This document shows positions 1 through 64,000 of a stretch of DNA of 64,000 bases, piece by piece (position 1 is the stretch's first letter; each line of letters begins with the position of its first letter). The stretch is taken from positions 62,001 to 126,000 of the forward strand of contig JAIUOE010000002.1 of NCBI GenBank assembly GCA_020161395.1, read 5' to 3'. Made by a program: the position numbers and the translations under genes. Below the pieces are notes generated by a model, which was not told where the DNA came from, made no database searches, and saw only the letters and a program-made list of their open reading frames with translations. Origin of the DNA: Bacteroidota bacterium. GTDB lineage: Bacteria; Bacteroidota; Ignavibacteria; Ignavibacteriales; Ignavibacteriaceae.

Positions 1-174
1 ATTTGGTCCCCAGATTCTGACTGTTACCGATGGTGTAGGGGTGGGATTATGGCAGACACACCCGTCACCATTTAGTTTGGTAATACCTGTGATGCCTGTA
101 CTGTATTGAATCCCGCCATAGACGATTGCACAAACGAGGAAGAAAACCGACAAATAATAGATAGATTTTTTCAT
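1..174 (-). CDS. Secreted/anchored protein with Cys-x-Cys-His segment, partial
   Basis: Only the first 58 residues are in the window; the gene runs off the left edge. The ATG is at 174. Residues 4-20 form a hydrophobic signal or anchor segment. Around residues 36-43 there is a Gly-rich GDGCVCHN stretch (C39, C41, H42), then a beta-strand-like segment ending in WGP. This layout resembles the start of 'choice-of-anchor V' domain proteins of Bacteroidota, in which a short Cys/His motif follows the signal peptide; that match is from memory of the family, not a search. It lies 10 nt downstream of the T9SS gene ending at 185, so the two may be co-transcribed. Confidence 0.7.
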   Translation of the reverse strand, partial: MKKSIYYLSVFFLVCAIVYGGIQYSTGITGITKLNGDGCVCHNPTPTPSVTVRIWGPN

Positions 175-184
175 TTCTGTCTCT

Positions 185-1723
185 CTATTTGATTAAAGTG
201 AGTTTTTTGGTTAAAGACCTGTCACCTGCCTTCAGAGTATAAAGATACACACCGGAATTTAGATGTGACGCGTCAAACTCGACGGAATGGTTTCCTGCAG
301 GAAGTGTCTTGCTGTTTATTATTTTGGTTACTTCTCTTCCTGTGATATCGAATATCGAGAGAGTAACTTCTGTCTGTTCAGTTATGGAGAATGCAATATT
401 GGTTGTCGGATTAAAAGGATTTGGATAATTTTGCGAAAGCATAAAGACTGAAGGTATCTCGGTTGTTACTTCGATGGTGTTTGAATATTCAAATTTCCCG
501 TCGTAATCCACCTGTTTCAGTCTGTAAAGATAAGACCCTGTCACACCGGGTTTATCACTGAAAACATATCTGCGCGGGGTAGTAGTGGTTCCGTGTCCTT
601 CCATCTCACCAACCCGGGTCCAAGTATTCCTGTCAGTAGCAAGTGCTCTTTCAATCTCAAATCTTGCATTATTAAGCTCTGTTGCTGTGGTCCAACCCAG
701 GAACACTTCGTTGTCGATAACCGAAGCATAGAATGACGACAGTTCGACAGGTACATAAGGAACCGTTGCTTTATAAATTCCGGGTGATTGTGCTGCGAAA
801 ATCGTAAGGGTGTCTATAATATTTACGCTGTAGTTACTCGCAGTCAGAGAGGTGGTGATCCAGGTCAGACCGCCGTCCTTGCTCACATAGATATTACTTC
901 CCGAGTATCTTCCGGTCATAATAAAATCTGAATTTTCAGGAGCTATGTCCACACCCCACATGCTCAAACCGTTGAAAAAAGGAATTGAAGTCCAGGTCAG
1001 TCCAAAATCAGTTGATTTCAGAAAACCACCGCCTCCACCCCATTTTGTAGCCCATGCGGTTCCCTTTTTTCTCAGATCCACAGCAATGGTTGGAATCTCA
1101 CCGGAAGTGACATAAACCTGTGTCCATGTAACACCATAATTGGTTGAGCGAAAAATCCCTGTGGTATTGTCACCAACAAGGATAATGTGCGAACTGTCAG
1201 GGAACACCTCTATATCACAGGGAGTGGTAAACCCGGAAGCAGTACTGACTTGAGTCCATGTCGAACCGAAATCATACGATTTGTAAAAAACATTGTTGCT
1301 CATCGTGTATATGGTGTCCGGATGAGATGGATCAGGAGTCATCGGAATCCCAAAATAGGAGAAACTTGCGTTATCAAGTGTCACTGTCCATGTCTGACCT
1401 GCATTTGTGGTCTTTACTATCTTGTCAGTGCTGGCTTCAATTGCGGCTATCATTACCTGACTGTTTTTTGCAGTCGTAATAATATTCTTCACTCTGGTGG
1501 AACCTGAAATAGATGTTCCCCAGGGAGCAAAGGTTTCACCTCTGTCAGTGCTTCTGTAAATTTGAGCGACTGTCCCGTAGTAAATAATATTGGAATTGTT
1601 TGGATCACTTGTGATTGGATCCCCGAGACTCGACCCGCTTTGTTTCAGGGTCCATGAATAAGTTTGTGCAAAAGCTGCTGTTGAAAATGCAGCCAGGAGG
1701 AAAAAAGAAATGAGAGTTCTCAC
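185..1723 (-). CDS. T9SS-sorted secreted beta-propeller (BNR/Asp-box) protein
   Basis: A 512-residue exported protein. Residues 1-20 are a signal peptide ending in AFAQ. The next 310 or so residues carry at least six Asp-box motifs of the type S-x-D-x-G-x-T-W/F (for example STDRGETF, TTNAGQTW, SKDGGLTW), as in sialidase-like or Ycf48-like propellers. A segment starting VELSSF is the linker module common in Ignavibacteria secreted proteins (it includes WTTATELNNARFEIER). The last 85 residues, opening with NYPNPFNP at residue 432 and ending in SLTKKLTLIK, are the type IX sorting domain. No catalytic residues are evident. It is probably surface-attached or released; the substrate is unknown. Confidence 0.9.
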   Translation of the reverse strand: MRTLISFFLLAAFSTAAFAQTYSWTLKQSGSSLGDPITSDPNNSNIIYYGTVAQIYRSTDRGETFAPWGTSISGSTRVKNIITTAKNSQVMIAAIEASTDKIVKTTNAGQTWTVTLDNASFSYFGIPMTPDPSHPDTIYTMSNNVFYKSYDFGSTWTQVSTASGFTTPCDIEVFPDSSHIILVGDNTTGIFRSTNYGVTWTQVYVTSGEIPTIAVDLRKKGTAWATKWGGGGGFLKSTDFGLTWTSIPFFNGLSMWGVDIAPENSDFIMTGRYSGSNIYVSKDGGLTWITTSLTASNYSVNIIDTLTIFAAQSPGIYKATVPYVPVELSSFYASVIDNEVFLGWTTATELNNARFEIERALATDRNTWTRVGEMEGHGTTTTPRRYVFSDKPGVTGSYLYRLKQVDYDGKFEYSNTIEVTTEIPSVFMLSQNYPNPFNPTTNIAFSITEQTEVTLSIFDITGREVTKIINSKTLPAGNHSVEFDASHLNSGVYLYTLKAGDRSLTKKLTLIK

Positions 1724-1860
1724 TATTCTTACTCGATATTTATTATGTGATTTGGTAATTATTCGGTAGGAGAATTATTATTTATACGGAGCAAAATAAT
1801 CAAAATATTTTTATCTACAAAACAATCAAGTACAAAATATTGACTTTTTTTTAATAAATC

Positions 1861-2682
1861 TTAAAATGAGTTGGTTCTGAAGAAGGAATCGACCATTTCC
1901 CTTATTTTTAGTTTTAGCTTTTCCGGTTTAATTATCTCGATCTGATCCTGCCACCGTAAACACCAGCTTGCAAGTTTTTTGTTTACTGGTCCTCTGGTCT
2001 TTAAAGTGATAAAACCGTCGTTCTCTTCCTTTAATTCGAAGGATTGAAACCAGATTTTGGAATAGATACTGTTCCTGCAGGCTGAACTAAAACGCAATTC
2101 GATATCATGGAGGGTCTCAGAGGCTTTTTCCGCTCCCAGAGAGAAAGTAGCAGGCAGCAGCTTGATTTCCTTGATTCTGCTCAAATAGAAGAGTTTTTCG
2201 ATCTCCTCCCCTTCTTTCACAGCGATAAGTGCCCAGTTAAAATCGGTCAATCTTAACTCAACCGGCTTAACGGTGTAGCTGTTTTCCATGTTGTCGGTAA
2301 TCCTTTCATACCGAAAGCATAAAAGCCTCCTCTCATCCACAGCTTTCGCAGCAAGTGTGAGAACCTGAAAGAAATTTTCCTGAAGAACTCCTGTTACAGC
2401 TTCAAGTTTATCATAAAGCAGCTTTCTGTTAAGCTTAAAAGCGAGATACTCGGCAAGATAGCCGGTTAGAATATCCTTTTTGGGGTTGTCGGCAACGAAT
2501 AGAATTTTTTTTCTGCTGTAGATGGGCAAACCAACTGACCGGAAATATTTCAGGTCGCGATTTATCGTTGTATCGCTGACTTCATACTCCAGACTCAGGT
2601 CGAGTAATGTGAGAGGTTCCCTGTTCATGAGACGGGCAAGAATTTCTGTTCTTCTGATATTGTCGTTAATGTACTCTTTCAT
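1861..2682 (-). CDS. WYL-domain transcriptional regulator
   Basis: A 273-residue DNA-binding regulator. Residues 8-60 form a DeoR/HTH_11-like winged helix (ARLMNREPLTLLDLSLEYEVS, then the recognition helix DTTINRDLKYF). Residues about 115-200 match a WYL domain (RRLLCFRYER, then VKPVELRLTDFNWALIAV), a ligand- or nucleic-acid-sensing module. The C-terminal part resembles the WCX extension. WYL regulators often control DNA repair, defence or stress genes, but no such target adjoins it here. It is monocistronic, with two inverted repeats just upstream that may serve autoregulation. Confidence 0.85.
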   Translation of the reverse strand: MKEYINDNIRRTEILARLMNREPLTLLDLSLEYEVSDTTINRDLKYFRSVGLPIYSRKKILFVADNPKKDILTGYLAEYLAFKLNRKLLYDKLEAVTGVLQENFFQVLTLAAKAVDERRLLCFRYERITDNMENSYTVKPVELRLTDFNWALIAVKEGEEIEKLFYLSRIKEIKLLPATFSLGAEKASETLHDIELRFSSACRNSIYSKIWFQSFELKEENDGFITLKTRGPVNKKLASWCLRWQDQIEIIKPEKLKLKIREMVDSFFRTNSF

Positions 2683-2704
2683 TATTCTCTCGTCCGAATG
2701 TTAA

Positions 2705-2719
2705 AGATTTACCAAATCT
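2705..2719. promoter_or_regulatory. Candidate operator, AGATTT-acc-AAATCT
   Basis: A perfect 6-3-6 inverted repeat lies 22 nt upstream of the WYL regulator ATG. Its position in the 5' leader fits autoregulation. No binding data; this is inferred from symmetry and place. Confidence 0.35.
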
Positions 2720-2734
2720 GAGGTACTAAAAAAA

Positions 2735-2753
2735 TTGTCATTCAATGAGACAA
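2735..2753. promoter_or_regulatory. Candidate operator, TTGTC-N9-GACAA
   Basis: A second inverted repeat, about 50 nt upstream of the WYL regulator start. The nine central bases are themselves nearly palindromic. It could be a second regulator site or a promoter-overlapping operator. Confidence 0.3.
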
Positions 2754-2871
2754 AATTTAGTAGAATACCTGATTAAGTTAGCATAGTAACAAATTAAAAT
2801 TAGCAATAATCAGGTAAGGGTACCCGGGGGTTAACGGGATCGGGTCATCGGGGAGATGAGGGGAACAATTT

Positions 2872-2899
2872 AAGGGCTGTCATTCAACAGGCAGCCCTT
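2872..2899 (-). terminator. Hairpin terminator AAGGGCTG/CAGCCCTT
   Basis: A perfect 8-bp stem with a 12-nt loop, 46 bp downstream of the nuclease gene end. The T tract is weak on either strand. Its core GGCTG/CAGCC recurs in two other terminators of this window (28849 and 59681). The stretch 2815-2863 next to it is a GC-rich patch with several CGGG blocks; no gene is seen there. Confidence 0.6.
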
Positions 2900-2945
2900 T
2901 AATCTTATAAAGCAGCAATCAACTATGAGTAGAAGGAAATGATAT

Positions 2946-3455
2946 CTACTTCCAGAGTCCTTTGCTGTTTTCTCTGGCAAACCGGAATGCCTCACGAAAT
3001 TTTTCCTCATACTTTACATTAGGAGCAATTGTCAGAGGGTATGCATAACCTTCCTTGATTATCACCTCATTCATCATCCGGCCATCTTCCAAATACACAT
3101 AACAGAGAAATCGACCATATTTGTCCCGCTCCTGCACATCGAATTCCAGTCTGACCTTGTCACCTTTCTTTATGAGAGAAGCCATAAATTCTTTGGCTTT
3201 CTTTCCCATCGAAACAATGGTCTCCTGATCGATGTTCTCATTATTGCTCTGCTTTTCTGATTGTTTGTTTTTCTTGGACTCAGGTGTGTCGATTCCAATC
3301 AGGCGAATCTTTTCCTTCCGCTCATTAAAAACGACAGAAAATGTATCTCCATCTGTAATCTTGTCGACAATCGCTTCATCTTTACCGGCAGAACCGGAAC
3401 AACCAGTTAACAACAAAAAAACAGCAAAAACCGGTAAATATTTACTCACTCTCAT
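2946..3455 (-). CDS. Thermonuclease-like (SNase) lipoprotein
   Basis: A 169-residue nuclease homologue. I place the start at ATG 3455 because GGGG lies eight bases before it; the in-frame TTG two codons upstream overlaps that motif. Residues 1-19 are a lipoprotein signal ending LLTGC (C19 would be lipidated). The SNase fold is seen from residue 30: DGDTF (35-39), the calcium/catalytic segment IRLIGIDTPE (R51, D56, E59), then RDKYGRFLCYVYL and a C-terminal NSKGLWK. The family hydrolyses DNA/RNA phosphodiester bonds with Ca2+. Lipidation suggests a periplasmic or surface nuclease, perhaps for scavenging or biofilm DNA. Monocistronic. Confidence 0.88.
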   Translation of the reverse strand: MRVSKYLPVFAVFLLLTGCSGSAGKDEAIVDKITDGDTFSVVFNERKEKIRLIGIDTPESKKNKQSEKQSNNENIDQETIVSMGKKAKEFMASLIKKGDKVRLEFDVQERDKYGRFLCYVYLEDGRMMNEVIIKEGYAYPLTIAPNVKYEEKFREAFRFARENSKGLWK

Positions 3456-3503
3456 ATCCAACCCCGTTTATTTAATGGAAAAAACAATCCAACTCAATCC
3501 CCA

Positions 3504-3550
3504 TTCAGCTCATAGATCATAGTTCATAGATCATAGCTCCTAAATGATAG
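3504..3550. repeat. Heptad stop-codon tract behind the SDR gene
   Basis: Six to seven phased 7-nt units that on the minus strand read like CTATGAT or CTATGAA. The tract starts directly after the SDR stop codon (TAG, 3553-3551). Measured from that stop, TGA triplets fall at offsets 20, 27, 34, 41 and 46, covering all frames. Confidence 0.75.
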
Positions 3551-4204
3551 CTAAAGAATGGTTTCCGCCCCGTTTTTACCCGAGACATATAGATCGTAAA
3601 ATTTGGAAGCGATATTTGCCGGATTATGAACCGGGTTTGAAGCATCGACGATTCCACACACGGTGACTGTACCGACAATTATTCCCGACCCTTCGACAGC
3701 TTTTGACAAAGATAATGCAAGATTTCGAATGCCGGCTTTACCGATTCCCAAAGAGGCGTAATTCGGATCGGGATACAGGGCAAATCCGCCACCTGTAAGC
3801 AGGATACAACCGGATCCCCTCTTTTTCATCCCGGGGATCACTTCTTTTGCTGAAATAACAGCTCCGATTACATTCATTTTAAAATCATGAATCATTCCTT
3901 CTGTCGTATCTTCCAGGAGATTCACTCCTTTTATATTGGCAACATTATACAGAAGAACATCGGGTGTTCCCAATTCCTCCTCAATTCTTTTGAGTGCATC
4001 TCTCAATGAGAACTCGTCTGCCGCATTTCCAATGTAGAATTCAGACTTTATTCCATCAGCTTCGAGCATGTCTTTGTATTCACGAAGTTTCTTGCCGTTT
4101 CTTCCGACCATCGCAACAATAAAATTCTCTTTCCCAAATTTCCTTGCGACTCCAAAGGCGATACCGCCTCCCATCCCAACAATAACAATTACTTTCTCCG
4201 TCAT
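3551..4204 (-). CDS. SDR-family oxidoreductase
   Basis: A 217-residue short-chain dehydrogenase/reductase. A Rossmann Gly motif (GMGGGIAFG, residues 10-18) follows the first beta strand, and an NVAN-like segment sits in the mid-domain (residues 87-90). The catalytic Tyr/Lys pair is unusual: Y149 is followed by SLGIGK with K156, spacing Y-x6-K rather than Y-x3-K. The protein is shorter than the usual 245-260 residues. Substrate unknown. Same strand as, and 54 nt downstream of, the GT2 gene. Confidence 0.8.
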   Translation of the reverse strand: MTEKVIVIVGMGGGIAFGVARKFGKENFIVAMVGRNGKKLREYKDMLEADGIKSEFYIGNAADEFSLRDALKRIEEELGTPDVLLYNVANIKGVNLLEDTTEGMIHDFKMNVIGAVISAKEVIPGMKKRGSGCILLTGGGFALYPDPNYASLGIGKAGIRNLALSLSKAVEGSGIIVGTVTVCGIVDASNPVHNPANIASKFYDLYVSGKNGAETIL

Positions 4205-4223
4205 AAATGTATCCTTCTAATTA

Positions 4224-4258
4224 GAAAATTTCTAACGATTAAATATTAAAACTCATAA
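4224..4258. repeat. Heptad stop-codon tract behind the GT2 gene
   Basis: Five 7-nt units on the minus strand immediately after the GT2 stop (TAG, 4261-4259). The first four carry TGA, TAA, TAA and TAG at the same heptad position, at offsets 6, 13, 20 and 27 from the stop. The region is AT-rich, so chance is harder to exclude than at the other tracts. Confidence 0.5.
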
Positions 4259-5443
4259 CTAACTCCTTCTTGTTGGCTCCCATGTCGATGTTTTTTGCAT
4301 GGTAAAGTATGTAAAAGTGCCGAAAAGAAAAGCAGTAATTGTGCCGTAAAAATAGTAAAACAAAAGAAACGGGGACGATTTAATTCCCCGTCTGCCAAGA
4401 ATCAACCCAACTAACGCCATAACCCAGCTCGCAAGAATGGCAACCAGGATGAACGAGTAAAAATTCCAAAAAACAGTGTTCAAGACTACCCCTGCGAACA
4501 TGATTATCAGCAAAAACGGGGTCATCCATCTGAGTATTTTATGAGACCAAAGGAAAAAAGCTGCAACACTCCGGAAAGGGAACCAAAATTCCGACAGAAA
4601 TCGCAAGCTGCCTAGATTGCTTATCTGGATCCGTTTTTTCCGTTTAAACTCATCCTCATTCGATGGAGAAGGTTCTTCCAGTGCAAACGCTCCCCTGTCG
4701 TAATTGAACTTGAACCCTTTCCCCAGCACTTTCATACAGGTAACAAAATCATCATTTAAGGGCACACCTTCGGGATACTCGAAGTAGAGATCTTTCCTCA
4801 TAGCATAAATTCCCCCGTTAGCCCCGATAAGTTTCCCCAAACTCCCTTCCTGAGCCTTCAACCACGATTCAAAACTCCAGTAACTCCCCTCCTGATTTCC
4901 TGAAAAACTCTCCTGCAGGTGAATCTCTCCTGAAACACCCCCGACACGCTTGTCATAAAAATTCTCCGCAAGTCTTTGCAAGGCATTCTCATCGAACATC
5001 ATGTTTGAATCACAAAACACAAGTATTTCACCCTTGGCTTCTTTTGAAATCCAGTTTAGTATTCCGGTCTTCCCCCGCCGTTTATCAGAATGAAAATACT
5101 TTACATTGGGATGTTCGGCTGAAATCGCAGTAACAATATCTCCTGTTTTATCCTTCGAATTGTCGCTACCCACTATAATTTCAAAAGTCCCTGCCGTTAT
5201 CTTTGAATTAAGGAGACATGCAAGAGTTCTTCCGATCACTTTTTCTTCATTATAGGCTGCTATAAGTACCGAAATCAGAGGCGAGTCTTTATCCGGTTGC
5301 AAACGGCGCACTTCATCGATACCTGATGATGAATCTGACTTCCGATTCCTCCCGGAAGTTGCAAATGCCCACACCAAAACAGGGTACAAAACATAACTGT
5401 GAAAGAGCAGGAAGAAGGGTAAAAAAAACAATATTTCGGGCAT
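4259..5443 (-). CDS. Membrane glycosyltransferase, family 2
   Basis: A 394-residue inner-membrane glycosyltransferase. One N-terminal membrane segment (residues 5-29) precedes a GT-A catalytic domain: AAYNEE (62-67), VGSDNSKDKT (91-100) and the metal-binding DSN at 145-147 in place of DxD. Three or four C-terminal membrane helices follow (about 285-385). This topology matches processive or polyprenyl-linked GT2 enzymes that build surface polysaccharide. It lies divergent to ugd and the UDP-glucuronate decarboxylase, which make UDP-glucuronate and UDP-xylose, plausible donors (inference). Confidence 0.88.
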   Translation of the reverse strand: MPEILFFLPFFLLFHSYVLYPVLVWAFATSGRNRKSDSSSGIDEVRRLQPDKDSPLISVLIAAYNEEKVIGRTLACLLNSKITAGTFEIIVGSDNSKDKTGDIVTAISAEHPNVKYFHSDKRRGKTGILNWISKEAKGEILVFCDSNMMFDENALQRLAENFYDKRVGGVSGEIHLQESFSGNQEGSYWSFESWLKAQEGSLGKLIGANGGIYAMRKDLYFEYPEGVPLNDDFVTCMKVLGKGFKFNYDRGAFALEEPSPSNEDEFKRKKRIQISNLGSLRFLSEFWFPFRSVAAFFLWSHKILRWMTPFLLIIMFAGVVLNTVFWNFYSFILVAILASWVMALVGLILGRRGIKSSPFLLFYYFYGTITAFLFGTFTYFTMQKTSTWEPTRRS

Positions 5444-5578
5444 TAAGTCTCTATAAAAAAAATTAACCTGATACCAAATTTACTCAACTTTTTGCATTCC
5501 GTTCTTATTCTCAACATATTTCATCCGCCTGATTTATATTTGTATTGAAAATCTTAATTATTTTGCGTAAAGAACCAT

Positions 5579-6910
5579 ATGAATATTGCAGTTATCGGAA
5601 CAGGATATGTAGGGCTGGTTACAGGTACATGCTTCGCAGAAGTGGGAAATAATGTTATCTGCATCGACAACGACCAGAAAAAACTTGAAAAACTTAACAA
5701 CCATAAAATCACAATTTACGAGCCCGGTCTCGAAGTCGTGTATGAACGGAATTTTATCAACGGAAGACTCTCCTTCACAGATGATCTGCCTTCCGCGGTT
5801 CGCGCCTCCGATATTATTTTTCTCTGCCTTCCGACTCCACAGGACGAGGATGGTTCCGCCGATCTCACCCATGTCATGAATATCACTATCAGAATCGGTG
5901 ACATACTTCAGGGAAACAACGATTACAAATTGATTATAAACAAATCGACCGCCCCGGTCGGGACAGGTGAAAAGATAAAGAGTATCCTGACCGAAAAGAA
6001 AATAAAGAATTTTGATGTTGCCTCAAATCCTGAATTCCTCCGTGAAGGATTTGCTGTCGAAGATTTTATGAAACCTGACCGTGTCGTTGTAGGTTCCGAT
6101 TCTTCCAGGGCTCTCGAACTGTTGCGCGAACTCTATGAACCGTTTGTAAATCAGGATAATCCGTTAATCGAAATGGATATCAGAAGTGCAGAAGTTACGA
6201 AGTACGCTTCAAACGGCTTCCTCGCCACGAAAATCACTTTTATGAACGATCTTGCGAGGTTCTGCGAAAAAGCTGATGCAAACATCGACCTGATTAGAAT
6301 GGGAATGGGTGCAGACGGCAGAATAGGGAAAAAATTCCTTCTTGCCGGCATCGGTTACGGCGGTTCCTGCTTCCCTAAAGATGTTAATGCCTTGATAAAG
6401 ACTTCAGAGGATTTTGGAGCAAAATTGTCTATCCTCACTGAAGTTGATAAAATTAACAAAACACAAAGACTTCACTTCTTCAATAAAATAAAGAAGCACT
6501 TCAAAGGTGACCTAAAAAACAGGAAACTCGCTGTTTGGGGACTGGCTTTCAAACCCGATACCGATGACATGCGTGAAGCTCCGTCAGTAACTGTGATCAG
6601 ACTCCTCCTTAACGAAGGAGCCGTCGTGACAGCTTACGATCCGGTAGCTTCTGAAAATGCAAGATTCTATCTTGGCGAAAGTATTGTATATTCTTCCGAC
6701 AAGTATGAGGCTCTCAAAGGTGCAGATGCACTTGTTATTTTCACAGAATGGGCTGAATTCAAACGGCCTAAATTTACCATTCTGAAGGAAAATCTTGCAA
6801 ATCACACGATTTTTGACGGCAGAAACATCTTTGAACTCAAAGAGATGCAAAAAGAGAATTTCAACTATTTCTCGATTGGCAGAAAAACAATTTTGAAGGC
6901 TGCAGAATGA
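5579..6910 (+). CDS. ugd: UDP-glucose 6-dehydrogenase
   Basis: A 443-residue NAD-dependent enzyme that oxidises UDP-glucose twice to UDP-glucuronate. The N-terminal Rossmann motif is GTGYVG (7-12). The catalytic cysteine is C264 in [10 protein letters not shown]. The C-terminal UDP-binding domain carries [17 protein letters not shown]. Length is normal for the family. Its stop overlaps the next gene's start by four bases (ATGA), so the two are translationally coupled and supply consecutive steps to UDP-xylose. A TATATTTG box at 5535-5542 could be the -7 element. Confidence 0.96.
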
Positions 6911-7860
6911 GAAAAACTGCGGTTGTTACTGGTGGTGCCGGGTTTATAGGGTCTTTCTTGTGCGAAAAACTCTTAAATCTCGATATGAATGTTATCTGTC
7001 TGGACAATCTGATCACCGGTAATATAAATAATGTCGGTCATCTCTTCGGTAATGACGGTTTTTCTTTCATCAAACACGATGTTACCAATTTCATTCATGT
7101 ACCGGGGAATGTTGATTACATTCTTCATTTTGCCTCCCCTGCTTCACCTCTGGATTACCTGCAGTTTCCTATTCAGACTCTCAAAGTGGGTTCACTGGGG
7201 ACTCACAAGGCGCTTGGTCTCGCCAAGGAGAAAAATGCAGTGTTTTTGCTTGCTTCCACTTCCGAAGTTTACGGTGATCCCCTTGTCCATCCTCAATCTG
7301 AAGATTACTGGGGAAATGTAAACTCGGTTGGACCGAGAGGTGTCTACGATGAAGCCAAAAGATTTGCTGAATCACTCACAATGGCTTATAACAGATACCA
7401 CTCAGTAAGGACAAGAATAGCCAGAATATTCAACACATATGGCCCAAGAATGAGACTCAAGGATGGCAGGGCACTTCCCGAGTTCATCCAGCAGGCTCTT
7501 AACGGCGAGCCCCTCACGGTTTTCGGAGACGGGTCACAAACCCGCAGTTTCTGTTACATCGACGATCTTGTTGACGGACTGATTAAGCTTCTGCTCTCCG
7601 AAGAAACAGGTCCCGTCAATCTTGGAAATCCTGATGAAATCTCTATAAAAGATTTTGCAGAAGAGATAATTGAACTAACTCACTCAAATTCTGTGTTGAA
7701 ATATATGGACCTGCCGGAAGACGATCCAAAAGTGCGGCAGCCTGATATTTCCCGCGCAAATAATATTCTTGGCTGGAGTCCAAAGGTCGATCGAAGATCG
7801 GGCATCCTGAAAACAATTGACTACTTCAAACAACAACTGAAGCATTCCATAACTCACTGA
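6907..7860 (+). CDS. UDP-glucuronate decarboxylase (UDP-xylose synthase)
   Basis: A 317-residue extended SDR. NAD-binding GGAGFIGS starts at residue 9, and the catalytic Y147-x3-K151 lies in the [12 protein letters not shown] segment typical of UDP-xylose synthases. The conserved [11 protein letters not shown] and [16 protein letters not shown] follow. The reaction is UDP-glucuronate to UDP-xylose and CO2. The four-base overlap with ugd supports this over a generic epimerase role. Confidence 0.92.
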
Positions 7861-7894
7861 TCAGTAAACAAAAATTATTTTTAAATAAGAAGAA

Positions 7895-8449
7895 ATGACA
7901 TTAATTCCTGTAAATCAGTACGGCGACAAAATTTTAAGAAAAAAAGCTGTCCCCGTCCAAAAAATTGATCCCGAATTTGTAAAGTTCGTAAAAGACATGT
8001 TCGAAACAATGCACAATGCATATGGTGTTGGCCTGGCAGCAAATCAGGTTGGCTCCAACAAATCTGTCTTTGTTGTGGATATTTCAGTAATGAAGGAATT
8101 TCCGGATGAAAAACCGAGAGTTTTTATTAACCCGAAAATCATCGACAGATCAGACAAAACCTGTTCCTACGAGGAAGGCTGTCTTTCGATTCCTGATGTG
8201 AGAGCTGATGTTATCCGACCGGAAAAAGTTACCATCGCCTTTAAAGACCTCGATTTTAATGATCAGGTAATGGAAGTTGATGGATTTTTATGCAGAGTGA
8301 TCCAACACGAATATGACCACCTGAACGGCATCTACTTCACCGACCGTATTGATGAATTTGAGCAGAAAAAGCTCAAAAAGGAATTAATCAGGATAAAGAA
8401 CAGAAAAATTGAAGTTGAATACCCCGTTACACCTCGGGAACGCGACTGA
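7895..8449 (+). CDS. def: Peptide deformylase
   Basis: A 184-residue metalloenzyme removing the formyl group from nascent N-terminal methionine. All three motifs are intact: GVGLAANQ (44-51), EGCLS with metal ligand C96, and HEYDH (138-142; ligands H138, H142, catalytic E139). Its stop shares bases with the fmt start (TGATG), coupling the deformylase with the formyltransferase as in many bacteria. Confidence 0.97.
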   Translation: MTLIPVNQYGDKILRKKAVPVQKIDPEFVKFVKDMFETMHNAYGVGLAANQVGSNKSVFVVDISVMKEFPDEKPRVFINPKIIDRSDKTCSYEEGCLSIPDVRADVIRPEKVTIAFKDLDFNDQVMEVDGFLCRVIQHEYDHLNGIYFTDRIDEFEQKKLKKELIRIKNRKIEVEYPVTPRERD

Positions 8450-9345
8450 TGCGAATTGTCTTTTTTGGCACCCCTTCCATTGCCGTAAGGTGTCTCGAAA
8501 AACTTAAGGAATCAGGGAAAAATATCGTTGCAGTCGTCACAGTAACAGATAAGGAGCAAGGACGGGGTAAAAAGATACTTCCTTCGCCGGTCAAAGAGTT
8601 CGCAATTCAAAATTCGATTCCCGTCCTTCAACCCGAATCACTGAAATCTGAAGAGTTTTTTACTGATCTTCGAGCGCTTAATGCCGACCTTTTCATAGTT
8701 GTCGCATTTAAAATTCTGCCCCGCTCAATCTTTTCCATGCCAAAATATGGAAGCTTCAATCTGCACGGGTCACTGCTACCAAGATACCGGGGTGCTGCCC
8801 CGATTCAATGGGCTGTAATTAATGGTGATGAGGTGACAGGACTAACCACTTTTGCCCTTGCCGACAAGGTTGATACCGGAAATATTTACCTGATGAAAAG
8901 TGTGGAGATAGAACCTGAAGACAACTTCGGATCACTCTATGAAAAAATGTCCGTCACGGGTGCTGAAATGGTGCTGGAGACTGTTGAAATGATCGAATCA
9001 GGGAATTACACCCTGCTGCCACAAAACGATGAGCTCGCAACCCCCGCTCCAAAAATTACCAAAGAGACATGCCAAATAGATTTCACAAGATCTGCAAAAA
9101 ACATTCATAATCTTGTCAGAGGACTTTCCCCTTCCCCCGGTGCTTTTTTTGTCCATGAGGGGAAACATTACAAAGTGTATAAGACTTCACTTGCAGACAT
9201 GATGCTCTCACCCGGAGAGTTCGCAACAACAAAAAAACAGATATTTGTCGGAACAGGTGAGGGTACTCTTGAAATTTTGGAAATACAACCTGAAGGCAAG
9301 AAGCGAATGAAGGCGGATGAATTTTTAAGAGGATATAAACTCTGA
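8449..9345 (+). CDS. fmt: Methionyl-tRNA formyltransferase
   Basis: A 298-residue enzyme that formylates initiator Met-tRNA using 10-formyl-tetrahydrofolate. The catalytic set N104, H106 and D142 is present, with the signature SLLPRYRGAAPIQWA from 108. The C-terminal tRNA-binding domain (from about 205) is complete but short. Overlaps def by one base and is followed 7 nt later by a thioesterase gene. Confidence 0.97.
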   Translation: MRIVFFGTPSIAVRCLEKLKESGKNIVAVVTVTDKEQGRGKKILPSPVKEFAIQNSIPVLQPESLKSEEFFTDLRALNADLFIVVAFKILPRSIFSMPKYGSFNLHGSLLPRYRGAAPIQWAVINGDEVTGLTTFALADKVDTGNIYLMKSVEIEPEDNFGSLYEKMSVTGAEMVLETVEMIESGNYTLLPQNDELATPAPKITKETCQIDFTRSAKNIHNLVRGLSPSPGAFFVHEGKHYKVYKTSLADMMLSPGEFATTKKQIFVGTGEGTLEILEIQPEGKKRMKADEFLRGYKL

Positions 9346-9352
9346 ATTTAAG

Positions 9353-9775
9353 ATGGAAATAGAACTCCCCTCCCTGAAACCCTTTGAATTAATTATTCCT
9401 GTTACGCCTGAACATATCGATCTCCTTAACCATGTAAACAATCTTGTATATGTCAACTGGATTCAGGAGGCTGCGGTCACACACTGGAATACCTTTGCAG
9501 AACCTCAACTAAAGGAATCGGTAGCTTTTGTCATCGCCCGACACGAAATCGACTATAAATATTCTGCCAGACTTGGTGATAAAGTCACAGTCAAAACATG
9601 GGTTGGAAAGACCAGAAAATTCCTCTTCGAAAGATACACCCGGATTTACAGACAATCGGATTCAAAGGTATTCGTGGATGCCCTCTCTCTTTGGTGCCCG
9701 ATCGATCTTAAAACGATGCGACCTGTTCGACCATCTCCTGAACTGGTTTCAAAGTGGTCTGTCAACGAAGGCTGA
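9353..9775 (+). CDS. Hotdog-fold acyl-CoA thioesterase (YbgC/FadM-like)
   Basis: A 140-residue single-domain hotdog protein. The active-site region HIDLLNHVNNLVYVNWIQE (D23, H27) matches 4HBT enzymes that hydrolyse acyl-CoA thioesters in the cytoplasm. Last gene of the ugd-to-fmt run. Its stop codon TGA (9773-9775) is itself the end of the first 7-mer of a heptad repeat that continues downstream. The physiological substrate cannot be told from sequence. Confidence 0.88.
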   Translation: MEIELPSLKPFELIIPVTPEHIDLLNHVNNLVYVNWIQEAAVTHWNTFAEPQLKESVAFVIARHEIDYKYSARLGDKVTVKTWVGKTRKFLFERYTRIYRQSDSKVFVDALSLWCPIDLKTMRPVRPSPELVSKWSVNEG

Positions 9776-9817
9776 AAAATAACGACTGACAGTCGAAGGC
9801 TGAAGGCTGAAATAAAA
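9769..9817. repeat. Heptad stop-codon tract, stop codon in register
   Basis: Seven plus-strand 7-nt units between convergent genes. The thioesterase's own TGA closes the first unit (AGGCTGA). Further units end in TAA at 9780 and TGA at 9787, 9801 and 9808; only the unit at 9790-9796 ends in CGA. The tract ends 2 nt before the carboxylase stop (TAA at 9822-9820, minus strand). Confidence 0.75.
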
Positions 9818-9819
9818 AT

Positions 9820-11475
9820 TTAGACCTGTATTACTCCGACCTTAAATTCCTCAATATCGGGATTATTATTTGCAGCTTCCAGACATCTGGAAATATATTC
9901 TCTCGTCTGAACAGGATCGATCACTTCATCAACCCACAGTCGTGCTGCAGCATATAACGGTGAAGATTTGCTGTCATACGAATCCCTTATCTCATCGTGC
10001 ATTCTGAGTTTTTCTTCCTCGCTAAGCTCTTTCCCCTTTTTTTGCAGTTGTTTGATCTTAATATCCAACAGTACATTGGCAGCCTGACTTCCACCCATTA
10101 CGCTGATTTTTGCAGCGGGCCATGCAAAGATAAATCTCGGATCATATGCCTTCCCGCACATAGCATAGTTACCGGCACCGTAGCTGTTTCCGGTGATTAT
10201 GGTGATTTTTGGAACGACACTGTTCGCAACCGCGTTTACCATTTTTGCACCATCCTTAATAATTCCTCCGTGCTCGGCTTTACTTCCTACCATGAATCCC
10301 GTAACATCCTGCAAGAAAAGAAGTGGAATTTTCCTCTGATTGCAATTCAAAATAAATCTTGTTGCTTTATCAGCACTGTCAGAATAAATGACTCCGCCGA
10401 CCTGCATCTCCCCTTTTGCAGATTTCACAACAGCCCTTTGGTTTGCAACAATTCCCACTGCCCAACCGTCGATCCGGGCGTAAGCCGTAATTATTGTTTT
10501 TCCGTAGCCGGCTTTATACTCATCGATCTCGGAATTGTCAACAATTCTGGCGAGCAACTCGTAAGTATCATACTGCTTTATCGGGTCATCAGGCAAAATT
10601 CCGTAAATCTCTTTTTCACTAAAAGCGGGAGGATATGACCGGATTCTGGAGAACCCGGCTTTTTTGGTGTCTGCAAATTTCTCAACAAGGCTTCTGATCT
10701 GGTCGATACATTCTTCATCATTTTCCATCACATAATCGGTAACGCCGGAGATATTTGATTGAACCACTGCACCACCGAGACTTTCATTGTCAATCACTTC
10801 ACCAATTGCAGCTTTCACAAGATGTGACCCTGCGAGGAAAACAGACCCTTCACCTTTAACGATAAGTGCCTCATCACTCATTATGGGAAGATAGGCACCA
10901 CCGGCGACACACGGTCCCATTATCGCTGCAATCTGAGGGATTCCCATCGCAGACATTTTGGCATTATTCCTGAAAATCCTTCCAAAATGCTCTTTGTCCG
11001 GGAAAATTTCATCCTGAAGGGGCAGAAAAACTCCGGCACTGTCAACCAAATAAATTATCGGCAGTCTGTTCTCTATCGAAATCTCCTGTGCACGGAGATT
11101 CTTTTTACATGTAATGGGAAACCAGGCTCCTGCCTTAACAGTGGAATCATTGGCGACTATCACACAGTCCCGACCATGAATTTTGCCGATACCGAAAACC
11201 GTACCTGAACCCGGTGCCCCGCCCCACTCTTCATACATTCCATATGCAGCGAAAGTGTTCAGTTCCATGAATGAAGTCCCCTTGTCAATCAACCGGGATA
11301 TCCTCTCCCTGGCAGGCATCTTTCCCTTTTCTCTCATTTTTTGAAGAGCTTTCTCACCACCACCTTTGTGCGTTATTTTTCGCTCATTTTCAAGTTTTCT
11401 GACAATCTGTTTGTATGCATCCTCCCTTACAAGGAACGAAGTTTCTTCCGAAAGGGGCTTTCCGACTTTTTTCAT
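9820..11475 (-). CDS. Acyl-CoA carboxylase, carboxyltransferase (beta) subunit
   Basis: A 551-residue biotin-dependent carboxyltransferase of the methylcrotonyl/propionyl-CoA carboxylase beta family. N-terminal crotonase-like half: PGSGTVFGIGKIHGRDCVIV, then YLVDSAGVFLPLQDEIFPD. C-terminal half: VTGFMVGSKAEHGGIIKDGA and GNSYGAGNYAMCGKAYDPRF. The run LVDSAG...FPD and AEHGGIIKDGAK resembles methylcrotonyl-CoA carboxylase more than propionyl-CoA carboxylase (inference). No biotin carboxylase alpha subunit is in the window. Three nucleotides downstream of the acyl-CoA dehydrogenase gene, which fits leucine or branched-chain acid breakdown. Confidence 0.9.
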   Translation of the reverse strand: MKKVGKPLSEETSFLVREDAYKQIVRKLENERKITHKGGGEKALQKMREKGKMPARERISRLIDKGTSFMELNTFAAYGMYEEWGGAPGSGTVFGIGKIHGRDCVIVANDSTVKAGAWFPITCKKNLRAQEISIENRLPIIYLVDSAGVFLPLQDEIFPDKEHFGRIFRNNAKMSAMGIPQIAAIMGPCVAGGAYLPIMSDEALIVKGEGSVFLAGSHLVKAAIGEVIDNESLGGAVVQSNISGVTDYVMENDEECIDQIRSLVEKFADTKKAGFSRIRSYPPAFSEKEIYGILPDDPIKQYDTYELLARIVDNSEIDEYKAGYGKTIITAYARIDGWAVGIVANQRAVVKSAKGEMQVGGVIYSDSADKATRFILNCNQRKIPLLFLQDVTGFMVGSKAEHGGIIKDGAKMVNAVANSVVPKITIITGNSYGAGNYAMCGKAYDPRFIFAWPAAKISVMGGSQAANVLLDIKIKQLQKKGKELSEEEKLRMHDEIRDSYDSKSSPLYAAARLWVDEVIDPVQTREYISRCLEAANNNPDIEEFKVGVIQV

Positions 11476-11478
11476 CTG

Positions 11479-12651
11479 CTAATCACCGAGGAGTGTTCGT
11501 GAAATTACAATTCTTTGCACTTCGGAAGTGCCTTCGCCAATGGTAAGGAGTTTTACATCCCTGTAGAATTTCTCGACCGGGAAATCCTTTATAAATCCGT
11601 AACCGCCAAAAATTTGTACCGCCTGATTGGAACATCTCTCAGCCACTTCACTCGCAAAAAGTTTCGCCATGGCAGCTATATTTCCGAGTGGTTTTCCGGA
11701 ATCCTTGATTGTAGCTGCTTTGAATGTCATCAACCTCGCTGCTTCAATTTCAGTAGCCATGTCGGCAAATTTGAACTGTATCCCTTGAAACGCATTGATC
11801 GGTTTGCCAAACTGGCGCCTCTCTCCCGAGTATTTTAATGACTCCTGAAGTGCACCCTCTGCAAGCCCGACACTTAAGGCAGCTATCGAGATTCTTCCCC
11901 CTTCAAGAATTTTCATAGCCTGCTTAAATCCTTCGCCCTCGATACCAATAAGATTTTCAGCAGGCACTCTGCAATTGTCAAAAGTCAACTGGCAGGTGTC
12001 GCTTGATCTCATACCAAGTTTGTTCTCTTTCTTGCTGACAATGAATCCGGGGATTCCTTTTTCAACAATAAAAGCGGAAATACCCCTGGAATGTTTGGAT
12101 TTGTCCGTAACAGCCACTATTACGGCTACATGCCCTACACCACCATGTGTGATAAAGGTCTTACTGCCGTTCAGAACCCATTCGTTTCCATCTTTTACGG
12201 CTGTTGTAAGCATCGCGGCAGCATCACTGCCGGAAACAGGTTCTGTGAGACCCCATGCACCAATGAACTCTCCGCTGGCGAGTTTTGGCAGATACTTCCG
12301 TTTTTGCTCTTCATTTCCATGCATGAGAATGTGATTTGTACAAAGACCGTTGTGTGCAGCAACTGTAAGAGCCACAGACGGATCCACTTTTGCCAGTTCT
12401 TCTATAATCAGTGCATACTCGGTATAACCCAGACCGGAGCCGCCATACTCCTCGGGTACCAGAATTCCCATGCATCCCATCCCGGCAAGTTCCTTCACGA
12501 TGTCGAACGGAAAAGCCTGAGATTCATCATACTCCATTACCACCGGTTTAATGGTATTGACAGCCAGATCCCTGACAGCCTCTTGAATTGCTCTTTGTTC
12601 CTCTGTGAAGTCGAGAAGAAAACTGTTTGATCCCGTGGTTGTGTCCATCAC
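11479..12651 (-). CDS. Acyl-CoA dehydrogenase
   Basis: A 390-residue FAD enzyme forming the alpha,beta double bond of acyl-CoAs. FAD-binding segments GAWGLTEPVSGSDAAAM and SKTFITHGG are present, and the catalytic glutamate is E373 in GEGTSEVQRIVISR. Full-length for the family. Starts four bases inside the end of meaB. With the carboxylase next door it could be an isovaleryl-CoA or short-chain dehydrogenase; the position of the base near the C-terminus is of the common short-chain type, not of the isovaleryl type, so specificity stays open. Confidence 0.93.
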   Translation of the reverse strand: MMDTTTGSNSFLLDFTEEQRAIQEAVRDLAVNTIKPVVMEYDESQAFPFDIVKELAGMGCMGILVPEEYGGSGLGYTEYALIIEELAKVDPSVALTVAAHNGLCTNHILMHGNEEQKRKYLPKLASGEFIGAWGLTEPVSGSDAAAMLTTAVKDGNEWVLNGSKTFITHGGVGHVAVIVAVTDKSKHSRGISAFIVEKGIPGFIVSKKENKLGMRSSDTCQLTFDNCRVPAENLIGIEGEGFKQAMKILEGGRISIAALSVGLAEGALQESLKYSGERRQFGKPINAFQGIQFKFADMATEIEAARLMTFKAATIKDSGKPLGNIAAMAKLFASEVAERCSNQAVQIFGGYGFIKDFPVEKFYRDVKLLTIGEGTSEVQRIVISRTLLGD

Positions 12652-13613
12652 TGCTGCCTTTCTTTTAAAAAATTTTTATACTTCTCGATGATTCTTTTTG
12701 AGAGTGTATAAGGTGAAATTTGCTTTTCCAGAACATCCTGTATCGAATCATGAAGAAACTGTGTCCCTCCCGAGGACCATAGCTCTCCGAGTATTTCACT
12801 TTCAACGATCTCCTCAAGCCGGTTTTTCTCCCTCTCTTTTCTCCTTAGCATCAATTTCCCGGTGGAGACAAGATATTCTTTGTGTCTTTCGATCTCGAGA
12901 GCAACTTCGTCAATTCCTTTATTCTCATTCGCCGAAGTTTTTATAACTGCAGGCATCCAGCTTGTTTCGTCATGATCGCGAAACTGAAGCATGGTTTTTA
13001 TCGAGGCAACCGCCTGTTCCGCTCCGGGCCTGTCACCTTTGTTCAGAACAAAGAAGTCGGCTATCTCCATCAGTCCCGCTTTCATTGCTTGGACTGTATC
13101 GCCTGATTCTGGCACCAGCACGACAATCGTGGTATCTGCAGCCTTTGCGATATCCAGTTCCGATTGCCCCACACCAACAGTCTCATAAATTATAACTTCA
13201 TACCCCGCAGCATCCAGCACATCGGAAGCATCCACAGTTTTGCGGCTCAGGCCACCAAGACTTCCCCTCGTAGCCATGCTTCTGATAAACACCCCGTCCA
13301 GATTCCCGATTTCGGTCATTCGGACTCTGTCACCCAGCAGCGCACCGCCCGTAAAAGGACTGGTAGGATCAACAGCGATCACGGCGACTGTTATCCCCCG
13401 TTTCCGAAGAAGTTTAACCAGTTGCAATGTTAATGTGCTCTTGCCGGCGCCGGGAGGACCCGTTATTCCAACTTTGTAGGCTCTACCTGTATGTTTGTGA
13501 AGATCCTCGAGAAGTCCGGCGTAACCCTCCCTCTCGGATTCAACCCGGGTGATTGCCCGTGCGATGCTTCTCTTATCTTTTTCGAGTATTTTGGCGATTT
13601 CAATTTCTGTCAT
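12648..13613 (-). CDS. meaB: Methylmalonyl-CoA mutase-associated G-protein MeaB (ArgK-like)
   Basis: A 321-residue GTPase that guards and reloads the B12-dependent methylmalonyl-CoA mutase. Walker A is GPPGAGKST (52-60). Conserved VAVDPTSPFTGGALLGDRVRM and YETVGVGQSE follow, and the base-specificity motif is NKGD (usually NKAD). The C-terminal dimerisation helices are present. Overlaps neighbours by four bases on both sides. The mutase genes are not in this window. Confidence 0.94.
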   Translation of the reverse strand: MTEIEIAKILEKDKRSIARAITRVESEREGYAGLLEDLHKHTGRAYKVGITGPPGAGKSTLTLQLVKLLRKRGITVAVIAVDPTSPFTGGALLGDRVRMTEIGNLDGVFIRSMATRGSLGGLSRKTVDASDVLDAAGYEVIIYETVGVGQSELDIAKAADTTIVVLVPESGDTVQAMKAGLMEIADFFVLNKGDRPGAEQAVASIKTMLQFRDHDETSWMPAVIKTSANENKGIDEVALEIERHKEYLVSTGKLMLRRKEREKNRLEEIVESEILGELWSSGGTQFLHDSIQDVLEKQISPYTLSKRIIEKYKNFLKERQQ

Positions 13614-14191
13614 TCAAGGTACAGTTTTTCTTTTTTAATGTATTCAACAACAAGTCGCGGCACAAGAAAATCTATCGGAAGACCCTCTCTTATTCTCTCT
13701 CTGATCCCCGTGGAACTGATTTCGATCATTGGTGACTCAACAAAGATGGCTTCGCTGAAAAAACTGTTTTTATTCTTCATTTCCCTGTTGTCGGTTTTTC
13801 GCGTGAGAACAATAAGTTTTGCTTCCTTAACAATCTCTTCGGGTTTGTACCATTTGTGAAAATCCAGAATGTTATCAAAACCGATGATCAGTTCAATATC
13901 CGGATAACTTTTTTTTATGTGTACAATTGTATCGTAAGTGTAGGATACACCCCCTTTTTTCAACTCGTAATCACTTATTTCGTAGGAGGGATTCTCACCT
14001 ATGGCGAGCTCGAGCATTTTAATCCTCTTTTCACCATCCAGGATGTCCGGCTTTTTCGTCTTGAACGGTGAAATGTTACAAGGCATCAGAATTATTTTGT
14101 CGAGGTTTCTCAACTCCTTCACTCTTTGTGAAGTGATGAGATGTCCAAAGTGCACCGGATTAAAAGTGCCGCCGAAAAGACCAACAGCCAT
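13610..14191 (-). CDS. nadD: Nicotinate-nucleotide adenylyltransferase
   Basis: A 193-residue nucleotidyltransferase joining nicotinate mononucleotide and ATP to deamido-NAD. N-terminal GLFGGTFNPVHFGH contains the HxGH catalytic motif (14-17). The C-terminal ISSTGIRERI is the second nucleotide-binding motif. Length is normal. Its start shares one base with the stop of the upstream unknown gene, and its end overlaps meaB by four bases. Confidence 0.95.
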   Translation of the reverse strand: MAVGLFGGTFNPVHFGHLITSQRVKELRNLDKIILMPCNISPFKTKKPDILDGEKRIKMLELAIGENPSYEISDYELKKGGVSYTYDTIVHIKKSYPDIELIIGFDNILDFHKWYKPEEIVKEAKLIVLTRKTDNREMKNKNSFFSEAIFVESPMIEISSTGIRERIREGLPIDFLVPRLVVEYIKKEKLYLE

Positions 14192-14895
14192 TAAAGCAAC
14201 TCTTTATATTCTACAAAAAGTTCAGTAAATCTGTCATGCATCATGAAACTGCATGCAGGGATACTTTCTTTTGCCGAAAGATATTCATACAGGAGTTTAA
14301 AATCTTTTGTCGATTTGACGACAGTTCCTGCAAATCCGCCGGTAATTGGTCTTGAGTTGAGCATTAAAATCTGGTGCAATAGTTTATCATAAGGTTTGAG
14401 AATATTCAGTAGAAGATCAGATTGTTTCGATTCCATGTAATTGAAAGCAACAGCAGACAAGTAACCGTTTTGTGACCGGATCAGAAAAGTTGTTTCATCT
14501 TCAAGCTCGACCTGCTTTACCATCTCGACATAATCCTGCGGTTTTAGTCCCATCACAAGCGGATTTACAGCGATAATGAGATTCTGTGCCTCATCTGTAT
14601 CCTCTAAAATCTCCCGGATTATCTGGTTCTGATTCCCCTCTTCATAGAAGACAATTTCAAGGTTTTCAAACCGCTGCAATTCATCCAGACCCTCGGCACT
14701 TATATCGAATTGATGAAAAAGTGCAGTGATTTTAACCGGAAGGTCGAGAGTACTGACAACCTCGAACTGATTTATTAAAAGATTCCGCCTGAGGAAGGAG
14801 GAATTACTTTTATCAAAATGAGGGAATTCCTCTACCTCGAACAAATTGAAAACGGGTTTGGAAACATAAAACAGCACATTGACGGTTCGGTGCAT
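14191..14895 (-). CDS. Unknown cytoplasmic protein at the head of the nadD-meaB operon
   Basis: A 234-residue protein with no signal peptide or membrane segment. I do not recognise a family. It is rich in Glu and Leu, with an alternating strand-helix pattern in the middle (EIVFYEEGNQNQII, NLIIAVNPLVMGLKPQDYVEMV) that could suit a Rossmann-like or GT-A-like fold; this is weak. A late conserved-looking segment is RPITGGFAGTVVKS. First gene of the five-gene operon and stop-start coupled to nadD. Confidence 0.75.
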   Translation of the reverse strand: MHRTVNVLFYVSKPVFNLFEVEEFPHFDKSNSSFLRRNLLINQFEVVSTLDLPVKITALFHQFDISAEGLDELQRFENLEIVFYEEGNQNQIIREILEDTDEAQNLIIAVNPLVMGLKPQDYVEMVKQVELEDETTFLIRSQNGYLSAVAFNYMESKQSDLLLNILKPYDKLLHQILMLNSRPITGGFAGTVVKSTKDFKLLYEYLSAKESIPACSFMMHDRFTELFVEYKELL

Positions 14896-14967
14896 CAGAT
14901 CCGTTGAATCTTTATTAAATTTAATGGAAACCGAAAGTTAAGTATTTTTCAGGAAAATGTCAAAACA

Positions 14968-16866
14968 TCAACGGTCTTTTGGAAACCATACCGTAAATGT
15001 CGATCCTTTTCCCGGTTCCGATTCCACTTCAATTTTGCAATTATTCAAGTCAACAAGCTTTTTTACAATCGGTAATCCCAACCCCAGCCCTTCGAACGGC
15101 CGGCTGTAGCCTGTCTCCTGCTGAACGAACGGTTCAAAAAGATTTGGCAGATAATCTTCGAAGATCCCGGTACCTGTATCTTTAACTGATACACTCACTC
15201 CTCCACCATTACCTTCGGTGAGTGAAATTGTAATGCCACCTTCTTTTGTAAACTTTATCGCATTTTCTATCAGGAAGAAAAGAATATTCTTGGCATCAGA
15301 GGTGTCAACGAATGCCGAATCGTCTTTCGTCTCATTAATAACGGATAATTCGAGTTCCTTTTCTGCCACCTCATCTTTATGATCGTTAACAACCCTTTCA
15401 ATTATTGCTGACAAACCGGTGTGTTCTGATCTTATTTCGTGATCCCCGGTTTGTAACTGCGACATAAGCAGCATCATTTCGACCGTATTTATCAATCTCT
15501 GTGTACTTTTTATCAGTGACCTGAAGTAAACCAGATCCTCGGGTGATGCGGATTCTTCGAAAATCTCCTGGATTATCCCCGCCATACCGACAATACCGTT
15601 CAACGGAGTTCGAATCTCGTGAGATAAGTTGTTAATAAAGGCATCTTTAAGACTGTTCGCCCGTTCGGCTTTTTCTTTGGCAACCAGTAGACTCTCCTCA
15701 AACAGTTTGATCTGTGTAATGTCGGTAATTGTCCCGACATAACCGATGGTTTTGCCGTCCACAATCTCCGGAACGGAATTTCCCATCACCCAGACTATAG
15801 TACCATCAGGTTTGATAAACCTGTAATGTGCCTGTGAAGTGACATGCTCTTCACAAGCCACTTTCCAGTTGTCAGCCAGTATCTGCTTGTCTTCTGGATG
15901 AACACCCTTTAACCACCCGTAACCAAGAGCTTCTGCAAAAGGGATTCCCGAAAGTTCCGACCATCTTGGATTTACATAAGTAGTTGATCCATCTGGATCG
16001 GTTCTGAAAATCCCGACTGGAGAAACCATCGCCAGAGTGTGAAAGAGCTGCTGACTTTCCCTGAGAGCATCCTCTGCTTTTTTCTGTTCGGTGATGTCTT
16101 CAACAATTCCGTCATAGTAAAGTGGAGAACCGTCTGTGTCTCTGATAAGCCTTGCACTCTCCCTCACATAAATGAACGATCCATCCTTCCTCATCCACTT
16201 CGATTTATGCCCCTTTATCTCTTCCTGTTTTTCGATGGCATCCAGGAATATTTTTCTTTCATTGAAATTTTCGAAGCCCTTTTCTTCAATATTTATTTCC
16301 TGAAGTTCCTCAATCGAATTGTATCCAACCATTTTCAGAAGTGTCTGATTTGCGAGCAGCACCTCACCTTTGTGATTTGTCCTGTATAATCCCATAATCG
16401 CATTGTTGTAGAGCTCCCGATACTGTTCCTCACTTTCAGAAAGCTGCTTCTGAGTCCACACTCTGAGCCTTTTTTCACTACCGAGTTCAAGTGCACGATC
16501 GATGGCTGAAGGGAGTCTCGCCAGTCTGTCTTTCAGAATGTAATCGGTTGCTCCAGCTTTAAGCAGCTCCACCGCTGTCTCTTCGCCTATGGAACCCGAA
16601 ACACAAATAAAGGGAATGAGTGAGCAACATTGCATCATGTCTTCCAACGCTCCAAAAGCGTTATAACCCGGCAGCATGAAGTCACAAAGTATCAGATCAA
16701 AATCGGGTGTTTTTAAAGCCTCCAGATATTCTTCCTTCGATGCGACCCACTTCATTTTGGTCTCAAATCCCGCATCCAGCAGTAGCTCAGCGATCAATTC
16801 TGAATCGAAATGAGAATCTTCCAGGTGAAGAATATTAACAGTTTTCCGTTCGTCGTTAATCATCAA
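14968..16866 (-). CDS. Hybrid sensor: REC-PAS-PAS-histidine kinase
   Basis: A 632-residue cytoplasmic kinase without membrane segments. An N-terminal receiver (about 10-130) has phospho-acceptor D62 in LILCDFMLPG. Two PAS/PAC domains follow (about 140-265 and 270-390). HisKA has H416 in SHEIRTPLNG, and the HATPase domain carries DTGTGIF and GLGLGLPIVKKL. A receiver at the N-terminus means this kinase can itself be the target of a phosphorelay. Lies 5 nt downstream of a single-domain response regulator, so the three sensor genes probably form one operon. Confidence 0.92.
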   Translation of the reverse strand: MMINDERKTVNILHLEDSHFDSELIAELLLDAGFETKMKWVASKEEYLEALKTPDFDLILCDFMLPGYNAFGALEDMMQCCSLIPFICVSGSIGEETAVELLKAGATDYILKDRLARLPSAIDRALELGSEKRLRVWTQKQLSESEEQYRELYNNAIMGLYRTNHKGEVLLANQTLLKMVGYNSIEELQEINIEEKGFENFNERKIFLDAIEKQEEIKGHKSKWMRKDGSFIYVRESARLIRDTDGSPLYYDGIVEDITEQKKAEDALRESQQLFHTLAMVSPVGIFRTDPDGSTTYVNPRWSELSGIPFAEALGYGWLKGVHPEDKQILADNWKVACEEHVTSQAHYRFIKPDGTIVWVMGNSVPEIVDGKTIGYVGTITDITQIKLFEESLLVAKEKAERANSLKDAFINNLSHEIRTPLNGIVGMAGIIQEIFEESASPEDLVYFRSLIKSTQRLINTVEMMLLMSQLQTGDHEIRSEHTGLSAIIERVVNDHKDEVAEKELELSVINETKDDSAFVDTSDAKNILFFLIENAIKFTKEGGITISLTEGNGGGVSVSVKDTGTGIFEDYLPNLFEPFVQQETGYSRPFEGLGLGLPIVKKLVDLNNCKIEVESEPGKGSTFTVWFPKDR

Positions 16867-16871
16867 CTTCC

Positions 16872-17315
16872 TTAAATATGATTCATTGGCAGTTCATTGA
16901 GAATACCCCAGAATATTCCAATTTGTTTTACAGCATCTATAAATTCGTTGAAATCAACAGGTTTTACCACATACGCATTTACACCAAGTTCATAGCAGGT
17001 CTTTAGATCGGGTTCTTCTCTTGAAGAGGTCAGCATAACAACAGGGAGTTTCTTAAATCTTGCGTCTGTCCTTATGACTCTCAACACTTCAATGCCATCC
17101 ATTCTTGGCATTTTAATGTCAAGTAAAAGCACTGCAGGTGGTTCCGGACTGCGATTTGCAAACTTTCCTTCAAAATTAAGGTATTGCAGAACCTCAACTC
17201 CATCTTTAAGCACTATCACCTGATTGGCGAGATTGTGTTCGTTCAGTGCCTCAAGAGTTAATTCGACATCCATTGGATTGTCTTCTGCAAGTAAAATGGT
17301 TTTTAACATTGTCAT
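16872..17315 (-). CDS. Single-domain response regulator (Rcp1/CheY type)
   Basis: 147 residues from the ATG at 17315, which overlaps the preceding kinase stop as ATGA and is preceded by AAGGAAAC; the reading frame is open further upstream but that part lies inside the kinase gene. The receiver has an acidic pair in AEDNPMD (E11, D12), phospho-acceptor D66 in LLLDIKMPRMDG, and the conserved K118 in VVKPVD. There is no output domain, so it acts by phosphotransfer or protein contact. It is typical of the partner of phytochrome-like kinases such as the upstream protein. Confidence 0.92.
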   Translation of the reverse strand: MTMLKTILLAEDNPMDVELTLEALNEHNLANQVIVLKDGVEVLQYLNFEGKFANRSPEPPAVLLLDIKMPRMDGIEVLRVIRTDARFKKLPVVMLTSSREEPDLKTCYELGVNAYVVKPVDFNEFIDAVKQIGIFWGILNELPMNHI

Positions 17316-19756
17316 GTTGTTTCCTTTGTCTTTTTCGGAAGTGAAAAAAAGAATTCTGCACCGTTTTCGGGTTCGGCTTCTGCCCAAACCCTTCCTCCGT
17401 GCCTCACAATTATTCTCTGGACATTTGCAAGGCCGATTCCGGTACCTTCGAACTCATCCTTAGGGTGAAGTCTCTGAAATACACCAAAAAGCTTTTGTGA
17501 ATAATTCATGTCAAAACCCGCACCGTTATCTTTTACACTAAATATATACTCCGTATCTGTTTCCTGCCAACTAATCCGGATTTTGGTGTTTTCAACTTTT
17601 TTTGAAAATTTGATGGCATTACTCAGCAGATTCACCCAGACCTGTCGGAGAAGAGAAGCATCTGCAAAAACCTCGGGTAACTCACTGATGTCCCACACGA
17701 TTTTGCGATTACCCAAACCCTTGCTGCTTGATTCGACCACTTCTTTAACAAGTCCGTTCATGTCTAGAAAAGCAGCCCTCATTTCAGCCCTTCCCGTCCG
17801 GGAGAACTGGAGCAAATCATCAATCAGTTCACCCATCTGTCTTGAAGACAAGGCAATCGAATTGAGGAAATGCTCCCCTTTTTCGGAGAGATTCGCTTTT
17901 TCTCTTTTCAGAAGCAGATCAACATAACCGCTGATATGCCTGAGCGGAGCTCTGAGATCGTGCGAAACCGAGTAGGAAAATGCTTCAAGTTCCTTGTTTT
18001 TAAAATCGAGTTCCTGAGTCCTGGCAATCACCCTCTCTTCAAGCTCAGCATTCAGTTTGTGAATTTCTTCCCTTGCCTTCACACTCTCGGTTACATTTCT
18101 GCCGATACCAAGCAGACCGGTTATTTCCCCCTCATCGTTCCTCAACGGCAATTTGGAGGTAAGCAGCCAGATGACTTCCCCATTTTCGTCGAGGACAAAC
18201 TCTTCCTTGTTTATGACAGGGTTTCCTGTTTCAATCACATAACGGTCATCCTTCATAAAACCTTCAGCGAGCTCAGGCGGATGCAATTCCAGATCAGTCT
18301 TCCCAATCACCTCGGCTTCTGATCCAACATGCATATTATACAAATCAGCAGGGTTGGCAATTACTTTTCGGAGTTGAATATCCTTACTGTAGATTGCATC
18401 CGGTATGTTGTCTATAAGGGTGCGGAGCAGCTTCCGTTCTCTCCTTACTTCCTTTTCCTTTGCACGCAGATCGGTAATATCCCTGATCACGGCAACTACA
18501 TCGTCACTGTCATCCATTCGGAATAATCGGGCTTCGAGGTCCTTGTTCTCTCCGGTTGTTTTTGATATGAAATCGAATCTTTTAAGTTTCTCATTCTTTC
18601 CAAAATCTGTAAACTGATTTTGAATTGAAGTCCAAAGTTCCCGCGTAAAAAGAACTGAAAGAGGCTGATTTTTTATTTTTTCCGAATCATCAAGATGAAA
18701 TGTTGGATTTGTGGTGTAACAATCGAGTATTATACCATCTCTGGAGAATTTGAAGTAGAGGTCAGGTAAAACCCTGAAGACAGCCCTTAGATCGCTCGCA
18801 CTTTGAATCGCTTTCTCTTCATGAAATTTTCTTTCATTTGTGGAAGCTGAAAATGAAAGAGATGTAAAAGCAAGTATGCTTACAAATCCCTGAAGAAGAA
18901 GTAAAGAGGTGTTTCTGGTATCCTTTACAAAGGGCCCGAATCCGTTTACTGTACCATCCACGGCTATTATTGATATGATTGCGATGCTTAAAAATGCAGC
19001 CACAGGATTAAATTTTTGTGCAACCCAGATTATCAATGGGAAAAAAATGAATGGCATCAATAATGATAATAAATGATTTGGGGAGTTTGTGAAAACGATA
19101 AAAGACATAAGTGTGAAACATAAGCAGATAATGGTCGACTCAACTATCTCTTTCGGTTCGAATTCACTTACTTTTATATTTAGAATTGTATATACTGCCG
19201 GTGCAAAAATGATGATCCCCGTGGCATCACCCAGCCACCAGGTCAGGAAAAAAGAGGGATAAAAATCCCAGCTTGCCAGATTTGAGATGCAAAATGCAGC
19301 CGGACCTGCACCCGCGCTTACCAGAGACATCACAAAAGCAATAAGTGTAAATCCAACAACAGCTCTTACTCTTGTAAATAACGAAGCCAGTATCGAAAAT
19401 CTATTTATCAACCAGTAACCGGCAATACCCTCAAGTGTGTTCCCGATTGCTGTCACCACTCCCACGATTGCCGGTACAAGATACCCGTGAGTTAAATCAC
19501 CCGAAAGCATGCTCCAAAGATTTGCAAGAAATGCGCCTGTGGCAATGCCGGGCGAAACCCGGTAGCCGCACATCAGGAAAAATGCCAGGGCTATTCCCGA
19601 GGGGGGCCAGACAGGTGAGGCGTTGCTGCCGGGCAGGGCGAGAAGCAGACTTGTCCGTGCGACGAGTAAATAAACCAAAGTCACAATCAGGTTGTCACGC
19701 AGAAAATTGCCGGGCTTCGGTGAAGAATTGCAATCCAATCGACTTTTTGTCATCAT
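17312..19756 (-). CDS. MASE1-PAS-PAS sensor histidine kinase
   Basis: An 814-residue membrane kinase. Residues 20-310 are a MASE1 integral-membrane sensor of about eight to ten helices, with the usual PVWPPSGIALAFFLM near its start. Two PAS-like domains follow (about 325-440 and 445-570). HisKA has H599 in SHDLRAPLRHISGY, the phytochrome-type histidine box, and the HATPase domain has DNGAGFD and GTGIGLANVQRI. The signal for MASE1 is unknown. First gene of a three-gene two-component cluster. Confidence 0.93.
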   Translation of the reverse strand: MMTKSRLDCNSSPKPGNFLRDNLIVTLVYLLVARTSLLLALPGSNASPVWPPSGIALAFFLMCGYRVSPGIATGAFLANLWSMLSGDLTHGYLVPAIVGVVTAIGNTLEGIAGYWLINRFSILASLFTRVRAVVGFTLIAFVMSLVSAGAGPAAFCISNLASWDFYPSFFLTWWLGDATGIIIFAPAVYTILNIKVSEFEPKEIVESTIICLCFTLMSFIVFTNSPNHLLSLLMPFIFFPLIIWVAQKFNPVAAFLSIAIISIIAVDGTVNGFGPFVKDTRNTSLLLLQGFVSILAFTSLSFSASTNERKFHEEKAIQSASDLRAVFRVLPDLYFKFSRDGIILDCYTTNPTFHLDDSEKIKNQPLSVLFTRELWTSIQNQFTDFGKNEKLKRFDFISKTTGENKDLEARLFRMDDSDDVVAVIRDITDLRAKEKEVRRERKLLRTLIDNIPDAIYSKDIQLRKVIANPADLYNMHVGSEAEVIGKTDLELHPPELAEGFMKDDRYVIETGNPVINKEEFVLDENGEVIWLLTSKLPLRNDEGEITGLLGIGRNVTESVKAREEIHKLNAELEERVIARTQELDFKNKELEAFSYSVSHDLRAPLRHISGYVDLLLKREKANLSEKGEHFLNSIALSSRQMGELIDDLLQFSRTGRAEMRAAFLDMNGLVKEVVESSSKGLGNRKIVWDISELPEVFADASLLRQVWVNLLSNAIKFSKKVENTKIRISWQETDTEYIFSVKDNGAGFDMNYSQKLFGVFQRLHPKDEFEGTGIGLANVQRIIVRHGGRVWAEAEPENGAEFFFSLPKKTKETT

Positions 19757-19920
19757 AAAATTCTTCTTATTAACAGGGTGAATTCTGTTTTTTCCAGACT
19801 TAAATTAATAATATTTCACGAAATATTGGTCTGTTTTTAGAAGTTATTATTCTATCATACCCCGGGAGTGATTTATTGATTGAAATGAATTTTTATTTGT
19901 CCCACAAACCTGTAAATTTC

Positions 19921-20775
19921 TTAAGTTGACTTCTTACTTGTGAATCTTTTCAACACCGAATTATAGATAAATTTTGATGATTCAATCTGTATTTTGATGA
20001 ATTCCTCCCCTTTTTCTTTCCATCCATTTTTCATCATCAGCAGCCTGCCCTCTTCCGGTCCACCATTTTCTTCCGAAGTTTCCCTGACTCTTGCTTCAAT
20101 AAAATGTTCTTTTTCCACTCTGATTGCATAGACAATCGAACGGCTGACGATTATCATCAGAGTAAGATTAATAATATTTGCGCCGGTCTCCAACGCTATA
20201 TAGTTCCAGATTGAGTGGGAAACAGCGGGAAACGGAGCAGCGAGCAGAAATACAAAAAATCTGTTTTTTATTATGTTCGATATGAAAATGTAGAGAAGGA
20301 TAAAAAGAAAATTTTGCACGCTGTGCATCGGAGCGATGACAAGGGTTCTCTCCAGCATGGTTCCTGCCATACTCCTGTCACCATTCCCGATTGTGGAGTA
20401 GAGGATGTTTTCAAAAAATGCAAACCCGAGTCCGATTGCTATGGCGAGAAACAACGAATCGAGCAATTCCTCGCTCTTGAGAAATCTGATTGCGAGGAGG
20501 GTGGCACCTCCTTTAGCTATTTCCTCGATAAGTGGTGAGATGTAAATCGAACGGAAATGCCCGCGGTACATGATGTCCGCCACTTCATATATTTGTGACA
20601 AACCATACTGTATCCCGATTGTAAAGAGCACTGCAGCCAGGCCACCCGCCAGTGCCGGCAGAAGAAAATCAATCTCCCGCCTGTACCTGTACCTCTCGAA
20701 ACCGGAATAGAACTTAAAAAACAAGGCGGAGATTCCTCCGCCTGTTAAAACCATTGCGAAAATATCAATCATCAT
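19921..20775 (-). CDS. PrsW-family intramembrane protease
   Basis: A 284-residue polytopic membrane protein. Three PrsW motifs are visible: EExxK as IEEIAKG (E84, E85), FxxxEN as FAFFENI (E122), and two histidines in helices (H151 in APMHSVQN, H187 in AVSHSIW). In Bacillus, PrsW cleaves an anti-sigma factor at site 1. A charged cytoplasmic tail of about 60 residues follows the last helix. It is downstream of an ABC exporter on the same strand (37-nt gap); what it cleaves is unknown. Confidence 0.85.
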   Translation of the reverse strand: MMIDIFAMVLTGGGISALFFKFYSGFERYRYRREIDFLLPALAGGLAAVLFTIGIQYGLSQIYEVADIMYRGHFRSIYISPLIEEIAKGGATLLAIRFLKSEELLDSLFLAIAIGLGFAFFENILYSTIGNGDRSMAGTMLERTLVIAPMHSVQNFLFILLYIFISNIIKNRFFVFLLAAPFPAVSHSIWNYIALETGANIINLTLMIIVSRSIVYAIRVEKEHFIEARVRETSEENGGPEEGRLLMMKNGWKEKGEEFIKIQIESSKFIYNSVLKRFTSKKST

Positions 20776-20812
20776 ATTTCAAATATAATGATACGACGGT
20801 CAAACTGATTTA

Positions 20813-22060
20813 TTAAGAATCGTATTTCATCCAGTTTATCAGTTCTTTTATCGAAGGTACCTTCCCGTAAGAGAGTATTCCGATTCTGAAAATCTTCACT
20901 GAGATTTTTATCACAACAAAAATGCTTAAAACGAGAATTCCCATTGCAATCAAATGCTCATAGAGAGGAACCTGTATCACATTCATCCTTGCTATCATCA
21001 CCAGTGGAGATGTAAACGGGATGTAAGCAAATATTTTCACGAGTCCCTGATCAGGATTTTGAATTATCGGCATGAGTAAAACAACCGGAAATATTACCAA
21101 AAGTGTCAGGTAGCTCGTTATCTGTTGAGCCTCCTGTTCAGTATTCACGATGGAGCCGACTCCCACAAATATCGAAACATAAAAGAGGAATGCCAGGAGA
21201 AAATATGGAATTACAATGTGGATATTCTGAAATGCTGCAGAAGTGGCTATCAGAGGACCCGCATAACCAAATGCCAGAAGTGCCCAGATACCCATCTGAG
21301 TAAGCACCAAAAGACTAAGGCCCATAACCTTCCCGAACAACAGATCATCAGGTCTGCAACTTGAAAGAATAATCTCGATCAGGCGGTTGGATTTCTCTTC
21401 CACGAGGCTTCTTACGAGTGAACCCCCTGTAAACATGATTATGAAAAAGAGAGCCATCACAATAACGAAAGTTGAGAAAAACTGCGTCTGAAAGTTGATT
21501 TCCTCAGCCCCCTCGAGGGTTATCTTGACAGAGCGAAGCCCAACTTCATGGGTAAGTGAGTCGAGGAGACTCTGCCCGATATTTTTGTTGGCAAGCATCC
21601 TCTCCCTTCTTATGCTGTTAAATCCACTCTCCATTATCTTTATGTCACGAAAGTTACCCATCGACTTGCTGCGATACTCAAGATTCAGTCCGGAATCCTT
21701 CTTCTCATAGATATATATGTATCCCTCAAGTACTTTTTTGTTAAAGACAGAGTCATCCAGTTTTTTCTTTGCGAGAGATATGTCACCTGCGGGGACAACA
21801 TTTTTAGGAATCAGATATCTTGGCTGTCCATCCTCAAGTTTTTCTTTCTGAAGTTGTGCCCTCAGAGCATCTTCATACTGCCCGGTTGAATCGAGAATCG
21901 TGATTGCCTTTGGAGCATCGGAGTCCTTGTCTGCGAGTAGTGATGGCAATATCGAAAAAACAGTAAAAATAACCGGTGTAAGCACCACGGAGATAATGAA
22001 TTCTTTCGAGAGAACCTTTTGAAGATATTCCCATTTCGCTACTTCAAATGCTTTCTTCAT
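20813..22060 (-). CDS. ABC-2 family exporter permease (NatB-like)
   Basis: A 415-residue permease. One N-terminal helix (about 20-45) is followed by a large extracytoplasmic domain (about 50-185), then five or so C-terminal helices. The arrangement and the conserved VRSLVEEKSNRLIEIILSSC segment before the third helix match the NatB/YhaP group of exporters. It pairs with the ATPase gene one base upstream. Confidence 0.9.
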   Translation of the reverse strand: MKKAFEVAKWEYLQKVLSKEFIISVVLTPVIFTVFSILPSLLADKDSDAPKAITILDSTGQYEDALRAQLQKEKLEDGQPRYLIPKNVVPAGDISLAKKKLDDSVFNKKVLEGYIYIYEKKDSGLNLEYRSKSMGNFRDIKIMESGFNSIRRERMLANKNIGQSLLDSLTHEVGLRSVKITLEGAEEINFQTQFFSTFVIVMALFFIIMFTGGSLVRSLVEEKSNRLIEIILSSCRPDDLLFGKVMGLSLLVLTQMGIWALLAFGYAGPLIATSAAFQNIHIVIPYFLLAFLFYVSIFVGVGSIVNTEQEAQQITSYLTLLVIFPVVLLMPIIQNPDQGLVKIFAYIPFTSPLVMIARMNVIQVPLYEHLIAMGILVLSIFVVIKISVKIFRIGILSYGKVPSIKELINWMKYDS

Positions 22061-22061
22061 T

Positions 22062-22958
22062 TTACTCTCCGATCTGCTTTATAGTATCAATAAAAATTCG
22101 ATTAAGCGTTGGCGCCTCGATTGAAAAACTCCTTAACTTCATGTTTTGGAACAATTTAGGGAGCACTTCACCCGGAACGGCTCCTTCAATCAATTCAATT
22201 TCACCAAAATTTCCGTATAAATCAGCGGTTTTCACTTCCGGAAGTGTCTTGATAAAATCAGAACCTCCTTCATACTCAATCTTTATAAACTCTTTGCCAA
22301 AATTTCTTTTCACAAGATTGATGGGCCCGCTGCATACTTCTCTTCCTTTATTGATCAGAAATATTGACTCGCACATTTTCTCTGCCATGTCCATCTGGTG
22401 GGTGGAGAGAACGATGGTTTTACCCTCCCGTTTTAAGCGAAGTATTTCATCGCGAACCATCTCCTGATTGATGGGATCGAACCCGCTGAATGGTTCATCA
22501 AGTATCAGTATTTGGGGATTGTGAATGACCGAGACAATAAACTGAACTTTTTGCTGGTTTCCTTTGGAGAGTTCCTGTACTTTCCTCTTTTTATAGTCGG
22601 GTATGTCCAGTCTTTCGAGCCATTTCTTTCCCAGTTTCTCAGCCTCTGTGGAATTCACACCTTTTAGTGCCGCAAAATATTTGATAATATCGAGTACGGT
22701 GCTTTTTTTATAAAGTCCCCTCTCTTCAGGAAGATATCCGGTGATATTATGGAAATCCTTGCCAACAGGCTTCCCGTCGATCGAGATTGTTCCCGAAGTC
22801 GGCTTTATGATATTTAAGATCATCCTGATTGTGGTGGTCTTTCCTGCCCCGTTTGGACCCAAAAGACCAAATATCTTCCCCGGTTCCACTGTAAAAGAGA
22901 TATCATCCACCGCAACGATGTCTTTGAATTCTTTTCTTATGCTGTTTACTGCTAACAT
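22062..22958 (-). CDS. ABC exporter ATPase (NatA-like)
   Basis: A 298-residue ATP-binding subunit. Walker A is GPNGAGKT (34-41), the signature is LSKGNQQK, and Walker B is ILILDEPFSGFDP, followed by a switch His in STHQMD. A C-terminal extension of about 85 residues is typical of the NatA/YhaQ group. First gene of a three-gene unit with its permease and the PrsW-like protease; the NatAB exporters move Na+ or small molecules and peptides, but the cargo here is unknown. Confidence 0.93.
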   Translation of the reverse strand: MLAVNSIRKEFKDIVAVDDISFTVEPGKIFGLLGPNGAGKTTTIRMILNIIKPTSGTISIDGKPVGKDFHNITGYLPEERGLYKKSTVLDIIKYFAALKGVNSTEAEKLGKKWLERLDIPDYKKRKVQELSKGNQQKVQFIVSVIHNPQILILDEPFSGFDPINQEMVRDEILRLKREGKTIVLSTHQMDMAEKMCESIFLINKGREVCSGPINLVKRNFGKEFIKIEYEGGSDFIKTLPEVKTADLYGNFGEIELIEGAVPGEVLPKLFQNMKLRSFSIEAPTLNRIFIDTIKQIGE

Positions 22959-23208
22959 CTAAAATCCATTTTTATTGACTGGGAAAATTACAAATTATCA
23001 TTTTTATTAACGCAATTATTTGACAGTCGGCAGAATAATTTGACGGGGTCCATACCCGGTTTTACAAGACCTGTCCGCAAATAAACCTTACTCCTTGCCA
23101 TTTAACCTTTATCATAAATAATAACCAATTATAATAATATCACAACGCTCTCCTTTAAAACAAACTATATTTCCGCCTCACATCAATAATTTTTTAGGAA
23201 TAGTATAT

Positions 23209-25332
23209 ATGAGAAAATCGCAGGTCTTAATACTTGTTCTCACTCTCTCGTCGCTCATCTTTCCGCAGTGGTCGCAGACAAATGGTATTAAAGGAGGATA
23301 TTTCCAGTCAGTTGTATCGACGGGAGATAAATTGATAACCAACACAGCAAATGGGAGTGTGTTCGTCTCTGACGGCACCACCTGGTCATCCCCGGTTCCG
23401 GGAGTTTACGCCACTTCCCTGCTCAGGGATGGTAACACTGTTGTTGCTGTCAATTATGGCTTTATTTTTGTTTCTACCGACAATGGCACTTCATGGGTTA
23501 AAAAGATAATCCCCGAAGCAACAAATTCCGATCCTGTTTTATACCTCGGAAAAATTTATGTCATAAGTGCTTCGGGTGATACTGTTTATACAAGTTCCGA
23601 TTTTGGAAACAACTGGATCCCTGTATCCCTTAACAAAAATTTTACTCATAACAACGAAACACGACAAATATTTATTGTTATGAATCTGTTCGTATCATCA
23701 GATAAAATGTGGATAGAAGCCTTCACCGACAATACTCCCGAATCGGTAGTGCTTCTCGAATCATCCGATCAGGGACAAAATTGGAATGTGGCTTTTGTAC
23801 CTCAAAATGGTGAAAAAACCACCTCCGTTGCAAATGAAGGCGGGGTTGAGATTTTGACCACTAATGCAGGCGTTTACAAAAAAGATGTTTCGGGTTCATG
23901 GCTCCCTCTGATAAACGGTTTGCAGCTTGGAAATGGAAACATCATCCCGTTCAACGGTCTGAAATTCATCTCCGGCGATTTTTACTTGTCCGTAATCGGT
24001 GACAATCCGGGACTTTTCCGACTTACAGGCAGCTTTTGGACAAGCCTGAATACTCCCTCTTATATAAATGGTTATACCATGCACCAGGGAAGTATCGTTG
24101 CCGCAACTTCGGGGAAAATCATCAGAAGAGTGGACGGACACTGGTTTTCTGTTACCGATAATCTGATCGCAACCACTTCCTCACCGATCGTTATGTCTGA
24201 AGATGTGGTTTTTTCACAGTATGGCGCTTCGCTTTACAGATCCACAAATGGTGGAAACACCTGGGATTCCATATCCGCTTACATCGGAAACCCGGTATTC
24301 AAAGGTAATCAGATTTACGGTTGGAATGCCAATGGTGTAATCCGTTCAAACGATCTCGGAAATACCTGGTCAACCCTCAATTCCGGTATTCCACAGTCCC
24401 ACATCACAAAGGTTTATGGAGTTGCTGTTTCCGGGAATACAATTTATGCGGGTTTTCATGGAACGAGAAGAAGAGACCACCTGCCTCCCGTTTGGGAACA
24501 AGGTGGAGTTTACCGGTCAACTGACAACGGTGCTACATGGTCGTCGTTTAGCTCAGGTATTGTGCAGGAAGCAGGTGTACCGGCTCCTGTTTACGAAATA
24601 AAAGCTTCTGATTCCAGAGTTATTCTCAGAACGATCGAAGGAACCTATACCCTGAATGGACAAACCTGGCAAAGAATAAACAATAATCTGCCCGCTTCAA
24701 CTTCCTTCACTTCACTTTCGGTAGTTGCTGATTCTATTATTGCAGGAAGCAATCTGGGTTTGATGATTTCCACTAACAATGGAATTGACTGGAAATATTT
24801 CAAAAATGGTCTCCCGACTTCGCAGTTCGACCTCTACTTTATTAAATATTTCAGATATCTTGGCTATTTTTTCGCATACGACAGTCAGGTAAACAAAATG
24901 TACAGACTCAAAGACACCACCTGGGTGCCTTCCTTGTTTAATTTACCGGACGGAATGGAGATAACTTCTCTCGATGCTTCAGGAGAAGTTTTATATGCAG
25001 GTACGGTGGACCGTGGAATCTGGAAGTATCTTAAAACTCCGACTTCTGTCGAGGAAAAAAACTCCCCCGTTTCTTTCACTCTGGATCAGAATTATCCAAA
25101 TCCGTTTAATCCGTCCACAACCATTTCTTTCTCACTCGCAGTCGACGGTTTTGTATCGGTTAGAATATTTAACATCCTTGGTGAACTTATTGCTGAACCG
25201 GTAAGTGGACAACTTGCAGCAGGAAATCACAAAATCAATTTCGATGCTTCAAACCTGCAATCAGGTGTGTATATTTACAATGTAACCCAGAACGGGAATT
25301 CCCTCTCCCGGAAAATGACCCTTGTCAAATAA
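23209..25332 (+). CDS. T9SS-sorted secreted beta-propeller protein
   Basis: A 707-residue exported protein. An N-terminal signal peptide (MRKSQVLILVLTLSSLIFPQ) leads into a long repeat region with Asp-box-like motifs (STDNGTSW, SSDFGNNW, STNGGNTW, STNNGIDW and others), as in sortilin- or Ycf48-like propellers. The last 85 residues are the type IX sorting domain, with NYPNPFNP at residue 628 and a basic end, SLSRKMTLVK. No hydrolase residues are recognised. The 250-bp leader separates it from the divergent ABC operon; TTGACG and TACAAG 17 bp apart at 23040-23068 are one weak promoter candidate. Confidence 0.9.
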   Translation: MRKSQVLILVLTLSSLIFPQWSQTNGIKGGYFQSVVSTGDKLITNTANGSVFVSDGTTWSSPVPGVYATSLLRDGNTVVAVNYGFIFVSTDNGTSWVKKIIPEATNSDPVLYLGKIYVISASGDTVYTSSDFGNNWIPVSLNKNFTHNNETRQIFIVMNLFVSSDKMWIEAFTDNTPESVVLLESSDQGQNWNVAFVPQNGEKTTSVANEGGVEILTTNAGVYKKDVSGSWLPLINGLQLGNGNIIPFNGLKFISGDFYLSVIGDNPGLFRLTGSFWTSLNTPSYINGYTMHQGSIVAATSGKIIRRVDGHWFSVTDNLIATTSSPIVMSEDVVFSQYGASLYRSTNGGNTWDSISAYIGNPVFKGNQIYGWNANGVIRSNDLGNTWSTLNSGIPQSHITKVYGVAVSGNTIYAGFHGTRRRDHLPPVWEQGGVYRSTDNGATWSSFSSGIVQEAGVPAPVYEIKASDSRVILRTIEGTYTLNGQTWQRINNNLPASTSFTSLSVVADSIIAGSNLGLMISTNNGIDWKYFKNGLPTSQFDLYFIKYFRYLGYFFAYDSQVNKMYRLKDTTWVPSLFNLPDGMEITSLDASGEVLYAGTVDRGIWKYLKTPTSVEEKNSPVSFTLDQNYPNPFNPSTTISFSLAVDGFVSVRIFNILGELIAEPVSGQLAAGNHKINFDASNLQSGVYIYNVTQNGNSLSRKMTLVK

Positions 25333-25350
25333 TTAACCCCCATAAAACAA

Positions 25351-25388
25351 AAAACCCTGTTCTGCGAAAAGCATTACAGGGTTTTTTT
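25351..25388 (+). terminator. Rho-independent terminator
   Basis: Stem AAAACCCTGT / ACAGGGTTTT with a 15-nt loop and a run of seven T, 19 nt after the T9SS gene stop. It also sits 6 bp beyond the tRNA-Glu 3' end and, being A-rich on its other side, may stop transcription from both strands. Confidence 0.85.
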
Positions 25389-25393
25389 GTGTG

Positions 25394-25467
25394 TAGCGCG
25401 TACGGGATTCGAACCCGTGATCTCTGCCTTGAGAGGGCAGCGTCCTGAACCGCTAGACGAACGCGCC
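25394..25467 (-). tRNA. tRNA-Glu (anticodon CTC)
   Basis: A 74-nt cloverleaf: acceptor stem with a G1-U72 wobble, D arm, anticodon stem CTGCC/GGCAG with loop CTCTCAA giving anticodon CTC, and T arm ACGGG-TTCGAAT-CCCGT. The CCA tail is not encoded. Confidence 0.95.
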
Positions 25468-25479
25468 AAATTTAGACTT

Positions 25480-25510
25480 CAAAAATAAGCTATTTTAAGC
25501 AGATTACAAA
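25480..25510 (-). promoter_or_regulatory. Bacteroidetes-type promoter of tRNA-Glu
   Basis: Read on the minus strand: TTTG (25510-25507), a 19-nt spacer, then TATTTTTG (25487-25480), which fits the Bacteroidetes consensus TTTG-N19-21-TAnnTTTG exactly. The -7 box is 12 nt from the tRNA 5' end. Confidence 0.65.
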
Positions 25511-25713
25511 GAACAGACCCGGTAAACAGGTCGATTTCTTCCATTTCTCCAGGTTCTTTCCGTTATATTTAAATAATTTTATTGAATATTCATAAAAAGT
25601 TATTTGGCTTTTTCATTTATAGAGTTATATTTACCGTTGCATATTTCGATATTATTATCGTCTTTAATCAGTCTTTTAATATACCTGTTTAATCAAAACA
25701 ACCGGACCATATC

Positions 25714-26022
25714 ATGAATACAAAAAACCTTACCAGATCTCTCTTCGTTGTACTCGCGGCTCTTTTCCTTACGGCGTGCAGCGTTTCCACTGAACAACTC
25801 GCTGACCAGATTAAACAAGACATGGAAAACAGCCCGCAATTCAAAGAAAAAGGAATTACTGTTAAAGAATTTACTCTCACTCCAAAAGGTGGAGAAAAAT
25901 ATGAGGGACTTCTTAAAGCCATTGAGCCGGGTGGTGAAGCACATTATAAAGTGGATGTAACATTTGATGGCTCAAAAGCATCCTGGGTTTTGGTCGAGGT
26001 GTTGAACAAAAAGCCGGAATAA
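25714..26022 (+). CDS. Small lipoprotein of unknown function
   Basis: 102 residues. The signal peptide ends in a lipobox LTAC (C22). The remaining 80 residues are hydrophilic and start STEQLADQIKQDME, with a pattern that loosely recalls DUF4333/DUF4878-type small lipoproteins. It precedes three tandem paralogous secreted proteins but is not obviously related to them. The upstream 200 bp is AT-rich with no gene. Confidence 0.75.
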   Translation: MNTKNLTRSLFVVLAALFLTACSVSTEQLADQIKQDMENSPQFKEKGITVKEFTLTPKGGEKYEGLLKAIEPGGEAHYKVDVTFDGSKASWVLVEVLNKKPE

Positions 26023-26093
26023 AATAAAAGGTTTGTAAATAAGTCTCGTTTTTCAGTATAATTTTGACTTTTTGCGAAAAATATCTTTTTTTT

Positions 26094-26121
26094 CTGCGAT
26101 ATAATTAATTACATTTCGCAG
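26094..26121. promoter_or_regulatory. Inverted repeat CTGCGA-N16-TCGCAG in the 26160 leader
   Basis: Perfect 6-bp arms enclose TATAAT (26100-26105) and a TACATTTC box (26110-26117, near TAnnTTTG), 39 nt before the ATG. It could be an operator overlapping the promoter or a leader hairpin. No partner -33 box is convincing. Confidence 0.3.
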
Positions 26122-26159
26122 TTATTTTTAATCATTTAGTTTAATCGACCGGAGACATT

Positions 26160-26636
26160 ATGTCAAAACTTTTTGCTGTCCTGTTTATTTCCATCGCATT
26201 CCTGACAACTTCAAACTTCGCTCAGGAAACCTTTACAAACGAAGCCGCCAAAGTCAGTGTCACACTCCCCGCAGGCTGGATGTATGAAGCAAGTGGAGCT
26301 GATATCATGGCTTACCCCAAAGAGGGTGGTTTCATGGTACATTTTAGTGTCCTTAGTGCTGATGATCTGGGTGCCGCACTCGCGGAAGTGGATAATATGC
26401 TCTCGGCACAGGTTGCAAACCTCAAACTTGGTGATGCCAAAGACTATAATGTTAACGGCATGAGCGGAAGATTCGTAGAAGGCAATGCTGATGGTGTTCT
26501 TTTGGCTATTGGGGTTATTGATACACCGGTTGCAAATTCGAGCCTGATGGTTGGTGCCTGGGGAGCTCCTGAGACCGTTGAAAAATATGCGGCTGATGTA
26601 ATGTCAATTTTCAACAGCATTTCACCAGCAAAATAA
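26160..26636 (+). CDS. Secreted protein, tandem paralogue 1
   Basis: 158 residues. Signal peptide cleaved after FAQ (about residue 21), with no lipobox, so probably periplasmic or released. The mature domain (ETFTNEAAKVSVTLPAGW to the end) is shared with the next two genes: LPAGW, a central KLGDAKDYNVNGM, GVIDTPVANSSL and a terminal EKYAADVMSIFNSI. The fold looks like a small alpha/beta PsbP/DcrB-like domain (inference from the TFTxEAAxVSVxLPAGW opening). Ribosome site GGAG five bases before ATG. Function unknown. Confidence 0.8.
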   Translation: MSKLFAVLFISIAFLTTSNFAQETFTNEAAKVSVTLPAGWMYEASGADIMAYPKEGGFMVHFSVLSADDLGAALAEVDNMLSAQVANLKLGDAKDYNVNGMSGRFVEGNADGVLLAIGVIDTPVANSSLMVGAWGAPETVEKYAADVMSIFNSISPAK

Positions 26637-26751
26637 TTTTTTAATTTCCCGTTCCCTGACATTTTTCAAGGGAATGGTTTGTTGGAATAAATCGCAACAG
26701 CCCGTCTGTTGTACAATTAAATAATCAAATAACTAATTTATTGGAGACTCC

Positions 26752-27297
26752 ATGTCGAAATATTTTTCACTCGTTGCAATACTTGCAGTAGCTTTGTTAC
26801 TCGGTGGTTGCAAAAAAGCTGACAAACCTGCAGAAAAACCTGCTGATTCTGCTGCACCCAAAACTGAGAAACCTGTTGAAGGTGAAACATTTACAGATGA
26901 AGCCGCTCAGGTAAGTGTAGCTCTTCCCGCTGGATGGTACTATACTACTGACGAAAAAAGCATGACAGCGCACGCTCCTGACAGTCTTTTCGCTGTAAAC
27001 TTTGTTGTTCTCAAAGCTGACGAACTTGAAGCAGCAATGAAAGAACTCGACAAGTACCTCGGAAGTGATGTAAAAAACCTGAAGCTCGGTGAAGCAAAGG
27101 ATGAGGACATCAATGGTATGAAAGGCAGATCCATTGAAGGTACTGCTGATGGTCTCGAACTTTATCTGGGACTTATTGATACCCCTGCTGAAAAAACCAG
27201 TCTTTTCATCAACGCATGGGCAGCTCCTGAAGCTTTGAAAAAATATTCGAAAGAGCTTGACTATATATTCAAAAACATTAAGCCTGCCAAGAAATAA
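26752..27297 (+). CDS. Lipoprotein, tandem paralogue 2
   Basis: 181 residues. The signal peptide ends in lipobox LLGGC (C20), followed by a Lys/Pro/Ala/Glu-rich linker (residues 21-43), then the same domain as the neighbouring genes (GETFTDEAAQVSVALPAGW, NLKLGEAKDEDINGM, GLIDTPAEKTSL). The lipid anchor plus flexible linker would hold the domain off the membrane. GGAG precedes the ATG. Confidence 0.82.
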   Translation: MSKYFSLVAILAVALLLGGCKKADKPAEKPADSAAPKTEKPVEGETFTDEAAQVSVALPAGWYYTTDEKSMTAHAPDSLFAVNFVVLKADELEAAMKELDKYLGSDVKNLKLGEAKDEDINGMKGRSIEGTADGLELYLGLIDTPAEKTSLFINAWAAPEALKKYSKELDYIFKNIKPAKK

Positions 27298-27315
27298 TAA
27301 GCTTAATTGATTTTC

Positions 27316-27352
27316 AAACCGGATTGCTTAAATTAACAATCCGGTTTTTTTT
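27316..27352 (+). terminator. Terminator between paralogues 2 and 3
   Basis: An 11-bp perfect stem (AAACCGGATTG with its complement) and a T run, 19 nt after the paralogue 2 stop. It shows that the third paralogue needs its own promoter or depends on read-through. Confidence 0.85.
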
Positions 27353-27374
27353 GTCATTTTACACATGGAGTATT

Positions 27375-27923
27375 GTGCTTAGAGTATTTTCCTTTTCCAT
27401 ATTTTTCGCTTTGCTGGTTATTTTAAGCGGATGCGGGAAATCTGATTCCCCCGCCGACAGGTCATCTTCCGATTCTTCTTCTTTAAAAAGTGATGGACAG
27501 ATCGAAGCCGGCGAGACATATACCAATGAAGCGGCAAAAATGGATTTCCAGCTTCCCGCAGACTGGATACTCGAAACGGATGAACAAAACATCACAGCAT
27601 TCCCAAAGGAGGGAGGATTTCTCGTTCAGTTTTACATTCTGAATGTTGATAATCCCGATAAAGCAAAAGTTGAGGCATTAACGATATTAAACAGAGAGAT
27701 CTACAAACTTAAAACCGGGGAAATTGTTGACAGCGAGATTAACGGCTTAAATGCGAAGTTAATCTCAGGCAAATCGGAGGGTGTTCGTTTGATTTCCGGT
27801 ATTGTGGATACCCCTGCAGACAACACTTCGATACTGATAGCTGCCTGGGGATCTTCTGAAACAGTTGATAAATATGAGAATGAAGTCAATTCGATTATCA
27901 AAAATGTGACAGCAGCAAAATAA
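27375..27923 (+). CDS. Lipoprotein, tandem paralogue 3
   Basis: 182 residues from GTG at 27375. The frame is open from a TTG at 27324, but that codon lies in the terminator hairpin. The GTG is preceded by GGAG four bases away, as in the two sister genes, and gives a clean signal MLRVFSFSIFFALLVILSGC (lipobox ILSGC). A Ser/Asp-rich linker follows, then the shared domain (GETYTNEAAKMDFQLPADW, YKLKTGEIVDSEINGL, GIVDTPADNTSI). LPAGW has become LPADW. This is the most diverged of the three. Confidence 0.78.
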   Translation: MLRVFSFSIFFALLVILSGCGKSDSPADRSSSDSSSLKSDGQIEAGETYTNEAAKMDFQLPADWILETDEQNITAFPKEGGFLVQFYILNVDNPDKAKVEALTILNREIYKLKTGEIVDSEINGLNAKLISGKSEGVRLISGIVDTPADNTSILIAAWGSSETVDKYENEVNSIIKNVTAAK

Positions 27924-28004
27924 CCCCGAAGTTTATTTGCATCTGCTTTTGAACCGGAAGCCGGTAGAGATTGTTGTATAATAAACCAAAATAAAAGGAC
28001 ACTC

Positions 28005-28838
28005 ATGAAAAAAGCATCATCAATCATTCTTCTCACATTTTTTCTTGTCATCACTTCCCTTAACGCCCAGGCACCTGCTGTTCCGGCGGCTTCCCCTTTG
28101 GGTTCAGTCTATCAGGTTGTTGGAATAAGTGAAGTGACAGTAAAATACTCCCGCCCTTCTGTAAAAGGGAGACAAATTTTTGGCGGAGTGGTTCCGTTTG
28201 ACCAGGTATGGAGAACTGGCGCCAACTCAGCTACCACTATCGCGTTCACAAATGATGCAACCATCAGCGGGACCAAACTGGCTGCAGGAACTTATGGAAT
28301 ATTTACAATTCCCGGCAAAACAGAGTGGACAGTCATTCTCTCGAAGGACAACAACCTGTGGGGTTCCGGAAACTACAATCCCGGAAATGATGCACTTCGT
28401 TTCAAGGTCACACCTGAAAAAACAAGCAATGTGGAACTTCTCACCTTTAATTTCGAGTCAGTCGAAAGCGACAAAGCAAAACTGACCATCTCATGGGCAG
28501 ATGTGAAGATCAGTTTTGACATCGTCTTCGAGAGTCATAAAAACATCCTCGACAAGCTGAAAACCGATGTAAACTGGAGCACTTCATTCAGAGGAGCTGA
28601 TTATTTGTTAAAATCGGGCAAAGACCTCGACCTGGCAATGAAGTATATCGACATATCAATCATGATCGATGAAAACTATAACAATCTGAAGGTTAAGGCA
28701 CAATTGCTCGAGAAGGCAGGCAAGAAAAGTGAAGCGATTGCGACCATGCAGAAGGCACTGGATAAAGCCGCAACGATGAAAAATCCCCCTTTTGACCTTG
28801 ATGCAATGAAATCACTTCTGGAAAACTGGAAGAAATAG
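28005..28838 (+). CDS. DUF2911 domain secreted protein
   Basis: 277 residues. Signal peptide MKKASSIILLTFFLVITSLNAQ. Residues 27-185 match DUF2911: SPLGSVYQVVG, the YSRPSVKGRQIFGG and WRTGANSATTI motifs, and GTYGIFTIP. The tail (200-277) reads as a TPR-like helical pair (LAMKYIDISIMIDENYNN, KSEAIATMQKALDKAA). The family is common in Bacteroidota and has no known function. TATAAT lies about 30 nt upstream. Confidence 0.88.
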   Translation: MKKASSIILLTFFLVITSLNAQAPAVPAASPLGSVYQVVGISEVTVKYSRPSVKGRQIFGGVVPFDQVWRTGANSATTIAFTNDATISGTKLAAGTYGIFTIPGKTEWTVILSKDNNLWGSGNYNPGNDALRFKVTPEKTSNVELLTFNFESVESDKAKLTISWADVKISFDIVFESHKNILDKLKTDVNWSTSFRGADYLLKSGKDLDLAMKYIDISIMIDENYNNLKVKAQLLEKAGKKSEAIATMQKALDKAATMKNPPFDLDAMKSLLENWKK

Positions 28839-28846
28839 ATTAATAA

Positions 28847-28881
28847 AAAAAAGAGGCTGAACCAAACGGACAGCCTCTTTT
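28847..28881 (+). terminator. Terminator AAGAGGCTG/CAGCCTCTT
   Basis: Stem AAAAGAGGCTG with CAGCCTCTTTT, 11-nt loop, between convergent genes; A and T runs on both sides suggest it works on both strands. Shares the GGCTG/CAGCC core with 2872 and 59681. Confidence 0.85.
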
Positions 28882-28928
28882 GCGTTAGTATTCAATAAAC
28901 CCAAGGGGAAAACGGGAATCTTCGATCT

Positions 28929-29237
28929 TTAAAAATCGAAAATGTCATCCAGAAATCCACCTCTCTTCTTTTTCTTGTAACCGTATTCACCACTGTCATA
29001 ACTTCTGTCTTTCTCATATCCACGGTCTTTTTCTCTGTAGTCGGAATCCTTTTCACGGTAGGTCTCACGGCGGTCATCACTTCTGCTGCCTGCGGAAACC
29101 TGAGACGATCTCTCGATAATTTTATCGAGCTCACCTCTGTCAAGCCACACTCCGCGGCAATCGGGACAGTAGTCAATTTCCACACCTTCCCTGTTGGAAA
29201 TTAAAAGCTTTGTTTCTTTACATACCGGGCAATACAT
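28929..29237 (-). CDS. TFIIB-type zinc-ribbon protein with charged repeat tail
   Basis: 102 residues. The N-terminal 40 residues are a zf-TFIIB ribbon: C3-x2-C6 and C24-x2-C27, followed by GVWLDRGELDKII, the family signature. The rest is low-complexity and highly charged, with YREKDSDYREKD-like repeats, then a basic KKKKRGG patch and an acidic hydrophobic end LDDIFDF. No signal peptide. Probably cytoplasmic; nucleic-acid or protein binding is a guess. Confidence 0.85.
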   Translation of the reverse strand: MYCPVCKETKLLISNREGVEIDYCPDCRGVWLDRGELDKIIERSSQVSAGSRSDDRRETYREKDSDYREKDRGYEKDRSYDSGEYGYKKKKRGGFLDDIFDF

Positions 29238-29391
29238 ATATTGTTCTCCTTGTCGTTGTTGTCAATCCATTCCGGTCCTGCCGGATTAGAAGTGTAACAA
29301 TTAGAATGTCAATCTCGTTCAGTAATCGCTTAAAACTGCCGGCTTCTCTTCGAAAAATCCACAGGCGGAAAAACCTTGCGTAATACCGGCG

Positions 29392-30930
29392 TTATATATA
29401 CTTCTTTGCCTTTTTCCAGAGCTCCTTAAAAGGATATTTTAGCCTCTTGGCAACCCAGATGTTCAGGTTATTCTCATAAGGCATGGAATATTTCGCTGTA
29501 TGGACTCCTTTGAGTTCCGGATTAATTGCATAGGTTTTCACATCCTCCTCAGAGTCACCCAGCGAAATATACATATCATACTCCTCCCTCGGCACACCCC
29601 ACAACCAGTAACTGTTGTGTTCAGTCGTACAGTAAGGAAGATTGTATTTCCGTCCGATCACATTGATTGCACTCGCCTCTCCGTAGTTGTTTGCCACAAT
29701 AAGAATTGAAAGCGTGTCTTTCCCCGGAATTGAGTCCACAACTTTTCTGACCGATTCCACAAGCTCCTCCCACCCGTGCATGTCAGCATAAAACTGATGA
29801 AGCTCTGTCAGTTTATGCCCCTCGTTCGATTGCGGATTTAAACCCGTTAACCTGAAATATTTGATTGTGTCTTCGACTTTTAGAACCGGCACCACCACGG
29901 GGATGGCAATAATTCCCATTCCGATTATCAAAACGGGCAGCGCAAATTTCACGGGGTAGAACACCAGTTTCGATACATTGAGTTTCGATTCAAGAAATAC
30001 TGCCCCAAGAGCAATAAGTGCGGGATAAGCGGCACCCAGATACTCAGCCTTTGAATGTGAATTAACCAGCAAAATCATTAGTGTAGTCAGCCATATTACC
30101 GCCGGTGCCATATCTTTCCTCCCCGCAGGATTGAATGTCGAATACCACACTCCGCAAAATGCCAAAACAATCGCGAATGGACTCATGAGCATCAACTGAT
30201 CCATGAGGAACTGCACCCGGGTAATTTGTGAGTACTTCATTTCCACGGCATTTCGCATGAATTCGAGATGAGCGAAATCGTTGAACACATTCCAGACAAT
30301 GTAAGGAGAGAAAATTATAAGCGCAATTACCCCCGAAATCCATGGATAAGGCGTTTTCAACAGTTTTCTTTTGTCACTGACAAGAAGAGCAGCAAAAAAT
30401 CCGGCGATCAACCAGGCGATGCTTATTTTATTCAGCATTCCGAATCCTGCCACAATTCCCCAAACAATAAACTTTTTATTCTGCGGTTCCTGAATCAGAT
30501 CAACTGCCAGATACGAGAGAAGTGCCCAGAAGAACCAGTCGATAAAATTCATTGAATAGACCGAATTCATCCCCATAAAAATCGGCATCAAAGAAACTGT
30601 AATCGCCGTAAGAAACATCGCAAAACTCCCACCACCCGTTTTCTGAGCAGTTTTACACGATAAAAATACAACCACTGCGGAAAAAACCGCCGGTACAATT
30701 CTTATCACACCAACAGAATCTCCAAAGACTGAAGTAATCAACCATAGCAGCCAGATCGAAAGTGGCGGATGATCGACATAGCCAAAATCCAGATGCCGCG
30801 TTGACTCAAGGTAGTAAAGCTCATCCCGAAAGTAGGAAAATCCGCCAAACAAAATCGCGTAAAGGTGGACAATCAGTGTTATCGAGGATAAAACAAGTAT
30901 TAAACGGTTTTTTGTTATTGTCGCTGGCAT
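29392..30930 (-). CDS. Glycosyltransferase family 39 (ArnT/PMT-like)
   Basis: 512 residues. A polytopic membrane enzyme with about ten helices in the first 350 residues and a C-terminal periplasmic domain. The first loop carries the catalytic Asp-Glu: FRDELYYL (D36, E37), then YVDHPPLSIW (D53, H54). Family members move a sugar from a polyprenyl-phosphate donor to lipid or protein on the outer face of the inner membrane. Monocistronic; acceptor unknown. Confidence 0.88.
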   Translation of the reverse strand: MPATITKNRLILVLSSITLIVHLYAILFGGFSYFRDELYYLESTRHLDFGYVDHPPLSIWLLWLITSVFGDSVGVIRIVPAVFSAVVVFLSCKTAQKTGGGSFAMFLTAITVSLMPIFMGMNSVYSMNFIDWFFWALLSYLAVDLIQEPQNKKFIVWGIVAGFGMLNKISIAWLIAGFFAALLVSDKRKLLKTPYPWISGVIALIIFSPYIVWNVFNDFAHLEFMRNAVEMKYSQITRVQFLMDQLMLMSPFAIVLAFCGVWYSTFNPAGRKDMAPAVIWLTTLMILLVNSHSKAEYLGAAYPALIALGAVFLESKLNVSKLVFYPVKFALPVLIIGMGIIAIPVVVPVLKVEDTIKYFRLTGLNPQSNEGHKLTELHQFYADMHGWEELVESVRKVVDSIPGKDTLSILIVANNYGEASAINVIGRKYNLPYCTTEHNSYWLWGVPREEYDMYISLGDSEEDVKTYAINPELKGVHTAKYSMPYENNLNIWVAKRLKYPFKELWKKAKKYI

Positions 30931-31037
30931 AATTTTATTCGATTTATTTTCGCAAATTTACGATTTTGCTTGCTAATTCAATCATAATGGTCTACTTCCA
31001 CTCATCCAGGTGATGGAACCTTGCATTATTTCTAAAG

Positions 31038-32279
31038 CTATTTTAACAAAACCATTTTCTTCAATTCTGAATACCCCCCACCTGAAAGCCGGCAAAAATA
31101 TACACCTGAGGGTAATGAAGTACCGTCAAATTGATAGCTATGCTGACCTGCCGGCAAACCGCTTAAAAATTCCTCTGAAATGAGTACACCTTCACAATTG
31201 TAGAAGCTTAATCGGACATCCGTGGACTTGCTCAGAATGAAATTCAGCGTTGTCACCGGATTAAACGGATTGGGATAATTCTGACCCAATTTTATCTCAT
31301 CCGGTGTTGCCGCAGGCTCTTCCACAGAAGTTGGAAGATCATCACAGGTAAGAAAATGCGGTGTACCGCCATAATCATTTCTCCAGATCGAATCTTTCTC
31401 ACCTAAAGTAGCCCAGACAATCTTCCCGCTTGCCGCCAACACATTTAATGAATCGATAAGACTGCTGATTTTTGCGAGATATGAGGGTTTGAAATCTCTT
31501 TGGTTAATCATTATCGTTGCAGTGTAAAAATTACCGGACGGTAATGTTCCATTCGCTATGGCGTTAAGCATCCCGTTGAGAGTGTTAAGATTGTCTGTAA
31601 TCTCAGTGGTATCGGTCACCTGATTGTGACAGGCATTTCCGAGTAACCGTACTCTTTTTGTCGGATCATGTGTCATCAGATTCCATGCACCTGCTGGTCT
31701 CCATGAACCAAATGCATTGAGATCTCCATTATGGAACATCCCTTTTGTTGCACATCCCCAGACTATATCCGGTTTCCAGATTTTCAGCGGGAATTTCTGG
31801 CCTCGAAGTCCCCCTTCAAAAAGGAGCCAGCTCTTAAGTCCAACTGTGTCATTCCATAAAAATCCTCCGACAATTTTTGAATCCGTAACACCACAGTCGG
31901 CTATTAACTTGGCGATATCCGCATAATTATATCCGTCTGACAGATGAGAATGAGCATCCACCTGAATTCTTTGCTGACTGTCCTCGGACAACCACTTCAG
32001 AATATTCTTGCCCCCAGTTGCAGAATCATTCCCCTTATCAAAATTCAATACGCCGTTTAAGAATCTCCAGTCTGCCTGAAAGTTATATTTGGCGCCTTTT
32101 GACTTCACTGTGTTGGCTAACTCCACTATATGGCTTCTGACCTGCATGAATCCGACACTGTCAGTGTCATAGAGTACCGGATCGGTCACTTCATTATGCG
32201 ATGTTATGTTGACATAGACTGGTGTTTGTGCATGAAGTGATGCTACGATTAAAAGAAGGATTGTAACTCGCGTAAACAT
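31038..32279 (-). CDS. T9SS-sorted protein, possible deacetylase-like fold
   Basis: 413 residues. Signal peptide MFTRVTILLLIVASLHAQ. The body opens with a strand segment PVYVNITSHNE, then KSKGAKYNFQADWRFL and RIQVDAHSHLSDGYNY, spaced like the first strands and His motif of NodB polysaccharide deacetylases but without their canonical residues (weak inference). The linker runs PTSVEEPAATP. The C-terminal 87 residues are the type IX sorting domain, with NYPNPFNP at 334. Probably co-transcribed with the larger gene 11 nt upstream, which has the same layout. Confidence 0.8.
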   Translation of the reverse strand: MFTRVTILLLIVASLHAQTPVYVNITSHNEVTDPVLYDTDSVGFMQVRSHIVELANTVKSKGAKYNFQADWRFLNGVLNFDKGNDSATGGKNILKWLSEDSQQRIQVDAHSHLSDGYNYADIAKLIADCGVTDSKIVGGFLWNDTVGLKSWLLFEGGLRGQKFPLKIWKPDIVWGCATKGMFHNGDLNAFGSWRPAGAWNLMTHDPTKRVRLLGNACHNQVTDTTEITDNLNTLNGMLNAIANGTLPSGNFYTATIMINQRDFKPSYLAKISSLIDSLNVLAASGKIVWATLGEKDSIWRNDYGGTPHFLTCDDLPTSVEEPAATPDEIKLGQNYPNPFNPVTTLNFILSKSTDVRLSFYNCEGVLISEEFLSGLPAGQHSYQFDGTSLPSGVYFCRLSGGGYSELKKMVLLK

Positions 32280-32290
32280 TCGTGATTCCT

Positions 32291-34198
32291 TTATTTGATT
32301 AAAATTGCTTTTTTGATAATGCTAGTGTTGTTAAATGAAAATCTGAAGAAATAGACACCCGATGCCATTCCGTTTCCGTTAAAATTGTAAACAAACTCCG
32401 GATTGTCGGATGTAATTTGCTCACTCTTTATCAAATTTCCACTGATATCATGAATACTGACCCGGCAATTCCCTCCATTCACCATTTCTATTCTGAAGCT
32501 TGTGGAGGGATTGAAGGGATTGGGGTAATTCTGTGATACTTTAAAATCCCCTGGGAGAACCGGATTTTCCCTTTCCACACCGGTTACTGAAATTCTTCTC
32601 GCCGGCTTTTCTCCCCATTTTACGGGGTTTTGGTACACAGTTTTATTCGTGTATGAGATACTTTTGGGGGTAACTGTTCCGATTGTTCCGGTTTCGTATA
32701 TATTTTTGAGTGCCGATGCTGCAATAAACAGATACTCCAAAGGATTTGCCGGAGGGAATCCGTTTGTAACAACGCTGGAAGGTATTCGAGAGAGATATTT
32801 GTTGCCGGTCGCATAATAACTGAACAGCGAGTCGTTGAAGGCAACTCCTTTTCTGATTGAAAGTGAATCTACGGAACCAACTGAAGAGAGATTAACAACC
32901 GTTGTATCAAATGGTCCGTTTATATCCGCTGTAGTAACACTCCCCGGAAGTGAACCCGTGCTTAAGTAGCCTGCCAGTGATTTGGTGATGGTAAAGTAAG
33001 CATCGGCGATTGAAAAATAATCTCCGGAGAGGCTGAAAAAGCGGGGTGGAAAATTGACAGGATTTGAAGCAGCGATAATTCTGGAGAGTTCATAAATCTG
33101 GTTTATGGAAACACTTCTCTCGATGTCAGGCGATATTAAGGTGTTAAGATCTTTCATAATAAAGGTCTTTATATGGGGATTCCCGGCAGCAGTAGCGACG
33201 AGGGAGTCATAATAACTCCATAATCTTTCTTCCTGTTGCTCGCTGTTGGTTCTGATCCAGAAGGATGTCCGGCTGGTATCAAACGGCGCCTGCAAAGGGA
33301 CTGTCGACATCGAATCAGAATAATAGCAGGCGCGCCAGGGAGGCAGATTAAAATGAAAATCTGTTTCATGAATTATGGCATTGGCAAAATTCAACTTCGT
33401 GTTGTTGATCGAGTTCATCTTTGATGTCAGGTACGCGGCTGGTGAATAGTACGGCTCATCCGGAGTACCGATCATCTCCCACCAAAACTCATCATCGGTT
33501 TGTGAACCCGCTGTCCAACGGGTAATACTGAAATCGACGGGACGAACGAGCAGACCTTGTGAATAAAAAAGGGGGTAATCTGCATCAGAACCTTCTTCAT
33601 GAAACAGAAGCACTCCCTTTGCCCCCATACTTTTACAAGCAATCAGATCAGCCCTTCCAAAATTGGATGTGGGTCCACTCTCCCCCGTAGATACGGTGAA
33701 AGGTGATTCATCAAATATTTCCGATACCGACTTGTAACCACCTGTGAAAGCAGTTTTATATCCGCCTGTTACCAGATCAAGCCGGTATTTTTCATATGAA
33801 TCAAGCACACTCACTAAAGTATCAAGCGGTTTTTTACTTAAATTGTTAATGTAAGATGACTTAAACGAAAGGATATGTGGTGCCCGGTGATGAAGATTTA
33901 TCCCCATACCCAATATTTTTAATGAATCCGGAAACCACGGATAGAACTGAACAATGTTTGTAACCAATTGCTCAACAAAATAAAAATCAGCTCTCACACC
34001 ATATTTGTTAAAAATGTGAGCAGCCCGCATCAAAGTTTTGCACGACTGTTCCGGTTCAGTAAAATCGTGTGCGTTAACCACAAAATTCAAATAAAGGTAA
34101 CGATCACCATCCTTCTCTCTTTGATTGATAACAGTTTGAGCAAATATTTGCAGGGAAAGAATTAAACCGGTTAAAACAAATATTAAAAGACTCTTCAT
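32291..34198 (-). CDS. T9SS-sorted protein, possible deacetylase-like fold (large)
   Basis: 635 residues. Signal peptide MKSLLIFVLTGLILSLQIFAQ. The N-terminal region has YLYLNFVVNAHDF, then HIFNKYGVRADFYFVEQLV and GMGINLHHRAPH: strand, helix and His-rich positions in the order seen in NodB-type deacetylases, but not a clear family match. A long middle region (about 230-540) is unassigned. The last 84 residues are the type IX sorting domain, with NYPNPFNP at 557. First gene of a two-gene unit. Confidence 0.8.
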   Translation of the reverse strand: MKSLLIFVLTGLILSLQIFAQTVINQREKDGDRYLYLNFVVNAHDFTEPEQSCKTLMRAAHIFNKYGVRADFYFVEQLVTNIVQFYPWFPDSLKILGMGINLHHRAPHILSFKSSYINNLSKKPLDTLVSVLDSYEKYRLDLVTGGYKTAFTGGYKSVSEIFDESPFTVSTGESGPTSNFGRADLIACKSMGAKGVLLFHEEGSDADYPLFYSQGLLVRPVDFSITRWTAGSQTDDEFWWEMIGTPDEPYYSPAAYLTSKMNSINNTKLNFANAIIHETDFHFNLPPWRACYYSDSMSTVPLQAPFDTSRTSFWIRTNSEQQEERLWSYYDSLVATAAGNPHIKTFIMKDLNTLISPDIERSVSINQIYELSRIIAASNPVNFPPRFFSLSGDYFSIADAYFTITKSLAGYLSTGSLPGSVTTADINGPFDTTVVNLSSVGSVDSLSIRKGVAFNDSLFSYYATGNKYLSRIPSSVVTNGFPPANPLEYLFIAASALKNIYETGTIGTVTPKSISYTNKTVYQNPVKWGEKPARRISVTGVERENPVLPGDFKVSQNYPNPFNPSTSFRIEMVNGGNCRVSIHDISGNLIKSEQITSDNPEFVYNFNGNGMASGVYFFRFSFNNTSIIKKAILIK

Positions 34199-34322
34199 AT
34201 ATTTCTCCTTTTTTGAATTTCGGACACACTAATTTCAGTAATGGTTTAATCACTAATCATGATTCGAGGCACAATGTGACGATGATCATATGCAGGCATG
34301 TGAGAGGTTCGCAAAATATTCC

Positions 34323-34353
34323 TTGAAAAATAACCGATTTTTTCGTAAATTTG
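34323..34353 (+). promoter_or_regulatory. Promoter of tRNA-Gly
   Basis: TTGAAA (34323-34328), 17 bp, TAAATT (34346-34351); the -7 region extends to TAAATTTG, the Bacteroidetes TAnnTTTG form. It ends 9 nt before the tRNA. Confidence 0.6.
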
Positions 34354-34362
34354 GATTCACAA

Positions 34363-34435
34363 GCGAGCGTAACTCAGTCGGTAGAGTGTCAGCTTCCCAA
34401 GCTGAATGTCGCGGGTTCGAATCCCGTCGCTCGCT
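34363..34435 (+). tRNA. tRNA-Gly (anticodon CCC)
   Basis: A 73-nt cloverleaf: acceptor GCGAGCG/CGCTCGC, anticodon stem TCAGC/GCTGA, loop TTCCCAA giving anticodon CCC, and T arm GCGGG-TTCGAAT-CCCGT. Discriminator T; CCA not encoded. Confidence 0.95.
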
Positions 34436-34466
34436 CAAAGTTTTTTAAATATTTTAGCAAAAAGAC

Positions 34467-34497
34467 TTGTATAAATTCGCAAAAATCGCTAAATTTA
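34467..34497 (+). promoter_or_regulatory. Promoter of tRNA-Val
   Basis: TTGTAT (34467-34472), 17 bp, TAAATT (34490-34495) within TAAATTTA, 21 nt before the tRNA. Same spacing and -7 box as the tRNA-Gly promoter. Confidence 0.55.
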
Positions 34498-34518
34498 CAG
34501 TCTAAAATTTTTGAAATC

Positions 34519-34593
34519 GGGCGTTTAGCTCAGTCGGTTCAGAGCATCTGCCTTACAAGCAGAGGGTCCGGGGTTCGAATCCCTGAACGCCCA
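34519..34593 (+). tRNA. tRNA-Val (anticodon TAC), element integration site
   Basis: A 75-nt cloverleaf: acceptor GGGCGTT/AACGCCC, anticodon stem TCTGC/GCAGA, loop CTTACAA giving anticodon TAC, and T arm CCGGGG-TTCGAAT-CCCTG. From position 34551 (anticodon loop) onward, the tRNA and its terminator are copied again at 35581, as expected when a tyrosine-recombinase element integrates in a tRNA gene and rebuilds its 3' end. Confidence 0.95.
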
Positions 34594-34690
34594 CAAAAAA
34601 GCCTCAAAACAGCGTGTTTTGGGGCTTTTGTCGTTTTAAATGGTTTTGGAATATCCTCTTATATAGTCATAATTTGCTAAATTTTGCCTG
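34551..34690 (+). repeat. tRNA-Val 3' attachment-like repeat, copy 1
   Basis: 140 bp running from the tRNA-Val anticodon loop through its terminator. It matches 35581-35720 with two mismatches (34565 G/T, 34651 T/G). By the usual logic of tRNA-site integration this copy is the one carried in by the element. Confidence 0.85.
34597..34629 (+). terminator. tRNA-Val terminator, copy 1
   Basis: Stem GCCTCAAAACA with TGTTTTGGGGC (one T-G wobble), 3-nt loop, followed by TTTT. Lies inside the repeated 140-bp block. Confidence 0.85.
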
Positions 34691-34713
34691 AATTGACCTG
34701 GATTTTTGGGGTG

Positions 34714-34734
34714 ACCGCAACAAAACCGCAACAC
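34714..34734 (+). repeat. Direct repeat ACCGCAACA x2, arm-site-like
   Basis: ACCGCAACAAA followed directly by ACCGCAACAC, period 11 nt, 23 bp beyond the repeat block. It occupies the same relative place as the 12-nt repeat behind copy 2. It resembles integrase arm-binding sites; function inferred. The rest of 34691-34925 has no gene, only a small hairpin ACGACT/AGTCGT at 34794-34811. Confidence 0.5.
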
Positions 34735-34925
34735 TAAATCGACAGAAAACGCGTGCGTAATTTCTTATTTACACAGATTTTAGCAAAAAGAACACGACTT
34801 TTGGGAGTCGTATTTAGTTTATGCGAATCTACTTTTTTCTGAACCTAAACAAGAGCTATGTATTTATTATATTGTGTGTGAAATTTACCGGTTTTAGATG
34901 TATTTTATTCTAATGAGATTTATTT

Positions 34926-35147
34926 ATGAAATATGATGATATCATAACAATTCAAAGCGAAAAACGATTTGGTAAACCTTGCGTAAGAGATACCAGAATC
35001 AGCGTCTATGATGTATTGAGCTGGCTTGCTTCAGGGATGACGATGCAGGAGATACTTGAAGATTTCCCGGAGTTAACGCACGAGGATATACTTGCATGTC
35101 TGGCTTTTGCTGCTGAGAGAGAACATCGGATTAAAATTGCGATATGA
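34926..35147 (+). CDS. DUF433 antitoxin-like protein
   Basis: 73 residues. Matches DUF433: KRFGKPCVRDTRISVYDVLSWLASGM, then EILEDFPELTHEDILACLAFA, a winged/HTH-like DNA-binding fold. DUF433 proteins pair with PIN-like DUF5615 proteins as toxin-antitoxin modules, and here the partner follows with a four-base ATGA overlap. Likely neutralises and autoregulates the pair. It is one of only two genes between the duplicated tRNA-Val ends. Confidence 0.9.
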   Translation: MKYDDIITIQSEKRFGKPCVRDTRISVYDVLSWLASGMTMQEILEDFPELTHEDILACLAFAAEREHRIKIAI

Positions 35148-35485
35148 AGTTACTTTTTGACCAGAATATCTCTTTTCGGATCGTAAAAAAAATTCAAGAC
35201 AGTTTTCCCGGCTCCAAACAAGTATCCCAGGTTGGCTTAAATCAGACTTCTGACATCAATATTTGGGAATATGCCAGAGAGAATGGTTTTTCTATTGTCA
35301 CATTTGACTCGGATTTTTATGATCTTTGCCTGCTGAGAGGAATTCCTCCGAAAATCATTTGGTTAAGATGCGGAAATACTTCTACCAACAACATTTTGCA
35401 GATTCTGCTGAATGAAGAGGATCATATCATCTCATTCCTCACTGACCGGGAGGATCAAACGAAACATTGCCTGGAAATAGGTTAG
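35144..35485 (+). CDS. DUF5615 PIN-like toxin
   Basis: 113 residues. Mut7-C/PIN-like fold: D6 in MKLLFDQNIS, FSIVTFDSDFYDL (D55, D57), and PPKIIWLRCGNTST, the family's hallmark strand. PIN-type proteins are metal-dependent RNases; the acidic residues needed are present. Overlaps the antitoxin by four bases. It could stabilise the small element it rides on. Confidence 0.9.
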   Translation: MKLLFDQNISFRIVKKIQDSFPGSKQVSQVGLNQTSDINIWEYARENGFSIVTFDSDFYDLCLLRGIPPKIIWLRCGNTSTNNILQILLNEEDHIISFLTDREDQTKHCLEIG

Positions 35486-35522
35486 CCTCGAATTTGTAGT
35501 GCAGATTATTATCAAAACTGTT

Positions 35523-35567
35523 TCGCTGCCACTCCCTTATAACTCCTTATAAATCAATCACTTACAA
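35523..35567 (+). repeat. Short repeats left of attachment copy 2
   Basis: TCGCTGCC (35523-35530) matches the tandem units found right of copy 2. CCTTATAA occurs at 35535 and 35545, and CTTACAA at 35561, all close to the CCTTACAA at the start of the copy 2 block (35581). Together they look like integrase core and arm sites at the right end of the first element. Confidence 0.4.
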
Positions 35568-35580
35568 CTCTGTCCCGTTC

Positions 35581-35720
35581 CCTTACAAGCAGAGTGTCCG
35601 GGGTTCGAATCCCTGAACGCCCACAAAAAAGCCTCAAAACAGCGTGTTTTGGGGCTTTTGTCGTTTTAAAGGGTTTTGGAATATCCTCTTATATAGTCAT
35701 AATTTGCTAAATTTTGCCTG
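35581..35720 (+). repeat. tRNA-Val 3' attachment-like repeat, copy 2
   Basis: A copy of 34551-34690, 1,030 bp downstream, with 138 of 140 bases identical. It includes the tRNA 3' half and terminator but not the 5' half, so it encodes no tRNA. It marks a second junction: the right end of the toxin-antitoxin element and the left end of whatever lies to the right. Confidence 0.85.
35627..35659 (+). terminator. tRNA-Val terminator, copy 2
   Basis: Identical hairpin to 34597-34629, carried in the duplicated block. It lies downstream of the toxin gene and can stop that transcript. Confidence 0.75.
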
Positions 35721-35741
35721 TTTTGACCTTATTTATTGGCG

Positions 35742-35765
35742 ACTCGCTGCCAAACTCGCTGCCAA
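35742..35765 (+). repeat. Tandem repeat ACTCGCTGCCAA x2, arm-site-like
   Basis: Two perfect 12-nt units in direct tandem, 21 bp beyond copy 2, mirroring ACCGCAACA x2 beyond copy 1. A further shared piece, AACACGACTTTT, follows at 34791 and 35811, so the two left ends are homologous but have diverged in these units. The rest of 35486-35834 has no gene. Confidence 0.5.
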
Positions 35766-35834
35766 ATAATTCCAAAATATACTTTCAAAAACATCGATTT
35801 AACATAAAAAAACACGACTTTTTGGGTCACCAGA

Positions 35835-36233
35835 TCAAATTCGTAAATTAGTGTTCTCATGCTGCGAGCGAAATACTGATTTTATGGACTTCGAATTCGC
35901 TTTTTGTTTTGTCGGACTCGTTTCAATAAACTGGTTCACACTTAGTGCGTCTTCAATCACAAGTTTAAAAGCTTCAGAAAAATCCAACTCGTATTTAGCT
36001 GAGATATCCGCGAGGGTACGCAGTGTGAAATTGTGCCTTCCGCTCAACCACTCGGAGATTTGTGACTCGTTCTTTCCGAGCGACCGGGCAAACTCTCGCT
36101 TTGTAATTTTTTCATTCCTCAATTTATCGATGATTATTTTTGTTACTGTCATCGTAAAGTCAAGGTATCTGTCTACTTCTTTGGCAATTGGTTCCTGTAA
36201 CAGGTTGCTTTTGTCATTCTGATTTTTTTTCAT
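35835..36233 (-). CDS. XRE-type HTH regulator (antitoxin-like)
   Basis: 132 residues with one Cro/C1 HTH at about 37-83 (ITKREFARSLGKNESQISEWLSGRHNFTLRTL). N-terminal 35 residues and C-terminal 45 are charged. The size and the upstream small partner fit a HigA/MqsA-like antitoxin or an element regulator. Its start lies 20 nt inside the end of the upstream small gene, so the two are coupled. Last gene of the minus-strand block behind the type I restriction genes. Confidence 0.8.
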   Translation of the reverse strand: MKKNQNDKSNLLQEPIAKEVDRYLDFTMTVTKIIIDKLRNEKITKREFARSLGKNESQISEWLSGRHNFTLRTLADISAKYELDFSEAFKLVIEDALSVNQFIETSPTKQKANSKSIKSVFRSQHENTNLRI

Positions 36234-36444
36234 CGTCGATCTTCTCTAAAATTTCTTTCTGATTACTTATATCGCCTGCTTCGTTAAATTCAATTGATAT
36301 CTCTTTTGAGTAGAGTTTTAACAAGCTTAAATCATCATTGTCATTAATAAATTTTTCCAAGGCTGTCAAACATCGTACCATGAAATGAAGTTTCGGGTCT
36401 TCCTGATACGATCTTGTTGTTTTTAGCCCTCCCCCGGAAAGCAA
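36214..36444 (-). CDS. Small unknown protein, start unclear, possible toxin partner
   Basis: 76 residues if it starts at TTG 36444. The same frame stays open upstream to a TAG near 36526, giving about 26 more residues (with QYRFYFYYDARERILLSGG across the putative start) that look like protein but have no ATG. So the true start is non-standard, or the gene has lost its 5' end. The upstream part loosely recalls DUF1508/YegP repeats. Overlap with the HTH gene suggests a two-gene module. Confidence 0.5.
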   Translation of the reverse strand: MLSGGGLKTTRSYQEDPKLHFMVRCLTALEKFINDNDDLSLLKLYSKEISIEFNEAGDISNQKEILEKIDDEKKSE

Positions 36445-36540
36445 AATCCTTTCCCTTGCATCATAATAAAAGTAAAATCTGTATTGCCCGGTTTGCTTGA
36501 AAGCATAAACTGTTTGATTTTTCTATTCTGCACTTCCCCC

Positions 36541-39480
36541 TCACACCCCCATCCTCCCGTACTGCCTGTATATCACATCCATGAGAATACTCTTCACCCG
36601 GGGGTTCTCAAGTTTCTGATAGAAATCAAACTGGGTGTTTACATAGCTGAGGAGGGTTTCGTTCAGGATCTCTTCGAATTTTTTCTTTTTGTTTTGTTCT
36701 GAATTGTCGCCTGCCATTACTTTTTGGAGGCCCTCGTGTTTATGCATTCGCTCATTTACATGCTGAATCATTATCCGGTGCTCGTCTGTGAGCTGCTCAC
36801 CAAAGACTTCGTTGATTTTCCGGATGATTTCCGACAGGAGTTCCTGTGGTTCCTCCGGTTTTTGTACCGCTTCTGCGGTGATGGGATCAAGGATTCCGGG
36901 ATCATAGTCGAGAATGGTATTATTTTCGCTGATCATTTGTATGCGAAGTGACTCAAGATCAACTGACTTTGAAAGGTCGATGCCCGATTCAGAGTTCTTC
37001 GGCAGTTTTTTGTTGAGGTACTTCAGGAAGACAAACAGTTTTTCAAGATTCACATCCTCAAAGTTGATTATCTGCGAAATATAGCCGTAAAGTCGAATGT
37101 AAGATTGTATTTCCGACTTAAAGTTGCTCTTATCTTCGGGGTCGTTCAGCTCTCTCCATCTTTCCACAACCTTGTCGATCAGTGGTTGAAGCAGTTCATC
37201 TGTGGCTTTTTCAGAATAAAACTCTTTGCAAAAATCATCAGTTTCCTGTTTTGTGAACAGGTTGTAGCCTCTGATGTTAGTCTCAATATCATAAAGTTTG
37301 TTCGGGTCGGTCTCTTCCGAGAGAAGCGTTGTGGTAAAGAACGGTTCAAAAGAAAGGATAATATCTTCATACTTGTTCACAAAATCGAGGACAAATGTTT
37401 CCGTTTTCCCTGTAGTCACCCTGTTGAGTCTGGAAAGGGTCTGAACGCACTGGATACCGTTTAAAACCTTGTCCACAAACATTGAGTGGAGCAACGGTTC
37501 GTCATACCCTGTCTGAAATTTGCTCGATACAATCAGGATTCTGTAGCGGGGGTCTTTCAATCCCTTTTCTATCGGAATTCCGTAAGCGAGTCCGTTTCCC
37601 CGGTTCAACGAGTCCTCTGTAAATTCCTCCCCGTTATAGGTGACGGTTCCGCTGAAAGCAACGAGACAGGAGTAAGGAAGTGCAAGCTCCCTCATCTGTT
37701 TTACCATCTCCTGAAAAAAGAGCACACAATGAAGTCGTGACCTTACGACCACCATCCCTCTCCCCTTGCCACCGATGGTTTTTTCAGTCTTGTTCCTGAA
37801 CTGATCGAGAATGATCATCACTTTCCGGTGAATAGTCTCTTCGTGCGAATCGACAAAATTAACCAGTGCTCTGGTTGCCCTGCTCTCGGGAAGTTTTTTA
37901 TCCTCCTCACTTTTTTGGATAACCTTGAACCACCTTTTATATGTTGTGTAATTTTGAATTACATCAAGGGTGAACCCTTCATAGATCGACTGCCTCATTG
38001 TGTAATAATGAAAAGCTTCGAACATTCCGTCGGCTCTTTTCCTGCCAAAGAGTTCCAGAGTTTTGTTTTTTGGAGTACCCGTAAAACCAAAAAATGAGAT
38101 GTGATTCTGTTTCCCCCGGCTTTGTATCTCCTGAAGAATTTTATCTTCATAATCGGTTTCACCATCATCATCAGAATCCTGCGAAGCTGTGAGGGTTTTT
38201 TTCAGGTGTTTGGCACTTTCACCCGACTGCGAGGAATGCACTTCATCTATTATCACTCCAAAGGTTTTATTCCCCATTTTCACCATTTCTTCAGAAATGA
38301 AGGGGAATTTCTGAATGGTAGTGACTATAATATCCTTCCCGCTTTCGAGGTACTGCTTTAGCTGTTTGGAGCCCGCCTCCACCTTGTTTACGACTCCGTG
38401 TGTCTGTTCCAGTTGCTTGACTGTCCGCTGTAGCTGTTTGTCCAGTACAATTCTGTCTGTAACCACAATGATGCTGTCGAACATCCTTTTGGTGTCGTCC
38501 TTTGTTTTATAGAGAGAGGTCAAAAGATGTGCCAGCCAGCCGATGGAATACGATTTCCCCGAACCTGTTGTATGCTGAATCAGATAATTGTGTCCGACTC
38601 CCTCTTCCCTGATTGCGTCTTTAAGTCGTCTGATTACTGTAAGCTGGTGGTAACGGGGGAAAACCAGCACTTCCTTTGTTTTGTCAACCACTTTCCCTTT
38701 TGAGCTGTCCCATTCTGTTGACAATTCGGTGGCAAGGTGAACAAAATTCTCAAGGATATCACAGAGGGATGTGGGAGCCAGCACTTCCTCCCAAAGGTAA
38801 TGTGTCCGGTATCCGTCGTAGTTCACGGGATTCTCGATATCCTTGTTGTAAGGGAGGAACCGGGTTTTGTCCCCAGCGAGTTGCGTGGTCATGGATACAT
38901 TATCGTTATCCACACAGAAATGTACCGCACACCGTTTGAAGCGAAGAAGTGGTTCCGCCGGGTCTCGTGCCGCTTTATATTGTTTTTCTGAATCCTTGTA
39001 GCTCTGACCGGTCAACTGATTCTTCAGTTCCATTGTGAGTACGGGGAGACCGTTCACAAAGAGCACCATATCGATTGAATTCTCATTTTTTATTGAATAC
39101 CTGAGCTGCCGGACGAGAGTAAGCCGGTTCATCCGGTAGAGATTTTCATGCTCTTTGTTCAGTCCGCTGTTGGGTTGAAAATAGACCAGTCTGAGATTGG
39201 CACCTCTGTCTTTTACTCCGTTTCGCAGGACATCAACAATACCCCGTTTCCCAATTTCATCGGATATTCTTCCAAGAACTTTTGATGATGCGGAATCGCC
39301 GTATTGCAGTTCAAGTTTCTCCCACTCCTTAGGCTGTGTGGATCTAATAAATCCTGTAACCTCATCGGGAATAAGACAGAGCCCCCTGTCATATTTTGTG
39401 TATGGCAGTGAGGTGTATCCCTGCGATACGAGGGAGTTTTCTATGTGAACTTCAAAGCGTTTTTCGGTCGGGGTGGTCAT
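36541..39480 (-). CDS. hsdR: Type I restriction enzyme, R subunit
   Basis: 979 residues. An N-terminal PD-(D/E)xK nuclease is seen with D137 and E151-x-K153 in DMVLFVNGLPVLTMELK. The SF2 translocase follows: Walker A TTGSGKS (GSGKS 306-310), DEVH box in VIIDEVHSSQSG, motif III FFGFTGTP, and motif VI QTLSRLNR. A helical C-terminal region contacts the methylase core. It cuts unmodified DNA after ATP-driven translocation. Five nucleotides downstream of hsdS, same operon. Full length. Confidence 0.95.
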   Translation of the reverse strand: MTTPTEKRFEVHIENSLVSQGYTSLPYTKYDRGLCLIPDEVTGFIRSTQPKEWEKLELQYGDSASSKVLGRISDEIGKRGIVDVLRNGVKDRGANLRLVYFQPNSGLNKEHENLYRMNRLTLVRQLRYSIKNENSIDMVLFVNGLPVLTMELKNQLTGQSYKDSEKQYKAARDPAEPLLRFKRCAVHFCVDNDNVSMTTQLAGDKTRFLPYNKDIENPVNYDGYRTHYLWEEVLAPTSLCDILENFVHLATELSTEWDSSKGKVVDKTKEVLVFPRYHQLTVIRRLKDAIREEGVGHNYLIQHTTGSGKSYSIGWLAHLLTSLYKTKDDTKRMFDSIIVVTDRIVLDKQLQRTVKQLEQTHGVVNKVEAGSKQLKQYLESGKDIIVTTIQKFPFISEEMVKMGNKTFGVIIDEVHSSQSGESAKHLKKTLTASQDSDDDGETDYEDKILQEIQSRGKQNHISFFGFTGTPKNKTLELFGRKRADGMFEAFHYYTMRQSIYEGFTLDVIQNYTTYKRWFKVIQKSEEDKKLPESRATRALVNFVDSHEETIHRKVMIILDQFRNKTEKTIGGKGRGMVVVRSRLHCVLFFQEMVKQMRELALPYSCLVAFSGTVTYNGEEFTEDSLNRGNGLAYGIPIEKGLKDPRYRILIVSSKFQTGYDEPLLHSMFVDKVLNGIQCVQTLSRLNRVTTGKTETFVLDFVNKYEDIILSFEPFFTTTLLSEETDPNKLYDIETNIRGYNLFTKQETDDFCKEFYSEKATDELLQPLIDKVVERWRELNDPEDKSNFKSEIQSYIRLYGYISQIINFEDVNLEKLFVFLKYLNKKLPKNSESGIDLSKSVDLESLRIQMISENNTILDYDPGILDPITAEAVQKPEEPQELLSEIIRKINEVFGEQLTDEHRIMIQHVNERMHKHEGLQKVMAGDNSEQNKKKKFEEILNETLLSYVNTQFDFYQKLENPRVKSILMDVIYRQYGRMGV

Positions 39481-39485
39481 AATTT

Positions 39486-40799
39486 TTAATCTGTTGTTAC
39501 TTTTATTTTACCTGTTACCACTTCTGATATCAGCGACTGTCGGTACTCCTTTAAAAGGTCTATTTTCTTCTGCTCAATATTCAAAAGATCATCAATTTCT
39601 TTGGTCTTTTCATCAAGGTATGTTACGATTTGGGTTTGTTCGGGAATGGGGGGACAATGAATTCTTAAGGACTTTATCGTTTCCTGACTGATGTTTGGTT
39701 GCCCACCACCATAAGCTAAGCTTACTATTTTATCCTTATTTGATATAAACCAGTAAAATATATAGTTAACAAAAACACCTCTCGGTTGGGCTAACACGCA
39801 ACATGCTTGATTAGTAGTGGTTTCGATTTTTAGCAACCCAACTTTTCCGATTGTAGCACCATACATCGCTATAATCAAACTATTTGCAGGATATAATTTG
39901 AGATTCACATCATCAAACGCCTTTTGAGTTATTAATTTGGATGTTTTTGAAATTATTCCATCGTTGAGGTCACCTGTCTGTAACCAGTTTATTTCTCCAT
40001 CCTCATAATATTCAGGGTTATTCGAAGTTGGCGTAGTCCCGCTTCCAATTAGTCCAAAACAATGAGTTGTTTTTTTGTATCCCCAATGTTCAGGAATCTC
40101 ACCGATCCACTCAATGCCCGAATCTTTCATTTTGACATTCGGGTTCAAACCTTTGGTGACAGCATGGTTTATGAGGGCAGTTCGTTTCTCCTTAAGGAGT
40201 TCAATCTTCCGCTGTTTAACCGATATCAGTTTGTCTATCAGGGCAGTTTTTTCGTCAAGATATGATACGATTTGGGTTTGTTCGTGTTCTAAAAGAGTGA
40301 ATGGAATAAGAAAATTGTTTAAAGTTTCCTGAGTAAGTTGATTTATCGTCGAAGTTAAAAATAACCCCGATTGCTCTGAAAAAACCCTCGAATTGAAAAC
40401 TTTTGAGATAAATTTATAATTTGGTGTCCTTAAGACTGTCATGAATGCACCGAATGTATTGCCGACCAAGTCTTTACTAATTGTGATGTTTTTCCCTATT
40501 AACGATCTACTTCCATTTCGTGAACAAATAAGTATGTCCCCTTCTTTAACTTTTAGATCTTCTTTCACCTTGGATTTAACATAAACATTGTCTAATAGCG
40601 ACAGCTTGCCATTTTGAATATTTGAAGAGCGTAAAACAAGAATTCCTTGCGTCTCATCGTCAACAATTTCTTCTGGTTGGTAGGATAAACCAATCAACGC
40701 TTTACCAAGATACTTTAGTTTGATCATTTCCCAATGTTCAGGAATCTCACCGATCCACTCAACACGCGAATCCTTGTATGCATCATACCGGGAGATCAT
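39486..40799 (-). CDS. hsdS: Type I restriction enzyme, specificity subunit
   Basis: 437 residues with two target-recognition domains. TRD1 starts VEWIGEIPEHWEMIKLKYLG and TRD2 starts IEWIGEIPEHWGYKKTTHCFG. Each ends in a conserved helix (LLEHEQTQIVSYLDEKTALI; IPEQTQIVTYLDEKTKEI), which fixes the spacing of the two half-sites. The repeated openings are identical over 33 bp of DNA, a substrate for recombination between half-genes. The bipartite target cannot be read from sequence. Start overlaps the hsdM stop by four bases. Confidence 0.93.
   Translation of the reverse strand: MISRYDAYKDSRVEWIGEIPEHWEMIKLKYLGKALIGLSYQPEEIVDDETQGILVLRSSNIQNGKLSLLDNVYVKSKVKEDLKVKEGDILICSRNGSRSLIGKNITISKDLVGNTFGAFMTVLRTPNYKFISKVFNSRVFSEQSGLFLTSTINQLTQETLNNFLIPFTLLEHEQTQIVSYLDEKTALIDKLISVKQRKIELLKEKRTALINHAVTKGLNPNVKMKDSGIEWIGEIPEHWGYKKTTHCFGLIGSGTTPTSNNPEYYEDGEINWLQTGDLNDGIISKTSKLITQKAFDDVNLKLYPANSLIIAMYGATIGKVGLLKIETTTNQACCVLAQPRGVFVNYIFYWFISNKDKIVSLAYGGGQPNISQETIKSLRIHCPPIPEQTQIVTYLDEKTKEIDDLLNIEQKKIDLLKEYRQSLISEVVTGKIKVTTD
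40082..40114. repeat. hsdS internal direct repeat, copy at TRD2
   Basis: 33 bp identical to 40730-40762, encoding the start of the second recognition domain. Confidence 0.85.
40730..40762. repeat. hsdS internal direct repeat, copy at TRD1
   Basis: 33 bp identical to 40082-40114, 648 bp away in the same orientation. Recombination here would delete or swap recognition domains. Confidence 0.85.
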
Positions 40800-42502
40800 T
40801 TTAGGATTTCTTTCATTAAGCCTTCCGATTCCTTTTCAAGCTCGAGCAGGTCTTTGGCGATTTCATCCAATGATCTGAGAGGTTTATACCGGTAGAAATA
40901 CTTTGTGAAGTTTATCTCATAACCCCGGGCATCCTTGCTTCTGTCCATATAAGCAGTTGGAAGATGAGGTTTAACTTCCCTTGCAAAATACTCATCGATA
41001 TCAACACCAAGTGGAATTCTCTCGTAATCCCGAAGAGAAGTGTCGGGTTTGATGTTCCCTTTTTTATCCTTAACGGGGAGGCCGTTTTCAAGGAGAGGTT
41101 GTTCCACCGTCACTTTGGTATATCCGAAAAACGGGTTAGAAAATATTTTGCAAATATCCGTTTCGACAAAACCGGAGTATGTCTTTACTATAAGGTCAAT
41201 CTGCTCCTGTGACACTTCCTTCCGTTTGCTTCCGAGCGATTTTTTCATCGGTTTGAAAAGTTCGGAAGCGTTTATCAGTTGCACTTTCCCTTTTCTCGCA
41301 TCCCGTTTTTTATTGTTCACAATCCAGATGTATGTAGTGATACCCGTGTTAAAAAAGAGAGAATCAGGGAGCTGAACAATACACTCGAGCAGGTCATTCT
41401 CGATAATCCACTTCCTTATTTCGCTTTCACCCGAACCTGCATCACCCGTAAAAAGGGGCGATCCATTGAAGATAATCCCGATTCTCGAACCTTTTGGCTC
41501 CATTTTCGAAATCATATGCTGGAGAAAGAGCAGGGAGCCGTCGGAAGTGCGGGGAGTCCCTGCAAAAAATCTTCCGTGCGGATTTTGTGCCTCTTCCGTG
41601 ATAAATTCTTCCTCGCTTTTCCAGCTCACACCAAACGGCGGATTGGTCATCATATATTCAAATTTCTCTCCCTGAAATCCATCCTCAGAGAGGGATGAGC
41701 CCAGTTTTATGCTGTCAGGAGTTTCTCCTGAAATCAGCATGTCGGATTTGCAGATTGAGTAGGTCTGTGGATTGAGTTCCTGTCCGCTTAACCTGATTTC
41801 GATATTTGGGTTGATGTTGTCGAGCACCCACTTCTTTCCGATTGTGAGGAGACCTCCCGTTCCGCAGCACGGATCGAACAAAGAGCGGATTTTCCCCTCA
41901 CCCTTGAGATCGTCTGAACTCTCTGAGAACAAAAGTGCAACCAGCAGTTGCACAATATCCCTCGGGGTATAGTGCTCACCGCTTGTTTCGTTGCTCATCT
42001 CCGAAAATCTTCGGAGCAGTTCCTCAAAAATCTGTCCCATGGCGTGGTTGTCCACCACTTCGGGATGAAGATCGACAGTCGTAAATTTCTCGATAAAGAG
42101 GAAGAGTTTGTTGTTTTTGTTCAGTTTATCGACAGGTTTTTGAATCTGGAAATTTTCAATGATGTCATAAACATTTTTGGAGAAGCCGTTGAGGTAGCTC
42201 TGGAAATTGAGGTGAAGGTTTTTAGGGTCTTGCTTTAGTCTCGAAAGGTCGTATTTGGAACAGTTGTAAAACTGCGTTTTCAGTTGACTTTTTATGATGG
42301 CGGAGGGATCACTCACTCTGTCTTTGTACTCTTCATGTAGCCTGAATGCCTCATCCTTTTTCGGTTCTATTACACAATCCAGCCTGCGTAGCACCACAAA
42401 CGGGAGGATTATATCACCATACTCATGTGGTTTGAAAAGACCGCGCAACACATCATCGCACACATTCCAGATAAGAGAAGAAAGTTCCTGATGATTAACC
42501 AT
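40796..42502 (-). CDS. hsdM: Type I restriction enzyme, methylase subunit
   Basis: 568 residues. N-terminal HsdM_N helical domain (about 5-150), then an N6-adenine methylase: SAM motif I FDPCCGTGG (DPCCGTGG from 200), GQELNP, and catalytic NPPF (277-280) in motif IV. The GEHYTPRDIVQLL segment is typical. Methylates adenine in the target given by HsdS and protects self DNA. First gene of the M-S-R operon on the minus strand. Confidence 0.95.
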   Translation of the reverse strand: MVNHQELSSLIWNVCDDVLRGLFKPHEYGDIILPFVVLRRLDCVIEPKKDEAFRLHEEYKDRVSDPSAIIKSQLKTQFYNCSKYDLSRLKQDPKNLHLNFQSYLNGFSKNVYDIIENFQIQKPVDKLNKNNKLFLFIEKFTTVDLHPEVVDNHAMGQIFEELLRRFSEMSNETSGEHYTPRDIVQLLVALLFSESSDDLKGEGKIRSLFDPCCGTGGLLTIGKKWVLDNINPNIEIRLSGQELNPQTYSICKSDMLISGETPDSIKLGSSLSEDGFQGEKFEYMMTNPPFGVSWKSEEEFITEEAQNPHGRFFAGTPRTSDGSLLFLQHMISKMEPKGSRIGIIFNGSPLFTGDAGSGESEIRKWIIENDLLECIVQLPDSLFFNTGITTYIWIVNNKKRDARKGKVQLINASELFKPMKKSLGSKRKEVSQEQIDLIVKTYSGFVETDICKIFSNPFFGYTKVTVEQPLLENGLPVKDKKGNIKPDTSLRDYERIPLGVDIDEYFAREVKPHLPTAYMDRSKDARGYEINFTKYFYRYKPLRSLDEIAKDLLELEKESEGLMKEILK

Positions 42503-42641
42503 AACACTCTGTAATTTTAACTGTATGAAAGCAAAATATCATTAATACTGACTACAAATTAAAATTTTAGAGGAAACTAACCAAATTTTTTAGGTTTTGG
42601 AGGAAGGATCATGTTATTAAACCGACCAGCGGTTCTGCAGA

Positions 42642-42682
42642 AACTTCAGCATTTCAGCCTTCATACTTCAGACTTCGCCTTG
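42642..42682. repeat. Heptad stop-codon tract behind the 42683 gene
   Basis: On the minus strand, directly after the TAG of the next gene, TGA falls at offsets 15, 22, 29 and 37 in units like GTATGAA and GGCTGAA. One spacing is 8 rather than 7. Confidence 0.65.
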
Positions 42683-43510
42683 CTATTCCTGCTTCTTCGT
42701 CATAAACCCTGTCTCATATTTTATATCAGTCTCTATGCTGTTCCTCAGCCCGGAATTTCCATAAACATTCGGGTACCGTTCGGTGATTTTTTGCATCAGG
42801 TCATTTTTGTAGGTGATATCGGTAATTGAGTAGAGCTGATCCCGCTCGAAGATGTAGATATATCTGTTTTGTGTCCATTTTCCCTGCCAGTCGAAAGAGT
42901 TTTCGATTCTTAAACCACCATCACGGTTGCTAAGAATTTCCCTTCCATTAAGATCATACGCAATTACCACATCTACTTTCTTAGTCTTGTGCAGGAACCG
43001 GTCTCCGGTTTTTTTGTAGTCACCCGCTTCGAGCAGCTTCCCTTTGTCGTAAACAAAATTGAAAACAATTTTATCTTCAGGAGGAGACTGGGTCAGAATG
43101 GAATTGATTTGTCCAAGAGTGTCACGGGTGTAACTTGACATTTTTGAGGCAGTTCCGGTTTTACAGGTGAATCCAACAAGCTTGTCACTGTCGTTATACG
43201 AAAATTCAAACGATTGTTTCGCAAAAACATCTCCCGGTTTTATTACCGACATGATTAGCAAACCTTTGGGAGAATAAGTGAAAATGGCAACTGTGTCACG
43301 ATCAATTACATGAAATTCTTTTGAGATTCCATTTTTCCTGATTGCAGCTATATGGTAGGACATCATCTTTTCCCTGTTCATGCTCCCCATGTCCAGGTAT
43401 CCCCAATCGTCACTGTTCAAACCCTGGGCGGGAATAAACTCCTGAGCGAGGGAGCCAAAGGTGAGCAACAAGACGAAAACGAATAAAAATTTACTATTAA
43501 ACTGTTTCAT
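42683..43510 (-). CDS. Secreted protein of unknown function
   Basis: 275 residues. Signal peptide MKQFNSKFLFVFVLLLTFGSLAQ. The mature part is mostly beta strand, with runs such as VAIFTYSPKGLLIM, FSYNDSDKLVGF, FNFVYDKGKLLEAGDY, IAYDLNGREIL and YIFERDQLYSITD. These repeats of about 25-30 residues recall YD/Rhs-like strands (F-Y-x-x-x-G/D-x-L), but no family is certain. 87 nt downstream of the 2-oxoglutarate dehydrogenase gene and separated from it by a terminator. Confidence 0.75.
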   Translation of the reverse strand: MKQFNSKFLFVFVLLLTFGSLAQEFIPAQGLNSDDWGYLDMGSMNREKMMSYHIAAIRKNGISKEFHVIDRDTVAIFTYSPKGLLIMSVIKPGDVFAKQSFEFSYNDSDKLVGFTCKTGTASKMSSYTRDTLGQINSILTQSPPEDKIVFNFVYDKGKLLEAGDYKKTGDRFLHKTKKVDVVIAYDLNGREILSNRDGGLRIENSFDWQGKWTQNRYIYIFERDQLYSITDITYKNDLMQKITERYPNVYGNSGLRNSIETDIKYETGFMTKKQE

Positions 43511-43562
43511 AAACCGGTCTTTTGATAAAATAATTAGATGTGACCAAAATTAGAGAGACCAA

Positions 43563-43590
43563 AGGGGACCGCTCGACTCCGCAGTCCCCT
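43563..43590 (-). terminator. Terminator of the 2-oxoglutarate dehydrogenase gene
   Basis: Stem AGGGGAC/GTCCCCT with a 14-nt loop, 8 nt beyond the gene's stop; followed by a short T-rich stretch on the minus strand. Confidence 0.7.
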
Positions 43591-43597
43591 CTTAATC

Positions 43598-46500
43598 TTA
43601 CAACATCGTAAAGGCAGTCCTGATTATCGCTTCCTGCTGTCGGGCAGCGAGTTTACCTGAACCAACTGCGGGGCTTGCGCTTTCGGGTCTTCCGACATAC
43701 TGAACGCTCAAATCTTTTTTGAGTATTTTGGTTATTCTGTGGCGGAGGAAATGCCAGGCACCCATGTTTTTCGGTTCTTCCTGTACCCAGAGCAATTCCT
43801 CGAGATTTGAATAGGAGTCGAGAATTCCGGCGAGCATTTCACCTTCGAACGGATACAACTGCTCCGCTCTCACTATGGCAACATCCGTAAAATTATTCTC
43901 TTTTCTGAACTTATCCAGCTCATAGTAAATCTTGCCGCTTGTCAGCAGAACTTTTTTCACTTTCTTTTTATCAAGTCCCGAAGTGTCGTCAAGGAACTCT
44001 CTGAAAGTGCCCTCAAGGAAGTGCTGCTTTGGAGATCTTGCTTCAGGCAGACGAAGAAGACTTTTCGGTGACATTACCACCAGCGGACGAAGAATATCCT
44101 TCTTCATTTGTCTCCTCAAAAGATGGAAATAGTTTGCCGGATCCGAAAGATGGCAAACTTCCATGTTTTCCTGGGCACAAAGAATGAGGAATCTTTCAAG
44201 CCTGGCACTCGAGTGCTCCGGTCCCTGACCTTCAAAGCCGTGCGGCAGAAGAAGAACGAGATTATTGGGAGTATCCCATTTCTCTTTTGAAGCCACGATA
44301 AAATTGTCGATAATGATCTGGGCACCGTTCACAAAATCACCAAACTGTGCTTCCCAGATTACGAGACAGAGTGGATCAGCGGTGCTGTAACCATATTCAA
44401 ATCCCATAACTGCAGCTTCCGAAAGGTTGCTGTCGAGAATTTCCGCCCGAGCCTGATTTGGATACATATGATTAATCGGGAAATACTCCTGACCGGTCAC
44501 CACATCGGTAAATGCCATGTGTCGCTGGGTAAATGTACCCCGGACACAATCCTGACCACTCAATCGAACCGGAATCCCCTCCTTCACAAGAGAAGCGAAT
44601 GCGAGAAATTCGGCAGTAGCCCAGTCGGCAAGTCCGTCATCAGCGCCAACTATCTCCTTCCTTTTTTCGAGGAATTTTACGAGTTTTGGATGCAGATTGA
44701 ATCCCTCGGGAAGTGAGGAACCTTTAATCAACAATTCGTTAAGTTCTGACTCAGAGAGAGCTGTATCATGTTCCTTCTTTTCAGTAGCAATCTTTTCAGA
44801 ATTAATCGCGAGTGGAATGTCAATCTTGAACTGAATTTTTCTTTTGGCAACTTTTTGAAGTGCGTCTTCAAGTTTCCTGTTGTAGTCGGATTCCATCTGC
44901 TTTAATTCATCAGGAGTAATGACTCCTTCAGCAACGAGTTTCTGACCATACTGTTTCGTAACAGACGGGTGTTTCTTGATTTTTGCGTAAAGAATTGGCT
45001 GTGTATAACCCGGATCGTCCCCTTCATTGTGGCCGTGTCTTCTGTAACCAACAATATCAATTACTACATCTTTTTTAAATTTCTGACGGTAGTCGAATGC
45101 TATTCTGATGACATGAAGTACAGACTCGGGATCATCACCGTTAACATGGAAAACAGGTGCCTGAACAATTTTTGCCACATCTGTTGCATAGACTGATGAC
45201 CTGGCTTCCTCAGGGGTGGTGGTAAAGCCGATCTGATTGTTCGTCACAATGTGAATGGTGCCGCCTGTCTTGTAACCCGCAAGCTGGGAAAGATTAATTG
45301 TCTCGGCTACAACTCCCTGTCCGGCAAATGCCGAATCACCATGCAACAGTACAGGCATAATGTGACTTCTCTCGATGTCTCCTGTCCGGGTCTGTTTTGC
45401 TCTTACAATTCCTTCCACAACGGGATTTACCCACTCAAGGTGACTCGGATTTGAAGCGATTGAAACGCCGATTTCCTTGCGGGTTCTTGTCTTTACCTTG
45501 TTGTATGCGCCAAGATGGTACTTCACATCACCTGAACCGGCATAAGAATTCGGATCGATGATATCTTCAAATTCAGAGAGTATCGAATCGTAAGATTTAC
45601 CGACGATATTTGTGAGTACATTCAATCTTCCGCGGTGAGCCATGCCAAGAACAATTTCCTTTACATTGTTATCGGCAGCAATGGTAAGCAACTGATCGAG
45701 AGCAGGAATGGTTGACTCCAGTCCTTCAAGTGAAAATCGCTTGTGCCCGACAAATTTCGTATGAATGAAATGTTCAAATCCTTCAGCTTCGATAAGCTTG
45801 TTCAGTATCTGCTTTTTTGTCGGATTATCGAGGTTTGGTTTATTTTCAACCGGTTCCATTCTGTTCTGAAGCCATGCTTTTTCGTCACTCGACTGAATGT
45901 GCATATATTCGACGCCGATATTTTCACAGTAGGTGCGGTGCAACTTTTCAAGAATCTTCCGAAGTGTGGCAGTTTTATACCCGCCAAAATCGTGTGTCAG
46001 GAACTGCCTGTCGAGATCCCAAACCGTGAGCTGATAAAATATCGGATCGAGCTCATGGTGGTAGGTAGTGTTTTTGCCGAGGGGGTCTGTTGTTGCAATC
46101 AGATGCCCGCGAACACGAAACATGTTAATCATCTGGCGGACTCTTCCCTGCTTCGCTATCTCCTCGTAGCTTGTGTGACCGTTGCTGAATGCAGGCTCCA
46201 GATCACTTTGCCATTTGTGAGGAAGCATCGGAATTTTCAAACTCTCGAACAACTCTTCATAAAAATCGTTTTCGCCAAGAATCATTTCGCTGATTTTCTT
46301 GAGGAAAAGACCGGACTCGGCTCCCTGAATAATTCTGTGATCATAAGTGCTGGTAATGGTCATTACTTTGCTTATACCAAGACTGGAAACTGTCCCGGGG
46401 GACATCGCGACATATTCTGCAGGGTACTGAATCGCGCCCGTGGCAACTATGGTTCCCTGACCCGGCATCAGTCTCGGAACTGATGATATGGTGCCGATGG

Positions 46501-47227
46501 TACCTGGATTTGTCAATGAAATGGTGGTTCCCATGAATTCTGACGGATCAATCTGGCCTGTTCTGCTTCGCTTTACAAGGTCTTCATAGGTATCGAAAAA
46601 CTTTTTAAAATCCATTGTGTCAGCAGCTTTGATGTTTGGAACCATCAGATTTCTGCTGCCGTCTTTTCTCTCAACATCAATTGCGAGACCGAGATTTATA
46701 TGCTCTCTGTTTATTACAACCGGTTTACCGTCTTTTTCAGAGTAGGCATTGTTCATCGAAGGATAGAATTTTGTTGCCTGAACAATAGCCCAGCCGATAA
46801 TATGGGTAAAACTTACCTTCCCCCCCTTGACTTTGGCAAGGTGGGAATTAATAAGCAGTCTGTTCTCTTCAAGAATCTTTACGGCAATACTTCTTATTGA
46901 AGTTGCAGTCGGAATTGTAAGTGAACTCTCCATATTTTGCAGAATTTTTGCCGCACCGCCTGCAATCACACGGGTTGTGTCGCCCGGAAGAGGTTGTGGA
47001 GCCGGAAACGATCTCGCGGGAGCACTGCTCTCCGACCTGTTTACGGGCTGTGTTTGCGGTTCCTGCTCTACTGTGAAAGTCTCTCCTGAAAAATACTTCT
47101 TCCACTGCTCGGGAACTGCCGCAGGATTGTCCTTATACTCCTCGAAGAGATACTCTACAAACCAACTGTTTGAGCCAAATTCTTCAACAAATTGCTGTTT
47201 ATCTTTTGGTGAACCGTTTTCACTCAT
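43598..47227 (-). CDS. Multifunctional 2-oxoglutarate dehydrogenase (E2-E1 fusion)
   Basis: 1,209 residues. Order: a short E1 N-terminal segment (about 10-50, NSWFVEYLFEEYKDNPAAVPEQW), a Pro-rich linker, an E2 succinyltransferase catalytic domain (about 95-320) with H297 in YDHRIIQGAESG, then the complete thiamine-diphosphate E1 (GDSAFAGQGVVAETINLSQLAGYKTGG; HNEGDDPGYTQP). No lipoyl domain is present. This is the architecture of actinobacterial OdhA/Kgd, which borrows lipoyl groups from another E2. Acts in the TCA cycle, converting 2-oxoglutarate to succinyl-CoA. Monocistronic, with no lipoyl partner in the window. Confidence 0.94.
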   Translation of the reverse strand: MSENGSPKDKQQFVEEFGSNSWFVEYLFEEYKDNPAAVPEQWKKYFSGETFTVEQEPQTQPVNRSESSAPARSFPAPQPLPGDTTRVIAGGAAKILQNMESSLTIPTATSIRSIAVKILEENRLLINSHLAKVKGGKVSFTHIIGWAIVQATKFYPSMNNAYSEKDGKPVVINREHINLGLAIDVERKDGSRNLMVPNIKAADTMDFKKFFDTYEDLVKRSRTGQIDPSEFMGTTISLTNPGTIGTISSVPRLMPGQGTIVATGAIQYPAEYVAMSPGTVSSLGISKVMTITSTYDHRIIQGAESGLFLKKISEMILGENDFYEELFESLKIPMLPHKWQSDLEPAFSNGHTSYEEIAKQGRVRQMINMFRVRGHLIATTDPLGKNTTYHHELDPIFYQLTVWDLDRQFLTHDFGGYKTATLRKILEKLHRTYCENIGVEYMHIQSSDEKAWLQNRMEPVENKPNLDNPTKKQILNKLIEAEGFEHFIHTKFVGHKRFSLEGLESTIPALDQLLTIAADNNVKEIVLGMAHRGRLNVLTNIVGKSYDSILSEFEDIIDPNSYAGSGDVKYHLGAYNKVKTRTRKEIGVSIASNPSHLEWVNPVVEGIVRAKQTRTGDIERSHIMPVLLHGDSAFAGQGVVAETINLSQLAGYKTGGTIHIVTNNQIGFTTTPEEARSSVYATDVAKIVQAPVFHVNGDDPESVLHVIRIAFDYRQKFKKDVVIDIVGYRRHGHNEGDDPGYTQPILYAKIKKHPSVTKQYGQKLVAEGVITPDELKQMESDYNRKLEDALQKVAKRKIQFKIDIPLAINSEKIATEKKEHDTALSESELNELLIKGSSLPEGFNLHPKLVKFLEKRKEIVGADDGLADWATAEFLAFASLVKEGIPVRLSGQDCVRGTFTQRHMAFTDVVTGQEYFPINHMYPNQARAEILDSNLSEAAVMGFEYGYSTADPLCLVIWEAQFGDFVNGAQIIIDNFIVASKEKWDTPNNLVLLLPHGFEGQGPEHSSARLERFLILCAQENMEVCHLSDPANYFHLLRRQMKKDILRPLVVMSPKSLLRLPEARSPKQHFLEGTFREFLDDTSGLDKKKVKKVLLTSGKIYYELDKFRKENNFTDVAIVRAEQLYPFEGEMLAGILDSYSNLEELLWVQEEPKNMGAWHFLRHRITKILKKDLSVQYVGRPESASPAVGSGKLAARQQEAIIRTAFTML

Positions 47228-47357
47228 AATTTTTGCAATACTCTTATTATTTTTGAATGATCTGTCGTATATATTCGTTCTTTAATTGTGATTCGCCCTC
47301 TCAATTAAGAACAAAAATTTAAACAAGAAAAGTAATCAAATTAACGGAACTAAAGAA

Positions 47358-48011
47358 ATGCCAAATCGTGATAACCATCAAATCGCCGCTTTAAGAAAGA
47401 ATTACCAACTTGCGGATTTGGATGAAAGCTCAATAAAGTCAGACCCGATGGAGCAGTTTTCTCTCTGGTTCAATGTTGCGCTCGAATCTGAAATCACAGA
47501 ACCAAATGCCATGATTCTCTCCACAGTCTCTCCCGAAGGGTCACCCTCTTTAAGAACTGTATTGTTAAAAGGACTTGAAGCCGACGGATTTATCTTTTTT
47601 ACGAACTATGAGAGTGAAAAAGGGCGACATATCAGTAATAACAAAAATGTGGCGATTTTGTTCCTCTGGCTCGACCTCGAGAGACAGGTCAGGATAACGG
47701 GCAAGGCTGTGAAACTCGACACTTTGGCATCCGAAACATACTTCAAATCGCGACCCGTTGACTCACAAATCGGTGCATGGGCTTCAAGCCAGAGTGAAGT
47801 GGTGCCGGGAAGAGAATATCTTGAGGAGAAATTTGAATCGATGAAACAACGGTTTACGGATGGTGAGATTCCACTCCCCCCTTTTTGGGGCGGTTACAAA
47901 GTGGTTCCGTCAAAAATGGAATTCTGGCAGGGGCGCCCAAACCGCCTGCACGACAGGATTCTGTACACCCGTGCTGATAATGAGTGGAAAATTGAAAGAC
48001 TTTCGCCTTAA
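47358..48011 (+). CDS. pdxH: Pyridoxamine 5'-phosphate oxidase
   Basis: 217 residues. FMN enzyme making pyridoxal 5'-phosphate. Diagnostic segments: SLRTVLLKGLEADGFIFFTNYESEKG, RPVDSQIGAWAS, and the C-terminal FWQGRPNRLHDR. Length and ends match the family (the C-terminus is ERLSP). Divergent from the 2-oxoglutarate dehydrogenase gene, with 130 bp between them. Confidence 0.96.
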   Translation: MPNRDNHQIAALRKNYQLADLDESSIKSDPMEQFSLWFNVALESEITEPNAMILSTVSPEGSPSLRTVLLKGLEADGFIFFTNYESEKGRHISNNKNVAILFLWLDLERQVRITGKAVKLDTLASETYFKSRPVDSQIGAWASSQSEVVPGREYLEEKFESMKQRFTDGEIPLPPFWGGYKVVPSKMEFWQGRPNRLHDRILYTRADNEWKIERLSP

Positions 48012-48027
48012 AAAGGGGAAATCAAAG

Positions 48028-48882
48028 CTAAAAAGCAGGTTTTCGCCTTCGCCGCTTCTCGATCATCAAAGTTCTGAGAGCTATCGCCAGTACGATTATC
48101 ACACCACCAGCTACTGCATAAATTGAGGGTGACTCGCCGTACCCGATCAGAACCCAAACCGGATTGAGAACAGGTTCAATCATGGCAAGCAGTGAAGCTT
48201 CAATCGCTTCCACTTTATTGATGCCGTAACTGAAGATGACATAAGCAATGCCTATCTGGAAAATTCCGAGGTAACCCACCATCAGGAAATCATTAGTTGA
48301 GAGTGCCGGCATGTCAAAAAGTGAGTAGGCACAAAAGAGAGCCACAAAGAAATTCCCCCAGAAAATGGTACTCCATTTGTAATCCTCACCCGATTTCCTC
48401 ATGCCAAGAAACATTCCGGTAAGGCACAAGCCAGATATTAGTGCGAACGAATTCCCCTCTATATCCCCGGGCGAAAGTTTCCCTACAAAGAAAAGTGCCA
48501 TTCCAATGAAACAAAAAACTATTGTTATAAGATTTATTCGCTCAAATTTGGTCTTTAAAAGAAGCGGTTCAAGGATCAGGACATAAATCGGTGCAGTGTA
48601 CTGTAGAAAAATTGCATTTGCAGCAGTGGTAAGCTTCGTCGCCATCACAAAAAACACGAGAACCCCGGCGTAGAAGAGCCCCGTCATTAAAGACCAGCCG
48701 TTAAACTTTAACGCTTTCCCCCTAAACAAAAGCAGTATCACCAGTCCGGCAAAGAAAGACCTGAAAAATGAGAGCTGGATCGAGTTGAGGCTTATCAGCT
48801 TTATAAATAATCCGCCAGTGCTCCAAAGAAGTGCAGCGATTACAACAGCGATGATACCTTTTTGATGAAGGGATTTCTCCAA
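48028..48882 (-). CDS. EamA/DMT-family transporter
   Basis: 284 residues with ten predicted helices in two EamA repeats (about 8-135 and 145-272). Typical segments are ALLWSTGGLFIKLI, the helix-4 FLQYTAPIYVLILEPLL and the repeat-2 MIEPVLNPVWVLIGYGE. Ends with a basic RRRRKP tail. Exports or imports small metabolites; the substrate is not predictable. Convergent with pdxH (16-nt gap). Confidence 0.9.
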   Translation of the reverse strand: MEKSLHQKGIIAVVIAALLWSTGGLFIKLISLNSIQLSFFRSFFAGLVILLLFRGKALKFNGWSLMTGLFYAGVLVFFVMATKLTTAANAIFLQYTAPIYVLILEPLLLKTKFERINLITIVFCFIGMALFFVGKLSPGDIEGNSFALISGLCLTGMFLGMRKSGEDYKWSTIFWGNFFVALFCAYSLFDMPALSTNDFLMVGYLGIFQIGIAYVIFSYGINKVEAIEASLLAMIEPVLNPVWVLIGYGESPSIYAVAGGVIIVLAIALRTLMIEKRRRRKPAF

Positions 48883-48980
48883 GGGGGAACCTTAAATTTT
48901 GAAAATTACCAGTGTAAATTTAACCGAATAACCCTTTTATTCATCTTTCTTCAAATTAATTTGTTAAAAATGCAATAAAA

Positions 48981-49024
48981 TGGAAACTTGCTATTGACTT
49001 TTAAGTTTCCATATGCTATTTTAG
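48981..49024 (+). promoter_or_regulatory. Promoter and operator of the TetR efflux operon
   Basis: Core promoter TTGACT (48994-48999), 17 bp, TATTTT (49017-49022). It is embedded in a perfect inverted repeat, TGGAAACTT (48981-48989) and AAGTTTCCA (49003-49011). Two more GAAAC/GTTTC half-sites follow at 49024 and 49046, reaching the start codon. A repressor bound here would cover the -35 box and spacer, the usual design for autorepression by the TetR protein. Confidence 0.7.
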
Positions 49025-49051
49025 AAACCGTAATTATTAATTTTAGTTTCC

Positions 49052-49684
49052 ATGATGCAAAAAACAGATAAAAAAGAGAAGATCGCCCTGTACGCCTTTT
49101 CCCTCTACAGAGAAAAGGGATTTGCGACCATTCCGATGGACGAGGTCGCGAAAGGGATGAAGATCAGTAAAAAAACGATTTACAAATACTACAATTCGAA
49201 AGAAGAACTTGTGGAAGCCGCTTTCAGATCGTTCATTTTCAAAGCATCTTCGGTGGTGGCTGAAATCATGCAGAAGGATGTCCCCTCGGTTGTGAAACTT
49301 GTCTTCATTCTAAAACACATGCTTACGGAAACCGCCATGATTTCCACTGTGCTTTTCAAGGAACTCCAGACGGAAATGCCTCTTCTTTGGAAGGATTTCG
49401 ATGATTTTCGAAGTGAGATGATGAGAAAAACCATTTCCAAAATTTACGCTCAGGGAAGAGATGAGGGTTATATAAAAGAATATCCCGTCATTTTTATCGT
49501 TACGATTCTCGTCGCATCCATAAGAGAAATACTAAAAAAAGAATTTCTCGACCAGTCGGGATATACGATTAATGAATCCCTTTCCCTCTTCTACAAATTT
49601 TTGTTCAACACAATTCTGACCCCAAAGGGGAAGGAAGAATTTTCAACCATGATCTATGGAGTTATACAGAATGAGAATATTTAA
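49052..49684 (+). CDS. TetR/AcrR-family repressor of the efflux operon
   Basis: 210 residues. N-terminal TetR HTH at about 10-57 (ALYAFSLYREKGFATIPMDEVAKGMKI, then SKKTIYKYYNSKEELV). The C-terminal helical ligand domain is of no named subfamily. ATG at 49052; an ATG one codon on is equally possible. Its end overlaps the HlyD gene by 14 nt. Probably senses a substrate of the downstream exporter. Confidence 0.92.
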   Translation: MMQKTDKKEKIALYAFSLYREKGFATIPMDEVAKGMKISKKTIYKYYNSKEELVEAAFRSFIFKASSVVAEIMQKDVPSVVKLVFILKHMLTETAMISTVLFKELQTEMPLLWKDFDDFRSEMMRKTISKIYAQGRDEGYIKEYPVIFIVTILVASIREILKKEFLDQSGYTINESLSLFYKFLFNTILTPKGKEEFSTMIYGVIQNENI

Positions 49685-50639
49685 GATTCTCTCAGTTTTA
49701 CTTGTTACCGGACTGATATTAACCGGATGTAAGGAAGAAACCGACACATCCAAAATTAAAGTCTCCGGGAATCTTGAGGCTATCAGCGTAACACTCTCTT
49801 CGCAAACACCCGGACTTGTCGTCAATTTCCCTTTTGAAGAAGGAGATGTGGTGAAGGAAAACGACACCATTGTCAAGATAGATGATTCCAATCTGCTTCT
49901 TCAACTCGCAAAAACGGGAGCTCTGATCGAAGGTGCCGACGCCCAATACAGTCTGCTTTTGAGCGGTGCCCGGAAAGAGGATATCAAACAGGCGGAGGAG
50001 GTGACATCACAACTCGAGGCAAATCTGCAACTCGCCGAATCTGATTTTGCCCGGATTAAAAACCTCTACGGTACCGGGTCAATGACCAAAAAGCAGTATG
50101 ATGATGCAGAAACCCGATTGAAAGTGCTGAAATCTCAACTGGATGCTGCAAGGGAAAATCTGCAGAAGGTGAAAACCATCGTCAGACCCGAAGAACTTAA
50201 ATCGGCAGCAGCCCGGAAAAAGGAGGCTTCTGCAAGTGCAGATATCCTCAAAAATGCCATTGAGAAATGTTTAGTCATTTCCCCCATCTCCGGTAAAATC
50301 GTAAAAAAATATGTAAAAAAAGGAGAGGTTGCCGGTGCCATGTCGTCTCTGGTTAAGATTTCCGCACAGGATGAACTCGATTTGATCGTCTATGTACAGG
50401 AAACAGATCTTGGCAAGGTAAAGACAGGTCAGCCCGTTGAAATAAAAATTGACAGCTACCCGAACAAATCCTACACAGGCAAGGTAATCTTCATTTCACC
50501 CGAAGCAGCCTTCACTCCCAAAAATATACAGACCGAGGATGAAAGAACCCGTCTCGTATATGAAGTGAAGGTCAGAGTAAAAAACCAGAATAATGAGCTA
50601 AAAGATGGAATGCCCGCTGATGCGTTTATCAAATTATAG
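49671..50639 (+). CDS. HlyD/MFP efflux adaptor, lipoprotein
   Basis: 322 residues from ATG 49671; five earlier in-frame codons do not fit a signal peptide. The signal ends in lipobox ILTGC (C20). First half-lipoyl/barrel strand VSGNLEAISVTLSSQTPGLVVNF, then a coiled-coil hairpin (about 80-170), a second barrel (CLVISPISGKIVKKYVKKGEV), and the beta-barrel DLIVYVQETDLGKVKTGQPVEI. Links the inner-membrane pump to TolC, as YbhG does for YbhFSR. Confidence 0.92.
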   Translation: MRIFKILSVLLVTGLILTGCKEETDTSKIKVSGNLEAISVTLSSQTPGLVVNFPFEEGDVVKENDTIVKIDDSNLLLQLAKTGALIEGADAQYSLLLSGARKEDIKQAEEVTSQLEANLQLAESDFARIKNLYGTGSMTKKQYDDAETRLKVLKSQLDAARENLQKVKTIVRPEELKSAAARKKEASASADILKNAIEKCLVISPISGKIVKKYVKKGEVAGAMSSLVKISAQDELDLIVYVQETDLGKVKTGQPVEIKIDSYPNKSYTGKVIFISPEAAFTPKNIQTEDERTRLVYEVKVRVKNQNNELKDGMPADAFIKL

Positions 50640-50695
50640 TTCATTCTCTCCTGACCGGTTTGAAAGCCGCCTGAAATGCCACGAGGTTCGATAAT

Positions 50696-51610
50696 ATGCC
50701 GGTGATAGAGATAACTTCGTTAAAAAAAACATACGGCGAGACTTTGGCTGTAAACTCGATTGACCTTTCAATTCAGGAAGGTGAAATGTTTGGTCTGGTG
50801 GGTCCTGACGGAGCAGGAAAAACCACCACGATGCGAATTCTTTGTGGACTCACGAAACCAACAAGCGGATCCGTAACCATTTTCAACAAGGAATTATCAA
50901 AAGCAAAAAAGGATATCCAAAACAATATCGGTTATCTCTCACAGAAGTTCTCCCTTTATGGCGACCTGACAGTCGATGAAAATATCAGGTTTTTTGCGAA
51001 CATTCATAATGTAAGGCATTTCGAGGAGAGACGGGATGAGTTGCTTGAACTGATGAGACTCATCAAATTCCGGGACAGATTTGCGGACAAACTATCGGGT
51101 GGAATGAAACAAAAGCTCGCACTTGCCTGCTCGTTGATTCACAAGCCAAAAATCTTGTTTCTCGATGAACCTACCACAGGGGTGGATCCTGTCTCCCGAA
51201 GAGATTTTTGGAAGATACTTTCCAGACTTCAGGCAGATGGCATCACAATTCTGCTCACTACTCCCTATCTCGATGAGGCAGAAAGATGCAACCGTATCGG
51301 ATTGATGAACAAAGGAGAGATAATCTCTCTCGGAAAGCCACAGGAAGTGAAAGATACGGTTGACATGTCTGTTCTGGAAATCTACTGTGATGATGTCAGA
51401 AAAGTCTCCCGGATTATCAGGGAAAACCTGAAATATGACACACAGGCATTCGGTGACAGAATTGATATTCTTTCACAAAATCCTGAAAATGTACTGGTCG
51501 ATGTGACAGCACTCTTAAAGAAACACGATCTGGACATTACAGAATCCAGAATCATTTCACCTTCACTCGAAAATATTTTTATCCACCTCGTAAGCAGTAA
51601 TTACAAGTAA
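50696..51610 (+). CDS. ABC efflux ATPase 1
   Basis: 304 residues. Walker A GPDGAGKTT (36-44), signature LSGGMKQ, Walker B ILFLDEPTTGVDP, then a switch region TPYLDEAERC in which the usual His is replaced by Pro. With ATPase 2 it corresponds to the two halves of a YbhF/YhiH-type double ATPase, here as two genes separated by tolC. Confidence 0.93.
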   Translation: MPVIEITSLKKTYGETLAVNSIDLSIQEGEMFGLVGPDGAGKTTTMRILCGLTKPTSGSVTIFNKELSKAKKDIQNNIGYLSQKFSLYGDLTVDENIRFFANIHNVRHFEERRDELLELMRLIKFRDRFADKLSGGMKQKLALACSLIHKPKILFLDEPTTGVDPVSRRDFWKILSRLQADGITILLTTPYLDEAERCNRIGLMNKGEIISLGKPQEVKDTVDMSVLEIYCDDVRKVSRIIRENLKYDTQAFGDRIDILSQNPENVLVDVTALLKKHDLDITESRIISPSLENIFIHLVSSNYK

Positions 51611-51614
51611 TGAT

Positions 51615-52937
51615 ATGAAAAAAAATAATTTATCAACCATACCGTTGTTTTTTCTCTTTTTTGCAATCAGTGTTAATGCACAGACACTCAGTCTTGAAGA
51701 CTGCATCAAAGCCGGGTTGGACAACAGTCGTCAGCTTGCCCTGAACAACTCAGCGATACAACAAAATCTGGGAAAAGTAAAGGAAGTGGCAGCAATGAAA
51801 CTTCCGCAGTTAAAATTTCTCGCATCGTATTCAAGACTGAGCGACATACCAAATTCAGAGATAAAGCTCCCGTTTTTACCCTCTCCTGTGGTTTTACAGG
51901 AGCCGGTACTTAACAACTATGCTCTCAGGCTAAGTCTGTCTCAGCCTCTTTTTACGGGACACCGGTTATCGTCTCAGGAGAAGAGTGTTGAGATTTCGAC
52001 CGAGGCTTTGAGGGCTGATAACGAAATAATAAAAAACGATGAAGCCATAAAAACAATTGCGGCATATTACAATCTGGCAGCAGCGAATGAACAACTTGCC
52101 GTAATTGAAGAAAATATAACAACCCTGAAGAAACGGTTGTCTGATGCGAACGACTTCTACAAAAATGGACTGATTACCAGAAACGACATCCTAAAAATTG
52201 AAGTGCAGATATCCAATACCCTTTCTAAAAAAATTGACGCTGAAACTGCAATCCTGGCTGCCAAAGCACAATTGAACCTTGCGATTGGAAGAAGTGTCGA
52301 CTCACCAATCGAAATCAACAAGTTCTCTTGGGAGGAGCCCGCGGCTGCCATTGACTTCGCGACTCTCAAGGAATCAGCGGAAGCCAACAGAGGTGAATTT
52401 AAAACACTCGCCATCAAACATAAAGTATTGGAAGAGAACATGAATGTAGCAAAAGCCGGTTACCTTCCGGAAATTTATCTCGGCTCGAACCTCTACTACA
52501 CCAATCCCTCCCAAAGAATTTTCCCACAAAAGGACGAATTCCGTGCAACATGGGATGTCTCCTTAAGTCTTCAGTGGAATGTCTGGGACTGGGGTGCCAC
52601 TTCTGCAAAAGTGGATCAGGCGACTGAAAACATCAAGAGTCTCGGCACAACAAAGCAACAGCTTTCTGATGCGGTGTCCAATGAAGTCTATCAAAATTAC
52701 CTCCAGTATACCTCTGCGAGGTCGAAATTGAAAAATCTTGAGACCACCCTGGAACAGGCAAATGAGAACTACAGGGTAACACTCGAAAACTTTAATGCTC
52801 AGGTGGCGACGGCTGCAGATCTGCTTGAGGCGGACAACTCCCTTTTCGCAGCAAAAACAAGCCTTCAACTTGCAAAAATCAGTATTGTAATGTCGGGGTA
52901 TAAACTTCTGAAATCAACAGGAAAGAGGCTGTATTAA
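51615..52937 (+). CDS. TolC-family outer-membrane channel
   Basis: 440 residues. Signal peptide MKKNNLSTIPLFFLFFAISVNAQ. Two repeats of long helices with outer-membrane strands: SLEDCIKAGLDNSRQLALNNSAI and, later, SLSLQWNVWDWGATSAKVDQA. Forms the outer-membrane exit duct. Four bases after ATPase 1; its stop shares one base with the start of ATPase 2. Confidence 0.92.
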   Translation: MKKNNLSTIPLFFLFFAISVNAQTLSLEDCIKAGLDNSRQLALNNSAIQQNLGKVKEVAAMKLPQLKFLASYSRLSDIPNSEIKLPFLPSPVVLQEPVLNNYALRLSLSQPLFTGHRLSSQEKSVEISTEALRADNEIIKNDEAIKTIAAYYNLAAANEQLAVIEENITTLKKRLSDANDFYKNGLITRNDILKIEVQISNTLSKKIDAETAILAAKAQLNLAIGRSVDSPIEINKFSWEEPAAAIDFATLKESAEANRGEFKTLAIKHKVLEENMNVAKAGYLPEIYLGSNLYYTNPSQRIFPQKDEFRATWDVSLSLQWNVWDWGATSAKVDQATENIKSLGTTKQQLSDAVSNEVYQNYLQYTSARSKLKNLETTLEQANENYRVTLENFNAQVATAADLLEADNSLFAAKTSLQLAKISIVMSGYKLLKSTGKRLY

Positions 52938-53866
52938 TGCATTACGCCATTGAAGTAAACCGGCTCACAAAAAAATTTGGCGATTTTGTCTCCGTCGATG
53001 AGGTTAGCTTTTCAATTCCACAAGGCGAGATTTTTGGATTTCTGGGTGCAAATGGTGCCGGAAAATCTACCACAATCAAGATGCTTTGCGGATTGCTTGA
53101 ACCAACCTCGGGGGATGCTTTGGTTGGTGGTTACAGCATCATGAATGAGCCCGAAAAAGTGAAAGAAAACATCGGCTACATGTCCCAAAAGTTCAGCCTT
53201 TACAACGACCTTTCAGTCGAAGAGAATATCAACTTTTTCGGAGGTGTTTACGGTCTGGAAAGAAGCGAACTTGCTGAAAGGAAAAAATGGGCTCTCGAAG
53301 TTTCCTTTTTACGGGAAAGAGAGAAGACAGTTACAGGAAGTCTGCCCGGAGGCATAAAACAGCGGCTCGCACTGGCAACCGCAGTAATCCACAAACCAAA
53401 AATCGTATTTCTTGATGAACCCACAAGTGGTGTTGATCCAATATCACGAAGAGCTTTCTGGGAACTGATCAACTCACTTTCAGAGGAAGGAATTACTGTT
53501 TTTGTGACCACACACTACCTTGAAGAAGCGGAATATTGTGCCAATATCATCCTGATTAATGCAGGGAAAATAATTGCCGAAGGCACTCCAACAGAGTTGA
53601 AACAGAACCACATAAAATCAAGGGTACTGGAAATCACTTCGAACAACAGTGTGGAGTTGATGAACAAAATTTCTGAATCACAACTCAATGGTGAAATCTC
53701 CATTTTTGGAGATAAAATACACTTCATTCCTGCGGATAACACTACATCAAATGTTGACACAATGAGGTTCCTCAACACGAATTTCTCTAATTTTGATCTG
53801 AACATTTCCGAGATACTCCCCTCTCTCGAGGATGTTTTTATTCATCTCATAGAAAAAAAATATTGA
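52937..53866 (+). CDS. ABC efflux ATPase 2
   Basis: 309 residues. Walker A GANGAGKST (37-45), Walker B IVFLDEPTSGVDP and switch His in THYLEEAE. The signature is LPGGIKQRLAL, with Pro in place of Ser (LSGG), a variant also seen in YbhF-type ATPases (LPLGWKQ). Start shares a base with the tolC stop. Confidence 0.93.
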   Translation: MHYAIEVNRLTKKFGDFVSVDEVSFSIPQGEIFGFLGANGAGKSTTIKMLCGLLEPTSGDALVGGYSIMNEPEKVKENIGYMSQKFSLYNDLSVEENINFFGGVYGLERSELAERKKWALEVSFLREREKTVTGSLPGGIKQRLALATAVIHKPKIVFLDEPTSGVDPISRRAFWELINSLSEEGITVFVTTHYLEEAEYCANIILINAGKIIAEGTPTELKQNHIKSRVLEITSNNSVELMNKISESQLNGEISIFGDKIHFIPADNTTSNVDTMRFLNTNFSNFDLNISEILPSLEDVFIHLIEKKY

Positions 53867-53867
53867 T

Positions 53868-55001
53868 ATGCTAAAAACTGTTTTTGCAATCGCAAACAAG
53901 GAATTCAAACATCTGACCCGGGACCGAAGACTCTTCGGAATTTTGATGTTCTTCCCCGTGTTTCTTCTGGCATTCTTTGGTTATGCCGTTAATTTTGATG
54001 TGAAGCAAATTAAAACTGCGGTAATCGACCTTGACGGTTCCCCTTCGAGCCGCAGGTTTATCAGCGAGATGACCTCTACAGAGTATTTTGCAAAACCACT
54101 CTACGCACACGACATGTCATCGATTAGGCACCTGCTTGACAGCAAAACAGTTATTGCTGTTATTACGATACCTGAGAAATTTGAGGAAGAACTAAAACGG
54201 GGTGAAAAAACAACTGTTCAATACCTGATTGACGGAGTGGATGCAAACACTGCAGTAATTGTATCCAATTATATTGAAGCTGCAATCGGGTTGTTCAATT
54301 CCAAATACCGGGATGAGGAACTCGCAAAAACAGGATTGAAAGTTAATCCCCCTGTTAAAATTTCGCCTAAAATACTTTATAATCCGGAGTTGAAAAGCTC
54401 CCTCTTCTTTGTGCCGGGTCTGATTTCTATGATTCTGGTAATAACTGCCGTGGTAAGCGTCTCCCTCTCACTCGTAAGAGAGGAAGAAAGAAACACCATT
54501 GAGCAGATTCGAGTCTCTCCCGTTTCTTCCTTTTCATTGCTGATTGGCAAGATAACCCCTTACCTGCTTCTGGCATACCTGAACGCAGTGATGATACTGA
54601 TTGTCGGGTATTTTCTCTTTGGTGTCGAAACAAAAGGAAGCTATTTCGATCTGGTTTACACAACATTCGTGTTTCTTCTTGCCTGCACCTCACTTGGAAT
54701 TCTGGTTTCAGTAATCTCAGACAACTCACAGGTTGCATTTACACTGGGACAGTTCATATCCCTTCTGCCGGCACTTCTTTTGTCGGGATTTGTATTCCAG
54801 ATAGACAGCATGCCACCTTTGATCCAGATTCTTACAAACATTACACCGACTAAATTTTTTAACCGGATACTAAGAGCCATTATCCTTCGGGGAACGGGAC
54901 TCCCCACATTCTACAAAGACATGATAAGTCTGTTTATTTATACCGGTGTAACACTCGGACTTTCGCTCATTATCGCCAAAGTAAAAGAGAGGAAAGCCTG
55001 A
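53868..55001 (+). CDS. ABC-2 permease 1 (YbhS/YbhR-like)
   Basis: 377 residues. One N-terminal helix (about 22-42), an extracytoplasmic domain (about 45-180), then five helices. Conserved VREEERNTIEQIRVSPVSSFSLLIGK loop before the core helices. One base after ATPase 2 and 1 base before permease 2, so the two permeases form a heterodimer. Confidence 0.92.
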   Translation: MLKTVFAIANKEFKHLTRDRRLFGILMFFPVFLLAFFGYAVNFDVKQIKTAVIDLDGSPSSRRFISEMTSTEYFAKPLYAHDMSSIRHLLDSKTVIAVITIPEKFEEELKRGEKTTVQYLIDGVDANTAVIVSNYIEAAIGLFNSKYRDEELAKTGLKVNPPVKISPKILYNPELKSSLFFVPGLISMILVITAVVSVSLSLVREEERNTIEQIRVSPVSSFSLLIGKITPYLLLAYLNAVMILIVGYFLFGVETKGSYFDLVYTTFVFLLACTSLGILVSVISDNSQVAFTLGQFISLLPALLLSGFVFQIDSMPPLIQILTNITPTKFFNRILRAIILRGTGLPTFYKDMISLFIYTGVTLGLSLIIAKVKERKA

Positions 55002-55002
55002 C

Positions 55003-56133
55003 ATGAAAACAGTTTTGCGAATCATTTTGAAGGAGTTCCAGCAATTCAGGCGGGATCCAAAAATGTTCGGCATTATTCTCGTCGCACCTGTGATGCAATT
55101 GATTTTTCTCGGGTACGCTGCCACACTCGATATAAAGAGCGTAAAAACAATTGTCTATGATACGGACAGGTCGGAAATGAGCCGAAAACTGATCAGGGAA
55201 TTTGAAGGCAGCACCTATTTCATTGTAAACGACCATCTCTTTAACTACAACGATGTTTACAAAAAAATGGATGAGGGGAATACAATTGCTGCGATTATCA
55301 TTCCGAAAGACTTCGAAAAGGATATAAACCGGGGTGAATCAGCCACGATTCAGGCAATTTTCAACGGGAGTGACGGTAACACTGCATCAATCGCTGCAGG
55401 ATATGTATCCAAAGTCATCGGAAAATTTGCGGGAAATGTAGCCGGCGACAAACTCAAACTGCGTGGTATCACCAGACTCCCCTCGGGTGAAGTCACTTCA
55501 CAGTACAGAATCTGGTATAATCCCGCTGTTGAGTCGAGGTACTTTATGGTGCCATCCATCGTAGGGCTTCTCCTCAGTCTCATTACCCTTTTGCTGACCT
55601 CTCTCGCCATTGTCAAGGAGAAAGAAATAGGTACCCTTGAACAGTTGATTGTTACCCCCATCAAGTCATGGCAACTCATCGCAGGGAAACTGATTCCATT
55701 TGTTATGCTTGGATTTGTTACGGTTGTTCTGGTGCTTACGGCAATGAGGGTGATATTTGGAATTGAGGTAAAAGGGGATGTTGCATTTCTTTTTTTCTCG
55801 GCATTTATCTACATTCTGTCAACTCTGGGGCTTGGATTGCTTGTATCGACATTCAGCAAAACCCAGCAACAGGCAATGATGGTTGCCACATTCGGGGTAA
55901 TGATGCCGCTAATTTTCCTCTCGGGTTTCTCCTTCCCCGTCGAGAACATGCCTGACATCTTCCAGAAAATCAGCATAATTATTCCGTTGAAATACTTCAT
56001 CCTGATAATTCGCGGTGTTATTCTGAAAGGCTCCGGTTTCGCTGAACACTGGCAGGATGTCCTCGCTATGTTTATCATCGGGACCGTAATCCTCGGTATC
56101 AGCATCCTTCGGTTTAAGAAGAGAATATCTTAA
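55003..56133 (+). CDS. ABC-2 permease 2 (YbhS/YbhR-like)
   Basis: 376 residues with the same layout as permease 1 (N-terminal helix about 20-42, periplasmic domain, five helices; loop VKEKEIGTLEQLIVTPIKSWQLIAGK). Together with HlyD, TolC and two ATPases it forms a complete tripartite exporter. Relatives handle cationic drugs or heavy lipids; the cargo is unknown. Last gene of the operon; its TAA lies in an inverted repeat. Confidence 0.92.
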   Translation: MKTVLRIILKEFQQFRRDPKMFGIILVAPVMQLIFLGYAATLDIKSVKTIVYDTDRSEMSRKLIREFEGSTYFIVNDHLFNYNDVYKKMDEGNTIAAIIIPKDFEKDINRGESATIQAIFNGSDGNTASIAAGYVSKVIGKFAGNVAGDKLKLRGITRLPSGEVTSQYRIWYNPAVESRYFMVPSIVGLLLSLITLLLTSLAIVKEKEIGTLEQLIVTPIKSWQLIAGKLIPFVMLGFVTVVLVLTAMRVIFGIEVKGDVAFLFFSAFIYILSTLGLGLLVSTFSKTQQQAMMVATFGVMMPLIFLSGFSFPVENMPDIFQKISIIIPLKYFILIIRGVILKGSGFAEHWQDVLAMFIIGTVILGISILRFKKRIS

Positions 56134-56197
56134 TTATGAGTTATAAATTATGATTTATTAGTTTAAACTCATAATTAATAAGTAATAACTCATAATT
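56132..56197. repeat. Heptad tract with 13-bp inverted repeat between convergent stops
   Basis: AATTATGAGTTAT (56132-56144) and its exact complement (56185-56197) flank nine 7-nt units. Each arm overlaps the stop codon of one convergent gene. May work as a bidirectional terminator or as stop tracts for both genes. Confidence 0.75.
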
Positions 56198-57182
56198 ACT
56201 TAATTCTGTATCCAAACTTTGTGACATACCTTGAGTCGAACTCTTCCTGGTAGGTGGAGGTGAAATAGGTACCGAAGAGACCGTAACCGCCGGAGATGTT
56301 GGTGAAGACCTGCTCATCAAGCCGGAGACTGAAGTTGTCGAGGAAACCATTCACGCTTGAGTAGTAGAACGACAGGGGTGCATCGTACTCGGTTGATTCG
56401 AATATTACATGAAGTGCGCGGAACTGTGATTTGTCCTCAACACCCTCGGATATTTTGTTCATTGCCCAGTCGAATGAGGCAAGTTCATAGGAGGCTTCCT
56501 CGTCTCTGTTTGCGACAGGATAAATAGGTGTTTCCACACCGTTTCTGTTTATCACTCTTAGCGGTACTTCTATCGAGCCAGGCACTTCCCTGTTGTTCAC
56601 TAACCTCGAATAGTATATTTTCATCTTGGGAAATGTAAGGTTCAACTCCTGTGAAGTCCAGTAGAAAGTCCAGTTTTTACCATATTTAAATGGATCGACA
56701 TCAGTCGTGAATCCGCGCGGATACGGGATGGAGTTTTCGTAATTAAGGTACTGAGGTACTTTTGTTCCGGAGGTGAGCACTTTACCGTTTTGCAACCTAG
56801 CAGTAATTGTTATGGTGTCGTTTGCATAAAGTGGAATCGCCTTCCCAAAGTAAAATTTCAGCGGTCCTTTATATCTTGAAGAATCTTTACGGGCAACCAT
56901 GGAATCTTTCAGTATGTAAGTATCCCCTCTGAATTTAATTTCCACCCGGGCACCGGCAATTTCCGGGTCTTCGGTGTTCAAAAGCGGATCTGTACCGGGA
57001 GCGTCATATACTTTTGCCAGGATTACTTTGGGGACAACGAACTTGCCAATCTCCTGACCCGGTGTAATTGAATAAAGGACATAGCCTTCCTTAAATTCAG
57101 ATCTGGGAGAGAAACTTTCCTCACACCCCGTCAACATAACAGTGAAGAAAAGAATGCTTAATGTCGATAGAATCTTTTTCAT
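56196..57182 (-). CDS. DUF4249 lipoprotein
   Basis: 328 residues. Lipobox MLTGC (C20). The mature region matches DUF4249, which starts with a beta-strand module (EGYVLYSITPGQEI) and has a central IAGARVEIKFRGDTYIL. Such proteins sit beside TonB receptors and are thought to help capture the substrate at the outer surface. Separated from the receptor by one base, so co-transcribed as its second gene. Confidence 0.88.
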   Translation of the reverse strand: MKKILSTLSILFFTVMLTGCEESFSPRSEFKEGYVLYSITPGQEIGKFVVPKVILAKVYDAPGTDPLLNTEDPEIAGARVEIKFRGDTYILKDSMVARKDSSRYKGPLKFYFGKAIPLYANDTITITARLQNGKVLTSGTKVPQYLNYENSIPYPRGFTTDVDPFKYGKNWTFYWTSQELNLTFPKMKIYYSRLVNNREVPGSIEVPLRVINRNGVETPIYPVANRDEEASYELASFDWAMNKISEGVEDKSQFRALHVIFESTEYDAPLSFYYSSVNGFLDNFSLRLDEQVFTNISGGYGLFGTYFTSTYQEEFDSRYVTKFGYRIK

Positions 57183-57183
57183 G

Positions 57184-59484
57184 TTAAAACTCGGCTTTCA
57201 CGAAAATTGCAGGGAGAATCGGGAGTTGATCTATTCTCTTTCCGGTTTTTTTGTCAAAATAGTAGATGTTTGCGCGATTGTAGGCATTTATTACACTCGC
57301 ACCAATCGTAAAGTCTGCAAAAGAAGTCGAGAACTTTTTGGTGATCGAAACATCAAGTCTGTGATACCAGGGCAGTCTGCCGGAATTCTTGGTATCATAG
57401 ATAAACTGTGGTTCATAGTTGTTGAAAATGTCAATCGGCGTTGTACCGTCCAGTATGAGCTTGTTGAAAAATCCCGAAATCGGTGTAAACGGCATTCCTG
57501 ATGAAAGCACCCAATTAGCGGTGAATTGCCAGTTGTCACCCGGATTGATACCTGCAAGAATACTCAATGAATGCCGGACATCGTACCTTGGCGGATAAGT
57601 GAGGTCTTTTGCCTTTTTCTCAGCCCAGCCAAGTGCGTAGGAGGCTCTCGCATAAAAAATGCTTCCGTCAAATTTAAGGGACGACTCAATTCCGTAGGAA
57701 ACTCCCTCAATATTCTTGAAATCGAACTGTATCGATGTAAACTTCTTCTCGTTCACTTCCATCAGATTCGACATTACTTTGTAGTAAGCCTCGACTTCAA
57801 GAAGGAATTTATCGGTAAAGTAGGATGTGAAACCGGCAATAAAATGTGTCGCTTCTGCTGCGGTGATGTTGTCGGGAATGATAACCCAAGGTTCGAAAAC
57901 AGAGATGAGCTCATCTTCGTTGGCAAGAGAAACCATCTCCTGTGAGTATCTGCCGAATGCAAATTTAAAGATCATCAATCGGTTTAGCAGGTATGTCAGA
58001 CTTATTCTGGGCTCAAAAAGGAAAGGTCTTTTTTCCGACATTGAAATAAAATTGAACCGCATTCCAAGATCGAATCCGACATCATCCCAACGGAAAAACC
58101 GGTAGTTAAAATAGCCGGCGAGAGCATTTTTTGTGGTTTTGAAGTCAATTTCCCGCTCCAACTGATTCACCTGTTTCAAAGAAGTGGAAATATTTTTATT
58201 CTGAAGACCAAAAAGGAGCTGATCCTTGCTGTCATAGATGTATGCAAAATCGGCATTTATTGTGAAATCAGTTACATTATTCTCACGGGGCTTCGAACCG
58301 CTGAAGTTTGGCTCCACCTTAGCCATGTAATGCGAAAATGAGAAAATAACATCGGAGACCAATGGTGAACCATCCCAAATCTTGCTCCATTTCAGTCCAC
58401 CGATATTGTTTCTGATGTGATAATCTTCAAGCAAAGGGTCGCTGTTGATTACCTGATCGCTGCTTAAAAAAAGATTTGCACTGAATTTGCTGTTGGGATC
58501 GATATACGCCGGTGAGTAATTCACTTTAAGCGACAGATCGTAAAAATCGAACGGGGTCTCTTTGTTGTTAAGGTACTTTTTCAGTATCCCCGACCAGTAA
58601 CTTTTTCTTCCCGTCAACAGAAATGATCCATCTGGAATGGGTCCCTCGGCTGCCACTTTTCCTGAAAGGAGACCTGCCTGTATGGTCCCCTGATAAAAAT
58701 TCTTGTTTCCGTCACGGGTAATGATATTTAGAATCGAGGAAAGCCTGTCCCCCATAGCGGGCGTAAAGCCTCCTTTGTAAAATTCGAGTGATGAAATAAT
58801 TTCAGGATCAATTACCGAAAAAATTCCGAGGGCATGGAAGGGGTTATATACGGTTGCACCGTTAAGCAGCACAAGGTTTTGATCGCTGCCACCACCTCTT
58901 ACATAATATTTCGCTGTTGCATCTCCGGTGGTGTTCACTCCCGGATTATTTTGTATCACGCGAAAGATATCAGCCTCGGCTCCTACGGGTTGAAGTTCGA
59001 TATCCTTGACTGAAATCTTTTCCAGCCCCAAATCTGTTTCATTTTCACGGGCATTTCTTTCCCCCACAATAGTTACTTCATTTATGTTCACTGAAGAGCG
59101 GGAGAGTTTCAGATTAAGTTCGTTGATGACACCCTGCTTTATCTCGATCTCAACTTCTTTTTTGATATATCCAATGTACGAGAAAAGCACTGTTCGCTTC
59201 CCTGCGGGAACAGACGGAATGAAATAGTAACCCGAGCTGTTGGTGGAAGCACCAAGTTTAGTGGACTTGATCGTTACATTCGCATACGGAATAATCTCAC
59301 CACTCAATGAGTCGGTCACGATACCCCGGAGACTACCCTGAGACTGAGCCGACACAGGCAGAAAAAACAGAAGAGAAAACAACATTAAAAATAATGCATG
59401 CATTATTCCGGGTTTTTGTTTTGTTGATTTATATGACGGGGTGGATTTATCAATTGAGGCAGAAAGAGCAGGAAATGAAGACAT
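57184..59484 (-). CDS. TonB-dependent receptor with carboxypeptidase-like N-domain
   Basis: 766 residues if it starts at 59484; an ATG at 59403 (MHALFLMLFSLLFFLPVSAQ) gives a better signal peptide and may be the true start. After the signal comes a carboxypeptidase-regulatory-like domain (about 50-125, GSLRGIVTDSLSGEIIPYAN), a plug (about 140-250, VGAEADIFRVIQNNPGVNTT, YYVRGGGSDQNLVLLNG) and a 22-strand barrel ending in a receptor-type C-terminus (FVKAEF). Imports a substrate across the outer membrane using TonB energy; the substrate is unknown. Confidence 0.92.
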   Translation of the reverse strand: MSSFPALSASIDKSTPSYKSTKQKPGIMHALFLMLFSLLFFLPVSAQSQGSLRGIVTDSLSGEIIPYANVTIKSTKLGASTNSSGYYFIPSVPAGKRTVLFSYIGYIKKEVEIEIKQGVINELNLKLSRSSVNINEVTIVGERNARENETDLGLEKISVKDIELQPVGAEADIFRVIQNNPGVNTTGDATAKYYVRGGGSDQNLVLLNGATVYNPFHALGIFSVIDPEIISSLEFYKGGFTPAMGDRLSSILNIITRDGNKNFYQGTIQAGLLSGKVAAEGPIPDGSFLLTGRKSYWSGILKKYLNNKETPFDFYDLSLKVNYSPAYIDPNSKFSANLFLSSDQVINSDPLLEDYHIRNNIGGLKWSKIWDGSPLVSDVIFSFSHYMAKVEPNFSGSKPRENNVTDFTINADFAYIYDSKDQLLFGLQNKNISTSLKQVNQLEREIDFKTTKNALAGYFNYRFFRWDDVGFDLGMRFNFISMSEKRPFLFEPRISLTYLLNRLMIFKFAFGRYSQEMVSLANEDELISVFEPWVIIPDNITAAEATHFIAGFTSYFTDKFLLEVEAYYKVMSNLMEVNEKKFTSIQFDFKNIEGVSYGIESSLKFDGSIFYARASYALGWAEKKAKDLTYPPRYDVRHSLSILAGINPGDNWQFTANWVLSSGMPFTPISGFFNKLILDGTTPIDIFNNYEPQFIYDTKNSGRLPWYHRLDVSITKKFSTSFADFTIGASVINAYNRANIYYFDKKTGKRIDQLPILPAIFVKAEF

Positions 59485-59680
59485 GAAAAATTTTCTTTAA
59501 TATTTTATACAGGTTTGAAATCAAAATTCCAAACTTCGCAGATTGCATTTACAAAAAATAAATAATTAATATCCCCAATTTAGTGATAAATTTTGATTCA
59601 GAGGGACTGTTCGATATCACGATCCACTGATTATCAGACATTCTTAAAATTCTTCCCCATCACGATTATCGTGTTCAATA

Positions 59681-59715
59681 AAAAAGGCTGCCCCTCTCGA
59701 GACAGCCTTTTTTTT
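59681..59715 (-). terminator. Terminator AAAAAGGCTG/CAGCCTTTTT
   Basis: 10-bp stem with a 12-nt loop and a T run, downstream of the 59783 gene; works on both strands by sequence. The 200 bp to its left (59485-59680) hold no gene. Confidence 0.85.
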
Positions 59716-59719
59716 AAAT

Positions 59720-59782
59720 ATTAGGTATTAGGTATAAGTTATTATTTTTCATAACTCATACTTCAAACCTCATACTTCAAAA
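59720..59782. repeat. Heptad stop-codon tract behind the 59783 gene
   Basis: Nine 7-nt units in exact phase. On the minus strand the first five after the stop (TAA, 59785-59783) carry TGA at offsets 6, 13, 20, 27 and 34; the last four run on as AT-rich units such as ACCTAAT. The clearest of the six tracts. Confidence 0.8.
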
Positions 59783-61084
59783 TTATTTCATAAGAAGCAT
59801 CTTGTTTGTAAGTCTTACATTGTTTGAAACAACTTCATAGATGTAAGTACCGGAAGCAAGTTTCGATGCATCAAATGTGTAAGCATACATTCCTGAATTC
59901 AGGTTTTCGCTTACCAGGGTGGCAACTTCTTTACCAAGGATATCATAAACCTTCAAGGTTGTGAAACCTGCACTCTTCAATGAGAATCTGATCTCTGTTG
60001 AAGGGTTGAACGGGTTAGGATAATTCTGGAAAAGTTTAAAATCTTCGACATTCATGCCAAGGTCTTTAATGCTTGATGGATTTGGATTGATGAATCTTTC
60101 CATCGGTGGATAGTTTGATGCACCAAAAGCGGTAACATAAGCTGTATCACCTGAAGGTGAGAAACCTATACCCCGAGGTCTTGCATCAACAGCACCGGGA
60201 TACATATTCCATGACAAGCTGTCCTTGATTTCGCCGGAAACAGCATCATAAGCATACCAGGTTCTGTTTGACCAGAAAGTTGTAGCACCAGGGTATCTGT
60301 TTGGAAGATCGTTGTTTGAACCGGCAGATGCCCAGAGAAGATTGTATTTTCTATTCCATGCAATAGATTCGCAATCAAAACCTTTAAGGATGGTATCTGT
60401 CACTGTGAAAGGTGAAAATTCATCAGGTCTTGTATATTTAAAGATTGCATGATTGGTATAGCCAGCCCAGTAAATTGTGTTTCCGTCAGCGCCAACTTCG
60501 AATCCTCTTGAGAAACCAACTGATGAATCAACTGCGTTTCCGAGGAAATTGAAAGAAGGATCCCAAATTTTGATCGGGTTTCCACCGACAACATTTGCCG
60601 AGAAGAAATTTCCATTGCCGTCTACAGCGTTTGCAACACCTGAGGCTCCAACGGTATTTCTGAATTTACCTTTGGAAAGACCGGTTTTGTAGTCAATCTT
60701 GTGAGTAAAATCAAAGAATGTGGCGAGGATATCACCATCAGGATGTGCTTTCAAACCACGGCCTGTGTTACCAACAAGGGAGTCAGGGCTGACGCCGGGT
60801 CCGACGAAAACCTTTATTGGTGAGAATGATGCCTGTGTTCCATCCTGGTTGAAGCAATAAAGAGCTCCGCATTTAACCCATGCATTACCGTTCCAAATTG
60901 AATCGGCAAGGTTTGAGTAAAGGCTGAACCATATTCTGCCGTACGGGTCAACAGCCACACCGTGACCGCCGGAACCAACACGGAAGCGAGTTGTATCAGG
61001 GAAGTATCCGTTGAAGGTCCAGCCTTGAGCGAATGCTCCCGATGTCAGCAACATGAATAAAAGAAGTGCAGACAATTTTTTCAT
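59783..61084 (-). CDS. T9SS-sorted secreted protein, propeller-like
   Basis: 433 residues. Signal peptide MKKLSALLLFMLLTSGAFAQ. The body is an NHL/YVTN-like propeller (HGVAVDPYGRIWFSLYS, NAVDGNGNFFSANV, RGIGFSPSGDTAYVTAFG). The C-terminal 86 residues are the type IX sorting domain, with NYPNPFNP at 354. Function unknown. Codes in the same direction as the IPT lipoprotein and PorV-like genes upstream. Confidence 0.9.
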   Translation of the reverse strand: MKKLSALLLFMLLTSGAFAQGWTFNGYFPDTTRFRVGSGGHGVAVDPYGRIWFSLYSNLADSIWNGNAWVKCGALYCFNQDGTQASFSPIKVFVGPGVSPDSLVGNTGRGLKAHPDGDILATFFDFTHKIDYKTGLSKGKFRNTVGASGVANAVDGNGNFFSANVVGGNPIKIWDPSFNFLGNAVDSSVGFSRGFEVGADGNTIYWAGYTNHAIFKYTRPDEFSPFTVTDTILKGFDCESIAWNRKYNLLWASAGSNNDLPNRYPGATTFWSNRTWYAYDAVSGEIKDSLSWNMYPGAVDARPRGIGFSPSGDTAYVTAFGASNYPPMERFINPNPSSIKDLGMNVEDFKLFQNYPNPFNPSTEIRFSLKSAGFTTLKVYDILGKEVATLVSENLNSGMYAYTFDASKLASGTYIYEVVSNNVRLTNKMLLMK

Positions 61085-61152
61085 TTTGTATCTCCTAAGT
61101 GAGTTGATGTTGAGTTGTTAAAATAAGCATTTAACATTAAAAATCCATTTAA

Positions 61153-62406
61153 TTATTTTCTACCGGAATATGCAGCACCCTGAACACCCATTAATACCTT
61201 CACTATTGTCTGGTCTACAGCTTTCCCGGATACGGTGCCTGAAGATCTTGTGTAGTAAAGATTAGTACCAGTATCCCATGTCAGGAACAATGCATTCAAA
61301 GGAAGGAATACGCCCGGATAGTGAACTGATACATTCCCCGCAGGGGTGATCTTCAAAATTGGGGCAACATTGTTCGTCGCCAGGAATATATTACCTGTGA
61401 CATCCATCGTAAACTGATTGATATACACATTATATCCAACAGCAGTACCAAGATTGACAACTGTTTGAGGATTGGCTCCGTCAATATCACCGTTAGCATC
61501 CATGGGGAATTTGTAAAGAACTCCGGATGAGTCCTTCTTTACCGCAACATATACAGCGTTGTTATAAACTCTGATTGCTGTTGCGTTGGCAGCAAATGCA
61601 TAAGATTTCAGAACCTTTGCAGGACTTACTCTGAAAAGTGATGCGTTGTCGCCACATGCCCAGATATTTCCGGCATCATCAAAATCGATATCGAGGATCT
61701 TCACGGTAGCCGGAGTAATGGCAAACCATGAGGCTATTGCAGCGCCTTCAGTCATTCTGAAAATGGCTCTAAGTGAATTTCTTACACCATAGAGTGCACC
61801 GTCAGGTCCGATTTTGAGACTGGTAAAGACATAACCGCCACCAACTGAAGGGGTAAAGTTTGTCTTCACGCCGGCAGGTGTAACTTTAACAATGTTATTT
61901 GTCACACCGCTTGTGAGGAGCGAAAAATACAAGTTTCCGTTTTTATCGAATTCAAGAGCCGATGGCTGTTCGAAACTCTGGAAAGCCAAAGGAAACTGGG
62001 CTGCCTGAATCAGTTTTACAACAACAGTATTGCTGAAAGCCAGGGCACCTTTAACTCTTACCTTCACGAGGGCATTCTGTCCTGCTTCAGTAACAACTCC
62101 GGCTCTCACCTTAAGTTGTGTAGCTGTGGCTGAAAGAATGGTACCCGTGCCTGTATTGAAATACACTGTGTTTTCTTCAGGGACTGTCGAGAAATTTGAT
62201 CCGTTGATAGTTATTTCAGTAATACCGCTGTAACCGCTGTCAGGAGTAACCGTCGAAATGACGGGATCAGGTTTAACGGCAACATTAGGATCAAACAGAG
62301 TGGTTGTTTTATCGTTTCCACACCCGGAGAAGAGTATCATAGCAGATATCAGAATATATGCCGGGAGCAGAACTGTTTTAATTTTATTCATCAAAATTGC
62401 TTTCAT
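61153..62406 (-). CDS. IPT/TIG-domain lipoprotein, propeller-like
   Basis: 417 residues. Lipobox LFSGC (C29 from the first ATG; an ATG five codons on, at 62391, is possible). An IPT/TIG immunoglobulin-like domain is seen at about 45-130 (PVISTVTPDSGYSGITEITINGSNF). The rest has NHL/YVTN-like repeats (ALEFDKNGNLYFSLL, DIDFDDAGNIWACGDNASLF). Probably faces the cell surface; substrate unknown. Near the PorV-like gene (20-nt gap) and the T9SS protein. Confidence 0.85.
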   Translation of the reverse strand: MKAILMNKIKTVLLPAYILISAMILFSGCGNDKTTTLFDPNVAVKPDPVISTVTPDSGYSGITEITINGSNFSTVPEENTVYFNTGTGTILSATATQLKVRAGVVTEAGQNALVKVRVKGALAFSNTVVVKLIQAAQFPLAFQSFEQPSALEFDKNGNLYFSLLTSGVTNNIVKVTPAGVKTNFTPSVGGGYVFTSLKIGPDGALYGVRNSLRAIFRMTEGAAIASWFAITPATVKILDIDFDDAGNIWACGDNASLFRVSPAKVLKSYAFAANATAIRVYNNAVYVAVKKDSSGVLYKFPMDANGDIDGANPQTVVNLGTAVGYNVYINQFTMDVTGNIFLATNNVAPILKITPAGNVSVHYPGVFLPLNALFLTWDTGTNLYYTRSSGTVSGKAVDQTIVKVLMGVQGAAYSGRK

Positions 62407-62426
62407 TTTTTTAACCCGTCTGATAG

Positions 62427-63443
62427 TTAATACTCAAATCTGACTGTGAAATTGTGAACCGAGCTAAATACTCCAAATGGGGTATAAGCATAATCGACCG
62501 CCATTTTGATCCCTTCCAGTTCAGGTCTGAGACCAAAGCCGAGACTGTATTTTTTCTCGTCATTAGGAAATGAGACACCTCCACGGAGATAAACCCATTT
62601 CATAAAGCTGTATTCACCACCGATGTATAACTGTTCAGGATAATCTCTCGGGTGGGAAACATCCACAGCCAGCAGGAATGAATGCTGTTTCGCCAGTTCG
62701 GGGAAAAGGTCGATCATGTTCATCGCAACACCAATTTTGAAGTTGAGTGGCAACTGAAATCCGTCTTCCTTGTATTTGATCTCGGTCGAGAAATTTCTTA
62801 CGCTCATACCAAAATTGAGGCTTTTGAATCCTGTTTTGTAGAAAATACCGAAATCGAATGCCAATGTCGAAAGGGAATTCTCTTCAGTAACCATCTGACC
62901 GGTATTGTCGAATGTAATAGGGCTCACACCAAGATTCTGGCGGACATATTTAACCTGACCTCCGACGCTGAATTTTTCGGACAGGGCATTTGCATAACCA
63001 ACACCTATAGAGATTGCTGTCGGGCTGAATGTACCGACATCTCTGTAACCTCTTTCAGTGCTTCCATCAACCACCGTCATCAGCAGATCGCCGTAATTCA
63101 CAGCCATTACAGTTGCACCAAATTTTCCCCATGCGGGATCACTCGGTTGAAACGAAAAGCTTGAATAAACATAGTTGATGTCGGCAATCCATTTATTAAC
63201 GCCAGCCGATACATCCATTTTACTGTCGCCAAAAGCAAGTGTAGCAGGGTTATAAAAGAGTGCCGCTGAATTTGCAGTAACAGCAGTAAATGTTTCACCC
63301 ATACCGGTTGCTCTTGCATCGGTTGGGGCAGATAAAAACTTCATTCCAGACTGTGCTAACTTGGTCCGTTGACCAAATGTCTCAGACTGGAGAAAGCATA
63401 CGGCAGCCAAAATAATAGCCGTAAATAATAGATACTTTTTCAT
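62427..63443 (-). CDS. PorV/PorQ-family outer-membrane protein
   Basis: 338 residues from ATG 63443, where GGAAAAGAAT precedes the start; a longer frame would overlap the upstream gene. Signal peptide MKKYLLFTAIILAAVCFLQ. Diagnostic motif ARATGMGETFTAVTANSAALFYNPA; a beta-barrel C-terminus ends in FTVRFEY. In T9SS, PorV shuttles cargo from the translocon to the attachment complex. Next to several T9SS cargo genes, so a role in their export is likely. Confidence 0.88.
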   Translation of the reverse strand: MKKYLLFTAIILAAVCFLQSETFGQRTKLAQSGMKFLSAPTDARATGMGETFTAVTANSAALFYNPATLAFGDSKMDVSAGVNKWIADINYVYSSFSFQPSDPAWGKFGATVMAVNYGDLLMTVVDGSTERGYRDVGTFSPTAISIGVGYANALSEKFSVGGQVKYVRQNLGVSPITFDNTGQMVTEENSLSTLAFDFGIFYKTGFKSLNFGMSVRNFSTEIKYKEDGFQLPLNFKIGVAMNMIDLFPELAKQHSFLLAVDVSHPRDYPEQLYIGGEYSFMKWVYLRGGVSFPNDEKKYSLGFGLRPELEGIKMAVDYAYTPFGVFSSVHNFTVRFEY

Positions 63444-63465
63444 ATTCTTTTCCGTCCCGGTTAAG

Positions 63466-64000
63466 TTAGCGAATGATAACAAATTTAACGGTGTGTTTTT
63501 CACCCGTCTTTGTGTCAGTTATTACACCGATATAAACACCACTGACAACAATCTGTCCGGCAGATGTAACCTGATTCCAGAATTCATCTCCTGATCCGTC
63601 GTTGTGTTCAATGGTCTTGATGAGTTCACCCATCTCGGTGTATATTTTTATAGTACATTCGCCGGGGATGTCATAAAAAGCTATTCTGTCGCCTGCTGCC
63701 CCGCCCGGGAATCTGACTTTGTCAGGAATGGCACTCGAATTATAAGGATTCGGCACTACTCTGATTTCGCTGAGGGCGTTACCGGCTTTTCTTTTCAATC
63801 TTGCAGGATCGTAAGATTGTGAATAGTAGCGGGAACTCTTGGCACCGTTATTGCCGACACATGTCAGGTAATAGTAGTAATCGAATCCTCTCGAAAGCGA
63901 GGTATCGTTAAATGATGTTGAACCGGCAGGAAGCGTTTTAATAAGATGATATGTTGAGTCAACATTTGCTGATGCTCTCCATACCTCAAAACCTGCAGGA
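63466..64000 (-). CDS. Secreted protein with PNPYN-type C-terminal domain, partial
   Basis: The C-terminal 177 residues; the gene enters from the right edge in the same frame. A fibronectin-like segment comes first (FEVWRASANVDSTYHLIKTL, then SRGFDYYYYLTCV), then a sorting-like domain that begins VVPNPYNSS rather than NYPNPFNP and ends HTVKFVIIR. Upstream of the PorV-like gene by 22 nt, likely one operon. Confidence 0.85.
   Translation of the reverse strand, partial: PAGFEVWRASANVDSTYHLIKTLPAGSTSFNDTSLSRGFDYYYYLTCVGNNGAKSSRYYSQSYDPARLKRKAGNALSEIRVVPNPYNSSAIPDKVRFPGGAAGDRIAFYDIPGECTIKIYTEMGELIKTIEHNDGSGDEFWNQVTSAGQIVVSGVYIGVITDTKTGEKHTVKFVIIR

Follow-up and report, generated by a model that had tools for sequence, protein, structure and literature searches.

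Tandem arrays with 7- and 8-nt units often begin at stop codons, mostly in one strand direction, in three genomes of the Ignavibacteriaceae

REP/BIME elements have a palindromic unit and are mobilised by a Y1 transposase. Among long simple sequence repeats, heptamers have been reported as the commonest in many bacteria, lying mostly outside genes, and slippage has been proposed for them (Mrazek 2007, as cited in PMC4679880 and PMC4692102). The kind of repeat described here is already known from two systems, the strand-biased gene-edge heptamers (Rehm et al. 2015, PMC4692102) and the TAACTGA direct repeats of Beggiatoaceae (MacGregor 2015, PMC4679880). In the sections of Rehm et al. drawn on here, degenerate 7-nt units, GGGAATC in Xanthomonas and GGGGA(C/T)T in Nostoc PCC 7120, recur in tandem and are mostly intergenic. 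They tend to lie on the sense strand at most 50 bp from a stop codon, sometimes overlapping the stop, or, by a further rule, on the antisense strand at most 50 bp ahead of an ORF, and few are found between divergent genes. Inverted pairs number 70 and 75 in two Xanthomonas, repeats between the same genes in sister species vary in length and sequence, and the G runs form quadruplexes. By our own reading, neither consensus unit contains a stop triplet in any frame. The TAACTGA repeats, in the sections of MacGregor used here, form intergenic heptamer arrays that are patchy across phyla. One of their strands holds stops in every frame, forward repeats being necessarily at ORF ends; most of these arrays lie a few nucleotides upstream of start codons, and they have a single, nearly invariant unit. 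A structured element located right behind the stop codon, the ribosome termination structure, has also been described in bacteria (PMC7518266). In searches of open-licence papers we found no account of AT-rich 7- to 9-nt families anchored at stop codons, nor of the exchange of families at fixed gene ends.

The DNA analysed was a stretch of 64,000 nt (the window) from a Bacteroidota bacterium of the Ignavibacteriaceae (contig JAIUOE010000002.1). A preliminary description had reported 7-nt tracts at six loci in this window and had mentioned 7-nt repeats of heterocystous cyanobacteria, with no known link to stop codons; an association of such repeats with gene ends had by then been published (PMC4692102). 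Each array was scored for 7-nt periodicity and compared with lags 4-15 except 7 and 14, for which the best score was 13. The scores of the whole arrays were as follows.

59714-59784: score 22.2, well above other lags
3507-3542: score 18.0, well above other lags
56134-56195: score 15.4, well above other lags
42653-42676: score 10.4, not above the best other-lag segments
9795-9811: score 10, not above the best other-lag segments
4233-4260: score 7.8, weak

The component features, with the strand of each, were as follows.

59749..59782 (-): forward arm behind gene 59783-61084 (-), GTTTGAA/GTATGAG units directly after the TAA stop
59714..59744 (+): mirror-image counterpart of 59749..59782 within one array, TATTAGG units as read on the + strand
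59680..59717 (-): intrinsic-terminator-like hairpin and T run beyond the array, read by eye from the sequence; G009, a sister species, has the same
56134..56165 (+): forward arm of the TTATGAG family, following the stop of gene 55063-56133 (+)
56166..56195 (-): mirror-image arm to 56134..56165, following the stop of the convergent gene 56196-57182 (-)
3507..3542 (-): CTATGAT-family array following gene 3551-4204 (-)
4233..4258 (-): remnant, weak by its 7-nt score, following gene 4259-5389 (-)
9795..9811 (+): short array, GAAGGCT x2.4, 19 nt past the stop of gene 9353-9775 (+), which is convergent with 9820-11475 (-)
42653..42676 (-): short array of GTCTGAA/GTATGAA/GGCTGAA units following gene 42683-43510 (-)

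Three of the six reported tracts were therefore strong, two did not rise above the level of other lags and one was weak, while the class as a whole exceeded shuffled sequence (see below). The G009 ortholog of the weak site at 4233-4260 carried a clear array, with a score of 13.2. All six window arrays (6/6) had a stop codon within about 20 nt, overlaps included, and in all six most units held a stop triplet on the strand of the adjoining gene. The arrays at 56134-56195 and 59714-59782 were mirror-image structures of two arms, with half of each facing the opposite way. The window also contained a perfect 12-nt tandem repeat, ACTCGCTGCCAA, in 2.1 copies between called genes at 35742-35766, which is unrelated to the heptads.

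Sampling covered three genomes: the genome of the window (80 stretches, each of 20 kb, which together with the window amount to 1.66 Mb), G009, which belongs to the same genus and has 89% identity over window positions 49000-64000 (40 stretches, 0.8 Mb), and G007, from another genus of the same family (20 stretches, 0.4 Mb). Some own-genome stretches were picked for known matches to the GTTTGAA pattern, which biases array density, and the tests of placement and direction are conditional on the presence of an array. Genes were called with a custom codon-score script, which placed 90% of the bases of the first 464 kb in genes, and intergenic arrays were taken at a score of at least 12. The first 464 kb contained 12 such arrays, compared with a mean of 0.05 and a maximum of 1 in 20 dinucleotide shuffles. 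The intergenic arrays at lags 7, 8 and 9 numbered 49, 30 and 17 in the own genome, 35, 16 and 5 in G009, and 33, 0 and 1 in G007. No other lag between 4 and 15, with multiples of 7 left out, gave more than 7 arrays, the maximum being lag 11 in G009; the counts at lags 5, 10 and 11 were 2, 2 and 5 (own), 0, 0 and 7 (G009) and 0, 1 and 0 (G007). Across lags 4-15, unit length in the sampled genomes peaked at 7 nt. Within genes of the own genome, lags 7, 8 and 9 gave only 4, 2 and 6 arrays, so that at lag 7 the sample held 49 intergenic arrays versus 4 in genes. As a class, the arrays are real. Degenerate 9-nt families of the CGCAAAG type and the ACACGGATT type were also observed in intergenic DNA (L030:18143-18261, L032:9608-9710, L090:620-875), some of them as mirror-image pairs, and their tie to stops was less clear.

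The arrays start at stop codons far above random placement, and mostly in one strand direction. Arrays of 7-8 nt lay from -30 to +25 nt of a stop in 57/79 cases in the own genome, 36/51 in G009 and 20/33 in G007, compared with means of 29.6, 19.4 and 8.7 and maxima of 43, 28 and 16 when placed at random in the same gaps (2000 runs). Near starts there were 6, 1 and 2 arrays versus 17.3, 9.4 and 2.5 by chance. When the lag-7 arrays of the three genomes were oriented by their G-richer strand, the gene edge on the 5' side was a stop in 95 of 124; these 95 had a median distance to the stop of 0 nt versus 133 nt on the other side, with 80 nearer the stop edge and 72 within 30 nt of the stop. The 29 arrays that had a start as their 5' edge lay at a median of 92 nt from it, 18 being nearer the start and 1 within 30 nt. 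The notion that an array fills the gap to any 5' gene edge thus held at stops and not at starts in these three genomes, unless promoter and leader constitute the boundary.

Unit families and their forward strands were named post hoc, which affects the counts by G-richer strand and the cross-phylum set less. By family words, arrays at stops faced in the sense direction in 30/32 cases for GTTTGAA/GTATGAG, 43/45 for TTATGAG/CTATGAT, 16/22 for the octamer and 5/9 for the palindromic 8C family, whose forward direction is arbitrary and which had one undecided case among its 10. By the rule that the forward strand has more G than C, which orients the octamer poorly, 68/79 lag-7 arrays at most 30 nt from a stop faced sense in the three genomes, as did 29/36 of those beginning past the stop (29 versus 7); near starts, the rule gave 1 antisense and 3 sense. 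A cross-phylum set comprised at least 115 contigs from many phyla with four TGARGTWTGA units. Among the matches listed, 33/36 arrays near a stop were sense, including 20/22 of those starting past the stop (20 versus 2), and 15/20 of those near a start only were antisense versus 5 sense; these start-side arrays lay closer, at a median of 18.5 nt among the matches listed. The TGARGTWTGA pattern was also found in 19 stretches in viral contigs. Mirror pairs were of the forward-reverse order in 36 cases versus 6 reverse-forward, and gaps between same-strand genes held 49 forward and 18 reverse single arms together with 17 forward-reverse and 6 reverse-forward pairs. Tract-free 3' flanks had no G/C skew (own genome G 0.184, C 0.183); the direction of the arrays is therefore not background, and the base composition of gene ends was ruled out as its source. 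The counts of placement and direction in the three genomes bear out the location at gene ends and the strand preference given in the preliminary description, and the excess next to stop codons, for which it had proposed a scan of this genome and its relatives against random sites and shuffles, is real. Its opinion that the tracts were not a single dispersed repeat was correct in part, since several dispersed families were found.

Comparison of the own genome with G009 yielded 266 orthologous gene ends, of which 265 were classified, convergent gaps counting twice. At the 22 ends with a strong tract here, G009 had a strong tract in 16, a weak one in 4 and none in 2, and a strong tract was present in G009 only at 4 further ends. 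The unit was often exchanged between the sisters at the same gene end. The end of gene 59783-61084 has GTTTGAA/GTATGAG here versus GTATTAG in G009, L048 11799 has TTATGAC/TTATGAG here versus CTATGAA/CTATGAT, and at L032 7278/8459 both mirror arms were altered together. Truncation of genes by the arrays was rejected, since the C-terminal ends of orthologs coincide: where the gap was 40 nt or more, the unaligned tails at the C-terminus differed in 0/24 pairs with a tract versus 5/109 without. Stop codons, at the same gap size, differed in 2/14 pairs with a tract in both, 3/10 with a tract in one and 18/109 with none. Stop type matched unit family (own genome: GTTTGAA with TGA 15/20, octamer with TAA 9/12, mixed other units with TAG 9/13; G009: 2/6, 6/6 and 7/8, respectively). 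Overlap of many arrays with the stop produces part of this match by construction; what remains suggests that the first unit was often built on the stop triplet.

The pattern TGARGTWTGARGTWTGA was present in 8/61 genomes of the family. The own genus accounts for three of these (3/4 of its genomes) and a second genus for two (2/2), and the other three are isolated genomes that have 1-2 matches. Four copies of TTATGAR were present in 18/296 genomes of the phylum. The octamer pattern matched 145 times in the own genome and 81 times in G009, overlapping matches counted, and was absent from the remaining 59/61 family genomes, two more of the genus included. The families are patchily distributed, and at least one of them appears to be young. 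At L034:5575-7212, convergent genes are about 1.6 kb apart here and adjacent in G009 (L240) with a GTTTGAA array between them, so that this array stands at a site of DNA gain or loss. At L040:16575-17207 the array overlaps the last codon, and the last residue is I here and G in G009, where the unit family differs. Gene 59783-61084 encodes a secretion-tag protein (Por_Secre_tail) with a C-terminal end like KMILMK; such ends, identified by regular expression only, occurred in 11/67 tract genes versus 8/120 controls (p 0.044), and a link to secretion-tag genes was judged too weak to build on.

One explanation for the arrays is a translational safety net, in which 7- or 8-nt periods put stops in all frames and so catch read-through and frameshifted ribosomes. 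We consider this highly improbable, although stops in every frame, as the preliminary description had claimed, were indeed found. In the three genomes, tract genes were followed by closure of all frames at a median of 30.5/24/18 nt, compared with 84/75.5/94 nt for other genes with gaps of at least 60 nt, and 7-nt units covered all frames more often than did position-permuted units (0.64 versus 0.53, 0.80 versus 0.51 and 0.86 versus 0.75). The fraction of units retaining a fixed-phase stop was 0.77 in sense at stops versus 0.70 elsewhere, a small, non-significant excess (p 0.14); for the octamer the values were 0.96 versus 0.92 (p 0.60). However, the number of stops per unit was near the permuted level, both for 7-nt units (0.89 versus 0.71, 0.88 versus 0.69 and 0.90 versus 0.96; median permutation p 0.40, 0.40 and 0.78) and for 8-nt units (0.65 versus 0.65 and 0.52 versus 0.57). 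With 0.91 stops per unit on the sense strand and 1.02 on the antisense strand, the TTATGAG family is nonetheless oriented 43:2, the arm of the 8C family that adjoins the stop codon is the stop-poor one, and the 9-nt arrays covered all frames in 0/6 cases. Unit lengths of 5 and 10 would serve equally well yet are nearly absent, with 11 uncommon, and the stop-free GGGAATC repeats behave alike in the sections of PMC4692102 drawn on here. Selection for stop triplets was rejected on the unit permutation, the family with stops on both strands and the retention in sense versus elsewhere. Stop triplets, at most in slight excess, do not account for the direction of the arrays, and they look like passengers rather than the reason for the arrays. 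The same evidence, including the stop-free precedent (PMC4692102), speaks against the earlier claim that the stops are the purpose: there is no lack of tracts beside stop codons, but the stop triplets in them are about as frequent as in shuffled heptads. Among the roles previously offered, a mutational by-product fits best, whereas stop-catching is not supported by the unit stops or by the TTATGAG orientation.

The arrays, above all the mirror pairs, might instead fold or bind a protein as an RNA element at the 3' end, thereby affecting mRNA stability, reducing re-initiation or stopping transcription. Such a role is unlikely in our estimation. Consistent with it are the 36 forward-reverse pairs, the joint change of both arms at L032 7278/8459, the structured element described past the stop in bacteria (PMC7518266) and the folding of the 100 nt behind the stop, where tract genes had a median z of -2.12 (34/67 below -2) versus -1.04 in controls (43/120 below -2), in a comparison that includes terminators, which possibly add to the folding. 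Against it, single arms outnumber pairs in same-strand gaps, a hairpin needs no single direction, and separate terminators lie past the array. A strict search found a terminator for 10/71, 3/41 and 6/22 tract genes in the own genome, G009 and G007 (19/134 arrays overall), in 19/19 cases beyond the array, so that none of these placed the GC-rich hairpin and T run of an intrinsic terminator in the array itself; within 150 nt, the median place of the terminator was 65.5/46/76 nt behind tract genes versus 33.5/27/22 nt behind others. It is also very doubtful that the pattern is an artefact of visibility, in which the stop-bearing direction ends the frames entering it and thus gives an apparent gene end, the other direction being read as coding and lost. 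This would agree with the 35/120 cross-phylum tracts that lie in open frames among the matches listed, with the forward TAACTGA repeats necessarily at ORF ends (PMC4679880, in the sections used here), with the overlap of about half of the near-stop arrays with the stop or last codons and with the last residue varying with the unit at L040 16575. Few arrays, however, were found in own-genome genes (4/2/6 at lags 7/8/9), and the C-terminal ends of orthologs were unshifted (0/24 with a tract versus 5/109 without). The direction also held for arrays past the stop (29 versus 7, and 20 versus 2 among the cross-phylum matches listed) and for the family whose two strands both carry stops.

With moderate confidence, we favour a model of repeat spread, in which several lineage-specific simple-repeat families, of 7 but also 8 and 9 nt, multiply in the little-constrained stretch past the stop codon. 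Slippage or template switching during DNA synthesis, within or between arrays, would create the copies and homogenise them, and purifying selection would exclude arrays from coding sequence and, in these genomes, from gene starts. Template switching would account for mirror arms and for the two arms changing jointly. A directional copying step or strand-specific tolerance is the probable reason why the G-richer strand lies in sense past the stop. The association of stop type with family is not predicted by this model, and the persistence of tracts at 20/22 orthologous ends could also mean function. A broader proposal, which we put forward only tentatively, is that a sequence-indifferent directional copying process common to many phyla installs 7- to 8-nt arrays past stops with the G-richer strand in sense, each lineage having its own families. 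On this view, the GGGAATC, TAACTGA and GTTTGAA repeats would all stem from a single, so far unrecognised process or class of elements, and would not be quadruplex or stop-codon devices. Since the placement is common to stop-free families with G runs and to families without G runs, neither stops nor quadruplexes explain it, and neither these nor background skew serves as a general cause of array direction.

The AT-rich arrays, mostly without G runs, obey the stop-side, one-direction rule of the published G-rich ones, and the shared rule is thereby separated from quadruplexes and from stop codons, the two causes that have been proposed. The sister species provide many natural before-and-after pairs for tracing the copying mechanism. 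For annotators, the stop triplets within such arrays need not be functional.

Compared with the known systems, as far as the sections cited describe them, the arrays resemble the heptamers of Rehm et al. (PMC4692102) in having degenerate, mostly intergenic 7-nt units (here 49 versus 4 at lag 7), in lying near the stop with the G-richer strand in sense (here 68/79) and in forming inverted pairs (here 36 forward-reverse and 6 reverse-forward), and they share with the Xanthomonas GGGAATC repeats the variation in length and sequence at shared sites. Occasional overlap with the stop and scarcity between divergent genes are further traits in common with the repeats of Rehm et al. They differ in that most families, as read from their units, lack G runs (TTATGAG, CTATGAT, GTTTGAA and the octamer), with GG or GGG present in the GGCTGAA variant, in that several unit families and also lengths of 8 and 9 coexist, and in that the antisense rule upstream of ORFs is not clear in the three genomes. 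Like the TAACTGA repeats (PMC4679880), they are intergenic heptamer arrays with stops in all frames on one strand and a patchy distribution across phyla; unlike them, the units differ and arrays near starts number 6/1/2 versus 17.3/9.4/2.5 by chance. The position behind the stop, and the ability of some arrays to fold, recall the ribosome termination structure (PMC7518266), which is defined by RNA structure and not by repeats, whereas many of the arrays here are single-armed. With the long simple repeats of Mrazek 2007 (as cited in PMC4679880 and PMC4692102) they share tandem units of 5-11 nt, a peak at 7 and a location mostly outside genes, whereas anchoring at stop codons and direction, seen in the arrays described here, do not figure in the cited descriptions of those repeats.
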